64,000 nucleotides of DNA from Halichondria panicea (taxonomy: Eukaryota; Porifera; Demospongiae; Suberitida; Halichondriidae), in assembly GCF_963675165.1 (NCBI RefSeq), contig NC_087382.1:4565963-4629962 (forward strand), written 5' to 3'. The stretch's first letter is position 1. Each line of letters starts with the position of its first letter. Of this stretch, positions 1 through 64,000 are shown piece after piece. The position numbers were made by a program, and so were the translations under genes. The notes under the pieces are model-generated. The model did no database searches. It was given only the letters and a program-made list of their open reading frames with translations, and was not told where the DNA came from.

Positions 1-34
1 CACGGTAGAGTAACTTGTAATTGACCACACCCAC

Positions 35-1877
35 CTGTAAGTGACGAGCCCCCAGTTCTCCATGGCACCAGCTGCAAAGTCCTGGATGGCGATGAGGTCC
101 ATCTTTGGCAGAGGGTACTTGATGTCAAAAAGTAGGTGGCGTAGAAGGGGAGGGTCTTCACAGCAACCTGGGGGGGTAGAATGTGTGCTAATGATACAGC
201 AACCTGGGGGGTAGAATGTGTGCTAATAATACTGCAGGGGCGTAGCTACCATTGTTTCCTGGTTGCCCAGAAACCCCCCCAGGAGCTGCTGAGAAAATTG
301 GGCAGGGCTCCCTATAATTGAAATCATGCAGCCCTGCCCATCTTTTCACACGTGGCTGCAAATCAATAATCAGAGCAGCACCGTGAAGCGTTTCACTTTG
401 GCTTTGTCTCAGCTAGTTAGTCTCAGCTAGCTAGCTACCTCAAGCAAAGAAGACCAAGACTTAAGTTCTAGATCTAGTATCAATCCTGAATGCTCCAGTA
501 TTCTCAGACTCAGCTCTAAGCACAACTTTATTCAGGAAGTGTACAAGTTTAGAACAATCTCAGCCACATGAAACCTCTCAGGTAAATGACATTTAATTGT
601 TGCTCAGCTAGACTAGCATACCCAATTGGCACCTGCATGCCTAGTATGTTACGTCTATAGCTAGCTAGCTTCTCACAAACATGTAAAAAAGTCATGAACA
701 ATAGTCAATAACAGTAGGTGTGCCCCAATCAAGAGGGTGTGGTAGCGGAAGTGGGCGTGGCCACAAAAATTTCGCGGCGCTATCGCGCCGCTCATTATTC
801 TCCAGAAACCTCTGTCTCAAAAGTCTGGCTACGCCCCTGTACTGCTAGTGATACAACACACTGGGGGGTATATAAAATGCAACGCAAACATTGAGGTATA
901 TAACTTAAGTTTGTGGGAGGTCAAATTATAATTTCAGAAAGAAATCTGCTACTCTAATGGTGGTTGATTTTATATATGTGCACATGTAGAGCCCAAAATA
1001 GTAAGTAATTGTGCTAGCTAACTTTGAGCTCATAACTTGAGTTTGGAAGTTCAGAATTGAGAATGAAAAGATGCATTCTGTAGCTCTAAGGGAGGTCTAC
1101 CAATAACACAAATAAACTCTGTCAAGTAATTAATTTAACTCACATCAAGAGCGTACTGTCCGTTCTCCTTCTTGCCTGTGGGCGTGAACACCCTCATCAG
1201 CACGCCATTGGAGTCCCGCCCCTCTACATGGTCAAACTCTCCCACGATGAACGCCAGGAGGTACGTGGACATGATGGGAGTGCGGGCCAACATCACTCTC
1301 TTTAAACCACCCTCTACATCCTCACAGCTCGTCTCGTTCTGTGGAGTGGGTGGGTGTGCGTGCAGATCAATTCATATAGTTGGGTGGAGGGTGACAGTAT
1401 ATTAATCTCTCAATTTTCTTAAAAGGCTGCTTTTCGTAAGCAATTGCAATTAAGCAACCTATAGTTGCTGTTAAGAGGGGTAGCTACAAATTGCATGATC
1501 GGTTTTGACCACAACATAAATTATAGAATTTTTACACATGATTCATCACAATCAGTAGACTTAATATAGTACAATAGGGCAAGGTCTAGTACATTGTTCT
1601 AGAAAGACAAAGTCAATCAGAATGGGGGATTTCCACGGGTTTCCCCACCAGTGCATAGAGTACAATAGTGAAAGCTCTAGTGGAAAGATAAGCAATAGTG
1701 ACCCCAAGCATATGTCATTTATACACATGTATATCTCACTACATGTGTTAAATGTATAATTATACTCACCATGTTGGACAGAGCCACAAAGTCCTTGGGT
1801 ACAATGAGGGTGACATTAAAGGAGGCCTTGATGAAAGGTTCGTCCCAGCAGAGGAGGGCTCGGCGGGTATCAGCTGC
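35..1877 (-). pseudogene. NPEPPS: Third PSA copy, exons 4-6 only, runs off left edge
   Basis: Exon 4 (1877-1770), exon 5 (1338-1144) and exon 6 (167-35) of a further PSA copy, nearly identical to the same exons of the second copy at 26947-24628. Exon 6 carries the same 2-nt insertion (A5 versus A3 near 127), so the lesion predates the recent 25-kb duplication. No exons 1-3 lie upstream. Exons 7 onward would lie left of the window. Introns 4 and 5 are conserved in position and phase with the intact gene. Confidence 0.8.
235..839. mobile_element. hAT-like non-autonomous element, unit A
   Basis: 605 bp with terminal inverted repeats caggggcgtagc and gctacgcccctg, flanked by the direct repeat TACTG. 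The paralogous intron of the intact PSA has the empty site at 49841-49845. CAGGGG termini suggest hAT, although the 5-bp duplication is shorter than the usual 8. No transposase frame. It sits in PSA intron 5. Confidence 0.75.
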
Positions 1878-2283
1878 CTGTGCATGTGCACGTGTGTGTG
1901 TGGTGGAAAACATAAAATGCAAACCGAGTTGGGTGCACATTCGTCCATGAAACCTTGACCTATTCAACATTTCAAATTTCTCAAACAGGAAGATGACCAT
2001 TTTCCAGTTCATACACAATGTTTTCGTCTGCCTTATTTTATTTAGCATCGCAACATGAGCTTCTTTCCAAAATACTAACAAGGGGTTAGTTATGCTTTCC
2101 GTATACCTCATTCTATCTATACCAATGAATGAAAAAATGTATTACGAAACGGTAGTCATAACAATAATCACACAATCTATGCAGACTGTCGCTAGATACG
2201 AACACATAAAATAAAGATATTAACACACTAAAGAGTCACACTCTACAAGTATCTTACACAAAATAAACGAAAGATATAATCAT

Positions 2284-3858
2284 CTAGGTACATTTTTCTT
2301 TTTCTTTTTTTGTACAAAAATCGGGGTCAACTAGGTGATACCACGGTATGAGCACAGACATCATCACACTAATCATATATCCAGTGAGCTGAATTATTCG
2401 ACCAGCGTGCCTTAGCGGGCTCAGATTTGCTCTTTGTTCGACGTGCAAAAACACAGGATAAAGGATAACTATTACAATAATAGTTACAATAATCACAGAA
2501 GCAATAACACATTTGAAACAACGTTGAGATTTTTTCCGACTCCACTTGAGTAGACAAGTGTTGAGAGTTGCGAAAATAACCAATTCCACACGAGTGAATG
2601 TCAACAAACCACCCATTGCCGAGCTGGCCATAGTGAAATCGTAAACTAGTTTGTAGCATACAGCAGTTTGCTTTTGATTGTCAACAATCTCAGTGCAGTT
2701 GGCGGTGATAGGTTCCTCATCGAAGTTGTTGTCAAGGATATAGCAGTCTCGACTGGTATCGCACATTAGATCAGATTTGACAAAAAAAACATCAGCTCCT
2801 ACAGACAAAGTAAAAGCAAGCCAGAACAAAGCTTTAATGATCAATATGAACTGAAAGTAATTTGATTTTTCCAGCACTGGAATGTCATCAACGTACACAA
2901 CTTGCCGGCCAAGTTTATCAATATAAGCCACTCTTGGTGTGTCTCTCAGCACGCCTTGGTTGCTCCCATACACAATTCTAACAACACCATTGAAAAGTCC
3001 CATTAACAAAAAATATATACGCCACCATGGAATTTTAGAGCAAATTTTACGCAACCATTGCCAAAGACGTACATAGCTGGAATGAGTACAACACTTTCGG
3101 ACACATCTGTTACATGGACGCTCGTCATTTGGCACATCATCGGCAAAGGCAACTGGAGTGGGAGAGTCAAGTACAAACTCTTCAGTCCTTTTACCAGAGT
3201 CTGTTCTATCCAATTGAATGATCTCCAGCATAGGCACACTCTTTTCCTGGCGACTGGCGACTGACAAGCGACTGGCTTGAGGTGTGCTAGTGCTTTCAGC
3301 AGGAAGAGTAGATGTGCTCTGTTCCAATTCAGAGCTACATTTACACTTAGACATGCGATGACAAGGTTTTTCATTTCGCTTGGTACAATCTATACATTCA
3401 CATTCTTCGCATAAGAGTTTTTTGCAATGTGTACAGTGACAAGTTTCGCAAAGACAAAGTTCTGGAGGCTTCCTTGAGCATTCATCGCATCCTGGGAAGA
3501 AATGACAGCTTTTGTAAGAGTCTTTCTTACGATCACTACCATCGTCAGGATTGCTATTCTCACCAGGAACCAGGGGATCACTAGCCTGAACACGGTCAAT
3601 ACAGTCCTCACAAGCACAAGGTGCTGGGTCGTCCATACACATGAGACGGTTGCAACGCGTGCAGTGACAATCGCATGCCTTAGGGCAGTAGCTGAACTCC
3701 TGTAGAGCTTCTTTGAGTCTGTCCTTCTCTAAACAGCACACAACACACCACATAATAATCACTAGAGAGACCAACAATACACAAGCAAACCATATGAGGA
3801 TAATCGGGACTATGTCAAACTCTAGGTAACAGCTCTCAACATGACAGATGTTACCCAT
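2284..3858 (-). CDS. Cys-rich multipass membrane protein, copy A1
   Basis: Intronless ORF of 524 codons; I do not recognise the family. It starts at MGNICHVESC, a start context conserved in the diverged copy at 51240. Layout: one hydrophobic segment at about residues 16-42; a Cys-rich zone at about 41-175 with two related motifs of form C-H-C-x2-C-x2-L-x-C (CHCTRCNRLMC and CHCTHCKKLLC), plausibly metal-binding; a Ser/Thr-rich linker with PCNRCVRKCC; then a conserved segment ([29 protein letters not shown]) and about four more hydrophobic segments separated by a loop with an NCT glycosylation site and several cysteines. Its deduced protein is identical to copy B1. Four 22-bp repeats lie just upstream of the start. 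It sits on the same strand as PSA, upstream of PSA exon 4. Confidence 0.75.
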   Translation of the reverse strand: MGNICHVESCYLEFDIVPIILIWFACVLLVSLVIIMWCVVCCLEKDRLKEALQEFSYCPKACDCHCTRCNRLMCMDDPAPCACEDCIDRVQASDPLVPGENSNPDDGSDRKKDSYKSCHFFPGCDECSRKPPELCLCETCHCTHCKKLLCEECECIDCTKRNEKPCHRMSKCKCSSELEQSTSTLPAESTSTPQASRLSVASRQEKSVPMLEIIQLDRTDSGKRTEEFVLDSPTPVAFADDVPNDERPCNRCVRKCCTHSSYVRLWQWLRKICSKIPWWRIYFLLMGLFNGVVRIVYGSNQGVLRDTPRVAYIDKLGRQVVYVDDIPVLEKSNYFQFILIIKALFWLAFTLSVGADVFFVKSDLMCDTSRDCYILDNNFDEEPITANCTEIVDNQKQTAVCYKLVYDFTMASSAMGGLLTFTRVELVIFATLNTCLLKWSRKKSQRCFKCVIASVIIVTIIVIVILYPVFLHVEQRANLSPLRHAGRIIQLTGYMISVMMSVLIPWYHLVDPDFCTKKEKEKCT

Positions 3859-3865
3859 CCTGCAT

Positions 3866-3953
3866 AGCTCAGACAGTAACTGATTTTAGCTCAGACAGTA
3901 ACTGATTTTAGCTCAGACAGTAACTGATTTTAGCTCAGACAGTAACTGATTTA
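3866..3953. repeat. Four 22-bp repeats upstream of Cys-rich copy A1
   Basis: Unit agctcagacagtaactgatt plus TT, four head-to-tail copies starting 8 bp upstream of the start codon; same in B1 (28936-29023). A2 and B2 have one copy, the copy at 51240 none. It would lie in the 5' UTR or promoter, so it could alter expression of A1/B1 relative to A2/B2. Confidence 0.8.
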
Positions 3954-4953
3954 TTTTTGTGCATTTGTGCCTTTTATGCAAAACATGCAATAATCATAAT
4001 TATAATGATTACGCCCACAGGAAGTTAATTAGGACTGAATATGTAATTCTGAATCAAGTGGTATAGAAAACCCATTTATTGCACATAGAATAAACGGAAA
4101 ATGAAACTATACACACATAGAATTTATACAGCTAAGAAACTAAATCTTAGTAAAATGACAGGTAATTGGTGGGTGTGGTTTCTGTCCCCCCCCACATTTT
4201 CAAGGATCTATAGTCAATAATACCGGGTAATTTCGTTAGGTAAAACTTGATCGTTTGCTTCTGGTTCCGATAAACCACGCCCACGTTTTTAGGGTAAAAT
4301 TTGGGTCGAGGTTAGCTTACCACGAAAATACTCACTATATACGGTAAGTGATACAGTAGAACCTCGCTAATCCGAATAAAGCGGGACCAGACCCCATGCA
4401 TCCGAATACATGACATTTCCAGATTAATGGATGTCATTAAAATTAATTATTATGAATATCGTTAATGAAGACACTTGTATTATATAATACCGTATAATCT
4501 GGTTAGTAAGAGCATGCGCCTATAGGGAAAAGCAGGCCTCTATCCGATGCGCTTATAGAGATTAATCACGCCCATGACGTTTCAATTAACAACAAACAAT
4601 TAAGCAACCTATAGTAGCTGTTAAGAGGGTACCTACAAATTGCATGACCGGTTTTGACCACAACAGAATTTTTACACAACATAAATTATAGAATTTTTAC
4701 ACGTGGATTCATCACAATCAGTGGACTTAATATAGTACAATAGGGCAAGGTGTAGTACATTGTTCTAGAAAGACAAAGTCAGCTAGTGTAGCTGTGTAAT
4801 CAGAATGGGGGATTCCACGGGTTTCCCCACCAGTGCATAGTAGAGTACAATAGTGAAAGCTCTAGTGGAATTAAGATAAACAATAGTGACCCCAAGCATA
4901 TGTCATACACATGTATATCTCACTACATGTGTTAAATGTATAATTATACTCAC

Positions 4954-5054
4954 CATGTTGGACAGAGCCACAAGGTCCTTGGGTACAATGAGGGTGACAT
5001 CAAAGGAGGCCGAGGTTCGTCCCAGCAGGGGAGGGCTCGGCGGGCATCAGCTGC
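4954..5054 (-). pseudogene. Extra PSA exon 4 with 7-nt deletion, unit A
   Basis: A second copy of PSA exon 4 lying between the two tandem Cys-rich genes. It keeps the acceptor and donor context and the codons for [14 protein letters not shown], but is 101 nt instead of 108: seven bases are missing after the CWDEP codons, which breaks the frame. It was carried along by the inner 3.2-kb duplication. If spliced into a transcript it would shift the frame. Confidence 0.8.
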
Positions 5055-5468
5055 CTGTGCATGTGCATGTGTGTGTGTGGTGGAAAACATAAAATGCAAA
5101 CCGAGTTGGGTGCATATTCGTCCATGAAACCTTGACCTATTCAACATTTCAAATTTCTCAAACAGGAAGATGACCATTTTCCAGTTCATACACAATGTTT
5201 TCGTCTGCCTTATTTTATTTAGCATCGCAACATGAGCTTCTTTCCAAAATACTAACAAGGGGTTAGTTATGCTTTCCGTATACCTCATTCTATCTATACT
5301 AATGAATGAACTTAAAAAAAAAGTATTACGAAACGGTAGTCATAACAATAATTACACAATCTATGCAGACTGTCGCTAGATACGAACACATAAAAATAAA
5401 GATATTAACACACTAAAGAGTCACACTCTACAAATATCTTACACAAAATAAACGAAAGATATAATCAT

Positions 5469-7025
5469 CTAGGTACATGTACATTTAAGTGTACAAAAGT
5501 CGGGGTCAACTAGGTAATACCACGGTATGAGCACAGACATCATCACACTAATCATATATCCAGTGAACTGAATTATTCGACCAGCGTGCCTTAGCGGGCT
5601 CAGATTTGCCATTAATTCGATGTGCAAAAACACAGGATAAAGGATAACTATTCCAATAATAGTTACAATAATCACAGAAGCATTAAAAAATTTGAAACAA
5701 CATTGACATTTTTTCCGACTCAACTTGAGTAGATAAGTGTTGAGAGTTGCGAAAATAACCAATTCCACACGAGTGAATGTCAACAAACCACCCATTGCCG
5801 AGCTGGCCATAGTGAAATCGAAAACTAGTTCGTAGCATACAGCAGTTTGCTTTTGATTGTCAACAATCTCAGTGCAGTTGGCGGTGATAGGTTCCTCATC
5901 GAAGTTGTTGTCAAGGATATAGCAGTCTCGACTGGTATCGCACATTAGATCAGATTTGACAAAAAAAACATCAGCTCCTACAGACAAAGTAAAAGCAAGC
6001 CAGAACAAAGCTTTAATGATCAATATGAACTGGAAGTAATTTGATTTTTCCAGCACTGGAATGTCATCAACGTACACAACTTGCCGGCCCAGTTTATCAA
6101 TATAAGTCACTCTTGGTGTGTCTCTCAGCACGCCTTGGTTGCTCCCATACACAATTCTAACAACAGCATTGAAAATTCCCATTAACACAAAATATATATG
6201 CCACCATGGAATGTTAGAGCAAAACCATTGCCAAAAACGTACATAGCTGGAACGAGTACAACACTTTCGGACACATCTGTTACATGGACGCTCGTCATTT
6301 GGCACATCATCGGCTGGAGTGGGAGAGTCAGGTACAAACTCTTCAGTCCTTTTACCAGAGTCTGTTCTATCCAATTGAACGATCTCCAGCATAGGCACAC
6401 TCTTTTCTTGGCGACTGGCGACTGACAAGCGACTGGCTTGAGGTGTGCTAGTGCTTTCAGCAGGAAGAGTAGATGTGCTCTGTTCCAATTCAGAGCTACA
6501 TTTACACTTAGACATGCGATGACAAGGTTTTTCATTTCGCTTGGTACAATCTATACATTCACATTCTTCGCATAAGAGTTTTTTGCAATGTGTACAGTGA
6601 CAAGTTTCGCAAAGACAAAGTTCTGGAGGCTCCTTTGAACATTCATCGCATCCTGGGAAGAAATGACAGCTTTTGTAAGAGCCTTTCTTACGATCACCAC
6701 CATCGTCAGGATTGCTATTCTCACCAGGAACCAGGGGATCACTAGCCTGAACACGATCAATACAGTCCTCACAAGCACAAGGTGTTGCTGGGTTGTCCAT
6801 ACACATGAGACGGTTGCAACGCGTGCAGTGACAGTAATCGCATGCCTTAGGGCAGTAGCTGAACTTCTGTAGAGCTTCTTTGAGTCTGCCCTCCTCTAAA
6901 CAGCACACAACACACCACATAATAATGACTAGAACGACCAACAATCCACAAGCAAACCATATGAGGATAATCGGGACTATGTCAAACTCTAGGTAACAGC
7001 TCTCAACATGACAGATGTTACCCAT
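5469..7025 (-). CDS. Cys-rich multipass membrane protein, copy A2
   Basis: Tandem paralogue of the gene at 2284-3858. The reading frame is open up to a Met at 7082, but the Met at 7025 (MGNICHVESC) is chosen because the other copies start there; this gives 518 residues. Small in-frame differences from A1: one extra residue in the first Cys motif (DYCHC), NPATPC for DPAPC, and loss of four-residue blocks before ADDVPND and after QW. In-frame indels with the rest intact suggest the coding sequence has been under constraint. Only one copy of the 22-bp upstream repeat is present. The gene is followed by the broken PSA exon 4 at 4954. Confidence 0.72.
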   Translation of the reverse strand: MGNICHVESCYLEFDIVPIILIWFACGLLVVLVIIMWCVVCCLEEGRLKEALQKFSYCPKACDYCHCTRCNRLMCMDNPATPCACEDCIDRVQASDPLVPGENSNPDDGGDRKKGSYKSCHFFPGCDECSKEPPELCLCETCHCTHCKKLLCEECECIDCTKRNEKPCHRMSKCKCSSELEQSTSTLPAESTSTPQASRLSVASRQEKSVPMLEIVQLDRTDSGKRTEEFVPDSPTPADDVPNDERPCNRCVRKCCTRSSYVRFWQWFCSNIPWWHIYFVLMGIFNAVVRIVYGSNQGVLRDTPRVTYIDKLGRQVVYVDDIPVLEKSNYFQFILIIKALFWLAFTLSVGADVFFVKSDLMCDTSRDCYILDNNFDEEPITANCTEIVDNQKQTAVCYELVFDFTMASSAMGGLLTFTRVELVIFATLNTYLLKLSRKKCQCCFKFFNASVIIVTIIGIVILYPVFLHIELMANLSPLRHAGRIIQFTGYMISVMMSVLIPWYYLVDPDFCTLKCTCT

Positions 7026-7416
7026 CCTGCATAGCTCAGACAGTAACTGATTTATTTTTGTGCATTTGTGCCTTTTATGCATATAATCATAATGATTACG
7101 CCCACAGGAAGTTAATTAGGACTGAATATGTAATTCTGAATCAAGTGGTATAGAAAACCCATTTATTGCACATAGAATAAACGGAAAATGAAACTATACA
7201 CACATAGAATTTATACAACTAAGAAACTAAATCCTACAGGTAATTGGTGGGTGTGGTTTCCTCCCCCCCCACATTTTCGAGGATCTATAGTCAATAATAT
7301 CGGGTAATTTCGTTAGGTAAAAAACTTGATCGTTTGCTTCTGGTTCCGATAAACCACGCCCACGTTTTTAGGGTCAAATTTGGGTCGAGGTTAGCTTGCC
7401 ACGAAAATACTTACTA

Positions 7417-8306
7417 CAGTAGACTCTCGTTAATCCGGTCACCCTTGGGACCATGCAGCTTGGCCGGAATAGCGAGGTGGCTGCAGCTCAGGAAATAGCC
7501 GCGGCTTAAAAACGACCTTACCTCGAATCTAATGACTACTTTTTGCGGTTCTTGTCTCGAGGATAATGTAGGATAATGAATCATTTTGTTCTCTATTTAA
7601 GTGTAATTCAATTTTATTTGCTAAACCACACCCAAAACGTCATATCCGGCCATAAACACGTATACAATTACATTGAAAACCTTGTTTTAGCCTCGACCCC
7701 AGGCCGATCCGTCTCCAATTGAACGCTAGTTAGCCTATTTTTCAACTTCGTTCTATTAAAAAAAAAATTGGCCTCGGACCGAGGCTAACCTTGTTTCGTT
7801 TGGGACAGCCAGCACTGGCCGTACTTCAGTAGTCGGGCGCCGCCGCCCTCTATACCGTTGCCCGGAAGGAGGTCGGGAATCAAGCCTATCCACAGTTTTG
7901 TTCTGTTGTTGGAAATCCAACAATTCCACCAGCTCCAATCAGATTGCAGTATCTCAAGGGGATTGATCACACCCACTCAACTGTACCACGTGTGAATTTT
8001 GCACACGTTGGATTGACTGAGAGGCGAGGCCAACACCCACTTTATAATAAATGATATTCATCGCTATTGGTTAGCACCCACATAGAATAAATGATATTCA
8101 TGATACTATTGCGTAACAGGCCAGAACAAAACTGTGGATATTAGGCTTGATTCCCGACCTCCTTCAAGGAGGGCGGCGGCGCTCGACTAGTACTTCAGGG
8201 TGAGTTTTGTGCAGTAAACATATAGCTAGCATTCCGTGCCAAGCCAAATGGCCGGTATATTGAGATGGCCGTACTTCAGGGAGCCGGGAATAGCGAGAGT
8301 CTACTG
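7417..8306. mobile_element. TA-flanked Tc1/pogo-type non-autonomous element, unit A
   Basis: 890 bp with inverted ends cagtagactctcg and cgagagtctactg, flanked by TA on both sides. The paralogous inner-duplication copy has the empty site (a single TA at 4336). TA duplication fits the Tc1/mariner/pogo superfamily. It contains the 100-bp foldback at 7688-7787 and a separate inverted repeat (about 7862-7905 against 8122-8165). No transposase. Confidence 0.8.
7688..7787. mobile_element. TAGCCTCG foldback, unit A
   Basis: 100 bp, ends TAGCCTCG and CGAGGCTA, exact 9-bp flanking duplication ACCTTGTTT (7679-7687 and 7788-7796). MULE-type signature. Nested in the TA-flanked element; copy at 32758-32857. 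Confidence 0.75.
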
Positions 8307-8550
8307 TATATACGGTAACTAAGTGATACAGTAGAACCTTGCTAATCGGGACCAGACCCCATGCATCCGAATACATGACATTTCCAGATTAATTATTAAT
8401 TATTATGAATATCATTAACGAATACACTTTTGTACATGTATTATATAATACCGTATAATCTGGTTAGTAAGCGCATGCACCTATAGGGAAAAGAGCAGGC
8501 CTCTATCCGATGCGCTTATAGAGATTAATCACGCCCATGACCTTTCAATG

Positions 8551-9905
8551 AAGCAAATCTCCATTAGCTGGCTCAATCGTTATCTGTAAGAGGTCTATAT
8601 AGTCATATCAACTAGTTAACATCTATAAAGAAGTGTGGAGACCAGTTGTTGGGCAGAGAACTGTGCAAAAAACCATGCGCCTTCTATCCAGACTCTTGGT
8701 CTGCTAACCAGTATGTGCCTACATTGTTGTATTTGTGGCCAGAAGGGAAGTCTTTTATCTCAACTTTCTCTCTAATATACCCTTTCTCTATTAATACGTG
8801 AGTGCAGTGGCCATTGTATTGAGCACGTTATTGGTTAACCACGTTATTGATAAAATGAAAGCACCACGGGTGCTGATGCCTCGGTGGAGGTGCCAACGCT
8901 ATATATAGTACATAACATAAAACTACTAATAGCTAGCTTTTATACACGTACACACATTGATTATAATTATCATGATGAATTTTGCTGCATGCAATCAACC
9001 GAATAGTAGGTAATGATCGACCATGATTGTTGTTAAAAACGATCGATGCCAAAAGTTCAAGTCTAAAATAAATGGCTGCAAAGTCAGCAGAGCCTTACAG
9101 CTCTCTGCTCACTCTTGCAGCTACCAATAGCTAGCGTTCTAGTGCAGAGCTAACTACTAAGTAGAGTAGTAACACTCGGTGAACAAGTTTTGCTACGGAC
9201 TCTTCTGAAAAGGCTGCAATAGCATTCCAAGTAAGCAAAACTAGGCATAACTCGAGAACGAAGCATTATTTTGCAAATCCACGAATTAAAATCCAAGTAA
9301 ACATGACTAGAAGCCTATAGAAACTCTTACTTGCACTTGATTCATCCTTGAGCAGCTGTAGCGGTCTACACACACAGACACACAGACACACAGATACATA
9401 GCCTCTACACAGGCTCTCCTTTTTCTGTTCTTTATCACAATCGTTCAATAAGATAAAATACTGTATTATTCGTTCAATGAGATAAAATACGGTATTAATT
9501 GGAGGAATAAAGAAAGAAATAGACGTAAAGTTAGGAAAAAGGAGAGCATGTATCGGGAAGTCGCGTGAGGGTAGAAGGGTGGTAGAAGGGTGAAAATGAG
9601 CGTGGGCATACTGAGCTAGAGATGTTGGACTGCCCACGCAGAGGTCTACGACTAGTAAAACTTTGCCTGCAGCAAGCTGGACATGGACTTGGAACTGGAA
9701 GTTTGCAAGCACTATAGGCTCTAGCTATACCTTAGGCTTAGCTAGATGATCTACTAGTCTAGATTGTGTGTTTGGATTCTATCACTATTACTTTTTCTTG
9801 TGTCTTTCTACATGCTATAGTAGAATAGCTTAGTCATCATTATCATATAGCAGGTAGCTACTGCCACCAGAGCTGGCCACGCTGGTTCTCTGATCTGACT
9901 TGCAG
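8551..9905. other. Gene-poor stretch, unit A
   Basis: No gene supported. A CA-rich run (9366-9400) is 9 bp or so longer than in unit B (34437-34460) and changes the length of an open minus-strand frame at 9266-9712, which has no motif and is probably not coding. A tandem of two ATAAAATAC-type blocks lies near 9450-9495. Confidence 0.5.
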
Positions 9906-9914
9906 CACAGCTTG

Positions 9915-9975
9915 TAGATGGGCGTGCCCGTCCCCAGCCCCCATTTTTATGGCCGGGGACGGGCACGCCCATCTA
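9915..9975. mobile_element. 61-bp near-perfect foldback, unit A
   Basis: Ends TAGATGGGCGTGCCCG and its complement, a few bases of loop, exact 9-bp duplication CACAGCTTG (9906-9914 and 9976-9984). Copy at 34976-35036. Confidence 0.78.
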
Positions 9976-10107
9976 CACAGCTTGGTGGTTGTCTCAGTGC
10001 AGTACAGTACAGTCTTACTCCGAATGTGTGGGAGAATACCTTACGTCACGATTGTGGGCTACATATCGCCCACGTTCATAAAAATCCTTGTGGATCACGC
10101 GATTTCC

Positions 10108-10233
10108 CAAACCAGGCCTTACTTTTTCTTAACTGTACGCCCATTTCTTTCTTTGCTGCCTCACTATGTCTTTCTTATGTTTATGGATGAACAGTGACAA
10201 CAGCAAGAAAAAGTAAGGCCTGGGAACGAGGCT
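10108..10233. repeat. Inverted repeat, unit A
   Basis: Arms ccaggccttactttttctt near 10112 and aagaaaaagtaaggcctgg near 10205, ending in CGAGGCTA on the right only; probably a degraded TAGCCTCG-type foldback. The small open frames at 9918-10197 arise from this repeat and the neighbouring foldback. Confidence 0.5.
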
Positions 10234-10412
10234 AACAGATACACAGACACACAAACACACTACCGTATACCTCGCTTGCGCATGCGCACCGAGGCATAAT
10301 TATTGCTGATTCAGTAAAGCAAATTTTTTTTTTCCCGTGTAATATGTAATATCAAAACAATACAACTGTACAAAAGCAACAGACCAAAAGATAAGAGGGG
10401 GGGGCATACAGT

Positions 10413-10836
10413 TTAGCGGATACCATCCGCTGAAGGAGGTAAAGTTTGTTGGCGATGAAGCCACAGGCAGGCATTTCCTCTCCAAAGTGCAATGGCCAGG
10501 CGATGAAACAGATGCTTCTTGGTGGAGGATATGGAATGTGTCAAGGTTACTCTCCGGTCTATGGCATTTCCGATGGCACCTATGATGTTGATTGCTTCTT
10601 CGCCTAGACCTCCTAGTGTTTCTGCCACAATGGGAATGAAGTTTACACCTATGGAGCGGCAGGCCTGTAGATGGGTGGTGAGTTTGCGCCTAACTCCAAC
10701 TTCTAGGGCGTGTCCAGGGGAGAAGGCAGCTTCATGAATGAGGGTTTGCTGGAGTGCGCATGAGCAGTAGTGTATTTTACTGATAGCCCCTCCTCTTTTC
10801 AGTTGCCATTTTGTCCGGATTTGCAAGGTTTCGGAC
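10413..10836 (-). pseudogene. Retroelement ORF C-terminal fragment, unit A
   Basis: Open minus-strand frame of about 140 codons with the pattern HLQACRSIGVNFIPIVAETLGG, HLFHRLAIALWRGNACLWLHRQ and a PPSADGIR end. This resembles the tail found downstream of reverse-transcriptase domains in invertebrate retroelement proteins (recognised from general knowledge, not searched). The N-terminal side is cut at 10836 by the 2.4-kb palindrome; the first few codons of the open frame lie inside that element. No RT catalytic motif is present. Confidence 0.5.
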
Positions 10837-13274
10837 CAGAGGAGGGAGGACACGATTAACCTTAGCTCTAATTAGCTAATTATCGCAACCTTTTAATTAC
10901 ATTCTTTGAACGATTCATCTTTTCTTTCTTTATAACCGCTACATATTGGACACAAGAGCTAGAGCCTTTTCTCCTACTGGAGGTACCCCTATGGCCAAGT
11001 TGTCAGGACCTGAAGGTAATAGATCAGATCAGTGGACCAAAGTGGCCAACTTGAATTTAGCACTGTGACCACAGAATCTGAAATTAGCTTTTGGCTATCA
11101 GCTTAGCTTTCAGCTTTTGGCTTCTCATCAGCTCAGCTTTCACCTATCAGCTATCAGCTTTCAGTCAGTATATACAGTGGACCTAAGTGGCCAAGTTGAA
11201 TTTAGCACTGTGACCACAGAATCTAATGCGTATGAAATTAGATTTTGACTATAAAATTATATCAGCTCAGCTTTCAGCTTTTGGTTTATCAGCTATCAAT
11301 GAACCAGATCAGATCATCACGCTGAATTTTGCATAGAAATTAACTTTTCGCAAGCAGCAAATTAAATCAGCTAAGGCTGTAGCTAGCTATAGCTATCAGC
11401 TCTCTGCATGGCTATATATCTCGCTGGCCAGTCCCACATCTAGTTTGACCACACCCTCCCAAATTAATGAGGCTGCTAACATCAATTACTGCTAGGATTT
11501 TCTAATTTTTTTATGCACCCATGACGTAATAATTATATCAAAAATCATTATTAATTAATTAGTAATTACCAAGTATCGTAATCTAGGGCAGACAGGTTCT
11601 TAGTGAATCTGGAGAAAGTTAAGTATGGCATCTTGAAGGGATGCTTATTGTCACACATCTTTTTGGTGTACTTCCAACGTACTTCCAACATAATGATTAA
11701 TACTCAGCTAGTTCAACCTGCAAAATTGTTTGTTTGTTTGATCACCTTTAAGGTTGTTCCTGGGAAATAAGGGCGTGTAAAGGGTGAATTTGCTCCACCA
11801 CACTGCACGTTCCAGTCTCAATCAAGCAATACTCGACATGGGGACATGAGGAGCCTAAATCAAATCACCTATATCGCCCGGCGCAGGTCACACATAATAT
11901 AATCCATAGGTGGTTTGATTTAGGCTCCTCCTGTCCTCACTGTCGAGTATTGCTTGATTGAGACTGTGACGTGCAGTGTGGTGGAGCAAATTCACCCTGT
12001 ACACGCCCTTATTTCCCAGGAACAACCTTAAGGTGGTCAAACAAACAACAAACATTGCAGGTTGAGTATTAATCATTATGTTGGAAGATATATGTATACA
12101 CCAAACTGATGTGTGACAATATCCTTTCAAGATGCCATACTTAACTTTATTCAGATTCACTAAAAACCTATCGCCCTAGATTACGATACTTGGTAATACT
12201 TTATCGAGTTATGGATTGATTTTTGATATGTCATGGATGCATAAAAAAGTGAAAGTCGCATGGTTAGGTTAAAATCCTAGTAGTAATATTAGCAGCCTCA
12301 TTTTAATTTAATTGGGGGGCGTGGCCAGACTAGATGTGGGACTGGCCATGCAGAGAGCCGATAGCTAGCAGAGGAGGTACGACATCCGCGTGTCAAAGGA
12401 AACGTTTTAGACACACATTCCTTAGGTCAAAGTTCGGAATGTGTGTGTTAAAGACATGCGGATGTCGTACCTCCTCTGGATAGCTAGATAGCTGATAGCT
12501 AGCTACAGCCTTAGCTGATTTAATTTGCTGCTTGCGAAAATTTTATTTCTATGCAAAATTCAGCGTGATGATCTGATCTGGTTCACTGATAGCTGATAAG
12601 CCAAAAGCTGAATGCTGAGCTGATAGTCAAAATCTAATTTCATATGCATTAGATTCTGTGGTCACAGTGCTAAATTCAACTTGGCCACTTAGGTCCACTG
12701 TACTGACTGAAAGCTGATAGCTGATAGGTGAAAGCTAAGCTGATAGCCAAAAGCTAATTTCAGATTCTGTGGTCACAGTGCTAAATTCAAGTTGGCCACT
12801 TTGGTCCACTGATCGTAATAGGACCTATAAGAAGCACCTCAAGTACTCCTATCTCTAAGATCCCTGTGAGAAGCATCCCAGGCACTCTGATCTTGTCTCT
12901 GTGAGATGACCCTGGAGACAGGATCCCTATGAGGAGCACCCCAGGCACTCCTGTCTCCAAGATCCCTGTGAGAAGCACCCCAGGCACTCCTGTCTCTGTG
13001 ATAAAGCTGCAACATGGAATTGTTTAGTTCAGAGTGTCTCCAACATGAAGAACATCAATGACATTAACAGTCTCAGCTTCTAGCACCCCTTTATTTGTAT
13101 GGTTTGCTCTGTGCCTGCAAGAATTTCCTGTCACTCATACTATAGTACTGTTCTGTGTGTCCCAATATGTAGAGGTTATACAGAAAGAAAAGATGAATCG
13201 TTCAAAGAATGTAATTAAAAGGTCGGGATAATTAGCTAATTAGAGCTAAGGTTAATCGTGTCCTCCCTCCTCTG
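10837..13274. mobile_element. 2.4-kb giant palindromic foldback element, unit A
   Basis: Nearly the whole 2438 bp is one inverted repeat, arms about 1.2 kb, turning near 11880. Matching pairs include 10850-10930 with 13180-13265, and 11030-11230 with 12640-12820. Ends CAGAGGAGGGAGGACACG and its complement, exact 9-bp duplication GTTTCGGAC (10828-10836 and 13275-13283). The same CAGAGGAGG terminus occurs on the small elements at 12369 and 50288. No transposase frame seen. Confidence 0.85.
12369..12478. mobile_element. CAGAGGAGG foldback nested in palindrome, unit A
   Basis: 110 bp, ends cagaggaggtacgacatccg and its complement, exact 9-bp duplication GATAGCTAG (12360-12368 and 12479-12487). 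Present in only one arm of the big palindrome, so it inserted after the palindrome formed. Confidence 0.8.
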
Positions 13275-13298
13275 GTTTCGGACCAGCGAGGTTCTACT

Positions 13299-13376
13299 TA
13301 GCCTCGATTCCAGGCCGTTCTCAATTGAGAAAGACGAACCTAGCCCCTCTAGTGAGAGGGGCTGGGATCGAGGCTA
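13299..13376. mobile_element. TAGCCTCG foldback, unit A
   Basis: 78 bp, ends TAGCCTCGATTCC and GGGATCGAGGCTA, exact 9-bp duplication GGTTCTACT (13290-13298 and 13377-13385). Copy at 38363-38440. Confidence 0.75.
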
Positions 13377-13948
13377 GGTTCTACTGTACTAACAATATTG
13401 ATACTCACAACTAAGAAAGCTAGACTAACTGAAACTGAAACTCTATTTCACCAATACAACAAACAACAAAATTCTAGCTCTGCTTTAATTAAAAGTGAAT
13501 ATTTGCATATTTTGTTTAAAAAATTTATAACTCATGAACCGTATATTAAAAACACTTGTAACAAAGTTCCACAGGTAGAACCGGACCCATGGACTCATAA
13601 TTGTTGCCTAGCAATCAACCACCACCCCACAAATAACAATTGTTAACAAAAATTCACAATTATGTACACAAACAATATTGTATGATGTTACGAAGTGAAT
13701 GAACACATGATATAAGTGTTCAGAATGCTCTCACGGTGACATGGCTCACTCAGGACTCAATCATGATCTGCAGAAACTTGTATTTGAGGTTCTATCAGCA
13801 GACGCCTTTTTCCCGGGAAATATTTTCTTCACCTACACACAGGTTTACAAGTTCAATGGTGGCTCATGATGTCCACTGTTGTACTAACTAGCCTAAACAA
13901 ACCTATAGTGAAGCTATCAAGACTACAAATGCTACTCTAGTGACTTAC

Positions 13949-14022
13949 CAGGTTCAGGAAGATAGTCCACCTCAAGTGCGTCTTCCTCAGGATTCTCAGG
14001 CTCTTTCTTTTTAGTTTGACCT
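13949..14022 (-). other. Exon-like segment, orphan, unit A
   Basis: A 74-bp minus-strand segment with a pyrimidine-rich acceptor (cttcctttcag) and a good donor (gtaagt). One frame reads GQTKKKEPENPEEDALEVDY then LPEP, charged and protein-like. A possible last exon near 13832 would continue the phase to a stop within about a dozen codons. No upstream exon or start was found. Its copy is at 39013-39086. It could be chance. Confidence 0.25.
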
Positions 14023-14285
14023 CTGAAAGGAAGCTTCCTACCTAGCTATGATCTCAGTCACTGTCCTCTCACTCTACAAGGCCATAAGCATCGATATTCT
14101 CACTCTCTAGCTTCCCTAGAACCTCCCTGAGGTTGTACTACAAAGATCTTGTAGCAATTAATTAATATAAAACGGTCACTTTTCTTTCGATAGAACTGTA
14201 CCTCGAAGCAAAATATTAAAAATACCACGTAAGAGCAGCTCAATGCGCATGTGCTGGTACCTGCAGTGTGCGCATAGCTCTAACA

Positions 14286-14329
14286 TAGCCTCGATTCAAG
14301 GCCGATTAATCTGCCTGGAATCGAGGCTA
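14286..14329. mobile_element. Shortest TAGCCTCG foldback, unit A
   Basis: 44-bp hairpin, ends TAGCCTCGATTC and GAATCGAGGCTA, 9-bp flanks GCTCTAACA and GCTCCAACA (one mismatch). Copy at 39350-39393. Confidence 0.7.
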
Positions 14330-14484
14330 GCTCCAACACAGCGTGCACAATGATTTTTTGAAATTTATCAGTAGCCATGCCGACTATAGAGTCGGTCTAT
14401 AGTCGGCTAAAGCGGGGAAAGGGTTAAATCATTGTTCATCGATTATCAAATAACTGAAACTAAAACACGCTTCTAACCCCACAG

Positions 14485-15751
14485 AGGAGGACTTGCTTGA
14501 GACGACGGCCAGTGTCAGCTCTGCTGATTCAGACGATTTCTTTGTCGTCATACCGGACTGTTTCGATGTCAGCAAGCCTCTCCTAGGCTACACACCACCT
14601 GTCATCCAACCCCAGTATCCTGTTCCACCACCGATTTTGTCACATGATGTTATGACCAGGTCATCTGACAGTCACATGACCTCGTTCATCGTTGAAGAGC
14701 CAAAGCCCACCCTCACAAACTCCACACCCTCACAGACCACACCCCCTACGGCTCGTCGTGAGTACGTACCTCAGCGAGTCACACTCAAGAACGTGAGGGA
14801 CGCTCGCATGTATCGTCGACCTTTCACCGTTGCCGCCGGACTCGTGAACACAATGTCAGACTTGGTGAGCAGGAAAGTGAAAAAATAGCTCCACCCAGAA
14901 AGCCGGAAGAAGTGGGTGTGGTCAACAGCATGGAGGAAGACAGCAGTAGTGACGAGGAATTCGAGGTGAGAATAACATTTTTAAAACTCCCCACTGTTTC
15001 TGGCAGTGTAATTATATAATTTCACTTTCAATTTAGGTTAGTTTGGAAAATCACAATTTTACAATTTTGTGTTTCATTCTTGATCTCCAGGATGCTCCCG
15101 AGCCTCCCACCACTGCCCCTCCCCCTCAGCCGTGGAAGATCCAGCAGATGCCGAGCGTATCCCACCTCCTACCAGGACATAACTCCGCTCAGTGGGTGCA
15201 CAGTGATGAGGTGTGTGTGTGTGTGTGTGGGGGGGGGGGGATTATACAGTATCTAATCTCTTGTGCATAATTATAAGTACACAAACACATTATTGTAGTA
15301 CTGTACGTTAGTCACATGACGTTAGTCACATGACGTTAGTCACATGACATTAGCCTGCTTCTACATGTACATGACATGTAAGATGTTATTTTAGTATGTA
15401 ATTCTACGTGAAAGCTTCCTTTTTTTAACTTTGGTGTCTGTATGCGTGTCTATTCTATACTTTTTGACTGCAATGTACTCTGTTATCTCCCACCTGCGTG
15501 CTCATTATTACCTCCTCCCCCTCCCTCGGCACACATGCGCAGGATGGAGCCAAGTGGGTCCAGTCACCTGATGTCTCCCACCTCATCCCTCAGCGCTGGG
15601 ACGGACCCAAAGCCCCCAGCTCCCCGATGGAGAAGCTCATCTCAATGGGGTTTGCTGACAGGGCTTTCAACGAACAAATCCTGGCCAAACACAACAATGA
15701 CACTCCATGGTCCTCAACGAGTTGTTGGATGGTTACCAAGTAGACGTCTGA
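14485..15751 (+). pseudogene. NBR1: NBR1 C-terminal exons (LIR and UBA), frameshifted, unit A
   Basis: NBR1 is a selective-autophagy receptor. Exons: 14485-14965, 15091-15210, 15543-15751, with AG/GT borders and consistent phase. The first encodes SADSDDFFVVIPDCFD, resembling the NBR1 LC3-interacting region, then PFTVAAGLVNTMSDLV, like the amphipathic helix of NBR1. The last encodes a UBA-like segment (MEKLISMGFADRAFNEQILAKHNND). Two breaks: an A6 run at 14880-14885 puts a stop at 14886, while a one-base shift restores an acidic stretch to the next donor; near 15700 the UBA frame is lost, and the expected third helix (VLNELLDGYQVDV) continues in another frame to a stop at 15751. The PB1, ZZ and FW parts are absent upstream. 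A fragment is likelier than a gene. Confidence 0.62.
15307..15348. repeat. Three 14-bp repeats, NBR1 intron
   Basis: GTTAGTCACATGAC three times, contains CACATG E-box-like steps. Copy at 40371-40412. A GT run and G run (15211-15240) lies just before. Confidence 0.7.
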
Positions 15752-16044
15752 GCTGAAACAATTCGTGAACTCATTTAAAAAAAAAAAGTTTTTGTGTTGT
15801 GTTAACTATAGCGCTATAGCCTCCAAGAACTATCAATGTATTTTATACAATTATTTTATATATACTGTACATGTATTATATAATCAAGTGTAATTAAATT
15901 TCGAGATAATTCCAAATTTTATTCATGTTACTAATGTGTGCATGCGCACACTGATATTAATTAATACAAGCAATTCAATAAGGTCACTAATACAGTTGTA
16001 AGCACTGTCACTGTTTCAGCAGTTCCAAACATGCAATCTCTCGA
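15752..16044. other. Short convergent intergenic DNA, NBR1 to PSA
   Basis: About 290 bp between the NBR1 fragment stop and the PSA stop codon. AT-rich; both 3' UTRs must lie here or overlap. Copy at 40816-41108. Confidence 0.5.
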
Positions 16045-18203
16045 TCACTGACTGGCTAGCCACTCCTTGACGATGTCTCGGTCCCTCTGTAACCATTTGG
16101 CGTTGAGTCGAATGGCCTCACAGTTTTGCTTGACGATTCTCGCAGCCACTGGCCATGGGTTCTCTGAGAAGAACTTCTCTATTTCACCAGCTCTCTCCTC
16201 ACTCACAAAGCCAGCAGTGGACACCTGCATGGAGAGGGAGAGACAACATTTTAATTATAATACACCAGAGACAATTAATTTAAAACTCATACATTCACTA
16301 AAGTCTAGTTGAGTTGCCGGCCCCCAGAAGTTCTGTGGACAATAACTATGCTTCATTTATAGGCTTTATATGAAATTAATTCTTAATTATAGATTTCTAG
16401 ATAGAACCAGCTTTTTTAACAATGGCCGCTGCATACTTATATCGCCAACCGGTACCTCCCCCACACACACTCACATCGATCATCCTAGCCAGCAGGAACT
16501 GGCCGTTGTAGCGGTCCTTGAGCATGGTCCAGTTCTCCTGTACAAACTTCCAGACCCTCTCTCTAGAGTCTGGACACGAGCGGGTGAGGGACATGAGGAC
16601 TGCAGGGAGGTCCTGGGGGCGTACCTTATCCTGTGAGAGGGGTAAAGGGATTTAATACTCACATAGTATTATTATACAGACTAGCTGAAAATGCTGTGTA
16701 CAAATAATTTATAATATTATTGTACGGTACACCAGACTCATGCATGCACTGTATACATGGATACCAAATAAGAGCACGGGAGATCAACCAACACTTCAAA
16801 GGAGGACCTACATGCCAATTAAGGACCGGTGCTTCCCTGCATGTACCAAGCAAGATGCCCATGTAAACTATAGTATGAATATTTGTAACTGTATTATGAG
16901 TCACAGTACAGAAACATGAATGACATGCACATTAGTTGAATTACACAAACCACATACACACGTACACTTAGTAGTATACATGTACAAGCAAAGAACAAAC
17001 TTTGATTAATAATATGCCCCATGCAGAGTATACTATTCATGTACATCCCTCGACTTATGCGCACTGATGCATAACCATATAATTGAAATTCTTGATCTGC
17101 TTTTATTTATTAGTAGTCCATACAAGGTCACACCCACCCCGCCCCCTCACTCACACTGGTGGCAAAGTCGAGGCACTTGGTGATGAGTGTTTCTGTCTTC
17201 CCGTTGCCTAGCGAGCTGTAGATCCTCACCTTCTCCTCGTTGGAGTCAGCCTTGTCGTGGAGCTGCAACCAAATAACAATAGTCACCTAAATTTACTTAA
17301 CAAAATTTTACATACTGTGGAAGTAAAAACTTCCAGTCCACTAGATCTGGAAGTATAAAAATGGTACCATAATCCTTATGGTTAATGACAATCATGTAGT
17401 CTTCGAAGAAACAGTGCTTAATTGAGGTACTGTAATAAATGTACGGGTATTTCATGTCAATTAAGTATAGGCAACCAATATCGAGGTTTCCATGTACGAC
17501 AATACAGTAGGAAGACGACGAGACAATAATGTGGTAGTCATTGCATGCTTAGTATTGTCAGGAACAAACGATCCTGGTTATCCTATATTTCAACTCCCTT
17601 ATAATTATATGCAAGTCTTGTATACGCACTATTTGAGTTGATACTTGTATAACAAAACCCCCAAAGTACATGTATCAACTGATATTTGAGACCAACAGCT
17701 TTCCATTTATAGAACAACTCACCGCCACTAGATGGTCGAAGATAGATTCATCCCCACCACTGAGAGCAGCTGAGAACACGGCACTCTTAATGTCAGCAGG
17801 GATGGCGTCCTTCTCAGAGACATGGTCGCTAAATCTACGCTTGGACTCAGATATCATGTCCGGGTCACCATAGCGACCAAGCTGACCAATCACAAGACTC
17901 CGCAGCATTGTGTCCAGAGTACCTACATGTACGAGCGGATGAAATCAATAATCACGAAATGGATTTGTACATGTGAGATATCGGAAATGCATTTCCTGTA
18001 TACCTGTCACAAATAATTATGCCACACATAAAAACAGATTGAGGACTATTTATAACCTCCCTGCTATGCTGACAACTTTAACTTTAATGCTACAGCTCCA
18101 CTAAAGTATAAAATACAAGAGATGAAAACTTAAGAGATTGTGCTGGGGGGGGGGGGCTCCTGCATATACTTATTTAATATGGCCTCTAGCTGACATAGTC
18201 TAG

Positions 18204-18300
18204 TTTAACGAGGCCGGAGAGGGCCGGGGGTGAGCCCCCTCACCTTGGATACGCCTTCTATTTCTTGCTCACCTCCCGGCCTTTCCCCGGCCTCGTTAAA
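18204..18300. mobile_element. Foldback in PSA intron 15, unit A
   Basis: 97-bp inverted repeat with ends tttaacgaggccgg and ccggcctcgttaaa; no clear target duplication. Copy at 43268-43364. Confidence 0.6.
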
Positions 18301-21084
18301 TTAGCCATGTTTAATGTTAGGACCGAAGTTTTCAGGAGACCCCACCTCCCAAACAATCTCTAACTCTTATTAAGTTACAAGTCTTAAATGTACTCACTGT
18401 CAGTGTCTTTACTGTCCCAGCCAAGTCGTGCAAAAGATGGAGTCAATAGTTTGAGAGCAAATCTCTTGAAATCCTCGTAACAATCGGTGGAGGAGAAGAG
18501 ACGAGCGAGGCTGCCAATGTTGGAGGCAAGGCTTTCCCACACCGTGTACGATGTCTCGCTAATAAACGAGCCAATCAGACGCAAGACGTCCACGGTGCTG
18601 CCCACTCCAGCACGAGCCTACGTATGTATATAATTATACAAAGTAGAAATAATTTTATTAGATATCGTGGTGTACAGTGTGAAAGTATTACGGGTTTGTC
18701 ATATCTCCCTTTAGGCAAAATGAACAAAATACCACAGAATACTATCAAAGGCTTACAAGAGAAGCCCTCGATACTATATTACTTTATAAGCTAGCCTCTT
18801 CAGTCAACCAGCATAAGAAACTCCTTACAAAATTACTACGATGACCTTTGCCGTTGACACGTATTACACTACATTATCTACCCTTCAAATACAAGTGTGT
18901 GTGTGTGTGTGTGTGTGGTGTGGTGTGGGCGGGGGGTGACGTACAAGAGCGAAGGTGTCATTGAGTAGCCCGAGGCGATCCTGTGCTGACAGCTGCCCCA
19001 GAATGGAGAGGATGGGGGAGAGAAGAGTGGCCGAGTATGACACACGGTAGAAACCTTGACGACTTGGGTTCACCTGTATCAGTTTATTGGGGAGGGGAGG
19101 ACACATAATTCTCTGTAATAATTATTTTAAGCAATTGACAGGTAGTACGTGAGGAACACACATACACCAAAAAACTGTTACAAGTACGATCTAATGAAAG
19201 TTTGTGACAACTAAGAATATTTTTTAATTTGCCTGCCCGTACTGCATTATAAGACCATAGCTCATTAGAAGCAAGAGTTGATTACATCATTGTGAAGTGT
19301 TTGGCTCAGTAAGTGCTATGACTCCACCACTAGCAATGAGAAGGTGCAGCAAAGCCACTCCTTCCCAGCACGTAGTGACTGTTCTCATGGCAACAGACAT
19401 CAGCACCCCTGACATTCTCATCATCACCAAACACAACATCTCGTACACTCTTGCAGATACCGTATAGCGAGAAATTTCGGAGGCACTTAACTTTCGAGTA
19501 TATCACTTAGGGAATTATGAGCGTATAACTAGCTTCTTTGGAAGCTAGAAATTTATAATGGTAGGATGCTAACTCTAGTTCGCCAATGAAAGTGCATAGG
19601 ATATGTTATAGACTATATTCTAGTAGATAGAAATCACAAACCAGTTACAATACGACATGCAGTTAAACTTATTCTTCACGTACCAGTATCCAGTCGTCCT
19701 GCCCCACCCCCTCCACTGTCACAGTGGTGGACTGACTCTCCAGTACAAACTTGACAGCTGTCGGGTTCTTGCTCGTTGCTATGGTGACTGGTACTTGCCA
19801 CAACACAGACTCATGACCTGGACACACGTGACAATACAATCACTCAAACTAATCATTTCTTCAGGAAATTAGTTCTTCCCTCCCTAAATTTACATTCATA
19901 CCACATGTAGCTTCTCACCTGAGCTGTCACCATTGGCACAGAACTTCTTCTGAGAGATGGTCAGGATCCTGTTGTTGCCGTCCTGAGAAAATACAGTGCA
20001 CAAGGAGTTAACAAGATGTTAGAATACTAATGCTCGTATCACCAAAACAGTAACTATCAAGACATACCGTATTACTAGAATGTTTTGCGAGCATCAAACA
20101 TTTGCGAACTTCGCGATGGTTGATCAATTCACAACAATAAATCAGCAAAACCTAGTAAATACACACGATCCGTGCCAGAACGCAATAGTTAGATTGCACA
20201 GGGTCAAATTTTCTGCTGATTTAATTGGCTTATTTGCAAAGGTTTTTCACCCGAAAATATTCTAGTAATACTGTACATGTACTGAATAATAAACCTATTA
20301 ATTTTGGGGAAGCTCCTTTAATCACCTGCTTCCCCTCCACTGTCAGCACAGGGTAGCCCATCTGCTTTGTCCAGGTGTTCATCACCGTGGCAACTGGCTT
20401 CTTGCTGGCCTCCTCGAGAGACGCCCAAAGGTCCTCTGTCAGATGACATCAATAAAATTTGTTTGAAAACAATAAATTTACATCATACCTGTCTTCGCGT
20501 TTTTGTACGCAAATTTCTTCAAGTAGCTTCCGAGACCAGTTCGGAAATTCTGTAAAAAGAAAGAAATGGAAAAAAGTTGGAAATTTTGCAACACGCACAA
20601 AATTCAGGCATGCATTTACTTGGTTCCAATGACCTCCTGTACTCACACGCACACAGCAGCCACTATGTAAACCACACCCTAGCCACACCTACCTCCGTTC
20701 CGATCCAGTCGTGGAGCATGCGGATGATACAGGAGCCCTTGCGTAAGAGATGGTATCGAAGATCTCCTCCACCTCAGAGGGGGGTCCCACCTCAATCTAA
20801 TGTACGCAGGAGAGGGTATAGCGATCAAACAATATTGAAATAAAATTTCCTTACAATTATTAGGATTCGATCAACATCTTATATATAATTATGCCTAACA
20901 AGCTAGTACATGCAGTATAGCAGACGCCATAATCATAATAAGAGCACCGACTATCTAAGAATATGGATTTCAGTGAGCAAAAATGGCTAGTAAAACTAAA
21001 CGTATAATTATATACATGTGGCCATAATCACAAAAACTTTTGAGTGGTAAAAAAATTATCGCTTGAAGAAAGCTAGCTAGCTAG

Positions 21085-22184
21085 TAGCCTCGATCCCAGG
21101 CCGAGTTTTCGCTTTTATAACGGTTAGGCGAACAACTAGGCCTGGTACTAGTTGTCTGCGCATGCGTCAGTCGTTCGTTAGATTCTGGCGAATGGATATT
21201 CTCGTTCACTTTCGTGACATTTATATTCGTGTACTATCGTGTACTAGAAGTCAGTTCCCGTTTTATCATTATTGGAATGGCTCTTAGCTGAAGCTTCTCT
21301 CTTCTCTGAAGCTTAGAAAACATTATTCTGAAGACTAAACAACAAGGGAAGAGGTATAAAGCTTTGTCCAGCTTGTTAAGGTCAGAAATTTTTGTGTGGG
21401 CCCTATGCTATCAAATCTTGTTCATGTTTGGCAAGATCTAGGTAAACTATAGTTTCATCATTAATATGGTGGATCAAGTGAAGAGTGTGAGCTAGTGAAC
21501 TTGGTGCTACCATCATCAGCTCGTCGACAATGACACTATAACCTGTTTAAAATACGAGAAATTTAATAAAGATCTACACGTATTTAGAATGTCTACTTCT
21601 CTGTACAGGAGCAATGGCTAATATCCAGCTATCCCAACAGTGCTCCTCTTGGCTATACTAACGGACGAGACTGGACAGTTTAAGGTAAGGGTTTAACCGT
21701 CTTTGGTTCATGTATTAATTCTTTGTTTGCTCTTTCCCTTGCGTACTTGGACAGACCACGGATTGGAGGGACGCCATCCTTTTTCTCGAAGTATGCAGTG
21801 ATCACGCTCTTCTTCAGAGGCATCAAGAAAATCTACGTTTTCTCAAAAGTTACGAGTTGGGGCCTAGAATCAGAGAAGTCCAGCAGCCTGCTAAATCTTT
21901 TTGAAACGTAATTTGAAGGCATTCAATCATCCTAAAGTTGTCCTGGGTCACTGTAATCGTGCTGCAGCACAACTGGCAACTCCCCATGCCCTTGTGAAGC
22001 AGCTCTCTATGTGCATCTTTTGTGTACTCACTCTGTGCATTTTCTGTGTACAAATTTTGATTATAGATATTTTTGCCGACCACAAATACAATGAAAATTT
22101 GACGCATGCGCAGACAACTAGTACCAGGCCTAGTTGTTCGCCTAACCGTTATAAAAGCGAAAACTCGGCCTGGGATCGAGGCTA
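21085..22184. mobile_element. 1.1-kb MULE-like element, unit A only
   Basis: 1100 bp with inverted repeats of about 85 bp, TAGCCTCGATCCC termini, and exact 9-bp duplication GCTAGCTAG (21076-21084 and 22185-22193). The empty site is present in unit B at 46134-46142. Inside, no recognisable transposase; a few short open frames only. It is the longest TAGCCTCG-family member here and shares its ends with the small foldbacks. Confidence 0.82.
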
Positions 22185-22783
22185 GCTAGCTAGGTATACT
22201 AGGTGGTAGCTATCAAGTTGTTTCAAAAGAATTAAGGCCTCCCTCAATGCATGAGCATCAAGTCCATGCAAGCTGCATGTCAACTCCAGTGTGAAGGAGG
22301 AAGGGACGTGTTGTATGGTTTCCTATACTGTGCTACGCAGACAATGAACTTTCAGTGAAAGTATAAAAAATAATAGACATTTATGACACATTTTACTACA
22401 AGCCCAGATACAATATCTCCTAGGCCTTGTTTCCCCATCTGACATAAAAGCGAATACTCTGCCTGGGAATGAGGTTAGTGCAATATTGTCATTTTCAGGC
22501 CTTCCTTTTCAGGCCTTCCCCTTGGTTGGCCTTCCAAAAATTTTGAGACTTAAAAGCCTCCCATCTGATAATGCTTTCGAGTCTTAACTGCACCTTTTAT
22601 AGTGTGACCCAGTGTGAACTTATTGTGGTGTTGCATATAACACTCGTGAATAACATTACAAACAGTCAATGGAATGCAAGAATAATAACTGTTTTGATAT
22701 TGGATATTGTACTATACTGACTGACAGCCATGACAGGAGATCCTGCTTCATTGAACATACCACTGTCTACACTCAACATTATA

Positions 22784-23037
22784 CCGTATAGCGGGTATAT
22801 TTCGAGGGTATAAATATTTGCAGTTTTCGCGGATTGAGCCTGTACCGCGAAAATTTATGAATAGTAGGCGTGTTCAGTATTATGGATTCGAGGCTAACGG
22901 TGTGTAGGTACAGCTGCATGTTGATGTGCGCATGCGCCAAAAGGCTGGAACTCAGACCACGAAAATAAAATCCGCGAAATCCTTTGTAATGGTCCATCCG
23001 CGAAAATGTATACCCTCGAAATATACCCGCTATACGG
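22784..23037. mobile_element. CCGTATAGCGGG element, unit A only
   Basis: 254 bp with inverted ends ccgtatagcgggtatatttc and complement, in PSA intron 8. It is missing from the matching place in unit B (about 48186). Related ends occur at 59046-59251. Confidence 0.72.
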
Positions 23038-23379
23038 TCTAATTATAGAGTAGTGATGTTTCATCCTTCGCTAATTATACAATTTTAAGCTTTTAGAAAA
23101 TAATAGTACACACTAGGATAAAATTAATGGAATATATATACATGTATGTATTTGAAAGCACTATAGCATCTGGGATATTTCTGAAAATCACATAAATCGC
23201 TGCCAGAGCACAAGTTACATATATATACATGTATGCTAGTTTGAGATGCTACTCCTCCAATAAGAAAGTATATACAAGGTTGGTAAATTATACGACTATA
23301 GACAGTACACTACCACTACTACTATAGCACAATGACACTACCCCTAAGCACAAGCGTTCGAAAATCTACCTTGGACCCA

Positions 23380-23562
23380 GAGGATGATCGTCAGGGTCAA
23401 AAGGTCTTAATCATAAAACTACTTCCGGAGGACTTTCCACTCAGCTAGCTCCACGTGAATTGGAGATACTAAAGGAAGAGTAGATGATTAAAGTCCTCCA
23501 GAAGCAGCTTAATATAATAAAATTATTATGATTAAGACCTTTTGACTCTGACGATCCTCCTC
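23380..23562. mobile_element. Foldback with 13-bp direct flanks, PSA intron 8, unit A
   Basis: Inverted arms (gaggatgatcgtcagggtca and complement) flanked by direct repeats TACCTTGGACCCA at 23367-23379 and 23563-23575. The counterpart at 48491-48661 is shorter but keeps both flanks. Confidence 0.6.
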
Positions 23563-24826
23563 TACCTTGGACCCAATAACTATATAAATAGTGTTACTAT
23601 AGACTAGACACAGACCAAGTAAGCGGCTTACCTCAATGGGATGAGAGTTATCGAGGGCGTCTAGATTTAGAGCACTGGCGTACTCTCGACTGAGGAAGTT
23701 GGTCCAAATCTCAAACTCTGGGTGGGTGTGGTCAACGCACAGGTATTCAATCCAAGTGGCGAGACCCTCGTTAAGCCAGAGATGGGTCCACCACTCCATG
23801 GTCACCTGACGCGGGCAATTAACATAATTTATATGCTAACGGAATTTATATTACTGCATGAACACTCACTATCCGCCCCCACACTCCACACTTATCACAC
23901 TCCCCACCCCCACACTTATCACACACCCCACCCTCACACTTTATCACACTCCCCACCTCCACACTTATCACACTCCCCACCCCCACACTTATCACTCCGG
24001 CTCTATATATACCCTCACTATTTTTCAGACTATCCCCACTTTCTACACTCTCCGCCCCCACACTCCTCACACTATATAATTATATCATCACCACTCTTCA
24101 CACCACCCCATGCACCCTCCTCACATCCTCACCAAGTTGCCGAACCACTGATGAGCGATCTCATGACCCACGACGAGGGCCACCAGCTGTTTAGTGAAGG
24201 CTGAGGAGTTAACAGGATCAACCAGCAACAGCCGCTCCCTGCATGGAGGCAAAGGGGAAGAGGCATACAAAGTATACAAACAAGAAAGTAAGGGCATAAA
24301 GAGTATACCAGGAGTATACTCCAGATTAAACAAACAATTTTTCAGTAATTTTACAAAGGCACAATGAAGCTATGAAGGTTGTAAGTTAAGTAGCTCTCAG
24401 GGCTACCGTACTTCTTTGGCACGCATACTAAAAAATCAACATCCCAGTGTGATATGGTGTGACATGGTCCTTTAGAGATCCTTATACATGTAGGTCTCAA
24501 AATCCAATTGACACCAGAGGAAACAATACTAAAGCAACGCTTACCCTAGCACTTTGTTGCCAATGATTTTGAATAGATTGTAGCAACTAACTACACGGTA
24601 GAGTAACTTGTAATTGACCACACCCACCTGTAAGTGACGAGCCCCCAGTTCTCCATGGCACCAGCTGCAAAGTCCTGGATGGCGATGAGGTCCATCTTTG
24701 GCAGAGGGTACTTGATGTCAAAAAGTAGGTGGCGTAGAAGGGGAGGGTCTTCACAGCAACCTGGGGGGTAGAATGTGTGCTAATGATACAGCAACCTGGG
24801 GGGTAGAATGTGTGCTAATAATACTG

Positions 24827-25908
24827 CAGGGGCGTAGCTACCATTGTTTCCTGGTTGCCCAGAAACCCCCCCAGGAGCTGCTGAGAAAATTGGGCAGGGC
24901 TCCCTATAATTGAAATCATGCAGCCCTGCCCATCTTTTCACACGTGGCTGCAAATCAATAATCAGAGCAGCACCGTGAAGCGTTTCACTTTGGCTTTGTC
25001 TCAGCTAGTTAGTCTCAGCTAGCTAGCTACCTCAAGCAAAGAAGACCAAGACTTAAGTTCTAGATCTAGTATCAATCCTGAATGCTCCAGTATTCTCAGA
25101 CTCAGCTCTAAGCACAACTTTATTCAGGAAGTGTACAAGTTTAGAACAATCTCAGCCACATGAAACCTCTCAGGTAAATGACATTTAATTGTTGCTCAGC
25201 TAGACTAGCATACCCAATTGGCACCTGCATGCCTAGTATGTTACGTCTATAGCTAGCTAGCTTCTCACAAACATGTAAAAAAGTCATGAACAATAGTCAA
25301 TAACAGTAGGTGTGCCCCAATCAAGAGGGTGTGGTAGCGGAAGTGGGCGTGGCCACAAAAATTTCGCGGCGCTATCGCGCCGCTCATTATTCTCCAGAAA
25401 CCCTAGTCTCATGAATCAGCCGCCGTTCTTTGGAACCACCGTCTGAGCACTCTTGTCATCGTTTTATGTGCCAAGACGGAATTCCGTCTTGACCAATCAA
25501 ATTGCAGAAGTCCAGTCAGGTGATGAACTTGGAGGCAGCAAAGAACTGCACTTTGCTCAACGCATTTGGATAATCATTACGCATGCATTACGCATGGTAA
25601 ACACTTCATACATAGAAGCTGGTACGAAGCATGAGCAAGGCAAGCAGGGGTCCTTGGGCACAGATTTAGCACCACAGCAAAACACAAGTAGAGAGAGATG
25701 CCTTCTCTTGGCGATTTGTATAACAATTAGAAAATATGTGTGGGTGTAAGATCACGATTTAATTAGATTCCATTGGTTTTGTGAGCAATCAACATTCCAT
25801 TTTGAAATGACTTCATGACAAGAGTGCTCAGACGGTGGTTCCAAAAGAACGGCGGCTGATTCATGAGACTACAGAAACCCCTGTCTCAAAAGTCTGGCTA
25901 CGCCCCTG
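24827..25908. mobile_element. hAT-like element with nested insertion, unit B
   Basis: Counterpart of 235-839, with the same termini, enlarged to 1082 bp by a second element at 25404-25871. Confidence 0.75.
25404..25871. mobile_element. MULE-like element nested in the hAT-like element
   Basis: 468 bp with inverted repeats of nearly 60 bp (tagtctcatgaatcagccgc inward) and an exact 9-bp target duplication CAGAAACCC at 25395-25403 and 25872-25880. The empty site is at 803 in unit A. It is present only in unit B, so it inserted after the recent 25-kb duplication or was lost cleanly from A. A 98-codon open frame inside has no recognisable motif. Confidence 0.8.
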
Positions 25909-27353
25909 TACTGCTAGTGATACAACACACTGGGGGGTATATAAAATGCAACGCAAACATTGAGGTATATAACTTAAGTTTGTGGGAGGTCAAATTATAA
26001 TTTCAGAAAGAAATCTGCTACTCTAATGGTGGTTGATTTTATATATGTGCACATGTAGAGCCCAAAATAGTAAGTAATTGTGCTAGCTAACTTTGAGCTC
26101 ATAACTTGAGTTTGGAAGTTCAGAATTGAGAATGAAAAGATGCATTCTGTAGCTCTAAGGGAGGTCTACCAATAACACAAATAAACTCTGTCAAGTAATT
26201 AATTTAACTCACATCAAGAGCGTACTGTCCGTTCTCCTTCTTGCCTGTGGGCGTGAACACCCTCATCAGCACGCCATTGGAGTCCCGCCCCTCTACATGG
26301 TCAAACTCTCCCACGATGAACGCCAGGAGGTACGTGGACATGATGGGAGTGCGGGCCAACATCACTCTCTTTAAACCACCCTCTACATCCTCACAGCTCG
26401 TCTCGTTCTGTGGAGTGGGTGGGTGTGCGTGCAGATCAATTCATATAGTTGGGTGGAGGGTGACAGTATATTAATCTCTCAATTTTCTTAAAAGGCTGCT
26501 TTTCGTAAGCAATTGCAATTAAGCAACCTATAGTTGCTGTTAAGAGGGGTAGCTACAAATTGCATGATCGGTTTTGACCACAACATAAATTATAGAATTT
26601 TTACACATGGATTCATCACAATCAGTAGACTTAATATAGTACAATAGGGCAAGGTCTAGTACATTGTTCTAGAAAGACAAAGTCAATCAGAATGGGGGAT
26701 TTCCACGGGTTTCCCCACCAGTGCATAGAGTACAATAGTGAAAGCTCTAGTGGAAAGATAAGCAATAGTGACCCCAAGCATATGTCATTTATACACATGT
26801 ATATCTCACTACATGTGTTAAATGTATAATTATACTCACCATGTTGGACAGAGCCACAAAGTCCTTGGGTACAATGAGGGTGACATTAAAGGAGGCCTTG
26901 ATGAAAGGTTCGTCCCAGCAGAGGAGGGCTCGGCGGGTATCAGCTGCCTGTGCATGTGCACGTGTGTGTGTGGTGGAAAACATAAAATGCAAACCGAGTT
27001 GGGTGCACATTCGTCCATGAAACCTTGACCTATTCAACATTTCAAATTTCTCAAACAGGAAGATGACCATTTTCCAGTTCATACACAATGTTTTCGTCTG
27101 CCTTATTTTATTTAGCATCGCAACATGAGCTTCTTTCCAAAATACTAACAAGGGGTTAGTTATGCTTTCCGTATACCTCATTCTATCTATACCAATGAAT
27201 GAAAAAATGTATTACGAAACGGTAGTCATAACAATAATCACACAATCTATGCAGACTGTCGCTAGATACGAACACATAAAATAAAGATATTAACACACTA
27301 AAGAGTCACACTCTACAAGTATCTTACACAAAATAAACGAAAGATATAATCAT

Positions 27354-28928
27354 CTAGGTACATTTTTCTTTTTCTTTTTTTGTACAAAAATCGGGGTCAA
27401 CTAGGTGATACCACGGTATGAGCACAGACATCATCACACTAATCATATATCCAGTGAGCTGAATTATTCGACCAGCGTGCCTTAGCGGGCTCAGATTTGC
27501 TCTTTGTTCGACGTGCAAAAACACAGGATAAAGGATAACTATTACAATAATAGTTACAATAATCACAGAAGCAATAACACATTTGAAACAACGTTGAGAT
27601 TTTTTCCGACTCCACTTGAGTAGACAAGTGTTGAGAGTTGCGAAAATAACCAATTCCACACGAGTGAATGTCAACAAACCACCCATTGCCGAGCTGGCCA
27701 TAGTGAAATCGTAAACTAGTTTGTAGCATACAGCAGTTTGCTTTTGATTGTCAACAATCTCAGTGCAGTTGGCGGTGATAGGTTCCTCATCGAAGTTGTT
27801 GTCAAGGATATAGCAGTCTCGACTGGTATCGCACATTAGATCAGATTTGACAAAAAAAACATCAGCTCCTACAGACAAAGTAAAAGCAAGCCAGAACAAA
27901 GCTTTAATGATCAATATGAACTGAAAGTAATTTGATTTTTCCAGCACTGGAATGTCATCAACGTACACAACTTGCCGGCCAAGTTTATCAATATAAGCCA
28001 CTCTTGGTGTGTCTCTCAGCACGCCTTGGTTGCTCCCATACACAATTCTAACAACACCATTGAAAAGTCCCATTAACAAAAAATATATACGCCACCATGG
28101 AATTTTAGAGCAAATTTTACGCAACCATTGCCAAAGACGTACATAGCTGGAATGAGTACAACACTTTCGGACACATCTGTTACATGGACGCTCGTCATTT
28201 GGCACATCATCGGCAAAGGCAACTGGAGTGGGAGAGTCAAGTACAAACTCTTCAGTCCTTTTACCAGAGTCTGTTCTATCCAATTGAATGATCTCCAGCA
28301 TAGGCACACTCTTTTCCTGGCGACTGGCGACTGACAAGCGACTGGCTTGAGGTGTGCTAGTGCTTTCAGCAGGAAGAGTAGATGTGCTCTGTTCCAATTC
28401 AGAGCTACATTTACACTTAGACATGCGATGACAAGGTTTTTCATTTCGCTTGGTACAATCTATACATTCACATTCTTCGCATAAGAGTTTTTTGCAATGT
28501 GTACAGTGACAAGTTTCGCAAAGACAAAGTTCTGGAGGCTTCCTTGAGCATTCATCGCATCCTGGGAAGAAATGACAGCTTTTGTAAGAGTCTTTCTTAC
28601 GATCACTACCATCGTCAGGATTGCTATTCTCACCAGGAACCAGGGGATCACTAGCCTGAACACGGTCAATACAGTCCTCACAAGCACAAGGTGCTGGGTC
28701 GTCCATACACATGAGACGGTTGCAACGCGTGCAGTGACAATCGCATGCCTTAGGGCAGTAGCTGAACTCCTGTAGAGCTTCTTTGAGTCTGTCCTTCTCT
28801 AAACAGCACACAACACACCACATAATAATCACTAGAGAGACCAACAATACACAAGCAAACCATATGAGGATAATCGGGACTATGTCAAACTCTAGGTAAC
28901 AGCTCTCAACATGACAGATGTTACCCAT
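27354..28928 (-). CDS. Cys-rich multipass membrane protein, copy B1
   Basis: Unit-B counterpart of the gene at 2284-3858. The deduced 524-residue protein is identical, including the Cys-rich zone, the conserved VDDIPVLEK segment and the Lys-rich tail. The four 22-bp upstream repeats are also present. Identity at this level reflects the recent 25-kb duplication, so it says nothing independent about selection. Confidence 0.75.
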   Translation of the reverse strand: MGNICHVESCYLEFDIVPIILIWFACVLLVSLVIIMWCVVCCLEKDRLKEALQEFSYCPKACDCHCTRCNRLMCMDDPAPCACEDCIDRVQASDPLVPGENSNPDDGSDRKKDSYKSCHFFPGCDECSRKPPELCLCETCHCTHCKKLLCEECECIDCTKRNEKPCHRMSKCKCSSELEQSTSTLPAESTSTPQASRLSVASRQEKSVPMLEIIQLDRTDSGKRTEEFVLDSPTPVAFADDVPNDERPCNRCVRKCCTHSSYVRLWQWLRKICSKIPWWRIYFLLMGLFNGVVRIVYGSNQGVLRDTPRVAYIDKLGRQVVYVDDIPVLEKSNYFQFILIIKALFWLAFTLSVGADVFFVKSDLMCDTSRDCYILDNNFDEEPITANCTEIVDNQKQTAVCYKLVYDFTMASSAMGGLLTFTRVELVIFATLNTCLLKWSRKKSQRCFKCVIASVIIVTIIVIVILYPVFLHVEQRANLSPLRHAGRIIQLTGYMISVMMSVLIPWYHLVDPDFCTKKEKEKCT

Positions 28929-30024
28929 CCTGCATAGCTCAGACAGTAACTGATTTTAGCTCAGACAGTAACTGATTTTAGCTCAGACAGTAACTGATTT
29001 TAGCTCAGACAGTAACTGATTTATTTTTGTGCATTTGTGCCTTTTATGCAAAACATGCAATAATCATAATTATAATGATTACGCCCACAGGAAGTTAATT
29101 AGGACTGAATATGTAATTCTGAATCAAGTGGTATAGAAAACCCATTTATTGCACATAGAATAAACGGAAAATGAAACTATACACACATAGAATTTATACA
29201 GCTAAGAAACTAAATCCTAGTAAAATGACAGGTAATTGGTGGGTGTGGTTTCTGTCCCCCCCCCACATTTTCAAGGATCTATAGTCAATAATACCGGGTA
29301 ATTTCGTTAGGTAAAACTTGATCGTTTGCTTCTGGTTCCGATAAACCACGCCCACGTTTTTAGGGTAAAATTTGGGTCGAGGTTAGCTTACCACGAAAAT
29401 ACTCACTATATACGGTAAGTGATACAGTAGAACCTCGCTAATCCGAATAAAGCGGGACCAGACCCCATGCATCCGAATACATGACATTTCCAGATTAATG
29501 GATGTCATTAAAATTAATTATTATGAGTATCGTTAATGAAGACACTTGTATTATATAATACCGTATAATCTGGTTAGTAAGAGCATGCGCCTATAGGGAA
29601 AAGCAGGCCTCTATCCGATGCGCTTATAGAGATTAATCACGCCCATGACGTTTCAATTAACAACAAACAATTAAGCAACCTATAGTAGCTGTTAAGAGGG
29701 TACCTACAAATTGCATGACCGGTTTTGACCACAACAGAATTTTTACACAACATAAATTATAGAATTTTTACACGTGGATTCATCACAATCAGTGGACTTA
29801 ATATAGTACAATAGGGCAAGGTGTAGTACATTGTTCTAGAAAGACAAAGTCAGCTAGTGTAGCTGTGTAATCAGAATGGGGGATTCCACGGGTTTCCCCA
29901 CCAGTGCATAGTAGAGTACAATAGTGAAAGCTCTAGTGGAATTAAGATAAACAATAGTGACCCCAAGCATATGTCATACACATGTATATCTCACTACATG
30001 TGTTAAATGTATAATTATACTCAC

Positions 30025-30125
30025 CATGTTGGACAGAGCCACAAGGTCCTTGGGTACAATGAGGGTGACATCAAAGGAGGCCGAGGTTCGTCCCAGCAGG
30101 GGAGGGCTCGGCGGGCATCAGCTGC
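30025..30125 (-). pseudogene. Extra PSA exon 4 with 7-nt deletion, unit B
   Basis: Counterpart of the exon at 4954-5054, with the same 7-nt deletion and intact splice-site context, between the two Cys-rich genes of the second repeat unit. The lesion therefore predates the 25-kb duplication. Confidence 0.8.
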
Positions 30126-30539
30126 CTGTGCATGTGCATGTGTGTGTGTGGTGGAAAACATAAAATGCAAACCGAGTTGGGTGCATATTCGTCCATGAAA
30201 CCTTGACCTATTCAACATTTCAAATTTCTCAAACAGGAAGATGACCATTTTCCAGTTCATACACAATGTTTTCGTCTGCCTTATTTTATTTAGCATCGCA
30301 ACATGAGCTTCTTTCCAAAATACTAACAAGGGGTTAGTTATGCTTTCCGTATACCTCATTCTATCTATACTAATGAATGAACTTAAAAAAAAAGTATTAC
30401 GAAACGGTAGTCATAACAATAATTACACAATCTATGCAGACTGTCGCTAGATACGAACACATAAAAATAAAGATATTAACACACTAAAGAGTCACACTCT
30501 ACAAATATCTTACACAAAATAAACGAAAGATATAATCAT

Positions 30540-32096
30540 CTAGGTACATGTACATTTAAGTGTACAAAAGTCGGGGTCAACTAGGTAATACCACGGTATG
30601 AGCACAGACATCATCACACTAATCATATATCCAGTGAACTGAATTATTCGACCAGCGTGCCTTAGCGGGCTCAGATTTGCCATTAATTCGATGTGCAAAA
30701 ACACAGGATAAAGGATAACTATTCCAAGAATAGTTACAATAATCACAGAAGCATTAAAAAATTTGAAACAACATTGACATTTTTTCCGACTCAACTTGAG
30801 TAGATAAGTGTTGAGAGTTGCGAAAATAACCAATTCCACACGAGTGAATGTCAACAAACCACCCATTGCCGAGCTGGCCATAGTGAAATCGAAAACTAGT
30901 TCGTAGCATACAGCAGTTTGCTTTTGATTGTCAACAATCTCAGTGCAGTTGGCGGTGATAGGTTCCTCATCGAAGTTGTTGTCAAGGATATAGCAGTCTC
31001 GACTGGTATCGCACATTAGATCAGATTTGACAAAAAAAACATCAGCTCCTACAGACAAAGTAAAAGCAAGCCAGAACAAAGCTTTAATGATCAATATGAA
31101 CTGGAAGTAATTTGATTTTTCCAGCACTGGAATGTCATCAACGTACACAACTTGCCGGCCCAGTTTATCAATATAAGTCACTCTTGGTGTGTCTCTCAGC
31201 ACGCCTTGGTTGCTCCCATACACAATTCTAACAACAGCATTGAAAATTCCCATTAACACAAAATATATATGCCACCATGGAATGTTAGAGCAAAACCATT
31301 GCCAAAAACGTACATAGCTGGAACGAGTACAACACTTTCGGACACATCTGTTACATGGACGCTCGTCATTTGGCACATCATCGGCTGGAGTGGGAGAGTC
31401 AGGTACAAACTCTTCAGTCCTTTTACCAGAGTCTGTTCTATCCAATTGAACGATCTCCAGCATAGGCACACTCTTTTCTTGGCGACTGGCGACTGACAAG
31501 CGACTGGCTTGAGGTGTGCTAGTGCTTTCAGCAGGAAGAGTAGATGTGCTCTGTTCCAATTCAGAGCTACATTTACACTTAGACATGCGATGACAAGGTT
31601 TTTCATTTCGCTTGGTACAATCTATACATTCACATTCTTCGCATAAGAGTTTTTTGCAATGTGTACAGTGACAAGTTTCGCAAAGACAAAGTTCTGGAGG
31701 CTCCTTTGAACATTCATCGCATCCTGGGAAGAAATGACAGCTTTTGTAAGAGCCTTTCTTACGATCACCACCATCGTCAGGATTGCTATTCTCACCAGGA
31801 ACCAGGGGATCACTAGCCTGAACACGATCAATACAGTCCTCACAAGCACAAGGTGTTGCTGGGTTGTCCATACACATGAGACGGTTGCAACGCGTGCAGT
31901 GACAGTAATCGCATGCCTTAGGGCAGTAGCTGAACTTCTGTAGAGCTTCTTTGAGTCTGCCCTCCTCTAAACAGCACACAACACACCACATAATAATGAC
32001 TAGAACGACCAACAATCCACAAGCAAACCATATGAGGATAATCGGGACTATGTCAAACTCTAGGTAACAGCTCTCAACATGACAGATGTTACCCAT
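30540..32096 (-). CDS. Cys-rich multipass membrane protein, copy B2
   Basis: Unit-B counterpart of the gene at 5469-7025. One residue differs (Ile to Leu in the fourth hydrophobic segment, TILGIVIL). The start is placed at MGNICHVESC as in the other copies, although the frame is open to a Met at 32153. It is followed by the broken PSA exon 4 at 30025 and then by copy B1. Confidence 0.72.
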   Translation of the reverse strand: MGNICHVESCYLEFDIVPIILIWFACGLLVVLVIIMWCVVCCLEEGRLKEALQKFSYCPKACDYCHCTRCNRLMCMDNPATPCACEDCIDRVQASDPLVPGENSNPDDGGDRKKGSYKSCHFFPGCDECSKEPPELCLCETCHCTHCKKLLCEECECIDCTKRNEKPCHRMSKCKCSSELEQSTSTLPAESTSTPQASRLSVASRQEKSVPMLEIVQLDRTDSGKRTEEFVPDSPTPADDVPNDERPCNRCVRKCCTRSSYVRFWQWFCSNIPWWHIYFVLMGIFNAVVRIVYGSNQGVLRDTPRVTYIDKLGRQVVYVDDIPVLEKSNYFQFILIIKALFWLAFTLSVGADVFFVKSDLMCDTSRDCYILDNNFDEEPITANCTEIVDNQKQTAVCYELVFDFTMASSAMGGLLTFTRVELVIFATLNTYLLKLSRKKCQCCFKFFNASVIIVTILGIVILYPVFLHIELMANLSPLRHAGRIIQFTGYMISVMMSVLIPWYYLVDPDFCTLKCTCT

Positions 32097-32486
32097 CCTG
32101 CATAGCTCAGACAGTAACTGATTTATTTTTGTGCATTTGTGCCTTTTATGCATATAATCATAATGATTACGCCCACAGGAAGTTAATTAGGACTGAATAT
32201 GTAATTCTGAATCAAGTGGTATAGAAAACCCATTTATTGCACATAGAATAAACGGAAAATGAAACTATACACACATAGAATTTATACAACTAAGAAACTA
32301 AATCCTACAGGTAATTGGTGGGTGTGGTTTCCTCCCCCCCACATTTTCGAGGATCTATAGTCAATAATATCGGGTAATTTCGTTAGGTAAAAAACTTGAT
32401 CGTTTGCTTCTGGTTCCGATAAACCACGCCCACGTTTTTAGGGTCAAATTTGGGTCGAGGTTAGCTTGCCACGAAAATACTTACTA

Positions 32487-33376
32487 CAGTAGACTCTCGT
32501 TAATCCGGTCACCCTTGGGACCATGCAGCTTGGCCGGAATAGCGAGGTGGCTGCAGCTCAGGAAATAGCCGCGGCTTAAAAACGACCTTACCTCGAATCT
32601 AATGACTACTTTTTGCGGTTCTTGTCTCGAGGATAATGTAGGATAATGAATCATTTTGTTCTCTATTTAAGTGTAATTCAATTTTATTTGCTAAACCACA
32701 CCCAAAACGTCATATCCGGCCATAAACACGTATACAATTACATTGAAAACCTTGTTTTAGCCTCGACCCCAGGCCGATCCGTCTCCAATTGAACGCTAGT
32801 TAGCCTATTTTTCAACTTCGTTCTATTAAAAAAAAAATTGGCCTCGGACCGAGGCTAACCTTGTTTCGTTTGGGACAGCCAGCACTGGCCGTACTTCAGT
32901 AGTCGGGCGCCGCCGCCCTCTATACCGTTGCCCGGAAGGAGGTCGGGAATCAAGCCTATCCACAGTTTTGTTCTGTTGTTGGAAATCCAACAATTCCACC
33001 AGCTCCAATCAGATTGCAGTATCTCAAGGGGATTGATCACACCCACTCAACTGTACCACGTGTGAATTTTGCACACGTTGGATTGACTGAGAGGCGAGGC
33101 CAACACCCACTTTATAATAAATGATATTCATCGCTATTGGTTAGCACCCACATAGAATAAATGATATTCATGATACTATTGCGTAACAGGCCAGAACAAA
33201 ACTGTGGATATTAGGCTTGATTCCCGACCTCCTTCAAGGAGGGCGGCGGCGCTCGACTAGTACTTCAGGGTGAGTTTTGTGCAGTAAACATATAGCTAGC
33301 ATTCCGTGCCAAGCCAAATGGCCGGTATATTGAGATGGCCGTACTTCAGGGAGCCGGGAATAGCGAGAGTCTACTG
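32487..33376. mobile_element. TA-flanked Tc1/pogo-type non-autonomous element, unit B
   Basis: Counterpart of 7417-8306 with the same TA-flanked ends and the same nested foldback (32758-32857). Confidence 0.8.
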
Positions 33377-34975
33377 TATATACGGTAACTAAGTGATACA
33401 GTAGACCTTGCTAATCGGGACCAGACCCCATGCATCCGAATACATGACATTTCCAGATTAATTATTAATTATTATGAATATCATTAATGAATACACTTTT
33501 GTACATGTATTATATAATACCGTATAATCTGGTTAGTAAGCGCATGCACCTATAGGGAAAAGAGCAGGCCTCTATCCGATGCGCTTATAGAGATTAATCA
33601 CGCCCATGACCTTTCAATGAAGCAAATCTCCATTAGCTGGCTCAATCGTTATCTGTAAGAGGTCTATATAGTCATATCAACTAGTTAACATCTATAAAGA
33701 AGTGTGGAGACCAGTTGTTGGGCAGAGAACTGTGCAAAAAACCATGCGCCTTCTATCCAGGCTCTTGGTCTGCTAACCAGTATGTGCCTACATTGTTGTA
33801 TTTGTGGCCAGAAGGGAAGTCTTTTATCTCAACTTTCTCTCTAATATACCCTTTCTCTATTAATACGTGAGTGCAGTGGCCATTGTATTGAGCACGTTAT
33901 TGGTTAACCACGTTATTGATAAAATGAAAGCACCACGGGTGCTGATGCCTCGGTGGAGGTGCCAACGCTATATATAGTACATAACATAAAACTACTAATA
34001 GCTAGCTTTTATACACGTACACACATTGATTATAATTATCATGATGAATTTTGCTGCATGCAATCAACCGAATAGTGGGTAATGATCGACCATGATTGTT
34101 GTTAAAAACGATCGATGCCAAAAGTTCAAGTCTAAAATAAATGGCTGCAAAGTCAGCAGAGCCTTACAGCTCTCTGCTCACTCTTGCAGCTACCAATAGC
34201 TAGCGTTCTAGTGCAGAGCTAACTACTAAGTAGAGTAGTAACACTCGGTGAACAAGTTTTGCTACGGACTCTTCTGAAAAGGCTGCAATAGCATTCCAAG
34301 TAAGCAAAACTAGGCATAACTCGAGAACGAAGCATTATTTTGCAAATCCACGAATTAAAATCCAAGTAAACATGACTAGAAGCCTATAGAAACTCTTACT
34401 TGCACTTGATTCATCCTTGAGCAGCTGTAGCGGTCTACACACACAGACACACAGATACATAGCCTCTACACAGGCTCTCCTTTTTCTGTTCTTTATCACA
34501 ATCGTTCAATAAGATAAAATACTGTATTATTCGTTCAATGAGATAAAATACGGTATTAATTGGAGGAATAAAGAAAGAAATAGACGTAAAGTTAGGAAAA
34601 AGGAGAGCATGTATCGGGAAGTCGCGTGAGGGTAGAAGGGTGGTAGAAGGGTGAAAATGAGCGTGGGCATACTGAGCTAGAGATGTTGGACTGCCCACGC
34701 AGAGGTCTACGACTAGTAAAACTTTGCCTGCAGCAAGCTGGACATGGACTTGGAACTGGAAGTTTGCAAGCACTATAGGCTCTAGCTATACCTTAGGCTT
34801 AGCTAGATGATCTACTAGTCTAGATTGTGTGTTTGGATTCTATCACTATTACTTTTTCTTGTGTCTTTCTACATGCTATAGTAGAATAGCTTAGTCATCA
34901 TTATCATATAGCAGGTAGCTACTGCCACCAGAGCTGGCCACGCTGGTTCTCTGATCTGACTTGCAGCACAGCTTG

Positions 34976-35036
34976 TAGATGGGCGTGCCCGTCCCCAGCC
35001 CCCATTTTTATGGCCGGGGACGGGCACGCCCATCTA
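34976..35036. mobile_element. 61-bp near-perfect foldback, unit B
   Basis: Counterpart of 9915-9975 with the same 9-bp duplication. Confidence 0.78.
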
Positions 35037-35474
35037 CACAGCTTGGTGGTTGTCTCAGTGCAGTACAGTACAGTCTTACTCCGAATGTGTGGGAGAATAC
35101 CTTACGTCACGATTGTGGGCTACATATCGCCCACGTTCATAAAAATCCTTGTGGATCACGCGATTTCCCAAACCAGGCCTTACTTTTTCTTAACTGTACG
35201 CCCATTTCTTTCTTTGCTGCCTCACTATGTCTTTCTTATGTTTATGGATGAACAGTGACAACAGCAAGAAAAAGTAAGGCCTGGGAGCGAGGCTAACAGA
35301 TACACAGACACACAAACACACTACCGTATACCTCGCTTGCGCATGCGCACCGAGGCATAATTATTGCTGATTCAGTAAAGCAAATTTTTTTTTTTCCCGT
35401 GTAATATGTAATATCAAAACAATACAACTGTACAAAAGCAACAGACCAAAAGATAAGAGGGGGGGGCATACAGT

Positions 35475-35898
35475 TTAGCGGATACCATCCGCTGAAGGAG
35501 GTAAAGTTTGTTGGCGATGAAGCCACAGGCAGGCATTTCCTCTCCAAAGTGCAATGGCCAGGCGATGAAACAGATGCTTCTTGGTGGAGGATATGGAATG
35601 TGTCAAGGTTACTCTCCGGTCTATGGCATTTCCGATGGCACCTATGATGTTGATTGCTTCTTCGCCTAGACCTCCTAGTGTTTCTGCCACAATGGGAATG
35701 AAGTTTACACCTATGGAGCGGCAGGCCTGTAGATGGGTGGTGAGTTTGCGCCTAACTCCAACTTCTAGGGCGTGTCCAGGGGAGAAGGCAGCTTCATGAA
35801 TGAGGGTTTGCTGGAGTGCGCATGAGCAGTAGTGTATTTTACTGATAGCCCCTCCTCTTTTCAGTTGCCATTTTGTCCGGATTTGCAAGGTTTCGGAC
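35475..35898 (-). pseudogene. Retroelement ORF C-terminal fragment, unit B
   Basis: Counterpart of 10413-10836 with the same deduced sequence, again cut at the palindrome border (35898/35899). Confidence 0.5.
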
Positions 35899-38338
35899 CA
35901 GAGGAGGGAGGACACGATTAACCTTAGCTCTAATTAGCTAATTATCGCAACCTTTTAATTACATTCTTTGAACGATTCATCTTTTCTTTCTTTATAACCG
36001 CTACATATTGGACACAAGAGCTAGAGCCTTTTCTCCTACTGGAGGTACCCCTATGGCCAAGTTGTCAGGACCTGAAGGTAATAGATCAGATCAGTGGACC
36101 AAAGTGGCCAACTTGAATTTAGCACTGTGACCACAGAATCTGAAATTAGCTTTTGGCTATCAGCTTAGCTTTCAGCTTTTGGCTTCTCATCAGCTCAGCT
36201 TTCACCTATCAGCTATCAGCTTTCAGTCAGTATATACAGTGGACCTAAGTGGCCAAGTTGAATTTAGCACTGTGACCACAGAATCTAATGCGTATGAAAT
36301 TAGATTTTGACTATAAAATTATATCAGCTCAGCTTTCAGCTTTTGGTTTATCAGCTATCAATGAACCAGATCAGATCATCACGCTGAATTTTGCATAGAA
36401 ATTAACTTTTCGCAAGCAGCAAATTAAATCAGCTAAGGCTGTAGCTAGCTATAGCTATATCAGCTCTCTGCATGGCTATATATCTCGCTGGCCAGTCCCA
36501 CATCTAGTTTGACCACACCCTCCCAAATTAATGAGGCTGCTAACATCAATTACTGCTAGGATTTTCTAATTTTTTTATGCACCCATGACGTAATAATTAT
36601 ATCAAAAATCATTATTAATTAATTAGTAATTACCAAGTATCGTAATCTAGGGCAGACAGGTTCTTAGTGAATCTGGAGAAAGTTAAGTATGGCATCTTGA
36701 AGGGATGCTTATTGTCACACATCTTTTTGGTGTACTTCCAACGTACTTCCAACATAATGATTAATACTCAGCTAGTTCAACCTGCAAAATTGTTTGTTTG
36801 TTTGATCACCTTTAAGGTTGTTCCTGGGAAATAAGGGCGTGTAAAGGGTGAATTTGCTCCACCACACTGCACGTTCCAGTCTCAATCAAGCAATACTCGA
36901 CATGGGGACATGAGGAGCCTAAATCAAATCACCTATATCGCCCGGCGCAGGTCACACATAATATAATCCATAGGTGGTTTGATTTAGGCTCCTCCTGTCC
37001 TCACTGTCGAGTATTGCTTGATTGAGACTGTGACGTGCAGTGTGGTGGAGCAAATTCACCCTGTACACGCCCTTATTTCCCAGGAACAACCTTAAGGTGG
37101 TCAAACAAACAACAAACATTGCAGGTTGAGTATTAATCATTATGTTGGAAGATATATGTATACACCAAACTGATGTGTGACAATATCCTTTCAAGATGCC
37201 ATACTTAACTTTATTCAGATTCACTAAAAACCTATCGCCCTAGATTACGATACTTGGTAATACTTTATCGAGTTATGGATTGATTTTTGATATGTCATGG
37301 ATGCATAAAAAAGTGAAAGTCGCATGGTTAGGTTAAAATCCTAGTAGTAATATTAGCAGCCTCATTTTAATTTAATTGGGGGGCGTGGCCAGACTAGATG
37401 TGGGACTGGCCATGCAGAGAGCCGATAGCTAGCAGAGGAGGTACGACATCCGCGTGTCAAAGGAAACGTTTTAGACACACATTCCTTAGGTCAAAGTTCG
37501 GAATGTGTGTGTTAAAGACATGCGGATGTCGTACCTCCTCTGGATAGCTAGATAGCTGATAGCTAGCTACAGCCTTAGCTGATTTAATTTGCTGCTTGCG
37601 AAAATTTTATTTCTATGCAAAATTCAGCGTGATGATCTGATCTGGTTCACTGATAGCTGATAAGCCAAAAGCTGAATGCTGAGCTGATAGTCAAAATCTA
37701 ATTTCATATGCATTAGATTCTGTGGTCACAGTGCTAAATTCAACTTGGCCACTTAGGTCCACTGTACTGACTGAAAGCTGATAGCTGATAGGTGAAAGCT
37801 AAGCTGATAGCCAAAAGCTAATTTCAGATTCTGTGGTCACAGTGCTAAATTCAAGTTGGCCACTTTGGTCCACTGATCGTAATAGGACCTATAAGAAGCA
37901 CCTCAAGTACTCCTATCTCTAAGATCCCTGTGAGAAGCATCCCAGGCACTCTGATCTTGTCTCTGTGAGATGACCCTGGAGACAGGATCCCTATGAGGAG
38001 CACCCCAGGCACTCCTGTCTCCAAGATCCCTGTGAGAAGCACCCCAGGCACTCCTGTCTCTGTGATAAAGCTGCAACATGGAATTGTTTAGTTCAGAGTG
38101 TCTCCAACATGAAGAACATCAATGACATTAACAGTCTCAGCTTCTAGCACCCCTTTATTTGTATGGTTTGCTCTGTGCCTGCAAGAATTTCCTGTCACTC
38201 ATACTATAGTACTGTTCTGTGTGTCCCAATATGTAGAGGTTATACAGAAAGAAAAGATGAATCGTTCAAAGAATGTAATTAAAAGGTCGGGATAATTAGC
38301 TAATTAGAGCTAAGGTTAATCGTGTCCTCCCTCCTCTG
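35899..38338. mobile_element. 2.4-kb giant palindromic foldback element, unit B
   Basis: Counterpart of 10837-13274; differs by a few bases, including a small TA-type insertion near 36450. Same ends and 9-bp duplication. Confidence 0.85.
37433..37542. mobile_element. CAGAGGAGG foldback nested in palindrome, unit B
   Basis: Counterpart of 12369-12478. Confidence 0.8.
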
Positions 38339-39548
38339 GTTTCGGACCAGCGAGGTTCTACTTAGCCTCGATTCCAGGCCGTTCTCAATTGAGAAAGACG
38401 AACCTAGCCCCTCTAGTGAGAGGGGCTGGGATCGAGGCTAGGTTCTACTGTACTAACAATATTGATACTCACAACTAAGAAAGCTAGACTAACTGAAACT
38501 GAAACTCTATTTCACCAATACAACAAACAACAAAATTCTAGCTCTGCTTTAATTAAAAGTGAATATTTGCATATTTTGTTTAAAAAATTTATAACTCATG
38601 AACCGTATATTAAAAACACTTGTAACAAAGTTCCACAGGTAGAACCGGACCCATGGACTCATAATTGTTGCCTAGCAATCAACCACCACCCCACAAATAA
38701 CAATTGTTAACAAAAATTCACAATTATGTACACAAACAATATTGTATGATGTTACGAAGTGAATGAACACATGATATAAGTGTTCAGAATGCTCTCACGG
38801 TGACATGGCTCACTCAGGACTCAATCATGATCTGCAGAAACTTGTATTTGAGGTTCTATCAGCAGACGCCTTTTTCCCGGGAAATATTTTCTTCACCTAC
38901 ACACAGGTTTACAAGTTCAATGGTGGCTCATGATGTCCACTGTTGTACTAACTAGCCTAAACAAACCTATAGTGAAGCTATCAAGACTACAAATGCTACT
39001 CTAGTGACTTACCAGGTTCAGGAAGATAGTCCACCTCAAGTGCGTCTTCCTCAGGATTCTCAGGCTCTTTCTTTTTAGTTTGACCTCTGAAAGGAAGCTT
39101 CCTACCTAGCTATGATCTCAGTCACTGTCCTCTCACTCTACAAGGCCATAAGCATCGATATTCTCACTCTCTAGCTTCCCTAGAACCTCCCTGAGGTTGT
39201 ACTACAAAGATCTTGTAGCAATTAATTAATATAAAACGGTCACTTTTCTTTCGATAGAACTGTACCTCGAAGCAAAATATTAAAAATACCACGTAAGAGC
39301 AGCTCAATGCGCATGTGCTGGTACCTGCAGTGTGCGCATAGCTCTAACATAGCCTCGATTCAAGGCCGATTAATCTGCCTGGAATCGAGGCTAGCTCCAA
39401 CACAGCGTGCACAATGATTTTTTGAAATTTATCAGTAGCCATGCCGACTATAGAGTCGGTCTATAGTCGGCTAAAGCGGGGAAAGGGTTAAATCATTGTT
39501 CATCGATTATCAAATAACTGAAACTAAAACACGCTTCTAACCCCACAG

Positions 39549-40815
39549 AGGAGGACTTGCTTGAGACGACGGCCAGTGTCAGCTCTGCTGATTCAGACGA
39601 TTTCTTTGTCGTCATACCGGACTGTTTCGATGTCAGCAAGCCTCTCCTAGGCTACACACCACCTGTCATCCAACCCCAGTATCCTGTTCCACCACCGATT
39701 TTGTCACATGATGTTATGACCAGGTCATCTGACAGTCACATGACCTCGTTCATCGTTGAAGAGCCAAAGCCCACCCTCACAAACTCCACACCCTCACAGA
39801 CCACACCCCCTACGGCTCGTCGTGAGTACGTACCTCAGCGAGTCACACTCAAGAACGTGAGGGACGCTCGCATGTATCGTCGACCTTTCACCGTTGCCGC
39901 CGGACTCGTGAACACAATGTCAGACTTGGTGAGCAGGAAAGTGAAAAAATAGCTCCACCCAGAAAGCCGGAAGAAGTGGGTGTGGTCAACAGCATGGAGG
40001 AAGACAGCAGTAGTGACGAGGAATTCGAGGTGAGAATAACATTTTTAAAACTCCCCACTGTTTCTGGCAGTGTAATTATATAATTTCACTTTCAATTTAG
40101 GTTAGTTTGGAAAATCACAATTTTACAATTTTGTGTTTCATTCTTGATCTCCAGGATGCTCCCGAGCCTCCCACCACTGCCCCTCCCCCTCAGCCGTGGA
40201 AGATCCAGCAGATGCCGAGCGTATCCCACCTCCTACCAGGACATAACTCCGCTCAGTGGGTGCACAGTGATGAGGTGTGTGTGTGTGTGTGTGGGGGGGG
40301 GGGGATTATACAGTATCTAATCTCTTGTGCATAATTATAAGTACACAAACACATTATTGTAGTACTGTACGTTAGTCACATGACGTTAGTCACATGACGT
40401 TAGTCACATGACATTAGCCTGCTTCTACATGTACATGACATGTAAGATGTTATTTTAGTATGTAATTCTACGTGAAAGCTTCCTTTTTTTAACTTTGGTG
40501 TCTGTATGCGTGTCTATTCTATACTTTTTGACTGCAATGTACTCTGTTATCTCCCACCTGCGTGCTCATTATTACCTCCTCCCCCTCCCTCGGCACACAT
40601 GCGCAGGATGGAGCCAAGTGGGTCCAGTCACCTGATGTCTCCCACCTCATCCCTCAGCGCTGGGACGGACCCAAAGCCCCCAGCTCCCCGATGGAGAAGC
40701 TCATCTCAATGGGGTTTGCTGACAGGGCTTTCAACGAACAAATCCTGGCCAAACACAACAATGACACTCCATGGTCCTCAACGAGTTGTTGGATGGTTAC
40801 CAAGTAGACGTCTGA
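39549..40815 (+). pseudogene. NBR1: NBR1 C-terminal exons (LIR and UBA), frameshifted, unit B
   Basis: Counterpart of 14485-15751: exons 39549-40029, 40155-40274 and 40607-40815. Both frame breaks (the A6 run with stop at 39950, and the shift in the UBA segment near 40764) are shared, so they predate the 25-kb duplication or reflect the true, unusual structure. It ends about 290 bp from the PSA stop codon, in convergent orientation. Confidence 0.62.
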
Positions 40816-41108
40816 GCTGAAACAATTCGTGAACTCATTTAAAAAAAAAAAGTTTTTGTGTTGTGTTAACTATAGCGCTATAGCCTCCAAGAACTATCAA
40901 TGTATTTTATACAATTATTTTATATATACTGTACATGTATTATATAATCAAGTGTAATTAAATTTCGAGATAATTCCAAATTTTATTCATGTTACTAATG
41001 TGTGCATGCGCACACTGATATTAATTAATACAAGCAATTCAATAAGGTCACTAATACAGTTGTAAGCACTGTCACTGTTTCAGCAGTTCCAAACATGCAA
41101 TCTCTCGA

Positions 41109-44100
41109 TCACTGACTGGCTAGCCACTCCTTGACGATGTCTCGGTCCCTCTGTAACCATTTGGCGTTGAGTCGAATGGCCTCACAGTTTTGCTTGACGA
41201 TTCTCGCAGCCACTGGCCATGGGTTCTCTGAGAAGAACTTCTCTATTTCACCAGCTCTCTCCTCACTCACAAAGCCAGCAGTGGACACCTGCATGGAGAG
41301 GGAGAGACAACATTTTAATTATAATACACCAGAGACAATTAATTTAAAACTCATACATTCACTAAAGTCTAGTTGAGTTGCCGGCCCCCAGAAGTTCTGT
41401 GGACAATAACTATGCTTCATTTATAGGCTTTATATGAAATTAATTCTTAATTATAGATTTCTAGATAGAACCAGCTTTTTTAACAATGGCCGCTGCATAC
41501 TTATATCGCCAACCGGTACCTCCCCCACACACACTCACATCGATCATCCTAGCCAGCAGGAACTGGCCGTTGTAGCGGTCCTTGAGCATGGTCCAGTTCT
41601 CCTGTACAAACTTCCAGACCCTCTCTCTAGAGTCTGGACACGAGCGGGTGAGGGACATGAGGACTGCAGGGAGGTCCTGGGGGCGTACCTTATCCTGTGA
41701 GAGGGGTAAAGGGATTTAATACTCACATAGTATTATTATACAGACTAGCTGAAAATGCTGTGTACAAATAATTTATAATATTATTGTACGGTACACCAGA
41801 CTCATGCATGCACTGTATACATGGATACCAAATAAGAGCACGGGAGATCAACCAACACTTCAAAGGAGGACCTACATGCCAATTAAGGACCGGTGCTTCC
41901 CTGCATGTACCAAGCAAGATGCCCATGTAAACTATAGTATGAATATTTGTAACTGTATTATGAGTCACAGTACAGAAACATGAATGACATGCACATTAGT
42001 TGAATTACACAAACCACATACACACGTACACTTAGTAGTATACATGTACAAGCAAAGAACAAACTTTGATTAATAATATGCCCCATGCAGAGTATACTAT
42101 TCATGTACATCCCTCGACTTATGCGCACTGATGCATAACCATATAATTGAAATTCTTGATCTGCTTTTATTTATTAGTAGTCCATACAAGGTCACACCCA
42201 CCCCGCCCCCTCACTCACACTGGTGGCAAAGTCGAGGCACTTGGTGATGAGTGTTTCTGTCTTCCCGTTGCCTAGCGAGCTGTAGATCCTCACCTTCTCC
42301 TCGTTGGAGTCAGCCTTGTCGTGGAGCTGCAACCAAATAACAATAGTCACCTAAATTTACTTAACAAAATTTTACATACTGTGGAAGTAAAAACTTCCAG
42401 TCCACTAGATCTGGAAGTATAAAAATGGTACCATAATCCTTATGGTTAATGACAATCATGTAGTCTTCGAAGAAACAGTGCTTAATTGAGGTACTGTAAT
42501 AAATGTACGGGTATTTCATGTCAATTAAGTATAGGCAACCAATATCGAGGTTTCCATGTACGACAATACAGTAGGAAGACGACGAGACAATAATGTGGTA
42601 GTCATTGCATGCTTAGTATTGTCAGGAACAAACGATCCTGGTTATCCTATATTTCAACTCCCTTATAATTATATGCAAGTCTTGTATACGCACTATTTGA
42701 GTTGATACTTGTATAACAAAACCCCCAAAGTACATGTATCAACTGATATTTGAGACCAACAGCTTTCCATTTATAGAACAACTCACCGCCACTAGATGGT
42801 CGAAGATAGATTCATCCCCACCACTGAGAGCAGCTGAGAACACGGCACTCTTAATGTCAGCAGGGATGGCGTCCTTCTCAGAGACATGGTCGCTAAATCT
42901 ACGCTTGGACTCAGATATCATGTCCGGGTCACCATAGCGACCAAGCTGACCAATCACAAGACTCCGCAGCATTGTGTCCAGAGTACCTACATGTACGAGC
43001 GGATGAAATCAATAATCACGAAATGGATTTGTACATGTGAGATATCGGAAATGCATTTCCTGTATACCTGTCACAAATAATTATGCCACACATAAAAACA
43101 GATTGAGGACTATTTATAACCTCCCTGCTATGCTGACAACTTTAACTTTAATGCTACAGCTCCACTAAAGTATAAAATACAAGAGATGAAAACTTAAGAG
43201 ATTGTGCTGGGGGGGGGGGGCTCCTGCATATACTTATTTAATATGGCCTCTAGCTGACATAGTCTAGTTTAACGAGGCCGGAGAGGGCCGGGGGTGAGCC
43301 CCCTCACCTTGGATACGCCTTCTATTTCTTGCTCACCTCCCGGCCTTTCCCCGGCCTCGTTAAATTAGCCATGTTTAATGTTAGGACCGAAGTTTTCAGG
43401 AGACCCCACCTCCCAAACAATCTCTAACTCTTATTAAGTTACAAGTCTTAAATGTACTCACTGTCAGTGTCTTTACTGTCCCAGCCAAGTCGTGCAAAAG
43501 ATGGAGTCAATAGTTTGAGAGCAAATCTCTTGAAATCCTCGTAACAATCGGTGGAGGAGAAGAGACGAGCGAGGCTGCCAATGTTGGAGGCAAGGCTTTC
43601 CCACACCGTGTACGATGTCTCGCTAATAAACGAGCCAATCAGACGCAAGACGTCCACGGTGCTGCCCACTCCAGCACGAGCCTACGTATGTATATAATTA
43701 TACAAAGTAGAAATAATTTTATTAGATATCGTGGTGTACAGTGTGAAAGTATTACGGGTTTGTCATATCTCCCTTTAGGCAAAATGAACGAAATACCACA
43801 GAATACTATCAAAGGCTTACAAAGAGGAGCCCTCGATACTATAAGCTAGCCTCTTCAGTCAATCTGCATAAGAATTACTACAATGACCTTTGCCGTTGAC
43901 ACGTATTACACTACGTTATCTACCCTTCAAATACAAGTGTGTGTGTGTGTGTGTGTGTGGGCGGGGGGTGACGTACAAGAGCGAAGGTGTCATTGAGTAG
44001 CCCGAGGCGGTCCTGTGCTGACAGCTGCCCCAGAATGGAGAGGATGGGGGAGAGAAGAGTGGCCGAGTATGACACACGGTAGAAACCTTGACGACTTGGG

Positions 44101-47100
44101 TTCACCTGTATCAGTTTATTGGGGAGGGGGAGGGGCATAAATTCTCAGCACTATTTCAAAAAGAAGAGCTAGCCAATGATTATAGAGACAGAAAATACAT
44201 TAGACCATAATATTATAAGGAACACACGTACACGAAAAAACTGTTACATACGATCTAATGTGTAATGGGAAGATTTCTTAATTTGCCTGCGCATAAGATT
44301 ACATAACCTTCAGCTCATTAGAAGCAAGAGGCAATACAAGTTGATTACATCATTGTGAAGTGTTTGGCTCAGTCAGTGCTATGACTCCACCACTAGCAAT
44401 GAGAAGGTGCAGCAGAGCCACTCCTTCCCAGCACATAGTGACTGTTCTCATGGCAACAGACATCAGCACCCCTGACATTCTCATCATCACCAAACACAAC
44501 ATCTCATACACTCTTGCAGATACCGTATAGCAAGAAATTTCCGAGGCACTTAACTTTCGAGTATATCACTTAGGGAATTATGAGCGTATAACTAGGTTCT
44601 TTGGAAGCTAGAAATTTATGATGGTAGGATGCTAACTCTAGTTCGCCAATGAAAGTGCATAGGATCTGTTATAGACTAGTAGATACAACAAATTTATTTA
44701 GAGCACAAACCAGTTACAATACGACATGCAGTTAAAATTATTCATTACATACCAGTATCCAGTCGTCCTGCCCCACCCCCTCCACTGTCACAGTGGTGGA
44801 CTGACTCTCCAGTACAAACTTGACAGCTGTCGGGTTCTTGCTCGTTGCTATGGTGACTGGTACTTGCCACAACACAGACTCATGACCTGGACACACGTGA
44901 CAATACAATCACTCAAACTAATCATTTCTTCAAGAAATTAGTTCTTCCCTCCCTATTCATACTATACATGTAGCTTCTTACCTGAGCTGTCACCATTGGC
45001 ACAGAACTTCTTCTGAGAGATGGTCAGGATCCTGTTGTTGCCGTCCTGAGAAAATACAGTGCACAAGGAGTTAAACAAGATGTTAGAATACTAATGCTCG
45101 TATCACCAAAACAGTAACTATCAAGACATACCGTATTACTAGAATGTTTTGCGAGCATCAAACATTTGCGAACTTCGCGATGGTTGATCAATCCACAACA
45201 ATAAAATCAGCAAAACCTAGTAAATACACACGATCCTTGCCAGAACGCAATAGTTAGATCGCAAAGGGTCAAATTTTCTGCTGATTTGGCTCATTTGCAA
45301 AGGTTTTTCACCCGCAAAATATTCTAGTAATACGGTATATTATGTACTGAATAATAAAACCTATTAATTTTGGGGAAGCTCCTTTAATCACCTGCTTCCC
45401 CTCCACTGTCAGCACAGGGTAGCCCATCTGCTTCGTCCAGGTGTTCATCACCGTGGCAACTGGCTTCTTGCTGGCCTCCTCGAGAGACGCCCAAAGGTCC
45501 TCTGTCACATGACATCAATAAAATTTGTTTGAAAACAATAAATTTACATCATACCTGTCTTCGCGTTTTTGTACGCAAATTTCTTCAAGTAGCTTCCGAG
45601 ACCAGTTCGGAAATTCTGTAAAAAAAAAGAAATAGAAAAAAAGTTGGAAATTTTGCAACACGCACAAAATTCAGGCATGCATTTACTTGGTTCCAATGAC
45701 CTCCTGTACTCACACGCACACAGCAGTCACTATGTAAACCACACCCTAGCCACACCCACCTCAGTTCCGATCCAGTCGTGGAGCATGCGGATGATACAGG
45801 AGCCCTTGGCGTAAGAGATTGTATCGAAGATCTCCTCCACCTCAGAGGGGGGTCCCACCTCAATCTAATGTACACAGGGGAGGGTATAGTGATCAAACAA
45901 TATTGAAATAAAATTTTCTTACACAATTAGATCAACATCAAAATAAAATTATATATATGCCCAACAAGCTAGTAAATGCAGTATAGTCAGGCACCATAAT
46001 CATAATAAGAGCACCGACTATCTAAGAATATGGATTTCAGTGAGCAAAAATGACTAGTAAAACTAAACGTATATGTACATGTGGCCATAATCACAAAAAC
46101 TTTTGAGTGGTAAAAAATTATCGCTTGAAAAAAGCTAGCTAGGTAGGTATACTAGATCTACAGGTGGTAGCTATCAAGTTGTGTCAAACAAGAATTAAGG
46201 CCTCCCTCAATGCATGAGCATCAAGTCCATGCATGAGCATCAGGTCCATGCATGAGCATCAGGTCCATGCATGAGCATCAGGTCCATGCATGAGCATCAG
46301 GTCCATGCATGAGCATCAGGTCCATGCATGAGCATCAGGTCCATGCATGAGCATCAGGTCCATGCATGAGCATCAGGTCCATGCATGAGCATCAAGTCCA
46401 TGCAAGCTGCATGTCAACTCCAGTGTGAAGGAGGAAGGGACGTGTTGTGTGGTTTCCTATAGTGTGCTACGCAGACAATGAACTTTCAGTGAAAGTATAG
46501 ACATTTACGACACATTTTACTACAAGCCCAGATACAATATCTCCTAGGCCTTGTTTCCCCATCTGATATAAAAGCGAATACTCTGCCTGGGAATGAGGTT
46601 AGTGCAATATTGGTATTATCAAGAGTATATTATGATAGAGAGAGAGTATCGAACGTAGGCATACTGTACATTAGATGTATGCGGAGAGTAACGTGACTTC
46701 CTGTATCTGTCACTGACCAATCCAAGCGTGGGTGATATAATCTATTTGTACACTGACCAATCCAAGCGTGGGTGATGTAATCTATTTGCACACTGACCAA
46801 TCCTAGTGTGGGTGATGTAATCTACTTTCTTGATAGATTACATCACCCACACTTGGATTGGTCACATCACACACGCTTGGATTGGTCAGTGAGCAAATTC
46901 CAAGCTTGTGACAGATACAGGAAGTCACGTTACTCTCCGCATACAGTACTTTTCAAGTAGGTTGAATATCATTCCAAGTTGAATGTTGAAGTGAGTACTC
47001 ACACCACTAAACCACAAAGCTGATACAACTGTAGGTGGCTGTCACAGCCTGTCAGTGTGATGATGCCCATGCATGATAATACACAGCACTGACTACATGT

Positions 47101-50100
47101 GTGGGTGTTCATCTAGATGCATATTCAAATGACTTGAGGTGCAGAGTGTTGCTACACTACTTAAGCAAACCAAGTAAGAGAATTAATGTACATCAGCAAA
47201 AGTACTGTAAAACAATAGAGCATTTGTTCGGGAGAAGTGGAGATGTCGAGCCAAAGTAGCAAAAGCATGCATGGTCCTCATCCTATGTTGAATCCGTAAC
47301 AGTGCTACAGATACTCTTTGAAAATCTAGGCACTTAGGAGAAGTTCAAGCAAAGATACACATACATCTGTACATAATTATGAAGCTTGTGGGTAGATCAA
47401 AATCATGATCAGCTTTGTTTTGTGGTTTAGTGGTGTGAGTACTCACTTCAACATTCAAATGAATCAACCTACTTGAAAAGTACTGTACAGGGTTTTGCAG
47501 AGTCTTTGAAATAGAGGGTGTAGAGCGTTCCTTATATGGATATCTAATGTTTACACATTGTGGTGTCATATACACATTGTGGTGAAATGCCAAGTCTGAT
47601 TGAGAAGCAAAATTCAAACTTTTTCTTGTGAAAAAAGCTGACCAAGGGAATATAAGGTGGAGAATAATGCATCAGACAGAGCTGCTTGGACTGTCTTATC
47701 AAAGTGTTGCTGAGAATCTTCAAGTTGATCCATCAACTGTTTGTAGAATAGTGCATTGTTGACATGCTGACTAAGATCTACAACTTTATGGTTGACCACA
47801 GATAACCTTATAAGGAACGCTCAACGCAAAACGCTTTTTTGTGGATATTGCAAAGATTCTGCAAAACCCTGTACATCTGATGTACAGTATATGCCTACAT
47901 TCTCTATTATAATTATACTCTTGGTATTATTAGGCCTTCCCCTTGGTTGGCCTTCCAAAAATTTTGAGAATTATATTGACTGTCTCATCTGTATGCTTTC
48001 AAGTCTTAACTGCACCTTTTATAGTGTGACCCAGTGTGAACTTATTGTGGTGTTGCATATAACACTCATGAATAACATTACAAACAGTAAATGGAATGCA
48101 AGAATAATTGATATTGTATACTATACTGACAGCCGTGACAGGAGATCCTGCTTCATTGAACATACCACTGTCTACACTCAACACTATAATTATAGAGAAG
48201 TAATGTTTCATCCTTCGCTAATTATACAATTTAAGCTGTTAGAAAACAATAGTACACACTAGGACAAATGGAATATATACGTATTTGAAAGCACTATAGC
48301 GTCTGGGATACTTCTGAAAATCACATAAATCGCTGCCAGAGCACAAGTTACATATATACATGTATGCTAGTTTGAGATGCTACTCCTCCGATAATACAAG
48401 GTTGGTAAATGATACGATTATAGACAGTACACTATAGCACAATGACACTACCCCTAAGCACAAGCGTTCGGAAAATCTACCTTGGACCCAGAGGAGGATC
48501 GTCAAGGTCAAAAGGTCTTAATCATAAAGCTATTTCCGGAGGACTTTCCACTCAACTAGCTCCATGTGAATTGGAGATACTAAAGGAAGAGTAGATGATC
48601 AATTAAAGTCCTCCGGAAGCAGCTTTTTGATTAAGACCTTTTGACCCTGACGATCTTCCACTACCTTGGACCCAAAAATTATAGTAGCAGTGTTTCTATA
48701 GACACAGACCAAGTAAGTGGCTTACCTCAATGGGATGAGAGTTATCGAGGGCGTCTAGATTTAGAGCACTGGCGTACTCTCGACTGAGGAAGTTGGTCCA
48801 AATCTCGAACTCTGGGTGGGTGTGGTCAACGCACAGGTATTCAATCCAAGTGGCGAAACCCTCGTTAAGCCAGAGATGGGTCCACCACTCCATGGTCACC
48901 TGACGTGGGCAATTAACATACATGTTAACGGAATTTATATTACTGCATGAACACTCACTAAACCAACCCCACACTCCACACTTATCACACTCCCCACTCC
49001 CACACTTATCACTCCGGCTCTATATATACCCTCACTATTTTTCACACTATCCCCACTTTCTACACTTTCCGCCCCCGCACTCCTCACACTATATAATTAT
49101 ATCATCACCACTCTTCACACCACCCCACCCTCCTCACACCTCACACCCTCACCAAGTTGCCGAACCACTGATGAGCGATCTCATGACCCACAACGAGGGC
49201 CACCAGCTGTTTAGTGAAGGCTGATGAGTTAACAGGATCAACCAGCAGCAGCCGCTCCCTGCATGAAGGTAAAGGGGAAGAGGCATACAAAGTATACAAA
49301 CAAGAAAGTAAGGGCATAAAGAGTATACCAGGAGTATACTCCAGATTAAACAAACAATTTTTCAGTAATTTTACAAAGGCACAATGAAGCTATGAAGGTT
49401 GTAAGTTAAGTAGCTCCCAGGGCCACCGTACTTCTTTGGCACGCATACTAAAAAATCAACATCCCGGTGTGACATGGTCCTTTAGAGATCCTTATACATG
49501 TAGGTCTCAAAATCCAATTGACACCAGAGGAAAAATACTAAAGCAACGCTTACCCTAGCACTTTGTTGCTAATGATTTTGAATAGATTGTAGCAACTAAC
49601 TACACGGTAGGTCTTGTAGGAGAGTAACTTGTAATTGACCACACCCACCTGTAAGTGACGAGCCCCCAGTTCTCCATGGCACCAGCTGCAAAGTCCTGGA
49701 TGGCGATGAGGTCCATCTTTGGCAGAGGGTACTTGATGTCAAAGTAGGTGGCGTAGAAGGGGAGGGTCTTCACAGCAACCTGGGGGGTAGAATGTGTGCT
49801 AATGATACAGCAACCTGGGGGGTAGAATGTGTGGTAATAATACTGCTAGTGATACAACACACTGGGGGGTATATAAAATGCTACGCAAACATTGAGGTAT
49901 ATAACTTAAGTTTGTGGGAGGTCAAATTATAACTTCAAAAATAAATCTGCTACTCTAATGGTGGTTGATTTATAATTTTAGCTCTAAGGGAGGTCTATCA
50001 ATAAACTCTGTCAAGTAATTAATTTAACTCACATCAAGAGCGTACTGTCCGTTCTCCTTCTTGCCTGTGGGCGTGAACACCCTCACCAGCACGCCATTGG

Positions 50101-53100
50101 AGTCCCGCCCCTCTACATGGTCAAACTCTCCCACGATAAATGCCAGGAGGTACGTGGACATGATGGGAGTGCGGGCAAACATCACTCTCTTTAGACCGCC
50201 CTCCACATCCTCACAGCTCGTCTCGTTCTGTGGGAGGAGGGGGAGTGTGTGTGAAGTAGGTGGAGTGTGTGTGTGTGTGTGCAGATCCAGAGGAGGTCCG
50301 ACAGGCGCGGTGCAGCTCAAGTAATTAGCCTCTGATTACTCTCAGCAAAAACATACGACGTGGACGGATAATTATTGTTAATTGCCTGAGCTGCACCGCG
50401 CCTGTCGTACCTCCTCTGGTGCAGATCGATTCATATAGTTGGGTGGAGGGTGACAGTATATTAATATCCCAATTTTTTTTAAAAGGCTGCTTTTTGTAAA
50501 GCAATTGAACAATTAAGCAACCTATAGTTGCTGTTAAGAGGGGTAGCTACAAATTGACCGGTTTTGACTACAACATAAATTATATAATTTTTACATCAAT
50601 TCCGCATCACAATCATGAGACTACAGTATGCTAGTACAATAGGGCAAGGTCTAGTATATTGTTGTAGAAAGACAAAGTCAGCTAGTGTAGGCTGAATGGG
50701 GTAATCAGAATGGGGGATTTCCACGGATTTCCCCACCAGTGCATAGAGTACAATAGTGAAATCATGTCATACACATGTACATGTATATCTCACTACATGT
50801 ATTAAATGTATAATTATACTCACCATGTTGGACAGAGCCACAAGGTCCTTGGGTACAATGAGGGTGACATCAAAGGAGGCCTTGATGAGCGGTTCGTCCC
50901 AGCAGGGGAGGGCCCGACGAGCATCAGCTGCCTGTGTGTGGGCAGGGGAGGGCACATGTTAGTTACACTCACAACTAGATACACACCCATCCACTCTACA
51001 TATATCTACCAACGAGTAAACATCTTTTAGTAATTTAGTAAACGTCAAGCTTTGACAAGTATACACACAAAGTAACAGATAATATTTATTGACACTCTCA
51101 CACAGCCAAACATTGACAACTGAAAAGTCACACAATACAGACTAAAACTGTTTAAAAGACAGTTGCTACAAGAACAGGAAACATATCACACTATAGACGT
51201 CTCAACAATTCTACAGACTAGACATAACACATACACTAGCTAGGTACAGTTGCAGTTATCTTTACAAAAGTTGGGTTTAACTAAAAGATACCACGGTATA
51301 AGCAGAGACATTATTACGCTGGTAAAGTAACCAGTGACTTGAAACGCTCGACCAGTGTGCCTTAGCGGACTCAAACCCTTTGCAGCTTCAGAAACACCAT
51401 ACCCCACAATTGCAAGTAGTATCAAAAGAGCTATAATAATTATCAAGCTGACACTAAGTATGAGCCAAATTCTAGCTTTCTTTTTGAGTAGAACTTTCTT
51501 GAGTAGAGCAGTGTTAATAGCTGTGATAATAGTTAATTCAAAACGAGTGAACGACAGCAGACCACCCATTACCGATAATGCCATAGTGTAATCGAAAACT
51601 AATTCGTAGCATACAGCACTTTGCTTTTGATTGTCAACAATCTCAGTGCAGTTGGTGATAGGTACCTCGTTGAAGTTGTTGTCAAGGATATAACAGTCTC
51701 GACTGGCATCACAATTTAGATCAGATTTGACAAACAAAGCGTCAGCTCCTACAGATAAAGAAAAAGCAAGCCACAGCAAAGCTTTAATGATCAATATGAA
51801 CTGGAAAAAATTTGCTTTTTCCAGCACTGGAATGTCATCAACATACACAACTTGCCGGCCCAGTTTATCAATATAAGTCACTCTTGGTATCTCTCTCAGC
51901 ACGCCTTGGTTGCTCCCATACACAACTCTAACGATGAAATTAAATAGTCCCATTAGCTCAAAGTACACAAACCATAGCTTTGAGTAGTCACATCTAAATT
52001 CAGTTTGACATTCTGCATCCTTAAATCCAACTTCAGTTTCGTTATCTTCGTTAGAATCTGCTCTACTCACTATCTCCATAATTGGTTCTAGCGTAGGTAG
52101 ACACTCGACTCTAAGTGGAGGTGTACTATATATAGTGCCTTCAACTGAGGGAGTAGGTGAGTTAGAATCCGATTTAGGCCTGCACTTGCAATTACATGTA
52201 GATGTGTGATGGCAATATTTCCCATTGCAATCTGCACATTCACATGCCTTACACTCGAGTTTCTTACACTTTTTGCAGTGACAAGTTTCACAAAGACAAG
52301 GTTCTGGAGGCTTCCTTGAACACTCATTGCATCCTGGGAAGAAATGACAGCTTTTGTAAGAGTCTTTCTTACAATCACCACCCTTGCCATTGTCACCGGA
52401 GGCCAGGGGATCACTAGCCTCAACACGATCAATACAGTCCTCACAAGCACAAGGTGTTGCTGGGTTGTCCATACATTTGAGACGGTTGCAACTAGTGCAG
52501 TGACAGTACTTGCATGCCTTAGGGCAGTAGCTGAACTCCTTGAGGGATTTTTCGAGTTGGTCTCTCTTGAAGCAGCACAAACTACACCACATACAACCTG
52601 CTATAGAAATGAAGAATCCAAAAATTATCCATATGAGGATAATGGGACCAATGTCCCAATTTAGGTAACAGCTCTCAACATGGCAGAAGCTACCCATCCT
52701 CTTAATAAGCACTATATAGCACAGAGTGAAAACTTATATATTTTTGTGCATTTATTTTGCAAAACATGCTAATGATTACGCCCACAGGAAGTTAGGACTG
52801 AATATGCAATTTTGAATCACGTGGTATAGAAACCCAGGAATGCATTATTGAATAAACTGAATTACACACATAGAATTGATACGACAGCATACAGTAAAGA
52901 AACTAAATCCCAGTCAGGGTTTCATACAGAGGGGGGGGGGGGCGCCCTGGGATTTCCCCCACCTGGAAATATGAAAAATTAATGATGTCATACCATTTCA
53001 GATAGATCTACATGTAGCTATAATGATTATTCTACGTGTATCAGTTGAGAAAAAGTCTCTTACATACATCAGGAGTGCTACATGTATATCCAATCTAGCA

Positions 53101-56100
53101 CATGGTACAGTTCAAAGTTCAGACAGGGATCACATGCATGTATACAATTATTATTATATGATACCCTTTGAAATTTAAAACTTACAACATAAGTAGTGCA
53201 TGTACATAGTGGGACCATAGATAGAGTAGAGAGGGATTGGCAACGGAAGTGGTTCACGTGATGTTTTACAATGAAGTCTATGTAGAGCTCAGAAACAATC
53301 CGTGTTTCGCTTTCTACCCGGGTAAGTTTACCAGGAAACTTATTGAGTCTAATCATGGCTAATGCATGCGTCTCAAAGACCCCTCTAACACACAAATGCC
53401 CCCTGATGGTGAGTATCATTTGGAAACGAAGAAAATAAAATCTTGATTGTCATGAAGTAGCTAGTCTAACACAGAGCAATTTTTCATGCTTGTGTTAGTT
53501 TAGCTACGTTATAGTTAGAACATGGGTACGAGGTATATATCTATGTGTTATAGTGTCCCAAAGCTCGAGGGCTTTAGCCCGAGGGATGAGGGACACTATA
53601 ACCATAGATACCGAATGCACATGTGCTAGATCCCACTTTTCATTGGCTGCCTCAGGCAAGAAGTGTATCTATAAAAGCAGCAAGCCTTAGCACAGCTTTA
53701 TTTTGAAAATGTCCTGTTCTGACAAGCTAGATGATTTCTGCTTCTCTGCTAAAAAAACCTTTGCATTGGCCTTGCTTCAACATTGGAACTAGTGACTCCA
53801 CCTTGTGCAGGAAGCGCTCTGCAACAAATGAGCCCAGCCTCCTCTTTTTTCTGCACTCAAGCCCCACCCCAGCTCAAGCTTCTCAGTAAACTGTTCTGAT
53901 CTGTACGGCTAGCTAGCAAGGAACAGCTTGCAGCAATGCTACAGTGCACTATCGTTCCCAAAAAGACACAGGAGTCTACTGAAGTAAACAATTTGAAACA
54001 TGGCTGCAGGATAGAAACAGAAGTCAGGAGGACGAAGTTGACAAATGCTACAAGTTGAAGACATACTTTCATGCTTGTGACAATGGACCCAGAACTATTA
54101 AAATCATTGGCTCTTAGTGTTCCTCGTAGAGACAAGAAAAGATACTGGGGAACTCTACCATCAACCCAGCAAACGCTATAGAAACTGGTAGTGAAAAAAC
54201 TGAACAGCCATAGCTAATTATCATGCAGCTACAGCTATTATCATTTCTGTACATTCAAAAAATTATACTTGTACTTTATACCCTCAAGCTTATAATTCCC
54301 TGGGAAACTATGAGATTATGGCTCATAATTCCCTGCTAAACACACACAAGTGGGATCTAATATGATATAGCTAAGGTTGTGTCACTAAGTAGTGTGCTGT
54401 GTCCCAACTGGCCACAAGTATTTGATGAAGTTGATGTTTAGCAGCAGAACTGCTCGTGGACTTTTTACAGACAGCAAAAACAATTCTCATGAATTCTTCA
54501 TGTTTAGACCCCACGTTGGAAGTAAGCCTCGATTAAAACCGCGGGGAAACACGGATGGTACTTCGAGGGTACCTCGTTTCCCAATCCCTCTCTACTCCAT
54601 CTATGGTGGGGCCATAGGCTCTGTACACACATGCACTAGAGGTCAATTTGAGTACCTTTTCTGCTTTGCTAAAAAAATGTTTTTTTTCCGGTGAGTTGAA
54701 GGTGTACAATGCAGTAAGAACAGTTAAGAAATAGTTTTAAGCACAAAAACCTCCAAATTGCACCTTAGACAATCATTCTGCCAAATTTTCAACAGCGTAC
54801 GGCCGTCGTCATTTCCCCCCCTTGGCTAAAAATCCTGTATGAAACCCTGCCAGTTCAATAGCTATAGACTACCTTATATAGCTAGCGGGTAATTTTCGTC
54901 GGGGTTGAACTTGAACAGCGGTAATTTTCGTAAGTAAAAATTTCGTCCAAGATGTAGCAATACTTACTTTCATCACAATCATAATCAGAAGCTACAAAAA
55001 AAATATCAAAAAATGTTGACAAGCAAACGACAGTCAGCAATATAGATTTCAGTGTCAGAGCCAAATGCAGCAAAAAAGCCTTCTCAAGAATTGGAACATT
55101 GTTTATGTAGGCAATCTCCCTACCACGGCAATCAACACTACGTAATGTTTTGATTTCTCTTAGCGGACCTAAATTTCCACCATAGAAAACATTGCCAGCT
55201 CTTAAGAGGCTATTCATTTTGAAAGTTTTTTTGAAAAAGTATTTAATATTTTTGTAAAGGCTTTTACATGAACAAGAGATGTTTCGCTCAATAGAAGAAG
55301 AACAACCTTCACAACAACCTCCACACCACAGCATGACAAACAGTATATGATAACATCACAAATACCCCAAACTTTCAAAGCCTTATGCTTTATGACACCT
55401 TTGCAGTCTTCACATCCTGGCCTAGGATGCTTTCCTTTAAATGAAGTTCCTTCCCGGCAAGAAGAGAGGATCACTCTCTAAACTGTTTGGCAGAACTAAA
55501 GACAAAGATGTTGACCTGAGGCACGAACTAGAAGCAAAGACACAGCAATCAAAGTCCATCGATTTTGCAGCACTGGAGAAAAAGAAAGATGTTGAATTGG
55601 TCGAAACATTTATTACAAGTGCACGCACTGGAGCCATCACTGCACTTTAGATGGCCACAATTACGACAATAACAGTTTCCACAAGGAGCCTCTTTGTCAC
55701 AAGTTACACTCTGCTTTTTTAGACAACAATAATGCTGGCAAAAAGGTGCTACGACAAAAACACCTATAGACACACCTCCAAAAACCCATGTTAATAAAAT
55801 AGGCAATAAATCCAACAAAAGAAACACAAGTTCCACATAACGACTCATGATAGAAGACTTTCTTGTTAGCTCTAAATTCTGCTCAAGTTGCGAATTAATG
55901 TACGTTTCTAATTACTCGCACGTGGTTTTAATGAGATTTATTGCATTTTCCAATTATCTGCGAGTACGACTCTCATTTTTGCAGAAATTAATGACCCGCA
56001 AAAATATGTCACCTTTTACAAACATCATTAAAACTGTGTGCGCCCATTTAGATCCGTGCAGAAGAGGGACAGGTCTCATTTGGTCGCTAATTACGCTATT

Positions 56101-57487
56101 AAAAGAGGCATATTCGAGTATTAAATTGACTTCAAAAATTCTGGGCACACCACTGTTAACAGTATAATTATGTGTATCCCACATACCTCAAACTGAGTGA
56201 CTCCAGCGTATCTCTCCTCATTAGGGAAGTCGGGATGAGTGTACTTGGAGCGATAGAATCCTCTCATCTGGTCGTTAAGGATACCAGTGTACTCCATGCT
56301 CACTGTCGTCTCTCCCACGGCAAGGTCAGAGGTCAACTGGAGGGTGACAGTCTCAGCTTCAACATCATACGTCACAGTTACATCTGTGGGCAGGAAGGGT
56401 GTGGGCAGGAAGGGTGTGGGCAGGAAGGGTGTGGGTAGGAGGGGAAATCATCTATTAATTGCTGTACACATTTCCCACTAGTGTATCGTAACAGCCATGT
56501 ACGTTTACCAACTAGGGTATTTCCCTTCAGTGTTGTTACATTCCACTGTAGATAGGGTGCTTTCCCTCACCCTCTTGATATCGCAATACATTTGATATTA
56601 GATAGGGTGCTTTCCCCTTATATTGCTACATAACTATGATTGTACGCTAGGTATTTTCCCTTTGTTATTATTAATAGCAACGGCTTATAAAGAGAAATCT
56701 CCTTATAAATCCTTGGTCAAAAATAAACTAGTCATGGACCATGAGTTGAAATGTTGATGAGGCAGTTGTAATCTATTGAAATTAGTTTACCACTTCTTGA
56801 AAATGAAGTATATTGCAAACCAATAAGCACACACACACACACACACATACACACACACACGCACCTTGACCTCCACACTTTGCAGAAGTAATCTCAATCT
56901 CAGCAGAGTTCAGAACAATCCGATTGGTCGATTTTTTTACCTGTAGTTTATACATACAACTTATCCACAACTACTAATCCCATTAGGAGGTATATTCATT
57001 ACTACCATTACTTCCTACAAGTTGGTACACCAAATGATACACTGAACGCAGGAAGGTATCGGATAAGATACGGTAAAGCGTATAGTTTATGATAATCTAT
57101 TAAATCCGAGACAATCAATATTCAACACTAGCACTGGAGATCACACTTTAACACCTACAGTATAATTATTAAATTATAACTGCGTAAATTGTAGTTTAAC
57201 CTCAACGCTAAAGCTTGGTCGTCCGATATCCGATAGCCTTGTATCAGCCATGTTAACTATGCATCAAAGCATGCAGCTATAGTACTAGCTCATGCAGCCA
57301 GCTCACTCACATCCATAGTGATGTCGAGTGTGCCAGTGAACTTGAACAGTTTGAGGTCTGGCCTCAGCTCCAGTTTGTAGTTGGTGGGCACTACATCAGT
57401 AGGAAGACGCTCGAATGGTTTCTTATCAGCAGCCATGGTACCAAGCACGATAAGCAGAGTAAGTAATTCTGTAGTTGTAGCTTGCAA
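41109..57487 (-). CDS. NPEPPS: Puromycin-sensitive aminopeptidase, complete 19-exon gene
   Basis: Cytosolic M1 zinc aminopeptidase that trims peptides from the N terminus. Exons, 5' to 3': 57487-57311, 56940-56865, 56383-56187, 50931-50824, 50227-50033, 49779-49649, 49258-49153, 48899-48726, 45864-45760, 45615-45555, 45501-45392, 45045-44982, 44886-44753, 44105-43977, 43681-43462, 42986-42787, 42326-42219, 41694-41539, 41288-41109. All junctions are GT/AG and the phases join into 876 codons, close to the 875 of the human short form. Visible motifs: GAMEN (residues 284-288), HEIAH (320-324) and Glu343, giving HEXXH-x18-E, plus the catalytic-type Tyr in ISYAKG (about 406). The first Met adds a short hydrophobic leader; a second Met at 57436 starts [12 protein letters not shown], the usual PSA start, and is the likelier cytosolic start. 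Intron 3 (5.2 kb) houses another gene. Exons 15-19 are nearly identical to those of the copy at 16-18.6 kb, so reads will map ambiguously. Confidence 0.93.
46211..46402. repeat. 19-bp minisatellite, ten copies, unit B only
   Basis: Unit TGCATGAGCATCAGGTCCA; first and last copies read CAAGTCCA and the eight middle ones CAGGTCCA. Unit A has a single copy near 22248. Confidence 0.9.
46620..47923. mobile_element. Tc1/IS630-like transposon remnant, unit B only
   Basis: 1304 bp with inverted ends CAAGAGTATA and complement, similarity continuing about 50 bp inward, flanked by 7-bp repeats GTATTAT. Absent from unit A near 22500. Plus-strand 47637-47759 encodes a helix-turn-helix-like piece ([19 protein letters not shown] then PSTVCRIVH) typical of Tc1/mariner/IS630 transposases, then stops. 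A 270-bp inverted repeat (46676-46945) with three direct copies of a GTGGGTGAT-containing motif is nested inside. Confidence 0.6.
50288..50418. mobile_element. CAGAGGAGG foldback in PSA intron 4
   Basis: 131 bp, ends cagaggaggtccgacaggcg and near complement, exact 9-bp duplication GTGCAGATC (50279-50287 and 50419-50427). Units A and B have the empty site (about 1359 and 26428). Confidence 0.82.
51240..52697 (-). CDS. Cys-rich multipass membrane protein nested in PSA intron 3
   Basis: Diverged single copy of the family, 485 residues from [10 protein letters not shown] (the frame opens five codons earlier). It lies wholly inside intron 3 of the intact PSA gene, same strand, without introns of its own. 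The N-terminal hydrophobic segment, both C-H-C-x2-C-x2-L-x-C motifs ([22 protein letters not shown]), the conserved [20 protein letters not shown] segment and the C-terminal membrane segments are kept. The central linker is shorter and different, and the membrane segments have drifted while staying hydrophobic. That pattern (open frame, conserved core, conservative drift) argues for a functional protein. Family and function are unknown to me. Confidence 0.75.
   Translation of the reverse strand: MGSFCHVESCYLNWDIGPIILIWIIFGFFISIAGCMWCSLCCFKRDQLEKSLKEFSYCPKACKYCHCTSCNRLKCMDNPATPCACEDCIDRVEASDPLASGDNGKGGDCKKDSYKSCHFFPGCNECSRKPPEPCLCETCHCKKCKKLECKACECADCNGKYCHHTSTCNCKCRPKSDSNSPTPSVEGTIYSTPPLRVECLPTLEPIMEIVSRADSNEDNETEVGFKDAECQTEFRCDYSKLWFVYFELMGLFNFIVRVVYGSNQGVLREIPRVTYIDKLGRQVVYVDDIPVLEKANFFQFILIIKALLWLAFSLSVGADALFVKSDLNCDASRDCYILDNNFNEVPITNCTEIVDNQKQSAVCYELVFDYTMALSVMGGLLSFTRFELTIITAINTALLKKVLLKKKARIWLILSVSLIIIIALLILLAIVGYGVSEAAKGLSPLRHTGRAFQVTGYFTSVIMSLLIPWYLLVKPNFCKDNCNCT
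52915..54849. mobile_element. 1.9-kb inverted-repeat element in PSA intron 3
   Basis: Ends CAGGGTTTCATACAG and its complement, flanked by CCAGT direct repeats (52910-52914 and 54850-54854). The 5-bp duplication and CAGGG start resemble the element at 235-839, so a hAT-like origin is possible. Inner inverted pieces lie near 53214-53245 and 54575-54605. No transposase frame recognised; open frames inside look accidental. It may have removed the 3' part of the Cys-rich relative at 54882. Confidence 0.65.
53538..53610. mobile_element. Small hairpin nested in 1.9-kb element
   Basis: Arms TATCTATGTGTTATAGTGTCCC-like at 53538 and the complement ending 53610, loop containing CTCGAGGGCTTTAGCCC. Probably a nested MITE or an end-related structure. 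Confidence 0.5.
54882..55848 (-). pseudogene. Broken, diverged Cys-rich membrane protein relative
   Basis: Three minus-strand pieces in different frames follow the family layout. 55848-55549 has the N-terminal hydrophobic segment and [11 protein letters not shown]. The frame at 55474 has a short PGCEDCKG piece matching the family PGCDEC. 55334-54882 matches the conserved core ([33 protein letters not shown]). The C-terminal third is missing; the homology stops near the transposon end at 54849. It is much more diverged than the other copies, so it is an older relative. It could instead be a spliced gene, but no convincing donor/acceptor pair joins the pieces. Confidence 0.6.
56386..56445. repeat. 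15-bp repeats in PSA intron 2
   Basis: GTGGGCAGGAAGGGT, about four copies, directly upstream of the exon 3 acceptor on the minus strand, where the complement is CCCACACCCTTCCTGC-like and supplies the pyrimidine tract. Confidence 0.75.
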
Positions 57488-57616
57488 GAGTTAAAAGCAC
57501 GAGGTTGTGGGGGTCCACCTAATTAGCCTAGATGCGTTGGTGGCTAGACTTGTTCACACGCCCATTTCCGCTCCTGAATGAAGGAAGCTAAAGTTCATTA
57601 TTTCTCATTATTTTGG

Positions 57617-57688
57617 GGTGTGTCCTAGATTAATGAGCCACACCCATTGTATATCAGGGTGTGGTCTACAATTAATGAGTTACACCCA
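57617..57688. promoter_or_regulatory. CACACCC-bearing double repeat upstream of PSA
   Basis: Two imperfect copies of GGTGTG-x-TCTA-x-ATTAATGAG-x-ACACCCA at 57617-57646 and 57658-57688, 130-200 bp upstream of the PSA start. CACCC boxes can bind Krueppel-like factors, but no TATA box or initiator is evident, so a promoter role is only a guess. Confidence 0.25.
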
Positions 57689-58045
57689 TCCACATGGCAA
57701 AATAGAACTCAATTACTGATGATGTAATGTTTGTTTGTGCATGAAATTATTAAAATATTGCACTGTCAGCATAATGAATAATGAATAATGACCCCATGGC
57801 CTCATCAATTTTCAAAAACTAAGAAACTACTGCAGAGCCTCCAAGTATACGGTTTTTTCCGTATTTATACGGATTTCTGTCTTCTAATACGTTATACGGA
57901 ATTAACTGCAAAAATACGGATATACATGTAGATCTAGAAGACTAGAAGTGACCATTTGTCAGCTTACAGAATAAGTTAACCTTGAAGGCCGGTGAAGGAG
58001 GCTAACACAACACCAGTGCCAGTGCCATAATGTCATATCTTGATC

Positions 58046-58141
58046 TAGCCTCGATCCCAGGCCGATCCGTCTCCAATTGAACGCTAGGTCGCCTACTACC
58101 TAGCGTTCAATTGAAGACGGATCTGCCTGGGATCGAGGCTA
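58046..58141. mobile_element. TAGCCTCG foldback upstream of PSA
   Basis: 96-bp near-perfect hairpin with TAGCCTCGATCCCAGGC ends. Unlike its relatives it has no obvious 9-bp flanking duplication, so one flank may have been lost or rearranged. Confidence 0.72.
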
Positions 58142-58335
58142 GAGTTCATTAGTACAACTAAGTCACATGCAATTATACACAAATACTTGATTCTGCATGG
58201 CGTATAGTTATAGTGTGACAAAGAAACAGAAAGAGGCTAATACAAATCTCTACTATAGTATGCATTTCAGCTAAATGTACTCAGTCAGGCATGCATGACT
58301 CAGCTGTATATGCACACAACACTGTTATACATGCA

Positions 58336-59660
58336 CTATTGATAATATACACCACTATCACCAGATGCAGATGAGTTTGGAATAGATAGCTCATCATCAG
58401 CGTCTCTAGAATCAGTTTGGTCGTCTTGCACTGCTGGAGCTACAAAAGGTGGTGCCTCTCCAGATATTTCCTTGCTCTGTGCCTCCTCAATTTCTGGTGA
58501 CTTGTGGATTTTTCCCTCAAGTTTTGGCACTGAAGTGTGCATGAGTATTATATAATTACGTCACATTGAATTAATAAGATACATGCATGCAGATTCTTAG
58601 CCTTCACAAGGCCTCAAAAAAGGATGCATGAGGCTAGCAGATTCTATACTATTAATAGTAGCTAAATATGGAGTTATAGACTACACAGTTACAGCCCTGT
58701 AATGCAATTGATGCAGTGTTGAATACGCCTTGCCCAATTATGCTACATTACTTTTGAGACTAATAGGTGCAGTGGAGCATTGAGCATTATGCTAACAATT
58801 TTTACCAAATGTTAGTAGAAAGTATTTATGGCTAGACTGGCTAGTAGTAGTGGCTACTGAGTATATACGTATGGAAGGTGCTAGTATAGTATTACTAGAT
58901 CAGTTGACTCTTCACCAATATAGTTCCTTATAGAAGGTTATATATAGCTATAGAAGCGTCAGTGATGTTGCAGTATAATTCTCGTTGATGATTTTTATTG
59001 AGACTAATGGGTAATTATTAAAGACTATTTAGTAAGACTAGTATACCGTATAGCGGGTAATTTTCGGGGGACAAAATATTCGTGGTTCAGCAATATTGAG
59101 ACATTTTGTGGGTAATATTTTCGTGGTTGCTGCTTGCACTGCAGGTAAAGGTAGGCAAGGTCGCTTCATTTGTGGGTAAAATATTCGTGGTCAGACCTCC
59201 AACCACGAAAACCACGAATATTTTGCCCCACGAAAATTACACGCTATACAGTATAGGTACAATGCATGAGACTTGCATGGAGACTAGACTAATAGGCAAA
59301 ATTTTGAGCATAATTTGGCAAGGCCTATAGTGTTGAATTGTATGCACTATTATAATGCTCTCTGTGGTCAATTTTGACATGGCAATAGCTATATATATAT
59401 ACTGCATGCAGGGCTTATTGCAATATTTTGCTGTATGACAACCAACCTGTATTAAAAACCACAGTTGGGGGAGGTTTCGCTCCAGTACTAGCACTGGCAA
59501 CCACCCCCATCCCACCCCCAAGAACTGCTCCGATCACAGCACCAGCACCTGCTGCAAGGCCAAATGATGGAATGCCAGCAGCAAGAGCACCAATCAAACC
59601 CCCAATTGTGGCACCCATACCGCCACTAGCTACTCCAACAGCAATCTTCTTTTTTTCCAT
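58336..59660 (-). CDS. Glycine-zipper membrane protein, two exons
   Basis: Exon 1 (59660-59447) starts MEKKKIAVGVASGG and continues with a long Gly/Ala-rich hydrophobic stretch (GATIGGLIGALAAG, GAVIGAVLGGGMG) of glycine-zipper type, likely one or two membrane hairpins. Exon 2 (58529-58336) is a hydrophilic acidic tail (PEIEEAQSKEISGE, DSRDADDELSIP). The donor at 59446 and acceptor at 58530 join in phase, giving about 135 residues. The frame is open further upstream to a Met at 59786, so the start is uncertain. I do not recognise the family. The gene lies upstream of PSA on the same strand, about 0.85 kb from it. Confidence 0.55.
59046..59251. mobile_element. CCGTATAGCGGG element in glycine-zipper gene intron-side DNA
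   Basis: 206 bp, inverted ends CCGTATAGCGGGTAATTTTC and complement with drift, TA-rich flanks. Same family as 22784-23037. It lies in the intron of the two-exon gene. Confidence 0.65.
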
Positions 59661-59786
59661 TTCTCTTTCTTTTGCTCGATTTACTGTTGTCGCAGTGTAA
59701 ATCGACTGTCTATAGACTATAGCAAGACGTCTGTTGCAGCTAGTGTGTATAGAATCAGAGGATTGGAAAAACAGCTCGTGATCCAA

Positions 59787-60600
59787 TGTATTGCACTTGG
59801 GAATTCTGACCCCATGCTGCGTGTTGCATTCCTCGGTACGACACAGTCACATATCCAGCCAAAAAGATTATGAATCTCATTAACTTGTGCATGATATCAT
59901 TCAAGACACTTTGATAGTGGATATAATTATGGTTTGGCGTGTACCTTTCAAGAAACACACTTTGAAACAAAACTGCTGTGCATCTCCAGTAGTGTATAAG
60001 GATAAAACAGATAATCACTGTCGACTAAGCCGCATGTGCGAAGAGTATCTATATAATTATGTACATGCAATGCTGTTGCAAGAATTTTCTTCGGTGCTCA
60101 ATTGCTCATTCAGGTGTCTCACAACTCATATACTGATAATGCATGGGGAATTTCATTCGACCTTGATATAGGGTTCTTCAGTTAGCTCAGTGATCGATAA
60201 TCATATGAATTGTAAGTCTACAACATAATTATATACTGCCAAGGAATGAAAAGCCACTGCATGAGCATGGGACCAGGGTGCCCCAAAAACGATATCCAGT
60301 CACTAGTTGACTTGCATTATTTTTGTCAACAAACCACCAGTTAAAATTATGCACCACTTATTTATCTTCGGCCAAGGCTAATTCGGGGTAAGAGTGAGCG
60401 TTGCATTGTCCCAGGCCAATTAAAATAAGCGACCTGGGACCAAAGCTAAGTGAGCGCAGGCCGGCCTACATAATGATGACAACTGTAACTAACTGAAGGA
60501 CTTAAAAGGCGTACACAAATACCACACACATTCCACATACATATATATACTCATGAATGCTATGCCTGCATGCATGATTGAATATTAGATGCATGTGGGT
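59787..60600. other. Gene-poor stretch upstream of glycine-zipper gene
   Basis: No gene supported. A degraded inverted repeat (CCAGGCCAATT near 60408, GACCTGGGACC near 60430) is the only structure seen. Confidence 0.4.
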
Positions 60601-60624
60601 GTGCATAGTAAGTTGCTATTATAC

Positions 60625-60682
60625 TAGCCTCGAGACCAGGCCGATTAAAATACGTATTTTAATCGGCCTGGATTCGAGGCTA
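60625..60682. mobile_element. TAGCCTCG foldback, right flank
   Basis: 58-bp hairpin, exact 9-bp duplication CTATTATAC (60616-60624 and 60683-60691). Confidence 0.78.
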
Positions 60683-60870
60683 CTATTATACCAACAAAAT
60701 GTGGTTTTTGCATTTATGGTCTAATTTATTCATGGTCTGATGGTTTGATAGTTTGCTAGAGACACTCCCCGGCCTGTCTCCTCTCAAGAAAGAGCAGCAG
60801 TATTAATACGTGTGTGGGATTTTCCCCAGGATCAAATGGGTGTGGTTTAGTGCCAGCTTCTCACTGCACG

Positions 60871-61074
60871 AGTATATGATAGAGAAGAGAGTATCGAACG
60901 TAGGCATACTGTACATCAGATGTATGCGGAGAGTAACGTGACTTCCTGTATCTGTCACAAGCTTGTAATTTGCACACTGACCAATCCAAGTGTGGGTGAT
61001 GTAATCTATCAAGTACATCACCCACACTTGGATGGGTTGATAGATTATATCACCCACGCTTGGATTTCAACCAT
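60871..61074. mobile_element. Relative of the 46620 element end
   Basis: Starts with the same run as 46630 onward (AGAGTATCGAACGTAGGCAT) and contains the GTGGGTGATGTAATCTA motif in both orientations. A deleted, non-autonomous relative of the unit-B transposon. Confidence 0.55.
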
Positions 61075-61275
61075 TGAGACTAATTATACACCTATACATT
61101 TATACCAGTGAAACCTGTCCTATATTGTAACACACCATCCACTCTGTGGGGGGGGGGGTAGCATGTTCAATGCATTTAATTAGGAATCTCCCCAGAGAAA
61201 GCCACTATACTTAAAACGCATCTGTGCAATTTGTTACTGTATGTCTGAGTGGATGGATATGGTCACCACGCTGGT

Positions 61276-62452
61276 GATGTAATCTAGGATTGGTTACAGG
61301 CAAAAATGATTTACTAAGGTAGCCCAATAATCATGGTATCGTATGACACCTTTGCATCTCTGAAGGTGAGTAGGAGAGTGTCCCTAGTGTATATGGAGCC
61401 GGAAACACCCCACAGTTGTGTATATGTATAAACACACCACATCAAGCTGTGAAGGTATACCTACACATGCACCCACATATATATACATGCCGATGGTTGC
61501 AGGTCATTGAGGTTACCAATTACTGTCTGTGGTCTAGCCACATTAAAATTTCCCTTAGCACATGCATGTTTCCACTTGTGTAAACAAGCTGTTAATTAAT
61601 TGGTCTGCCCAGTGGCCACCATAATTAAGCTAATTTCACAGCAATGATCTCACTATAATTAACCATTATCATATATGTAGTATATATAATACACAGGAAT
61701 TAACAAAAGTATAGTAGTTGAACTCTGCATGAACACCCAAGCACTATACACATTATATTCTTTGGACTTGGTTTTATTTTCCGTTTTGAAGTCCAGGTGA
61801 ACATCCATCTCCGACAAAGAGCGGTGACTAATTAATAGTCCTGAGAACCGGTACATCCAACAGGTCAACCTTGCCTGCATGGCCTGTGTGTGTGTTTGGG
61901 GTGGGGAAAGAGATGTAACGGCACTAGTATACTGGCTAGTACAGTGTAATTAACTTTAATTGAAAATCCGGAATGCATACAAGTGCAGCCACACCCCCAA
62001 ATTTTTTTTGTAAGAAGAATTTCATTTTATCTTTCTTGTTTTGGGTGTAAAATTTGTGCAGCGTTTGCAGGCACGCATAAATCTGGGAAACTGTTATTTT
62101 TTCTATTTAAAGCCCCCTTATTATATATGCGTATTTAAAGTATCCGCTGAACTAAAAATGCTGGACAATTTTTCCAGGCACCACAAGAAAGATAAAATGA
62201 AGATCTTTTTCCTAAAAAAATTTGGGGGTGGCTGCACTTGTATGCATTCCGGATTTTCAATTCAAGGTAATTACACTGTAACACCACCCTCAAAGGTCAC
62301 ATGACCTACAAATTTGTTCAGCATGTAGCTTCTTTATGAGACTACATTCCTACAAAATTTCATTGATTCATATGAAACTATCTCAAAGATATGATCACTT
62401 GTACAAAAAAAATCACGGTTGTTTCTCCATGTAACCAATCCTAGATTACATC
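61276..62452. mobile_element. 1.2-kb inverted-repeat pair with nested element
   Basis: The motif GATGTAATCTAGGATTGGTT at 61276 recurs inverted at 62452. Between them lies a further 341-bp element. Ends share the GATGTAATCTA motif with 46620 and 60871. Otherwise no gene seen. Confidence 0.45.
61940..62280. mobile_element. 341-bp TACAGTGTAATTA element
   Basis: About 70-bp inverted arms (TACAGTGTAATTA inward through GCATACAAGTGCAGCCAC) and complement. MITE-type; no coding capacity. Confidence 0.7.
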
Positions 62453-62516
62453 ATCTATATACCTTCCTAATGACGTCATAGTAGCTGGTAGGTGAATATA
62501 GTAGGTAACTAGTAGC

Positions 62517-64000
62517 ATGCAGCAGTACAGTAGCACTGGTAGCAGCAGTAGCAGCAGTAGCACTGGTAGCACTGGTAGCACTGGTAGCAGCAGTAGCACT
62601 GGTAGCAGTAGTAGCAGCAGTAGCACAGGTAGCACTGGTAGCAGCAGTAGCACTGGTAGCAGTATAGTAGCAGCAGTAGCATTGGTAGCAGTAGTAGCAC
62701 TGGTAGCAGCAGTAGCACTGGTAGCAGTAGTAGCAGCAGTAGCACTGGTAGCACTGGTAGCAGCAGTAGCACTGGTAGCAGTATAGTAGCAGCAGTAGCA
62801 TTGGTAGCAGTAGTAGCACTGGTAGCAGCAGTAGCACTGGTAGCAGTAGTAGCCGACTGGTAGCACTGGTAGCGCTGGTAGCAGCAGTAGCACTGGTAGC
62901 AGCAGTAGCACTGGTAGCACTGGTAGCAGCAGTAGCACTGGTAGCACTGGTAACAGTAGTAGCATTGGTAGCATTGGTAGCAGTAGTAGCACTGGTAGCA
63001 GCAGTAGCACTGGTAGCAGTAGTAGCACTGGTAGCGCTGGTATAGCACTGGTAGCACGCACTGGTAGCAGCAGTAGCACTAGTAGCGCTGGTAGCAGCAG
63101 TAGCACTGGTAGCGCTGGTAGCACTGGTAGCACTGGTAGCAGCAGTAGTCTAGCACTGGTAGCAGCAGTATAGCATTGGTAGCACTGGTAGCAGCAGTAG
63201 CACTGGTAGCGCTGGTAGCACTGGTAGCAGTAGTAGCACTGGTAGCGCTGGTAGCACTGGTAGCAGCAGTAGCACTGGTAGCACTGGTAGCAGCAGTAGC
63301 ACTGGTAGCACTGGTAGCAGCAGTAGCACTGGTAGCGCTGGTAGCAGCAGTAGCACTGGTAGCACTGGTAGCAGCAGTAGCGCTGGTAGCAGCATGCAGT
63401 AGCACTGGTAGCGCTGGTAGCAGCAGTAGCACTAGTAGCACTGGTAGCAGCAGTAGCACTGGTAGCGCTGGTAGCAGCAGTAGCACTGGTAGCACTGGTA
63501 GCAGCAGTAGCACTGGTAGCGCTGGTAGCACTGGTAGCAGTAGTAGCACTGGTAGCGCTGGTAGCAGTAGTAGCACTGGTAGCGCTGGTAGCACTGGTAG
63601 CAGCAGTAGCACTGGTAGCACTGGTAGCAGCAGTAGCACTGGTAGCACTGGTAGCAGCAGTAGCACTGGTAGCGCTGGTAGCAGCAGTAGCACTGGTAGC
63701 ACTGGTAGCAGCAGTAGCGCTGGTAGCAGCATGCAGTAGCACTGGTAGCGCTGGTAGCAGCAGTAGCACTAGTAGCACTGGTAGCACTGGTAGCACTGGT
63801 AGCAGCAGTAGCACTGGTAGCGCTGGTATATAGCAGTAGTAGCACTGGTAGCGCTGGTAGCAGCAGTAGCACTGGTAGCACTGGTAGCAGCAGTAGCACT
63901 AGTAGCGCTGGTAGCAGTAGCAGTGGTAGCAGCAGTAGCACTGGTAGCAGTAGTAGCACGTACTGGTAGCGCTGGTAGCAGCACTGGTAGCACTAGTAGC
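62517..64000. repeat. AGC/ACT/GGT satellite, runs off right edge
   Basis: About 1.5 kb built from AGCAGT and AGCACTGGT-type triplet blocks (also AGCGCTGGT and AGCATTGGT). Higher-order copies are visible: an AGTATAGTAG variant recurs at 62661 and 62780, and an AGCATGCAGT variant at 63391 and 63728. The array is nearly stop-free in several frames on both strands and so creates large false open frames (Ser/Thr/Gly, Leu/Pro/Val, Cys/Tyr). Confidence 0.93.

Follow-up and report, generated by a model that had tools for sequence, protein, structure and literature searches.

The intronless reading frame at 51240-52697, on the minus strand of a 64,000-nucleotide stretch of the Halichondria panicea genome (the window), is very probably a member of an undescribed, lineage-expanded family with a shared membrane anatomy. 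Genome searches with single proteins indicate that this gene, hereafter gene E, is no isolated oddity but one of a few dozen diverse single-exon membrane-protein genes across the genome. A preliminary description had placed an intronless frame of about 485 codons here, and this was confirmed exactly: the frame is intact, begins at an ATG with A at -3 and G at +4, and comprises 485 codons plus a stop. As the best overall explanation we propose, with moderate confidence, a lineage-expanded family of receptor-type proteins with about five passes, carrying a metal-binding loop in the clade to which gene E belongs.

With gene E as the query, a search of the host genome returned 29 matches at E<=10, including clusters on other contigs, and searches with four further members and with a broken fragment from the window (F) gave overlapping sets of matches. 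A profile run over the frames of the fetched loci yielded 44 clusters on nine contigs. Two of these merge an intact with a broken copy, and the count is therefore at least 27 long single-exon frames, spread over eight contigs, plus some 19 loci that are broken or partial. This census is a lower bound, as are the genome search counts themselves: one partial match (C1:6674340) lies outside it, and two loci (L033 and L034) were fetched but contained no frame at E<=0.001. The 27 rows used below exclude the broken loci and count both members of two near-duplicate pairs from the window (copies A/C and B/D). An ATG precedes the first membrane segment (TM1) in 26 of the 27 long frames, L017 being the exception.

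The family is strongly diverged, with members outside the window (15 of 18 rows) showing 16-36% identity to gene E. A profile of the window clade matched those of five other groups at 84.0-99.5% probability, with two weak group pairs in the same comparison (c4-c5, 23.5%; oth-c5, 36.9%), whereas a five-pass control made of two DuoxA genes of the host genome, their exons crudely joined, reached 0.1-0.5%. The presence of DuoxA genes fits an animal genome. In a tree, the Cys-rich genes (the five intact window copies and C11:1480308-1481579) grouped together with support of 100/98, and the C4 cluster stood next to this clade (99/97). Intact and broken members occur together in the clusters, as in lineage-expanded receptor-type families. 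One region of about 100 kb (G000:C11:5191600-5297900) contains intact and broken members with at least two subfamilies adjacent, one of them lacking a cysteine pair.

A common signature runs through the family: a tyrosine and a proline at TM1, a loop with two or four cysteines, a GG in TM3 and a proline in TM5. In gene E numbering, P18, C329, C350, G378 and G379 are invariant (27/27 rows), Y11, just before TM1, is present in 26/27, C335, C363, V291 and L381 in 24/27, and D334 and P468 in 23/27. TM1 of gene E lies at 52584-52652 (residues ~16-38, hydropathy core 19-37) and TM2 at 51732-51806 (core 300-318), preceded at 51816-51923 by a predicted cytosolic segment, recorded as 35 letters, which includes V291 and whose shape appears to be family-wide. 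A predicted extracellular or lumenal loop from C329 to C363 (51609-51713), with four cysteines and the sequon NCT, leads to TM3 (51507-51584, containing G378-G379), TM4 (51393-51467) and TM5 (51282-51341, containing P468), all on the minus strand; the ends of TM1, TM2 and TM4 were set by eye, and TM3, which falls below the hydropathy cut-off in gene E, was placed from its relatives.

Three rows lack C335, and the same three also lack C363. This paired loss suggests predicted disulfides 329-350 and 335-363 and provides a testable disulfide map; all three rows belong to one related group on C11, such that the loss counts as one event. An N-glycosylation sequon is found at the TM2-TM3 loop in 26/27 rows, in 17/27 as N-C-S/T on the third cysteine. 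Lysines and arginines number 0-3 per row before TM1, 1-13 after TM3 and 0-4 between TM4 and TM5. Together, hydropathy, sequons and charge point to a protein with its N-terminus and TM2-TM3 loop outside and its C-terminus inside. The charge distribution fits an outside N-terminus in most rows but not cleanly, with a single K/R after TM3 in L018 and L019 and 0-4 in the supposedly outer TM4-TM5 loop.

Hydropathy segments number four to six per row. In gene E the simple hydropathy scan picked up TM1, TM2, TM4, TM5 and one additional stretch (residues ~241-259) but not TM3; the additional stretch is most readily read as an interfacial helix, but because of it and of the missed TM3 a six-span form of gene E with its N-terminus inside is possible. 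The original count of one plus about four membrane segments thus holds within this uncertainty. The highly conserved 20-residue segment singled out earlier is indeed identical in all five intact window copies, and would represent the window version of the family-wide cytosolic pre-TM2 element, possibly a beta-hairpin. Two features of the C-terminal region occur in subsets of members. Acidic di-leucine-type motifs ([DE]xxxL[LIVM], for example ERQPLL) are present in 5/27 (L007:5420-6352, L009:1096-2046, L019:623-1651, L020:480-1523 and L023:534-1583) and could mean endolysosomal sorting. Two C4 members (L007:1349-2710 and L008:7896-9272) have long tails, on the predicted cytosolic side, with repeats of the type LNVTG..LNVNPVL, perhaps forming a beta-solenoid.

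Sequence searches of Pfam, NCBIfam and PDB gave no credible match for the family, bearing out, for these libraries, the view that the layout belongs to no named family. Across 18 members, 21 Pfam families appeared at E<=1, none of them in more than two members; the strongest, DUF3333 (1.6e-5) and DUF4153 (0.0038), each in a single member, were judged to be generic membrane-helix matches, as was the best NCBIfam match (3.3e-4, one member). The best PDB profile match (E 0.02) covered 65 columns of a kappa-opioid receptor chain and was attributed to chance, as were S1P receptor 3 chains at E 1.3-2.9. A scan of viral and prokaryote contigs, which detects close relatives only, found none of the 245-residue C-terminal part of gene E. 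In the literature searched, five short family peptide strings were not found, nor anything relevant on such families in sponges. Novelty is judged here against Pfam, NCBIfam, PDB and the viral and prokaryote contigs; eukaryotic protein databases may well contain relatives from other animals as uncharacterised entries.

In terms of topology, the chief alternative is a claudin- or DUOXA-like junction or partner protein, that is, a tetraspan family of adhesion or channel-like type in which TM2-TM5 form a claudin-like bundle preceded by an additional span at the N-terminus. Claudins consist of a span, a loop with two cysteines, a second span, a cytosolic loop and two further spans. DUOXA proteins have five spans, an outside N-terminus and a claudin-like, sequon-bearing loop between spans 2 and 3. 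Our family shares the claudin-superfamily order (PF13903, PF00822) of span, Cys loop, span, cytosolic loop and two spans, here preceded by one predicted N-outside span. It likewise resembles DUOXA (PF10204) in its approximately five spans and in its predicted outside N-terminus and sequon-bearing span 2-3 loop. In contrast to claudins, it has the additional N-terminal span and, in 24/27 rows, four loop cysteines; in contrast to the DuoxA genes of the same genome, each of which matches in three separate pieces, as with introns, and has a much longer loop, its genes are single-exon. Each sequence test of the rival failed: none of the 18 members matched a Pfam DuoxA or claudin model at E<=1, the DuoxA profile comparison stayed at 0.1-0.5%, and a genome search with Claudin_2 (PF13903), in which weak matches can be missed, gave a single sub-threshold match located elsewhere. 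A large, diverse and partly broken family would also be unusual for junction proteins, and we consider this reading unlikely.

Single-exon genes, clusters, broken copies and strong divergence are features that our family shares with lineage-expanded chemoreceptor-type families. It differs from GPCR-type chemoreceptors, which have seven spans, in its four to six hydropathy segments per row; no GPCR, OR/GR or IR family was among the Pfam matches of the 18 members, and the PDB profile search gave weak, partial GPCR stretches only.

The two Cys motifs noted in the preliminary description are present in gene E as two copies of C-x2-C-[HY]-C-x2-C-x2-L-x-C...C-x-C-x2-C, located at 52434-52514 (module 1, predicted cytosolic, recorded as 14 letters and a later CACEDC) and 52227-52292 (module 2, 22 letters), both on the minus strand. 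Two instances of the shorter pattern C-x2-C-[HY]-C-x2-C-x2-L-x-C...C are present in each of E, B and D and one in each of A, C, L005 and F (minus strand, 55606-55683 in F), with the first motif copy in A and C short of one residue; a six-frame scan of the loci and the window, 199,275 bases in all, gave no others. The TM1-TM2 linker follows the same division: it is long in the intact window copies (254-291 residues), intermediate in L005 (144) and short in each of the 21 remaining long frames (35-69). Since pattern and long linker are confined to one clade, the Cys motifs are, on present alignments, a clade-specific insertion into the TM1-TM2 linker and not part of the family core, with a module that was probably duplicated once. 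The original layout was therefore correct as to the motifs themselves, but mixed a clade insertion with the family core and missed the genome-wide family.

The composition of the insertion, with 26 cysteines among residues 46-175 of gene E, makes it reasonably probable that the Cys loop binds metal. If the loop were the working part, the proteins might be metal sensors, buffers or transporters, and it is this Cys-rich part that has the lowest dN/dS between E and A (0.30). However, all 21 long frames that fall outside the Cys-rich clade lack a match to the motif and have a short linker, so metal handling cannot be the function of the whole family, and four isolated Cys regions gave no Pfam match above the cut-off (that of L005 had two sub-threshold matches only, E 0.29 and 3.9); as an account of the family, this reading is rather improbable. 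The spacing of the modules also resembles the C-x-C..C..L..C...C-x-C-x2-C type known from CXC domains (TCR/CXC, PF03638). CXC identity was rejected: a genome search gave 32 matches at E<=1, none in family genes (weak ones can be missed), and no CXC match was found among the four isolated Cys regions.

Four intact window relatives, in-frame indels and the dN/dS between E and A indicate that gene E is a real, intact, protein-coding gene. Indels that keep the frame were concentrated inside the gene in comparisons of A with B (5/5 inside versus 2/11 outside; Fisher p 0.005), E with B (11/13 versus 5/15; p 0.009) and E with A (14/16 versus 4/15, counted from the indel list), and E differed from B at 344/1439 sites in the gene versus 191/479 outside it. 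Overall dN/dS was 0.50 for E-A and 0.54 for E-B. Among the five regions of the E-A comparison, the Cys-rich part was followed by the pre-TM2 segment (0.37), TM2 to the end (0.55), the linker (0.64) and the N-terminus (0.69). For A and B, dN/dS was 1.24, which is not below 1, and divergence was slightly higher inside the gene than outside (52/1551 versus 18/852; p 0.10), giving no sign of recent purifying selection for this pair. Positive selection between them was considered and set aside, as the value is not significant (binomial p 0.17, at an assumed neutral share of 0.765). Polyadenylation signals were not enriched among the long frames (16/27 versus 13.1 expected), which is a point against the proposed family reading.

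A chance or decaying intronic frame, or a mobile-element gene, could claim for itself the broken relic in the same intron, the roughly 19 broken loci and the A-B ratio, but is highly improbable given 485 open codons, in-frame indels, E-A constraint, common signature residues and paralogues outside the window too diverged, at 16-36% identity, for a recent mobile burst.

Gene E was described as lying within intron 3 of a PSA gene on the same strand, and M1 aminopeptidase exons on either side of it confirm the nested position. From its domain matches, the host is an M1 aminopeptidase gene, putatively PSA, and the intron possibly its third. Gene E is flanked by minus-strand exons that match consecutive M1_N model positions, one upstream of both E and F (56187-56378, model 61-123) and one downstream of E (50818-50940, model 121-161), which places it wholly within a single host intron, some 5.2 kb long. 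Further along the same strand, within 48723-49779, come the exons of the catalytic M1 domain (48723-48899, 49144-49263 and 49648-49779). Nesting itself is ordinary in sponges, to judge from the 2432 nested genes (12.4%) counted in Aphrocallistes vastus (PMC10282587).

The five copies counted earlier are the intact frames of the window, all on the minus strand: A (2284-3858, 524 codons), B (5469-7025, 518 codons from MGN), C (27354-28928, identical to A), D (30540-32096, one base from B) and E. A sixth, F (54882-55911, minus strand), shares its intron with E; it is the relic of a related gene, with a broken frame and a truncated 3' end. The identity of A with C and near-identity of B with D follow from a segmental duplication in which about 20 kb recur 25 kb further on; over the first 17.7 kb the two segments show 12 differences. 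These two pairs of genes carry no information on selection. The duplicated halves (792-18500 and ~25861-43570) diverge abruptly, by more than 10-fold, from ~18.5 kb on; the duplication is either very recent or an assembly or haplotype artefact. Each half also contains a long imperfect palindrome (11425-12348 and 36489-37412; 924 bases, 77% self-inverted), and a minisatellite-like tract at 62441-63992, open in several frames on both strands, codes for repeats of TSATAAT and CYQCYC type.

Copy A is accompanied by a copy of the host exon (1761-1889), and copy B by a second, frame-shifted one (5010-5066), indicating that segmental duplication carried the window copies along with a host exon. The extra aminopeptidase exon copies adjoining B (5010-5066) and D (30081-30137) both shift frame after 'WDEP'. 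No match to a 5' exon of the 56187-56378 type was listed for host copies 1 and 2, and the genes nested in them appear to stay intact within partial hosts.

The absence of introns had been taken to suggest that gene E arose by retroposition, a proposal that we find unsupported, as all 27 long frames are single-exon over the membrane core. Lack of introns is thus a family trait and no mark of recent retroposition for gene E, such that the nested copy no longer stands out as a stray retrogene. The family-wide lack of introns and the apparent spread by DNA duplication weaken the idea for gene E; retroposition of a distant founder is possible. No intron-containing parent gene was found among the 27 long relatives (a lower-bound census in which UTR introns are not visible). 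Birth-and-death evolution is typical of receptor families, and the many broken members that the clusters hold fit this pattern.

Lineage-specific receptor families typically combine single-exon genes in clusters, broken copies, strong divergence and a compact outer disulfide loop, and it is this combination in our family, with the outer loop predicted, that leads us to a receptor-like reading, with receptor function itself put forward tentatively. A family protein would act as a surface or endolysosomal receptor, in which the small disulfide-bonded loop and the TM3-TM5 bundle would meet the ligand and the cytosolic pre-TM2 element would relay the signal. In the Cys-rich clade, the TM1-TM2 loop would carry one or two Cys8-type modules, which may coordinate zinc or a different metal and serve as a docking site for a partner. 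A bolder version, which we regard as speculative and unlikely, is that the family members are surface receptors or ligand-gated channels of a class new among animals and confined to this lineage, in which approximately five spans, a mini disulfide loop outside and a cytosolic gating or signalling element would be combined with interchangeable cytosolic modules such as a zinc-cluster-like loop.

If the receptor-type reading is true, this genome carries an unnamed family of several dozen genes that would be labelled 'uncharacterised' one gene at a time in Pfam-based annotation. With its signature (P in TM1, C-x5-C, C, C-Y and GG in TM3), the family can be searched for in other early animals. To our knowledge, sponges have no odorant receptors of the insect or vertebrate type, and the family would be a candidate for sensing the environment or microbes in an animal that lacks the usual sensory receptors.
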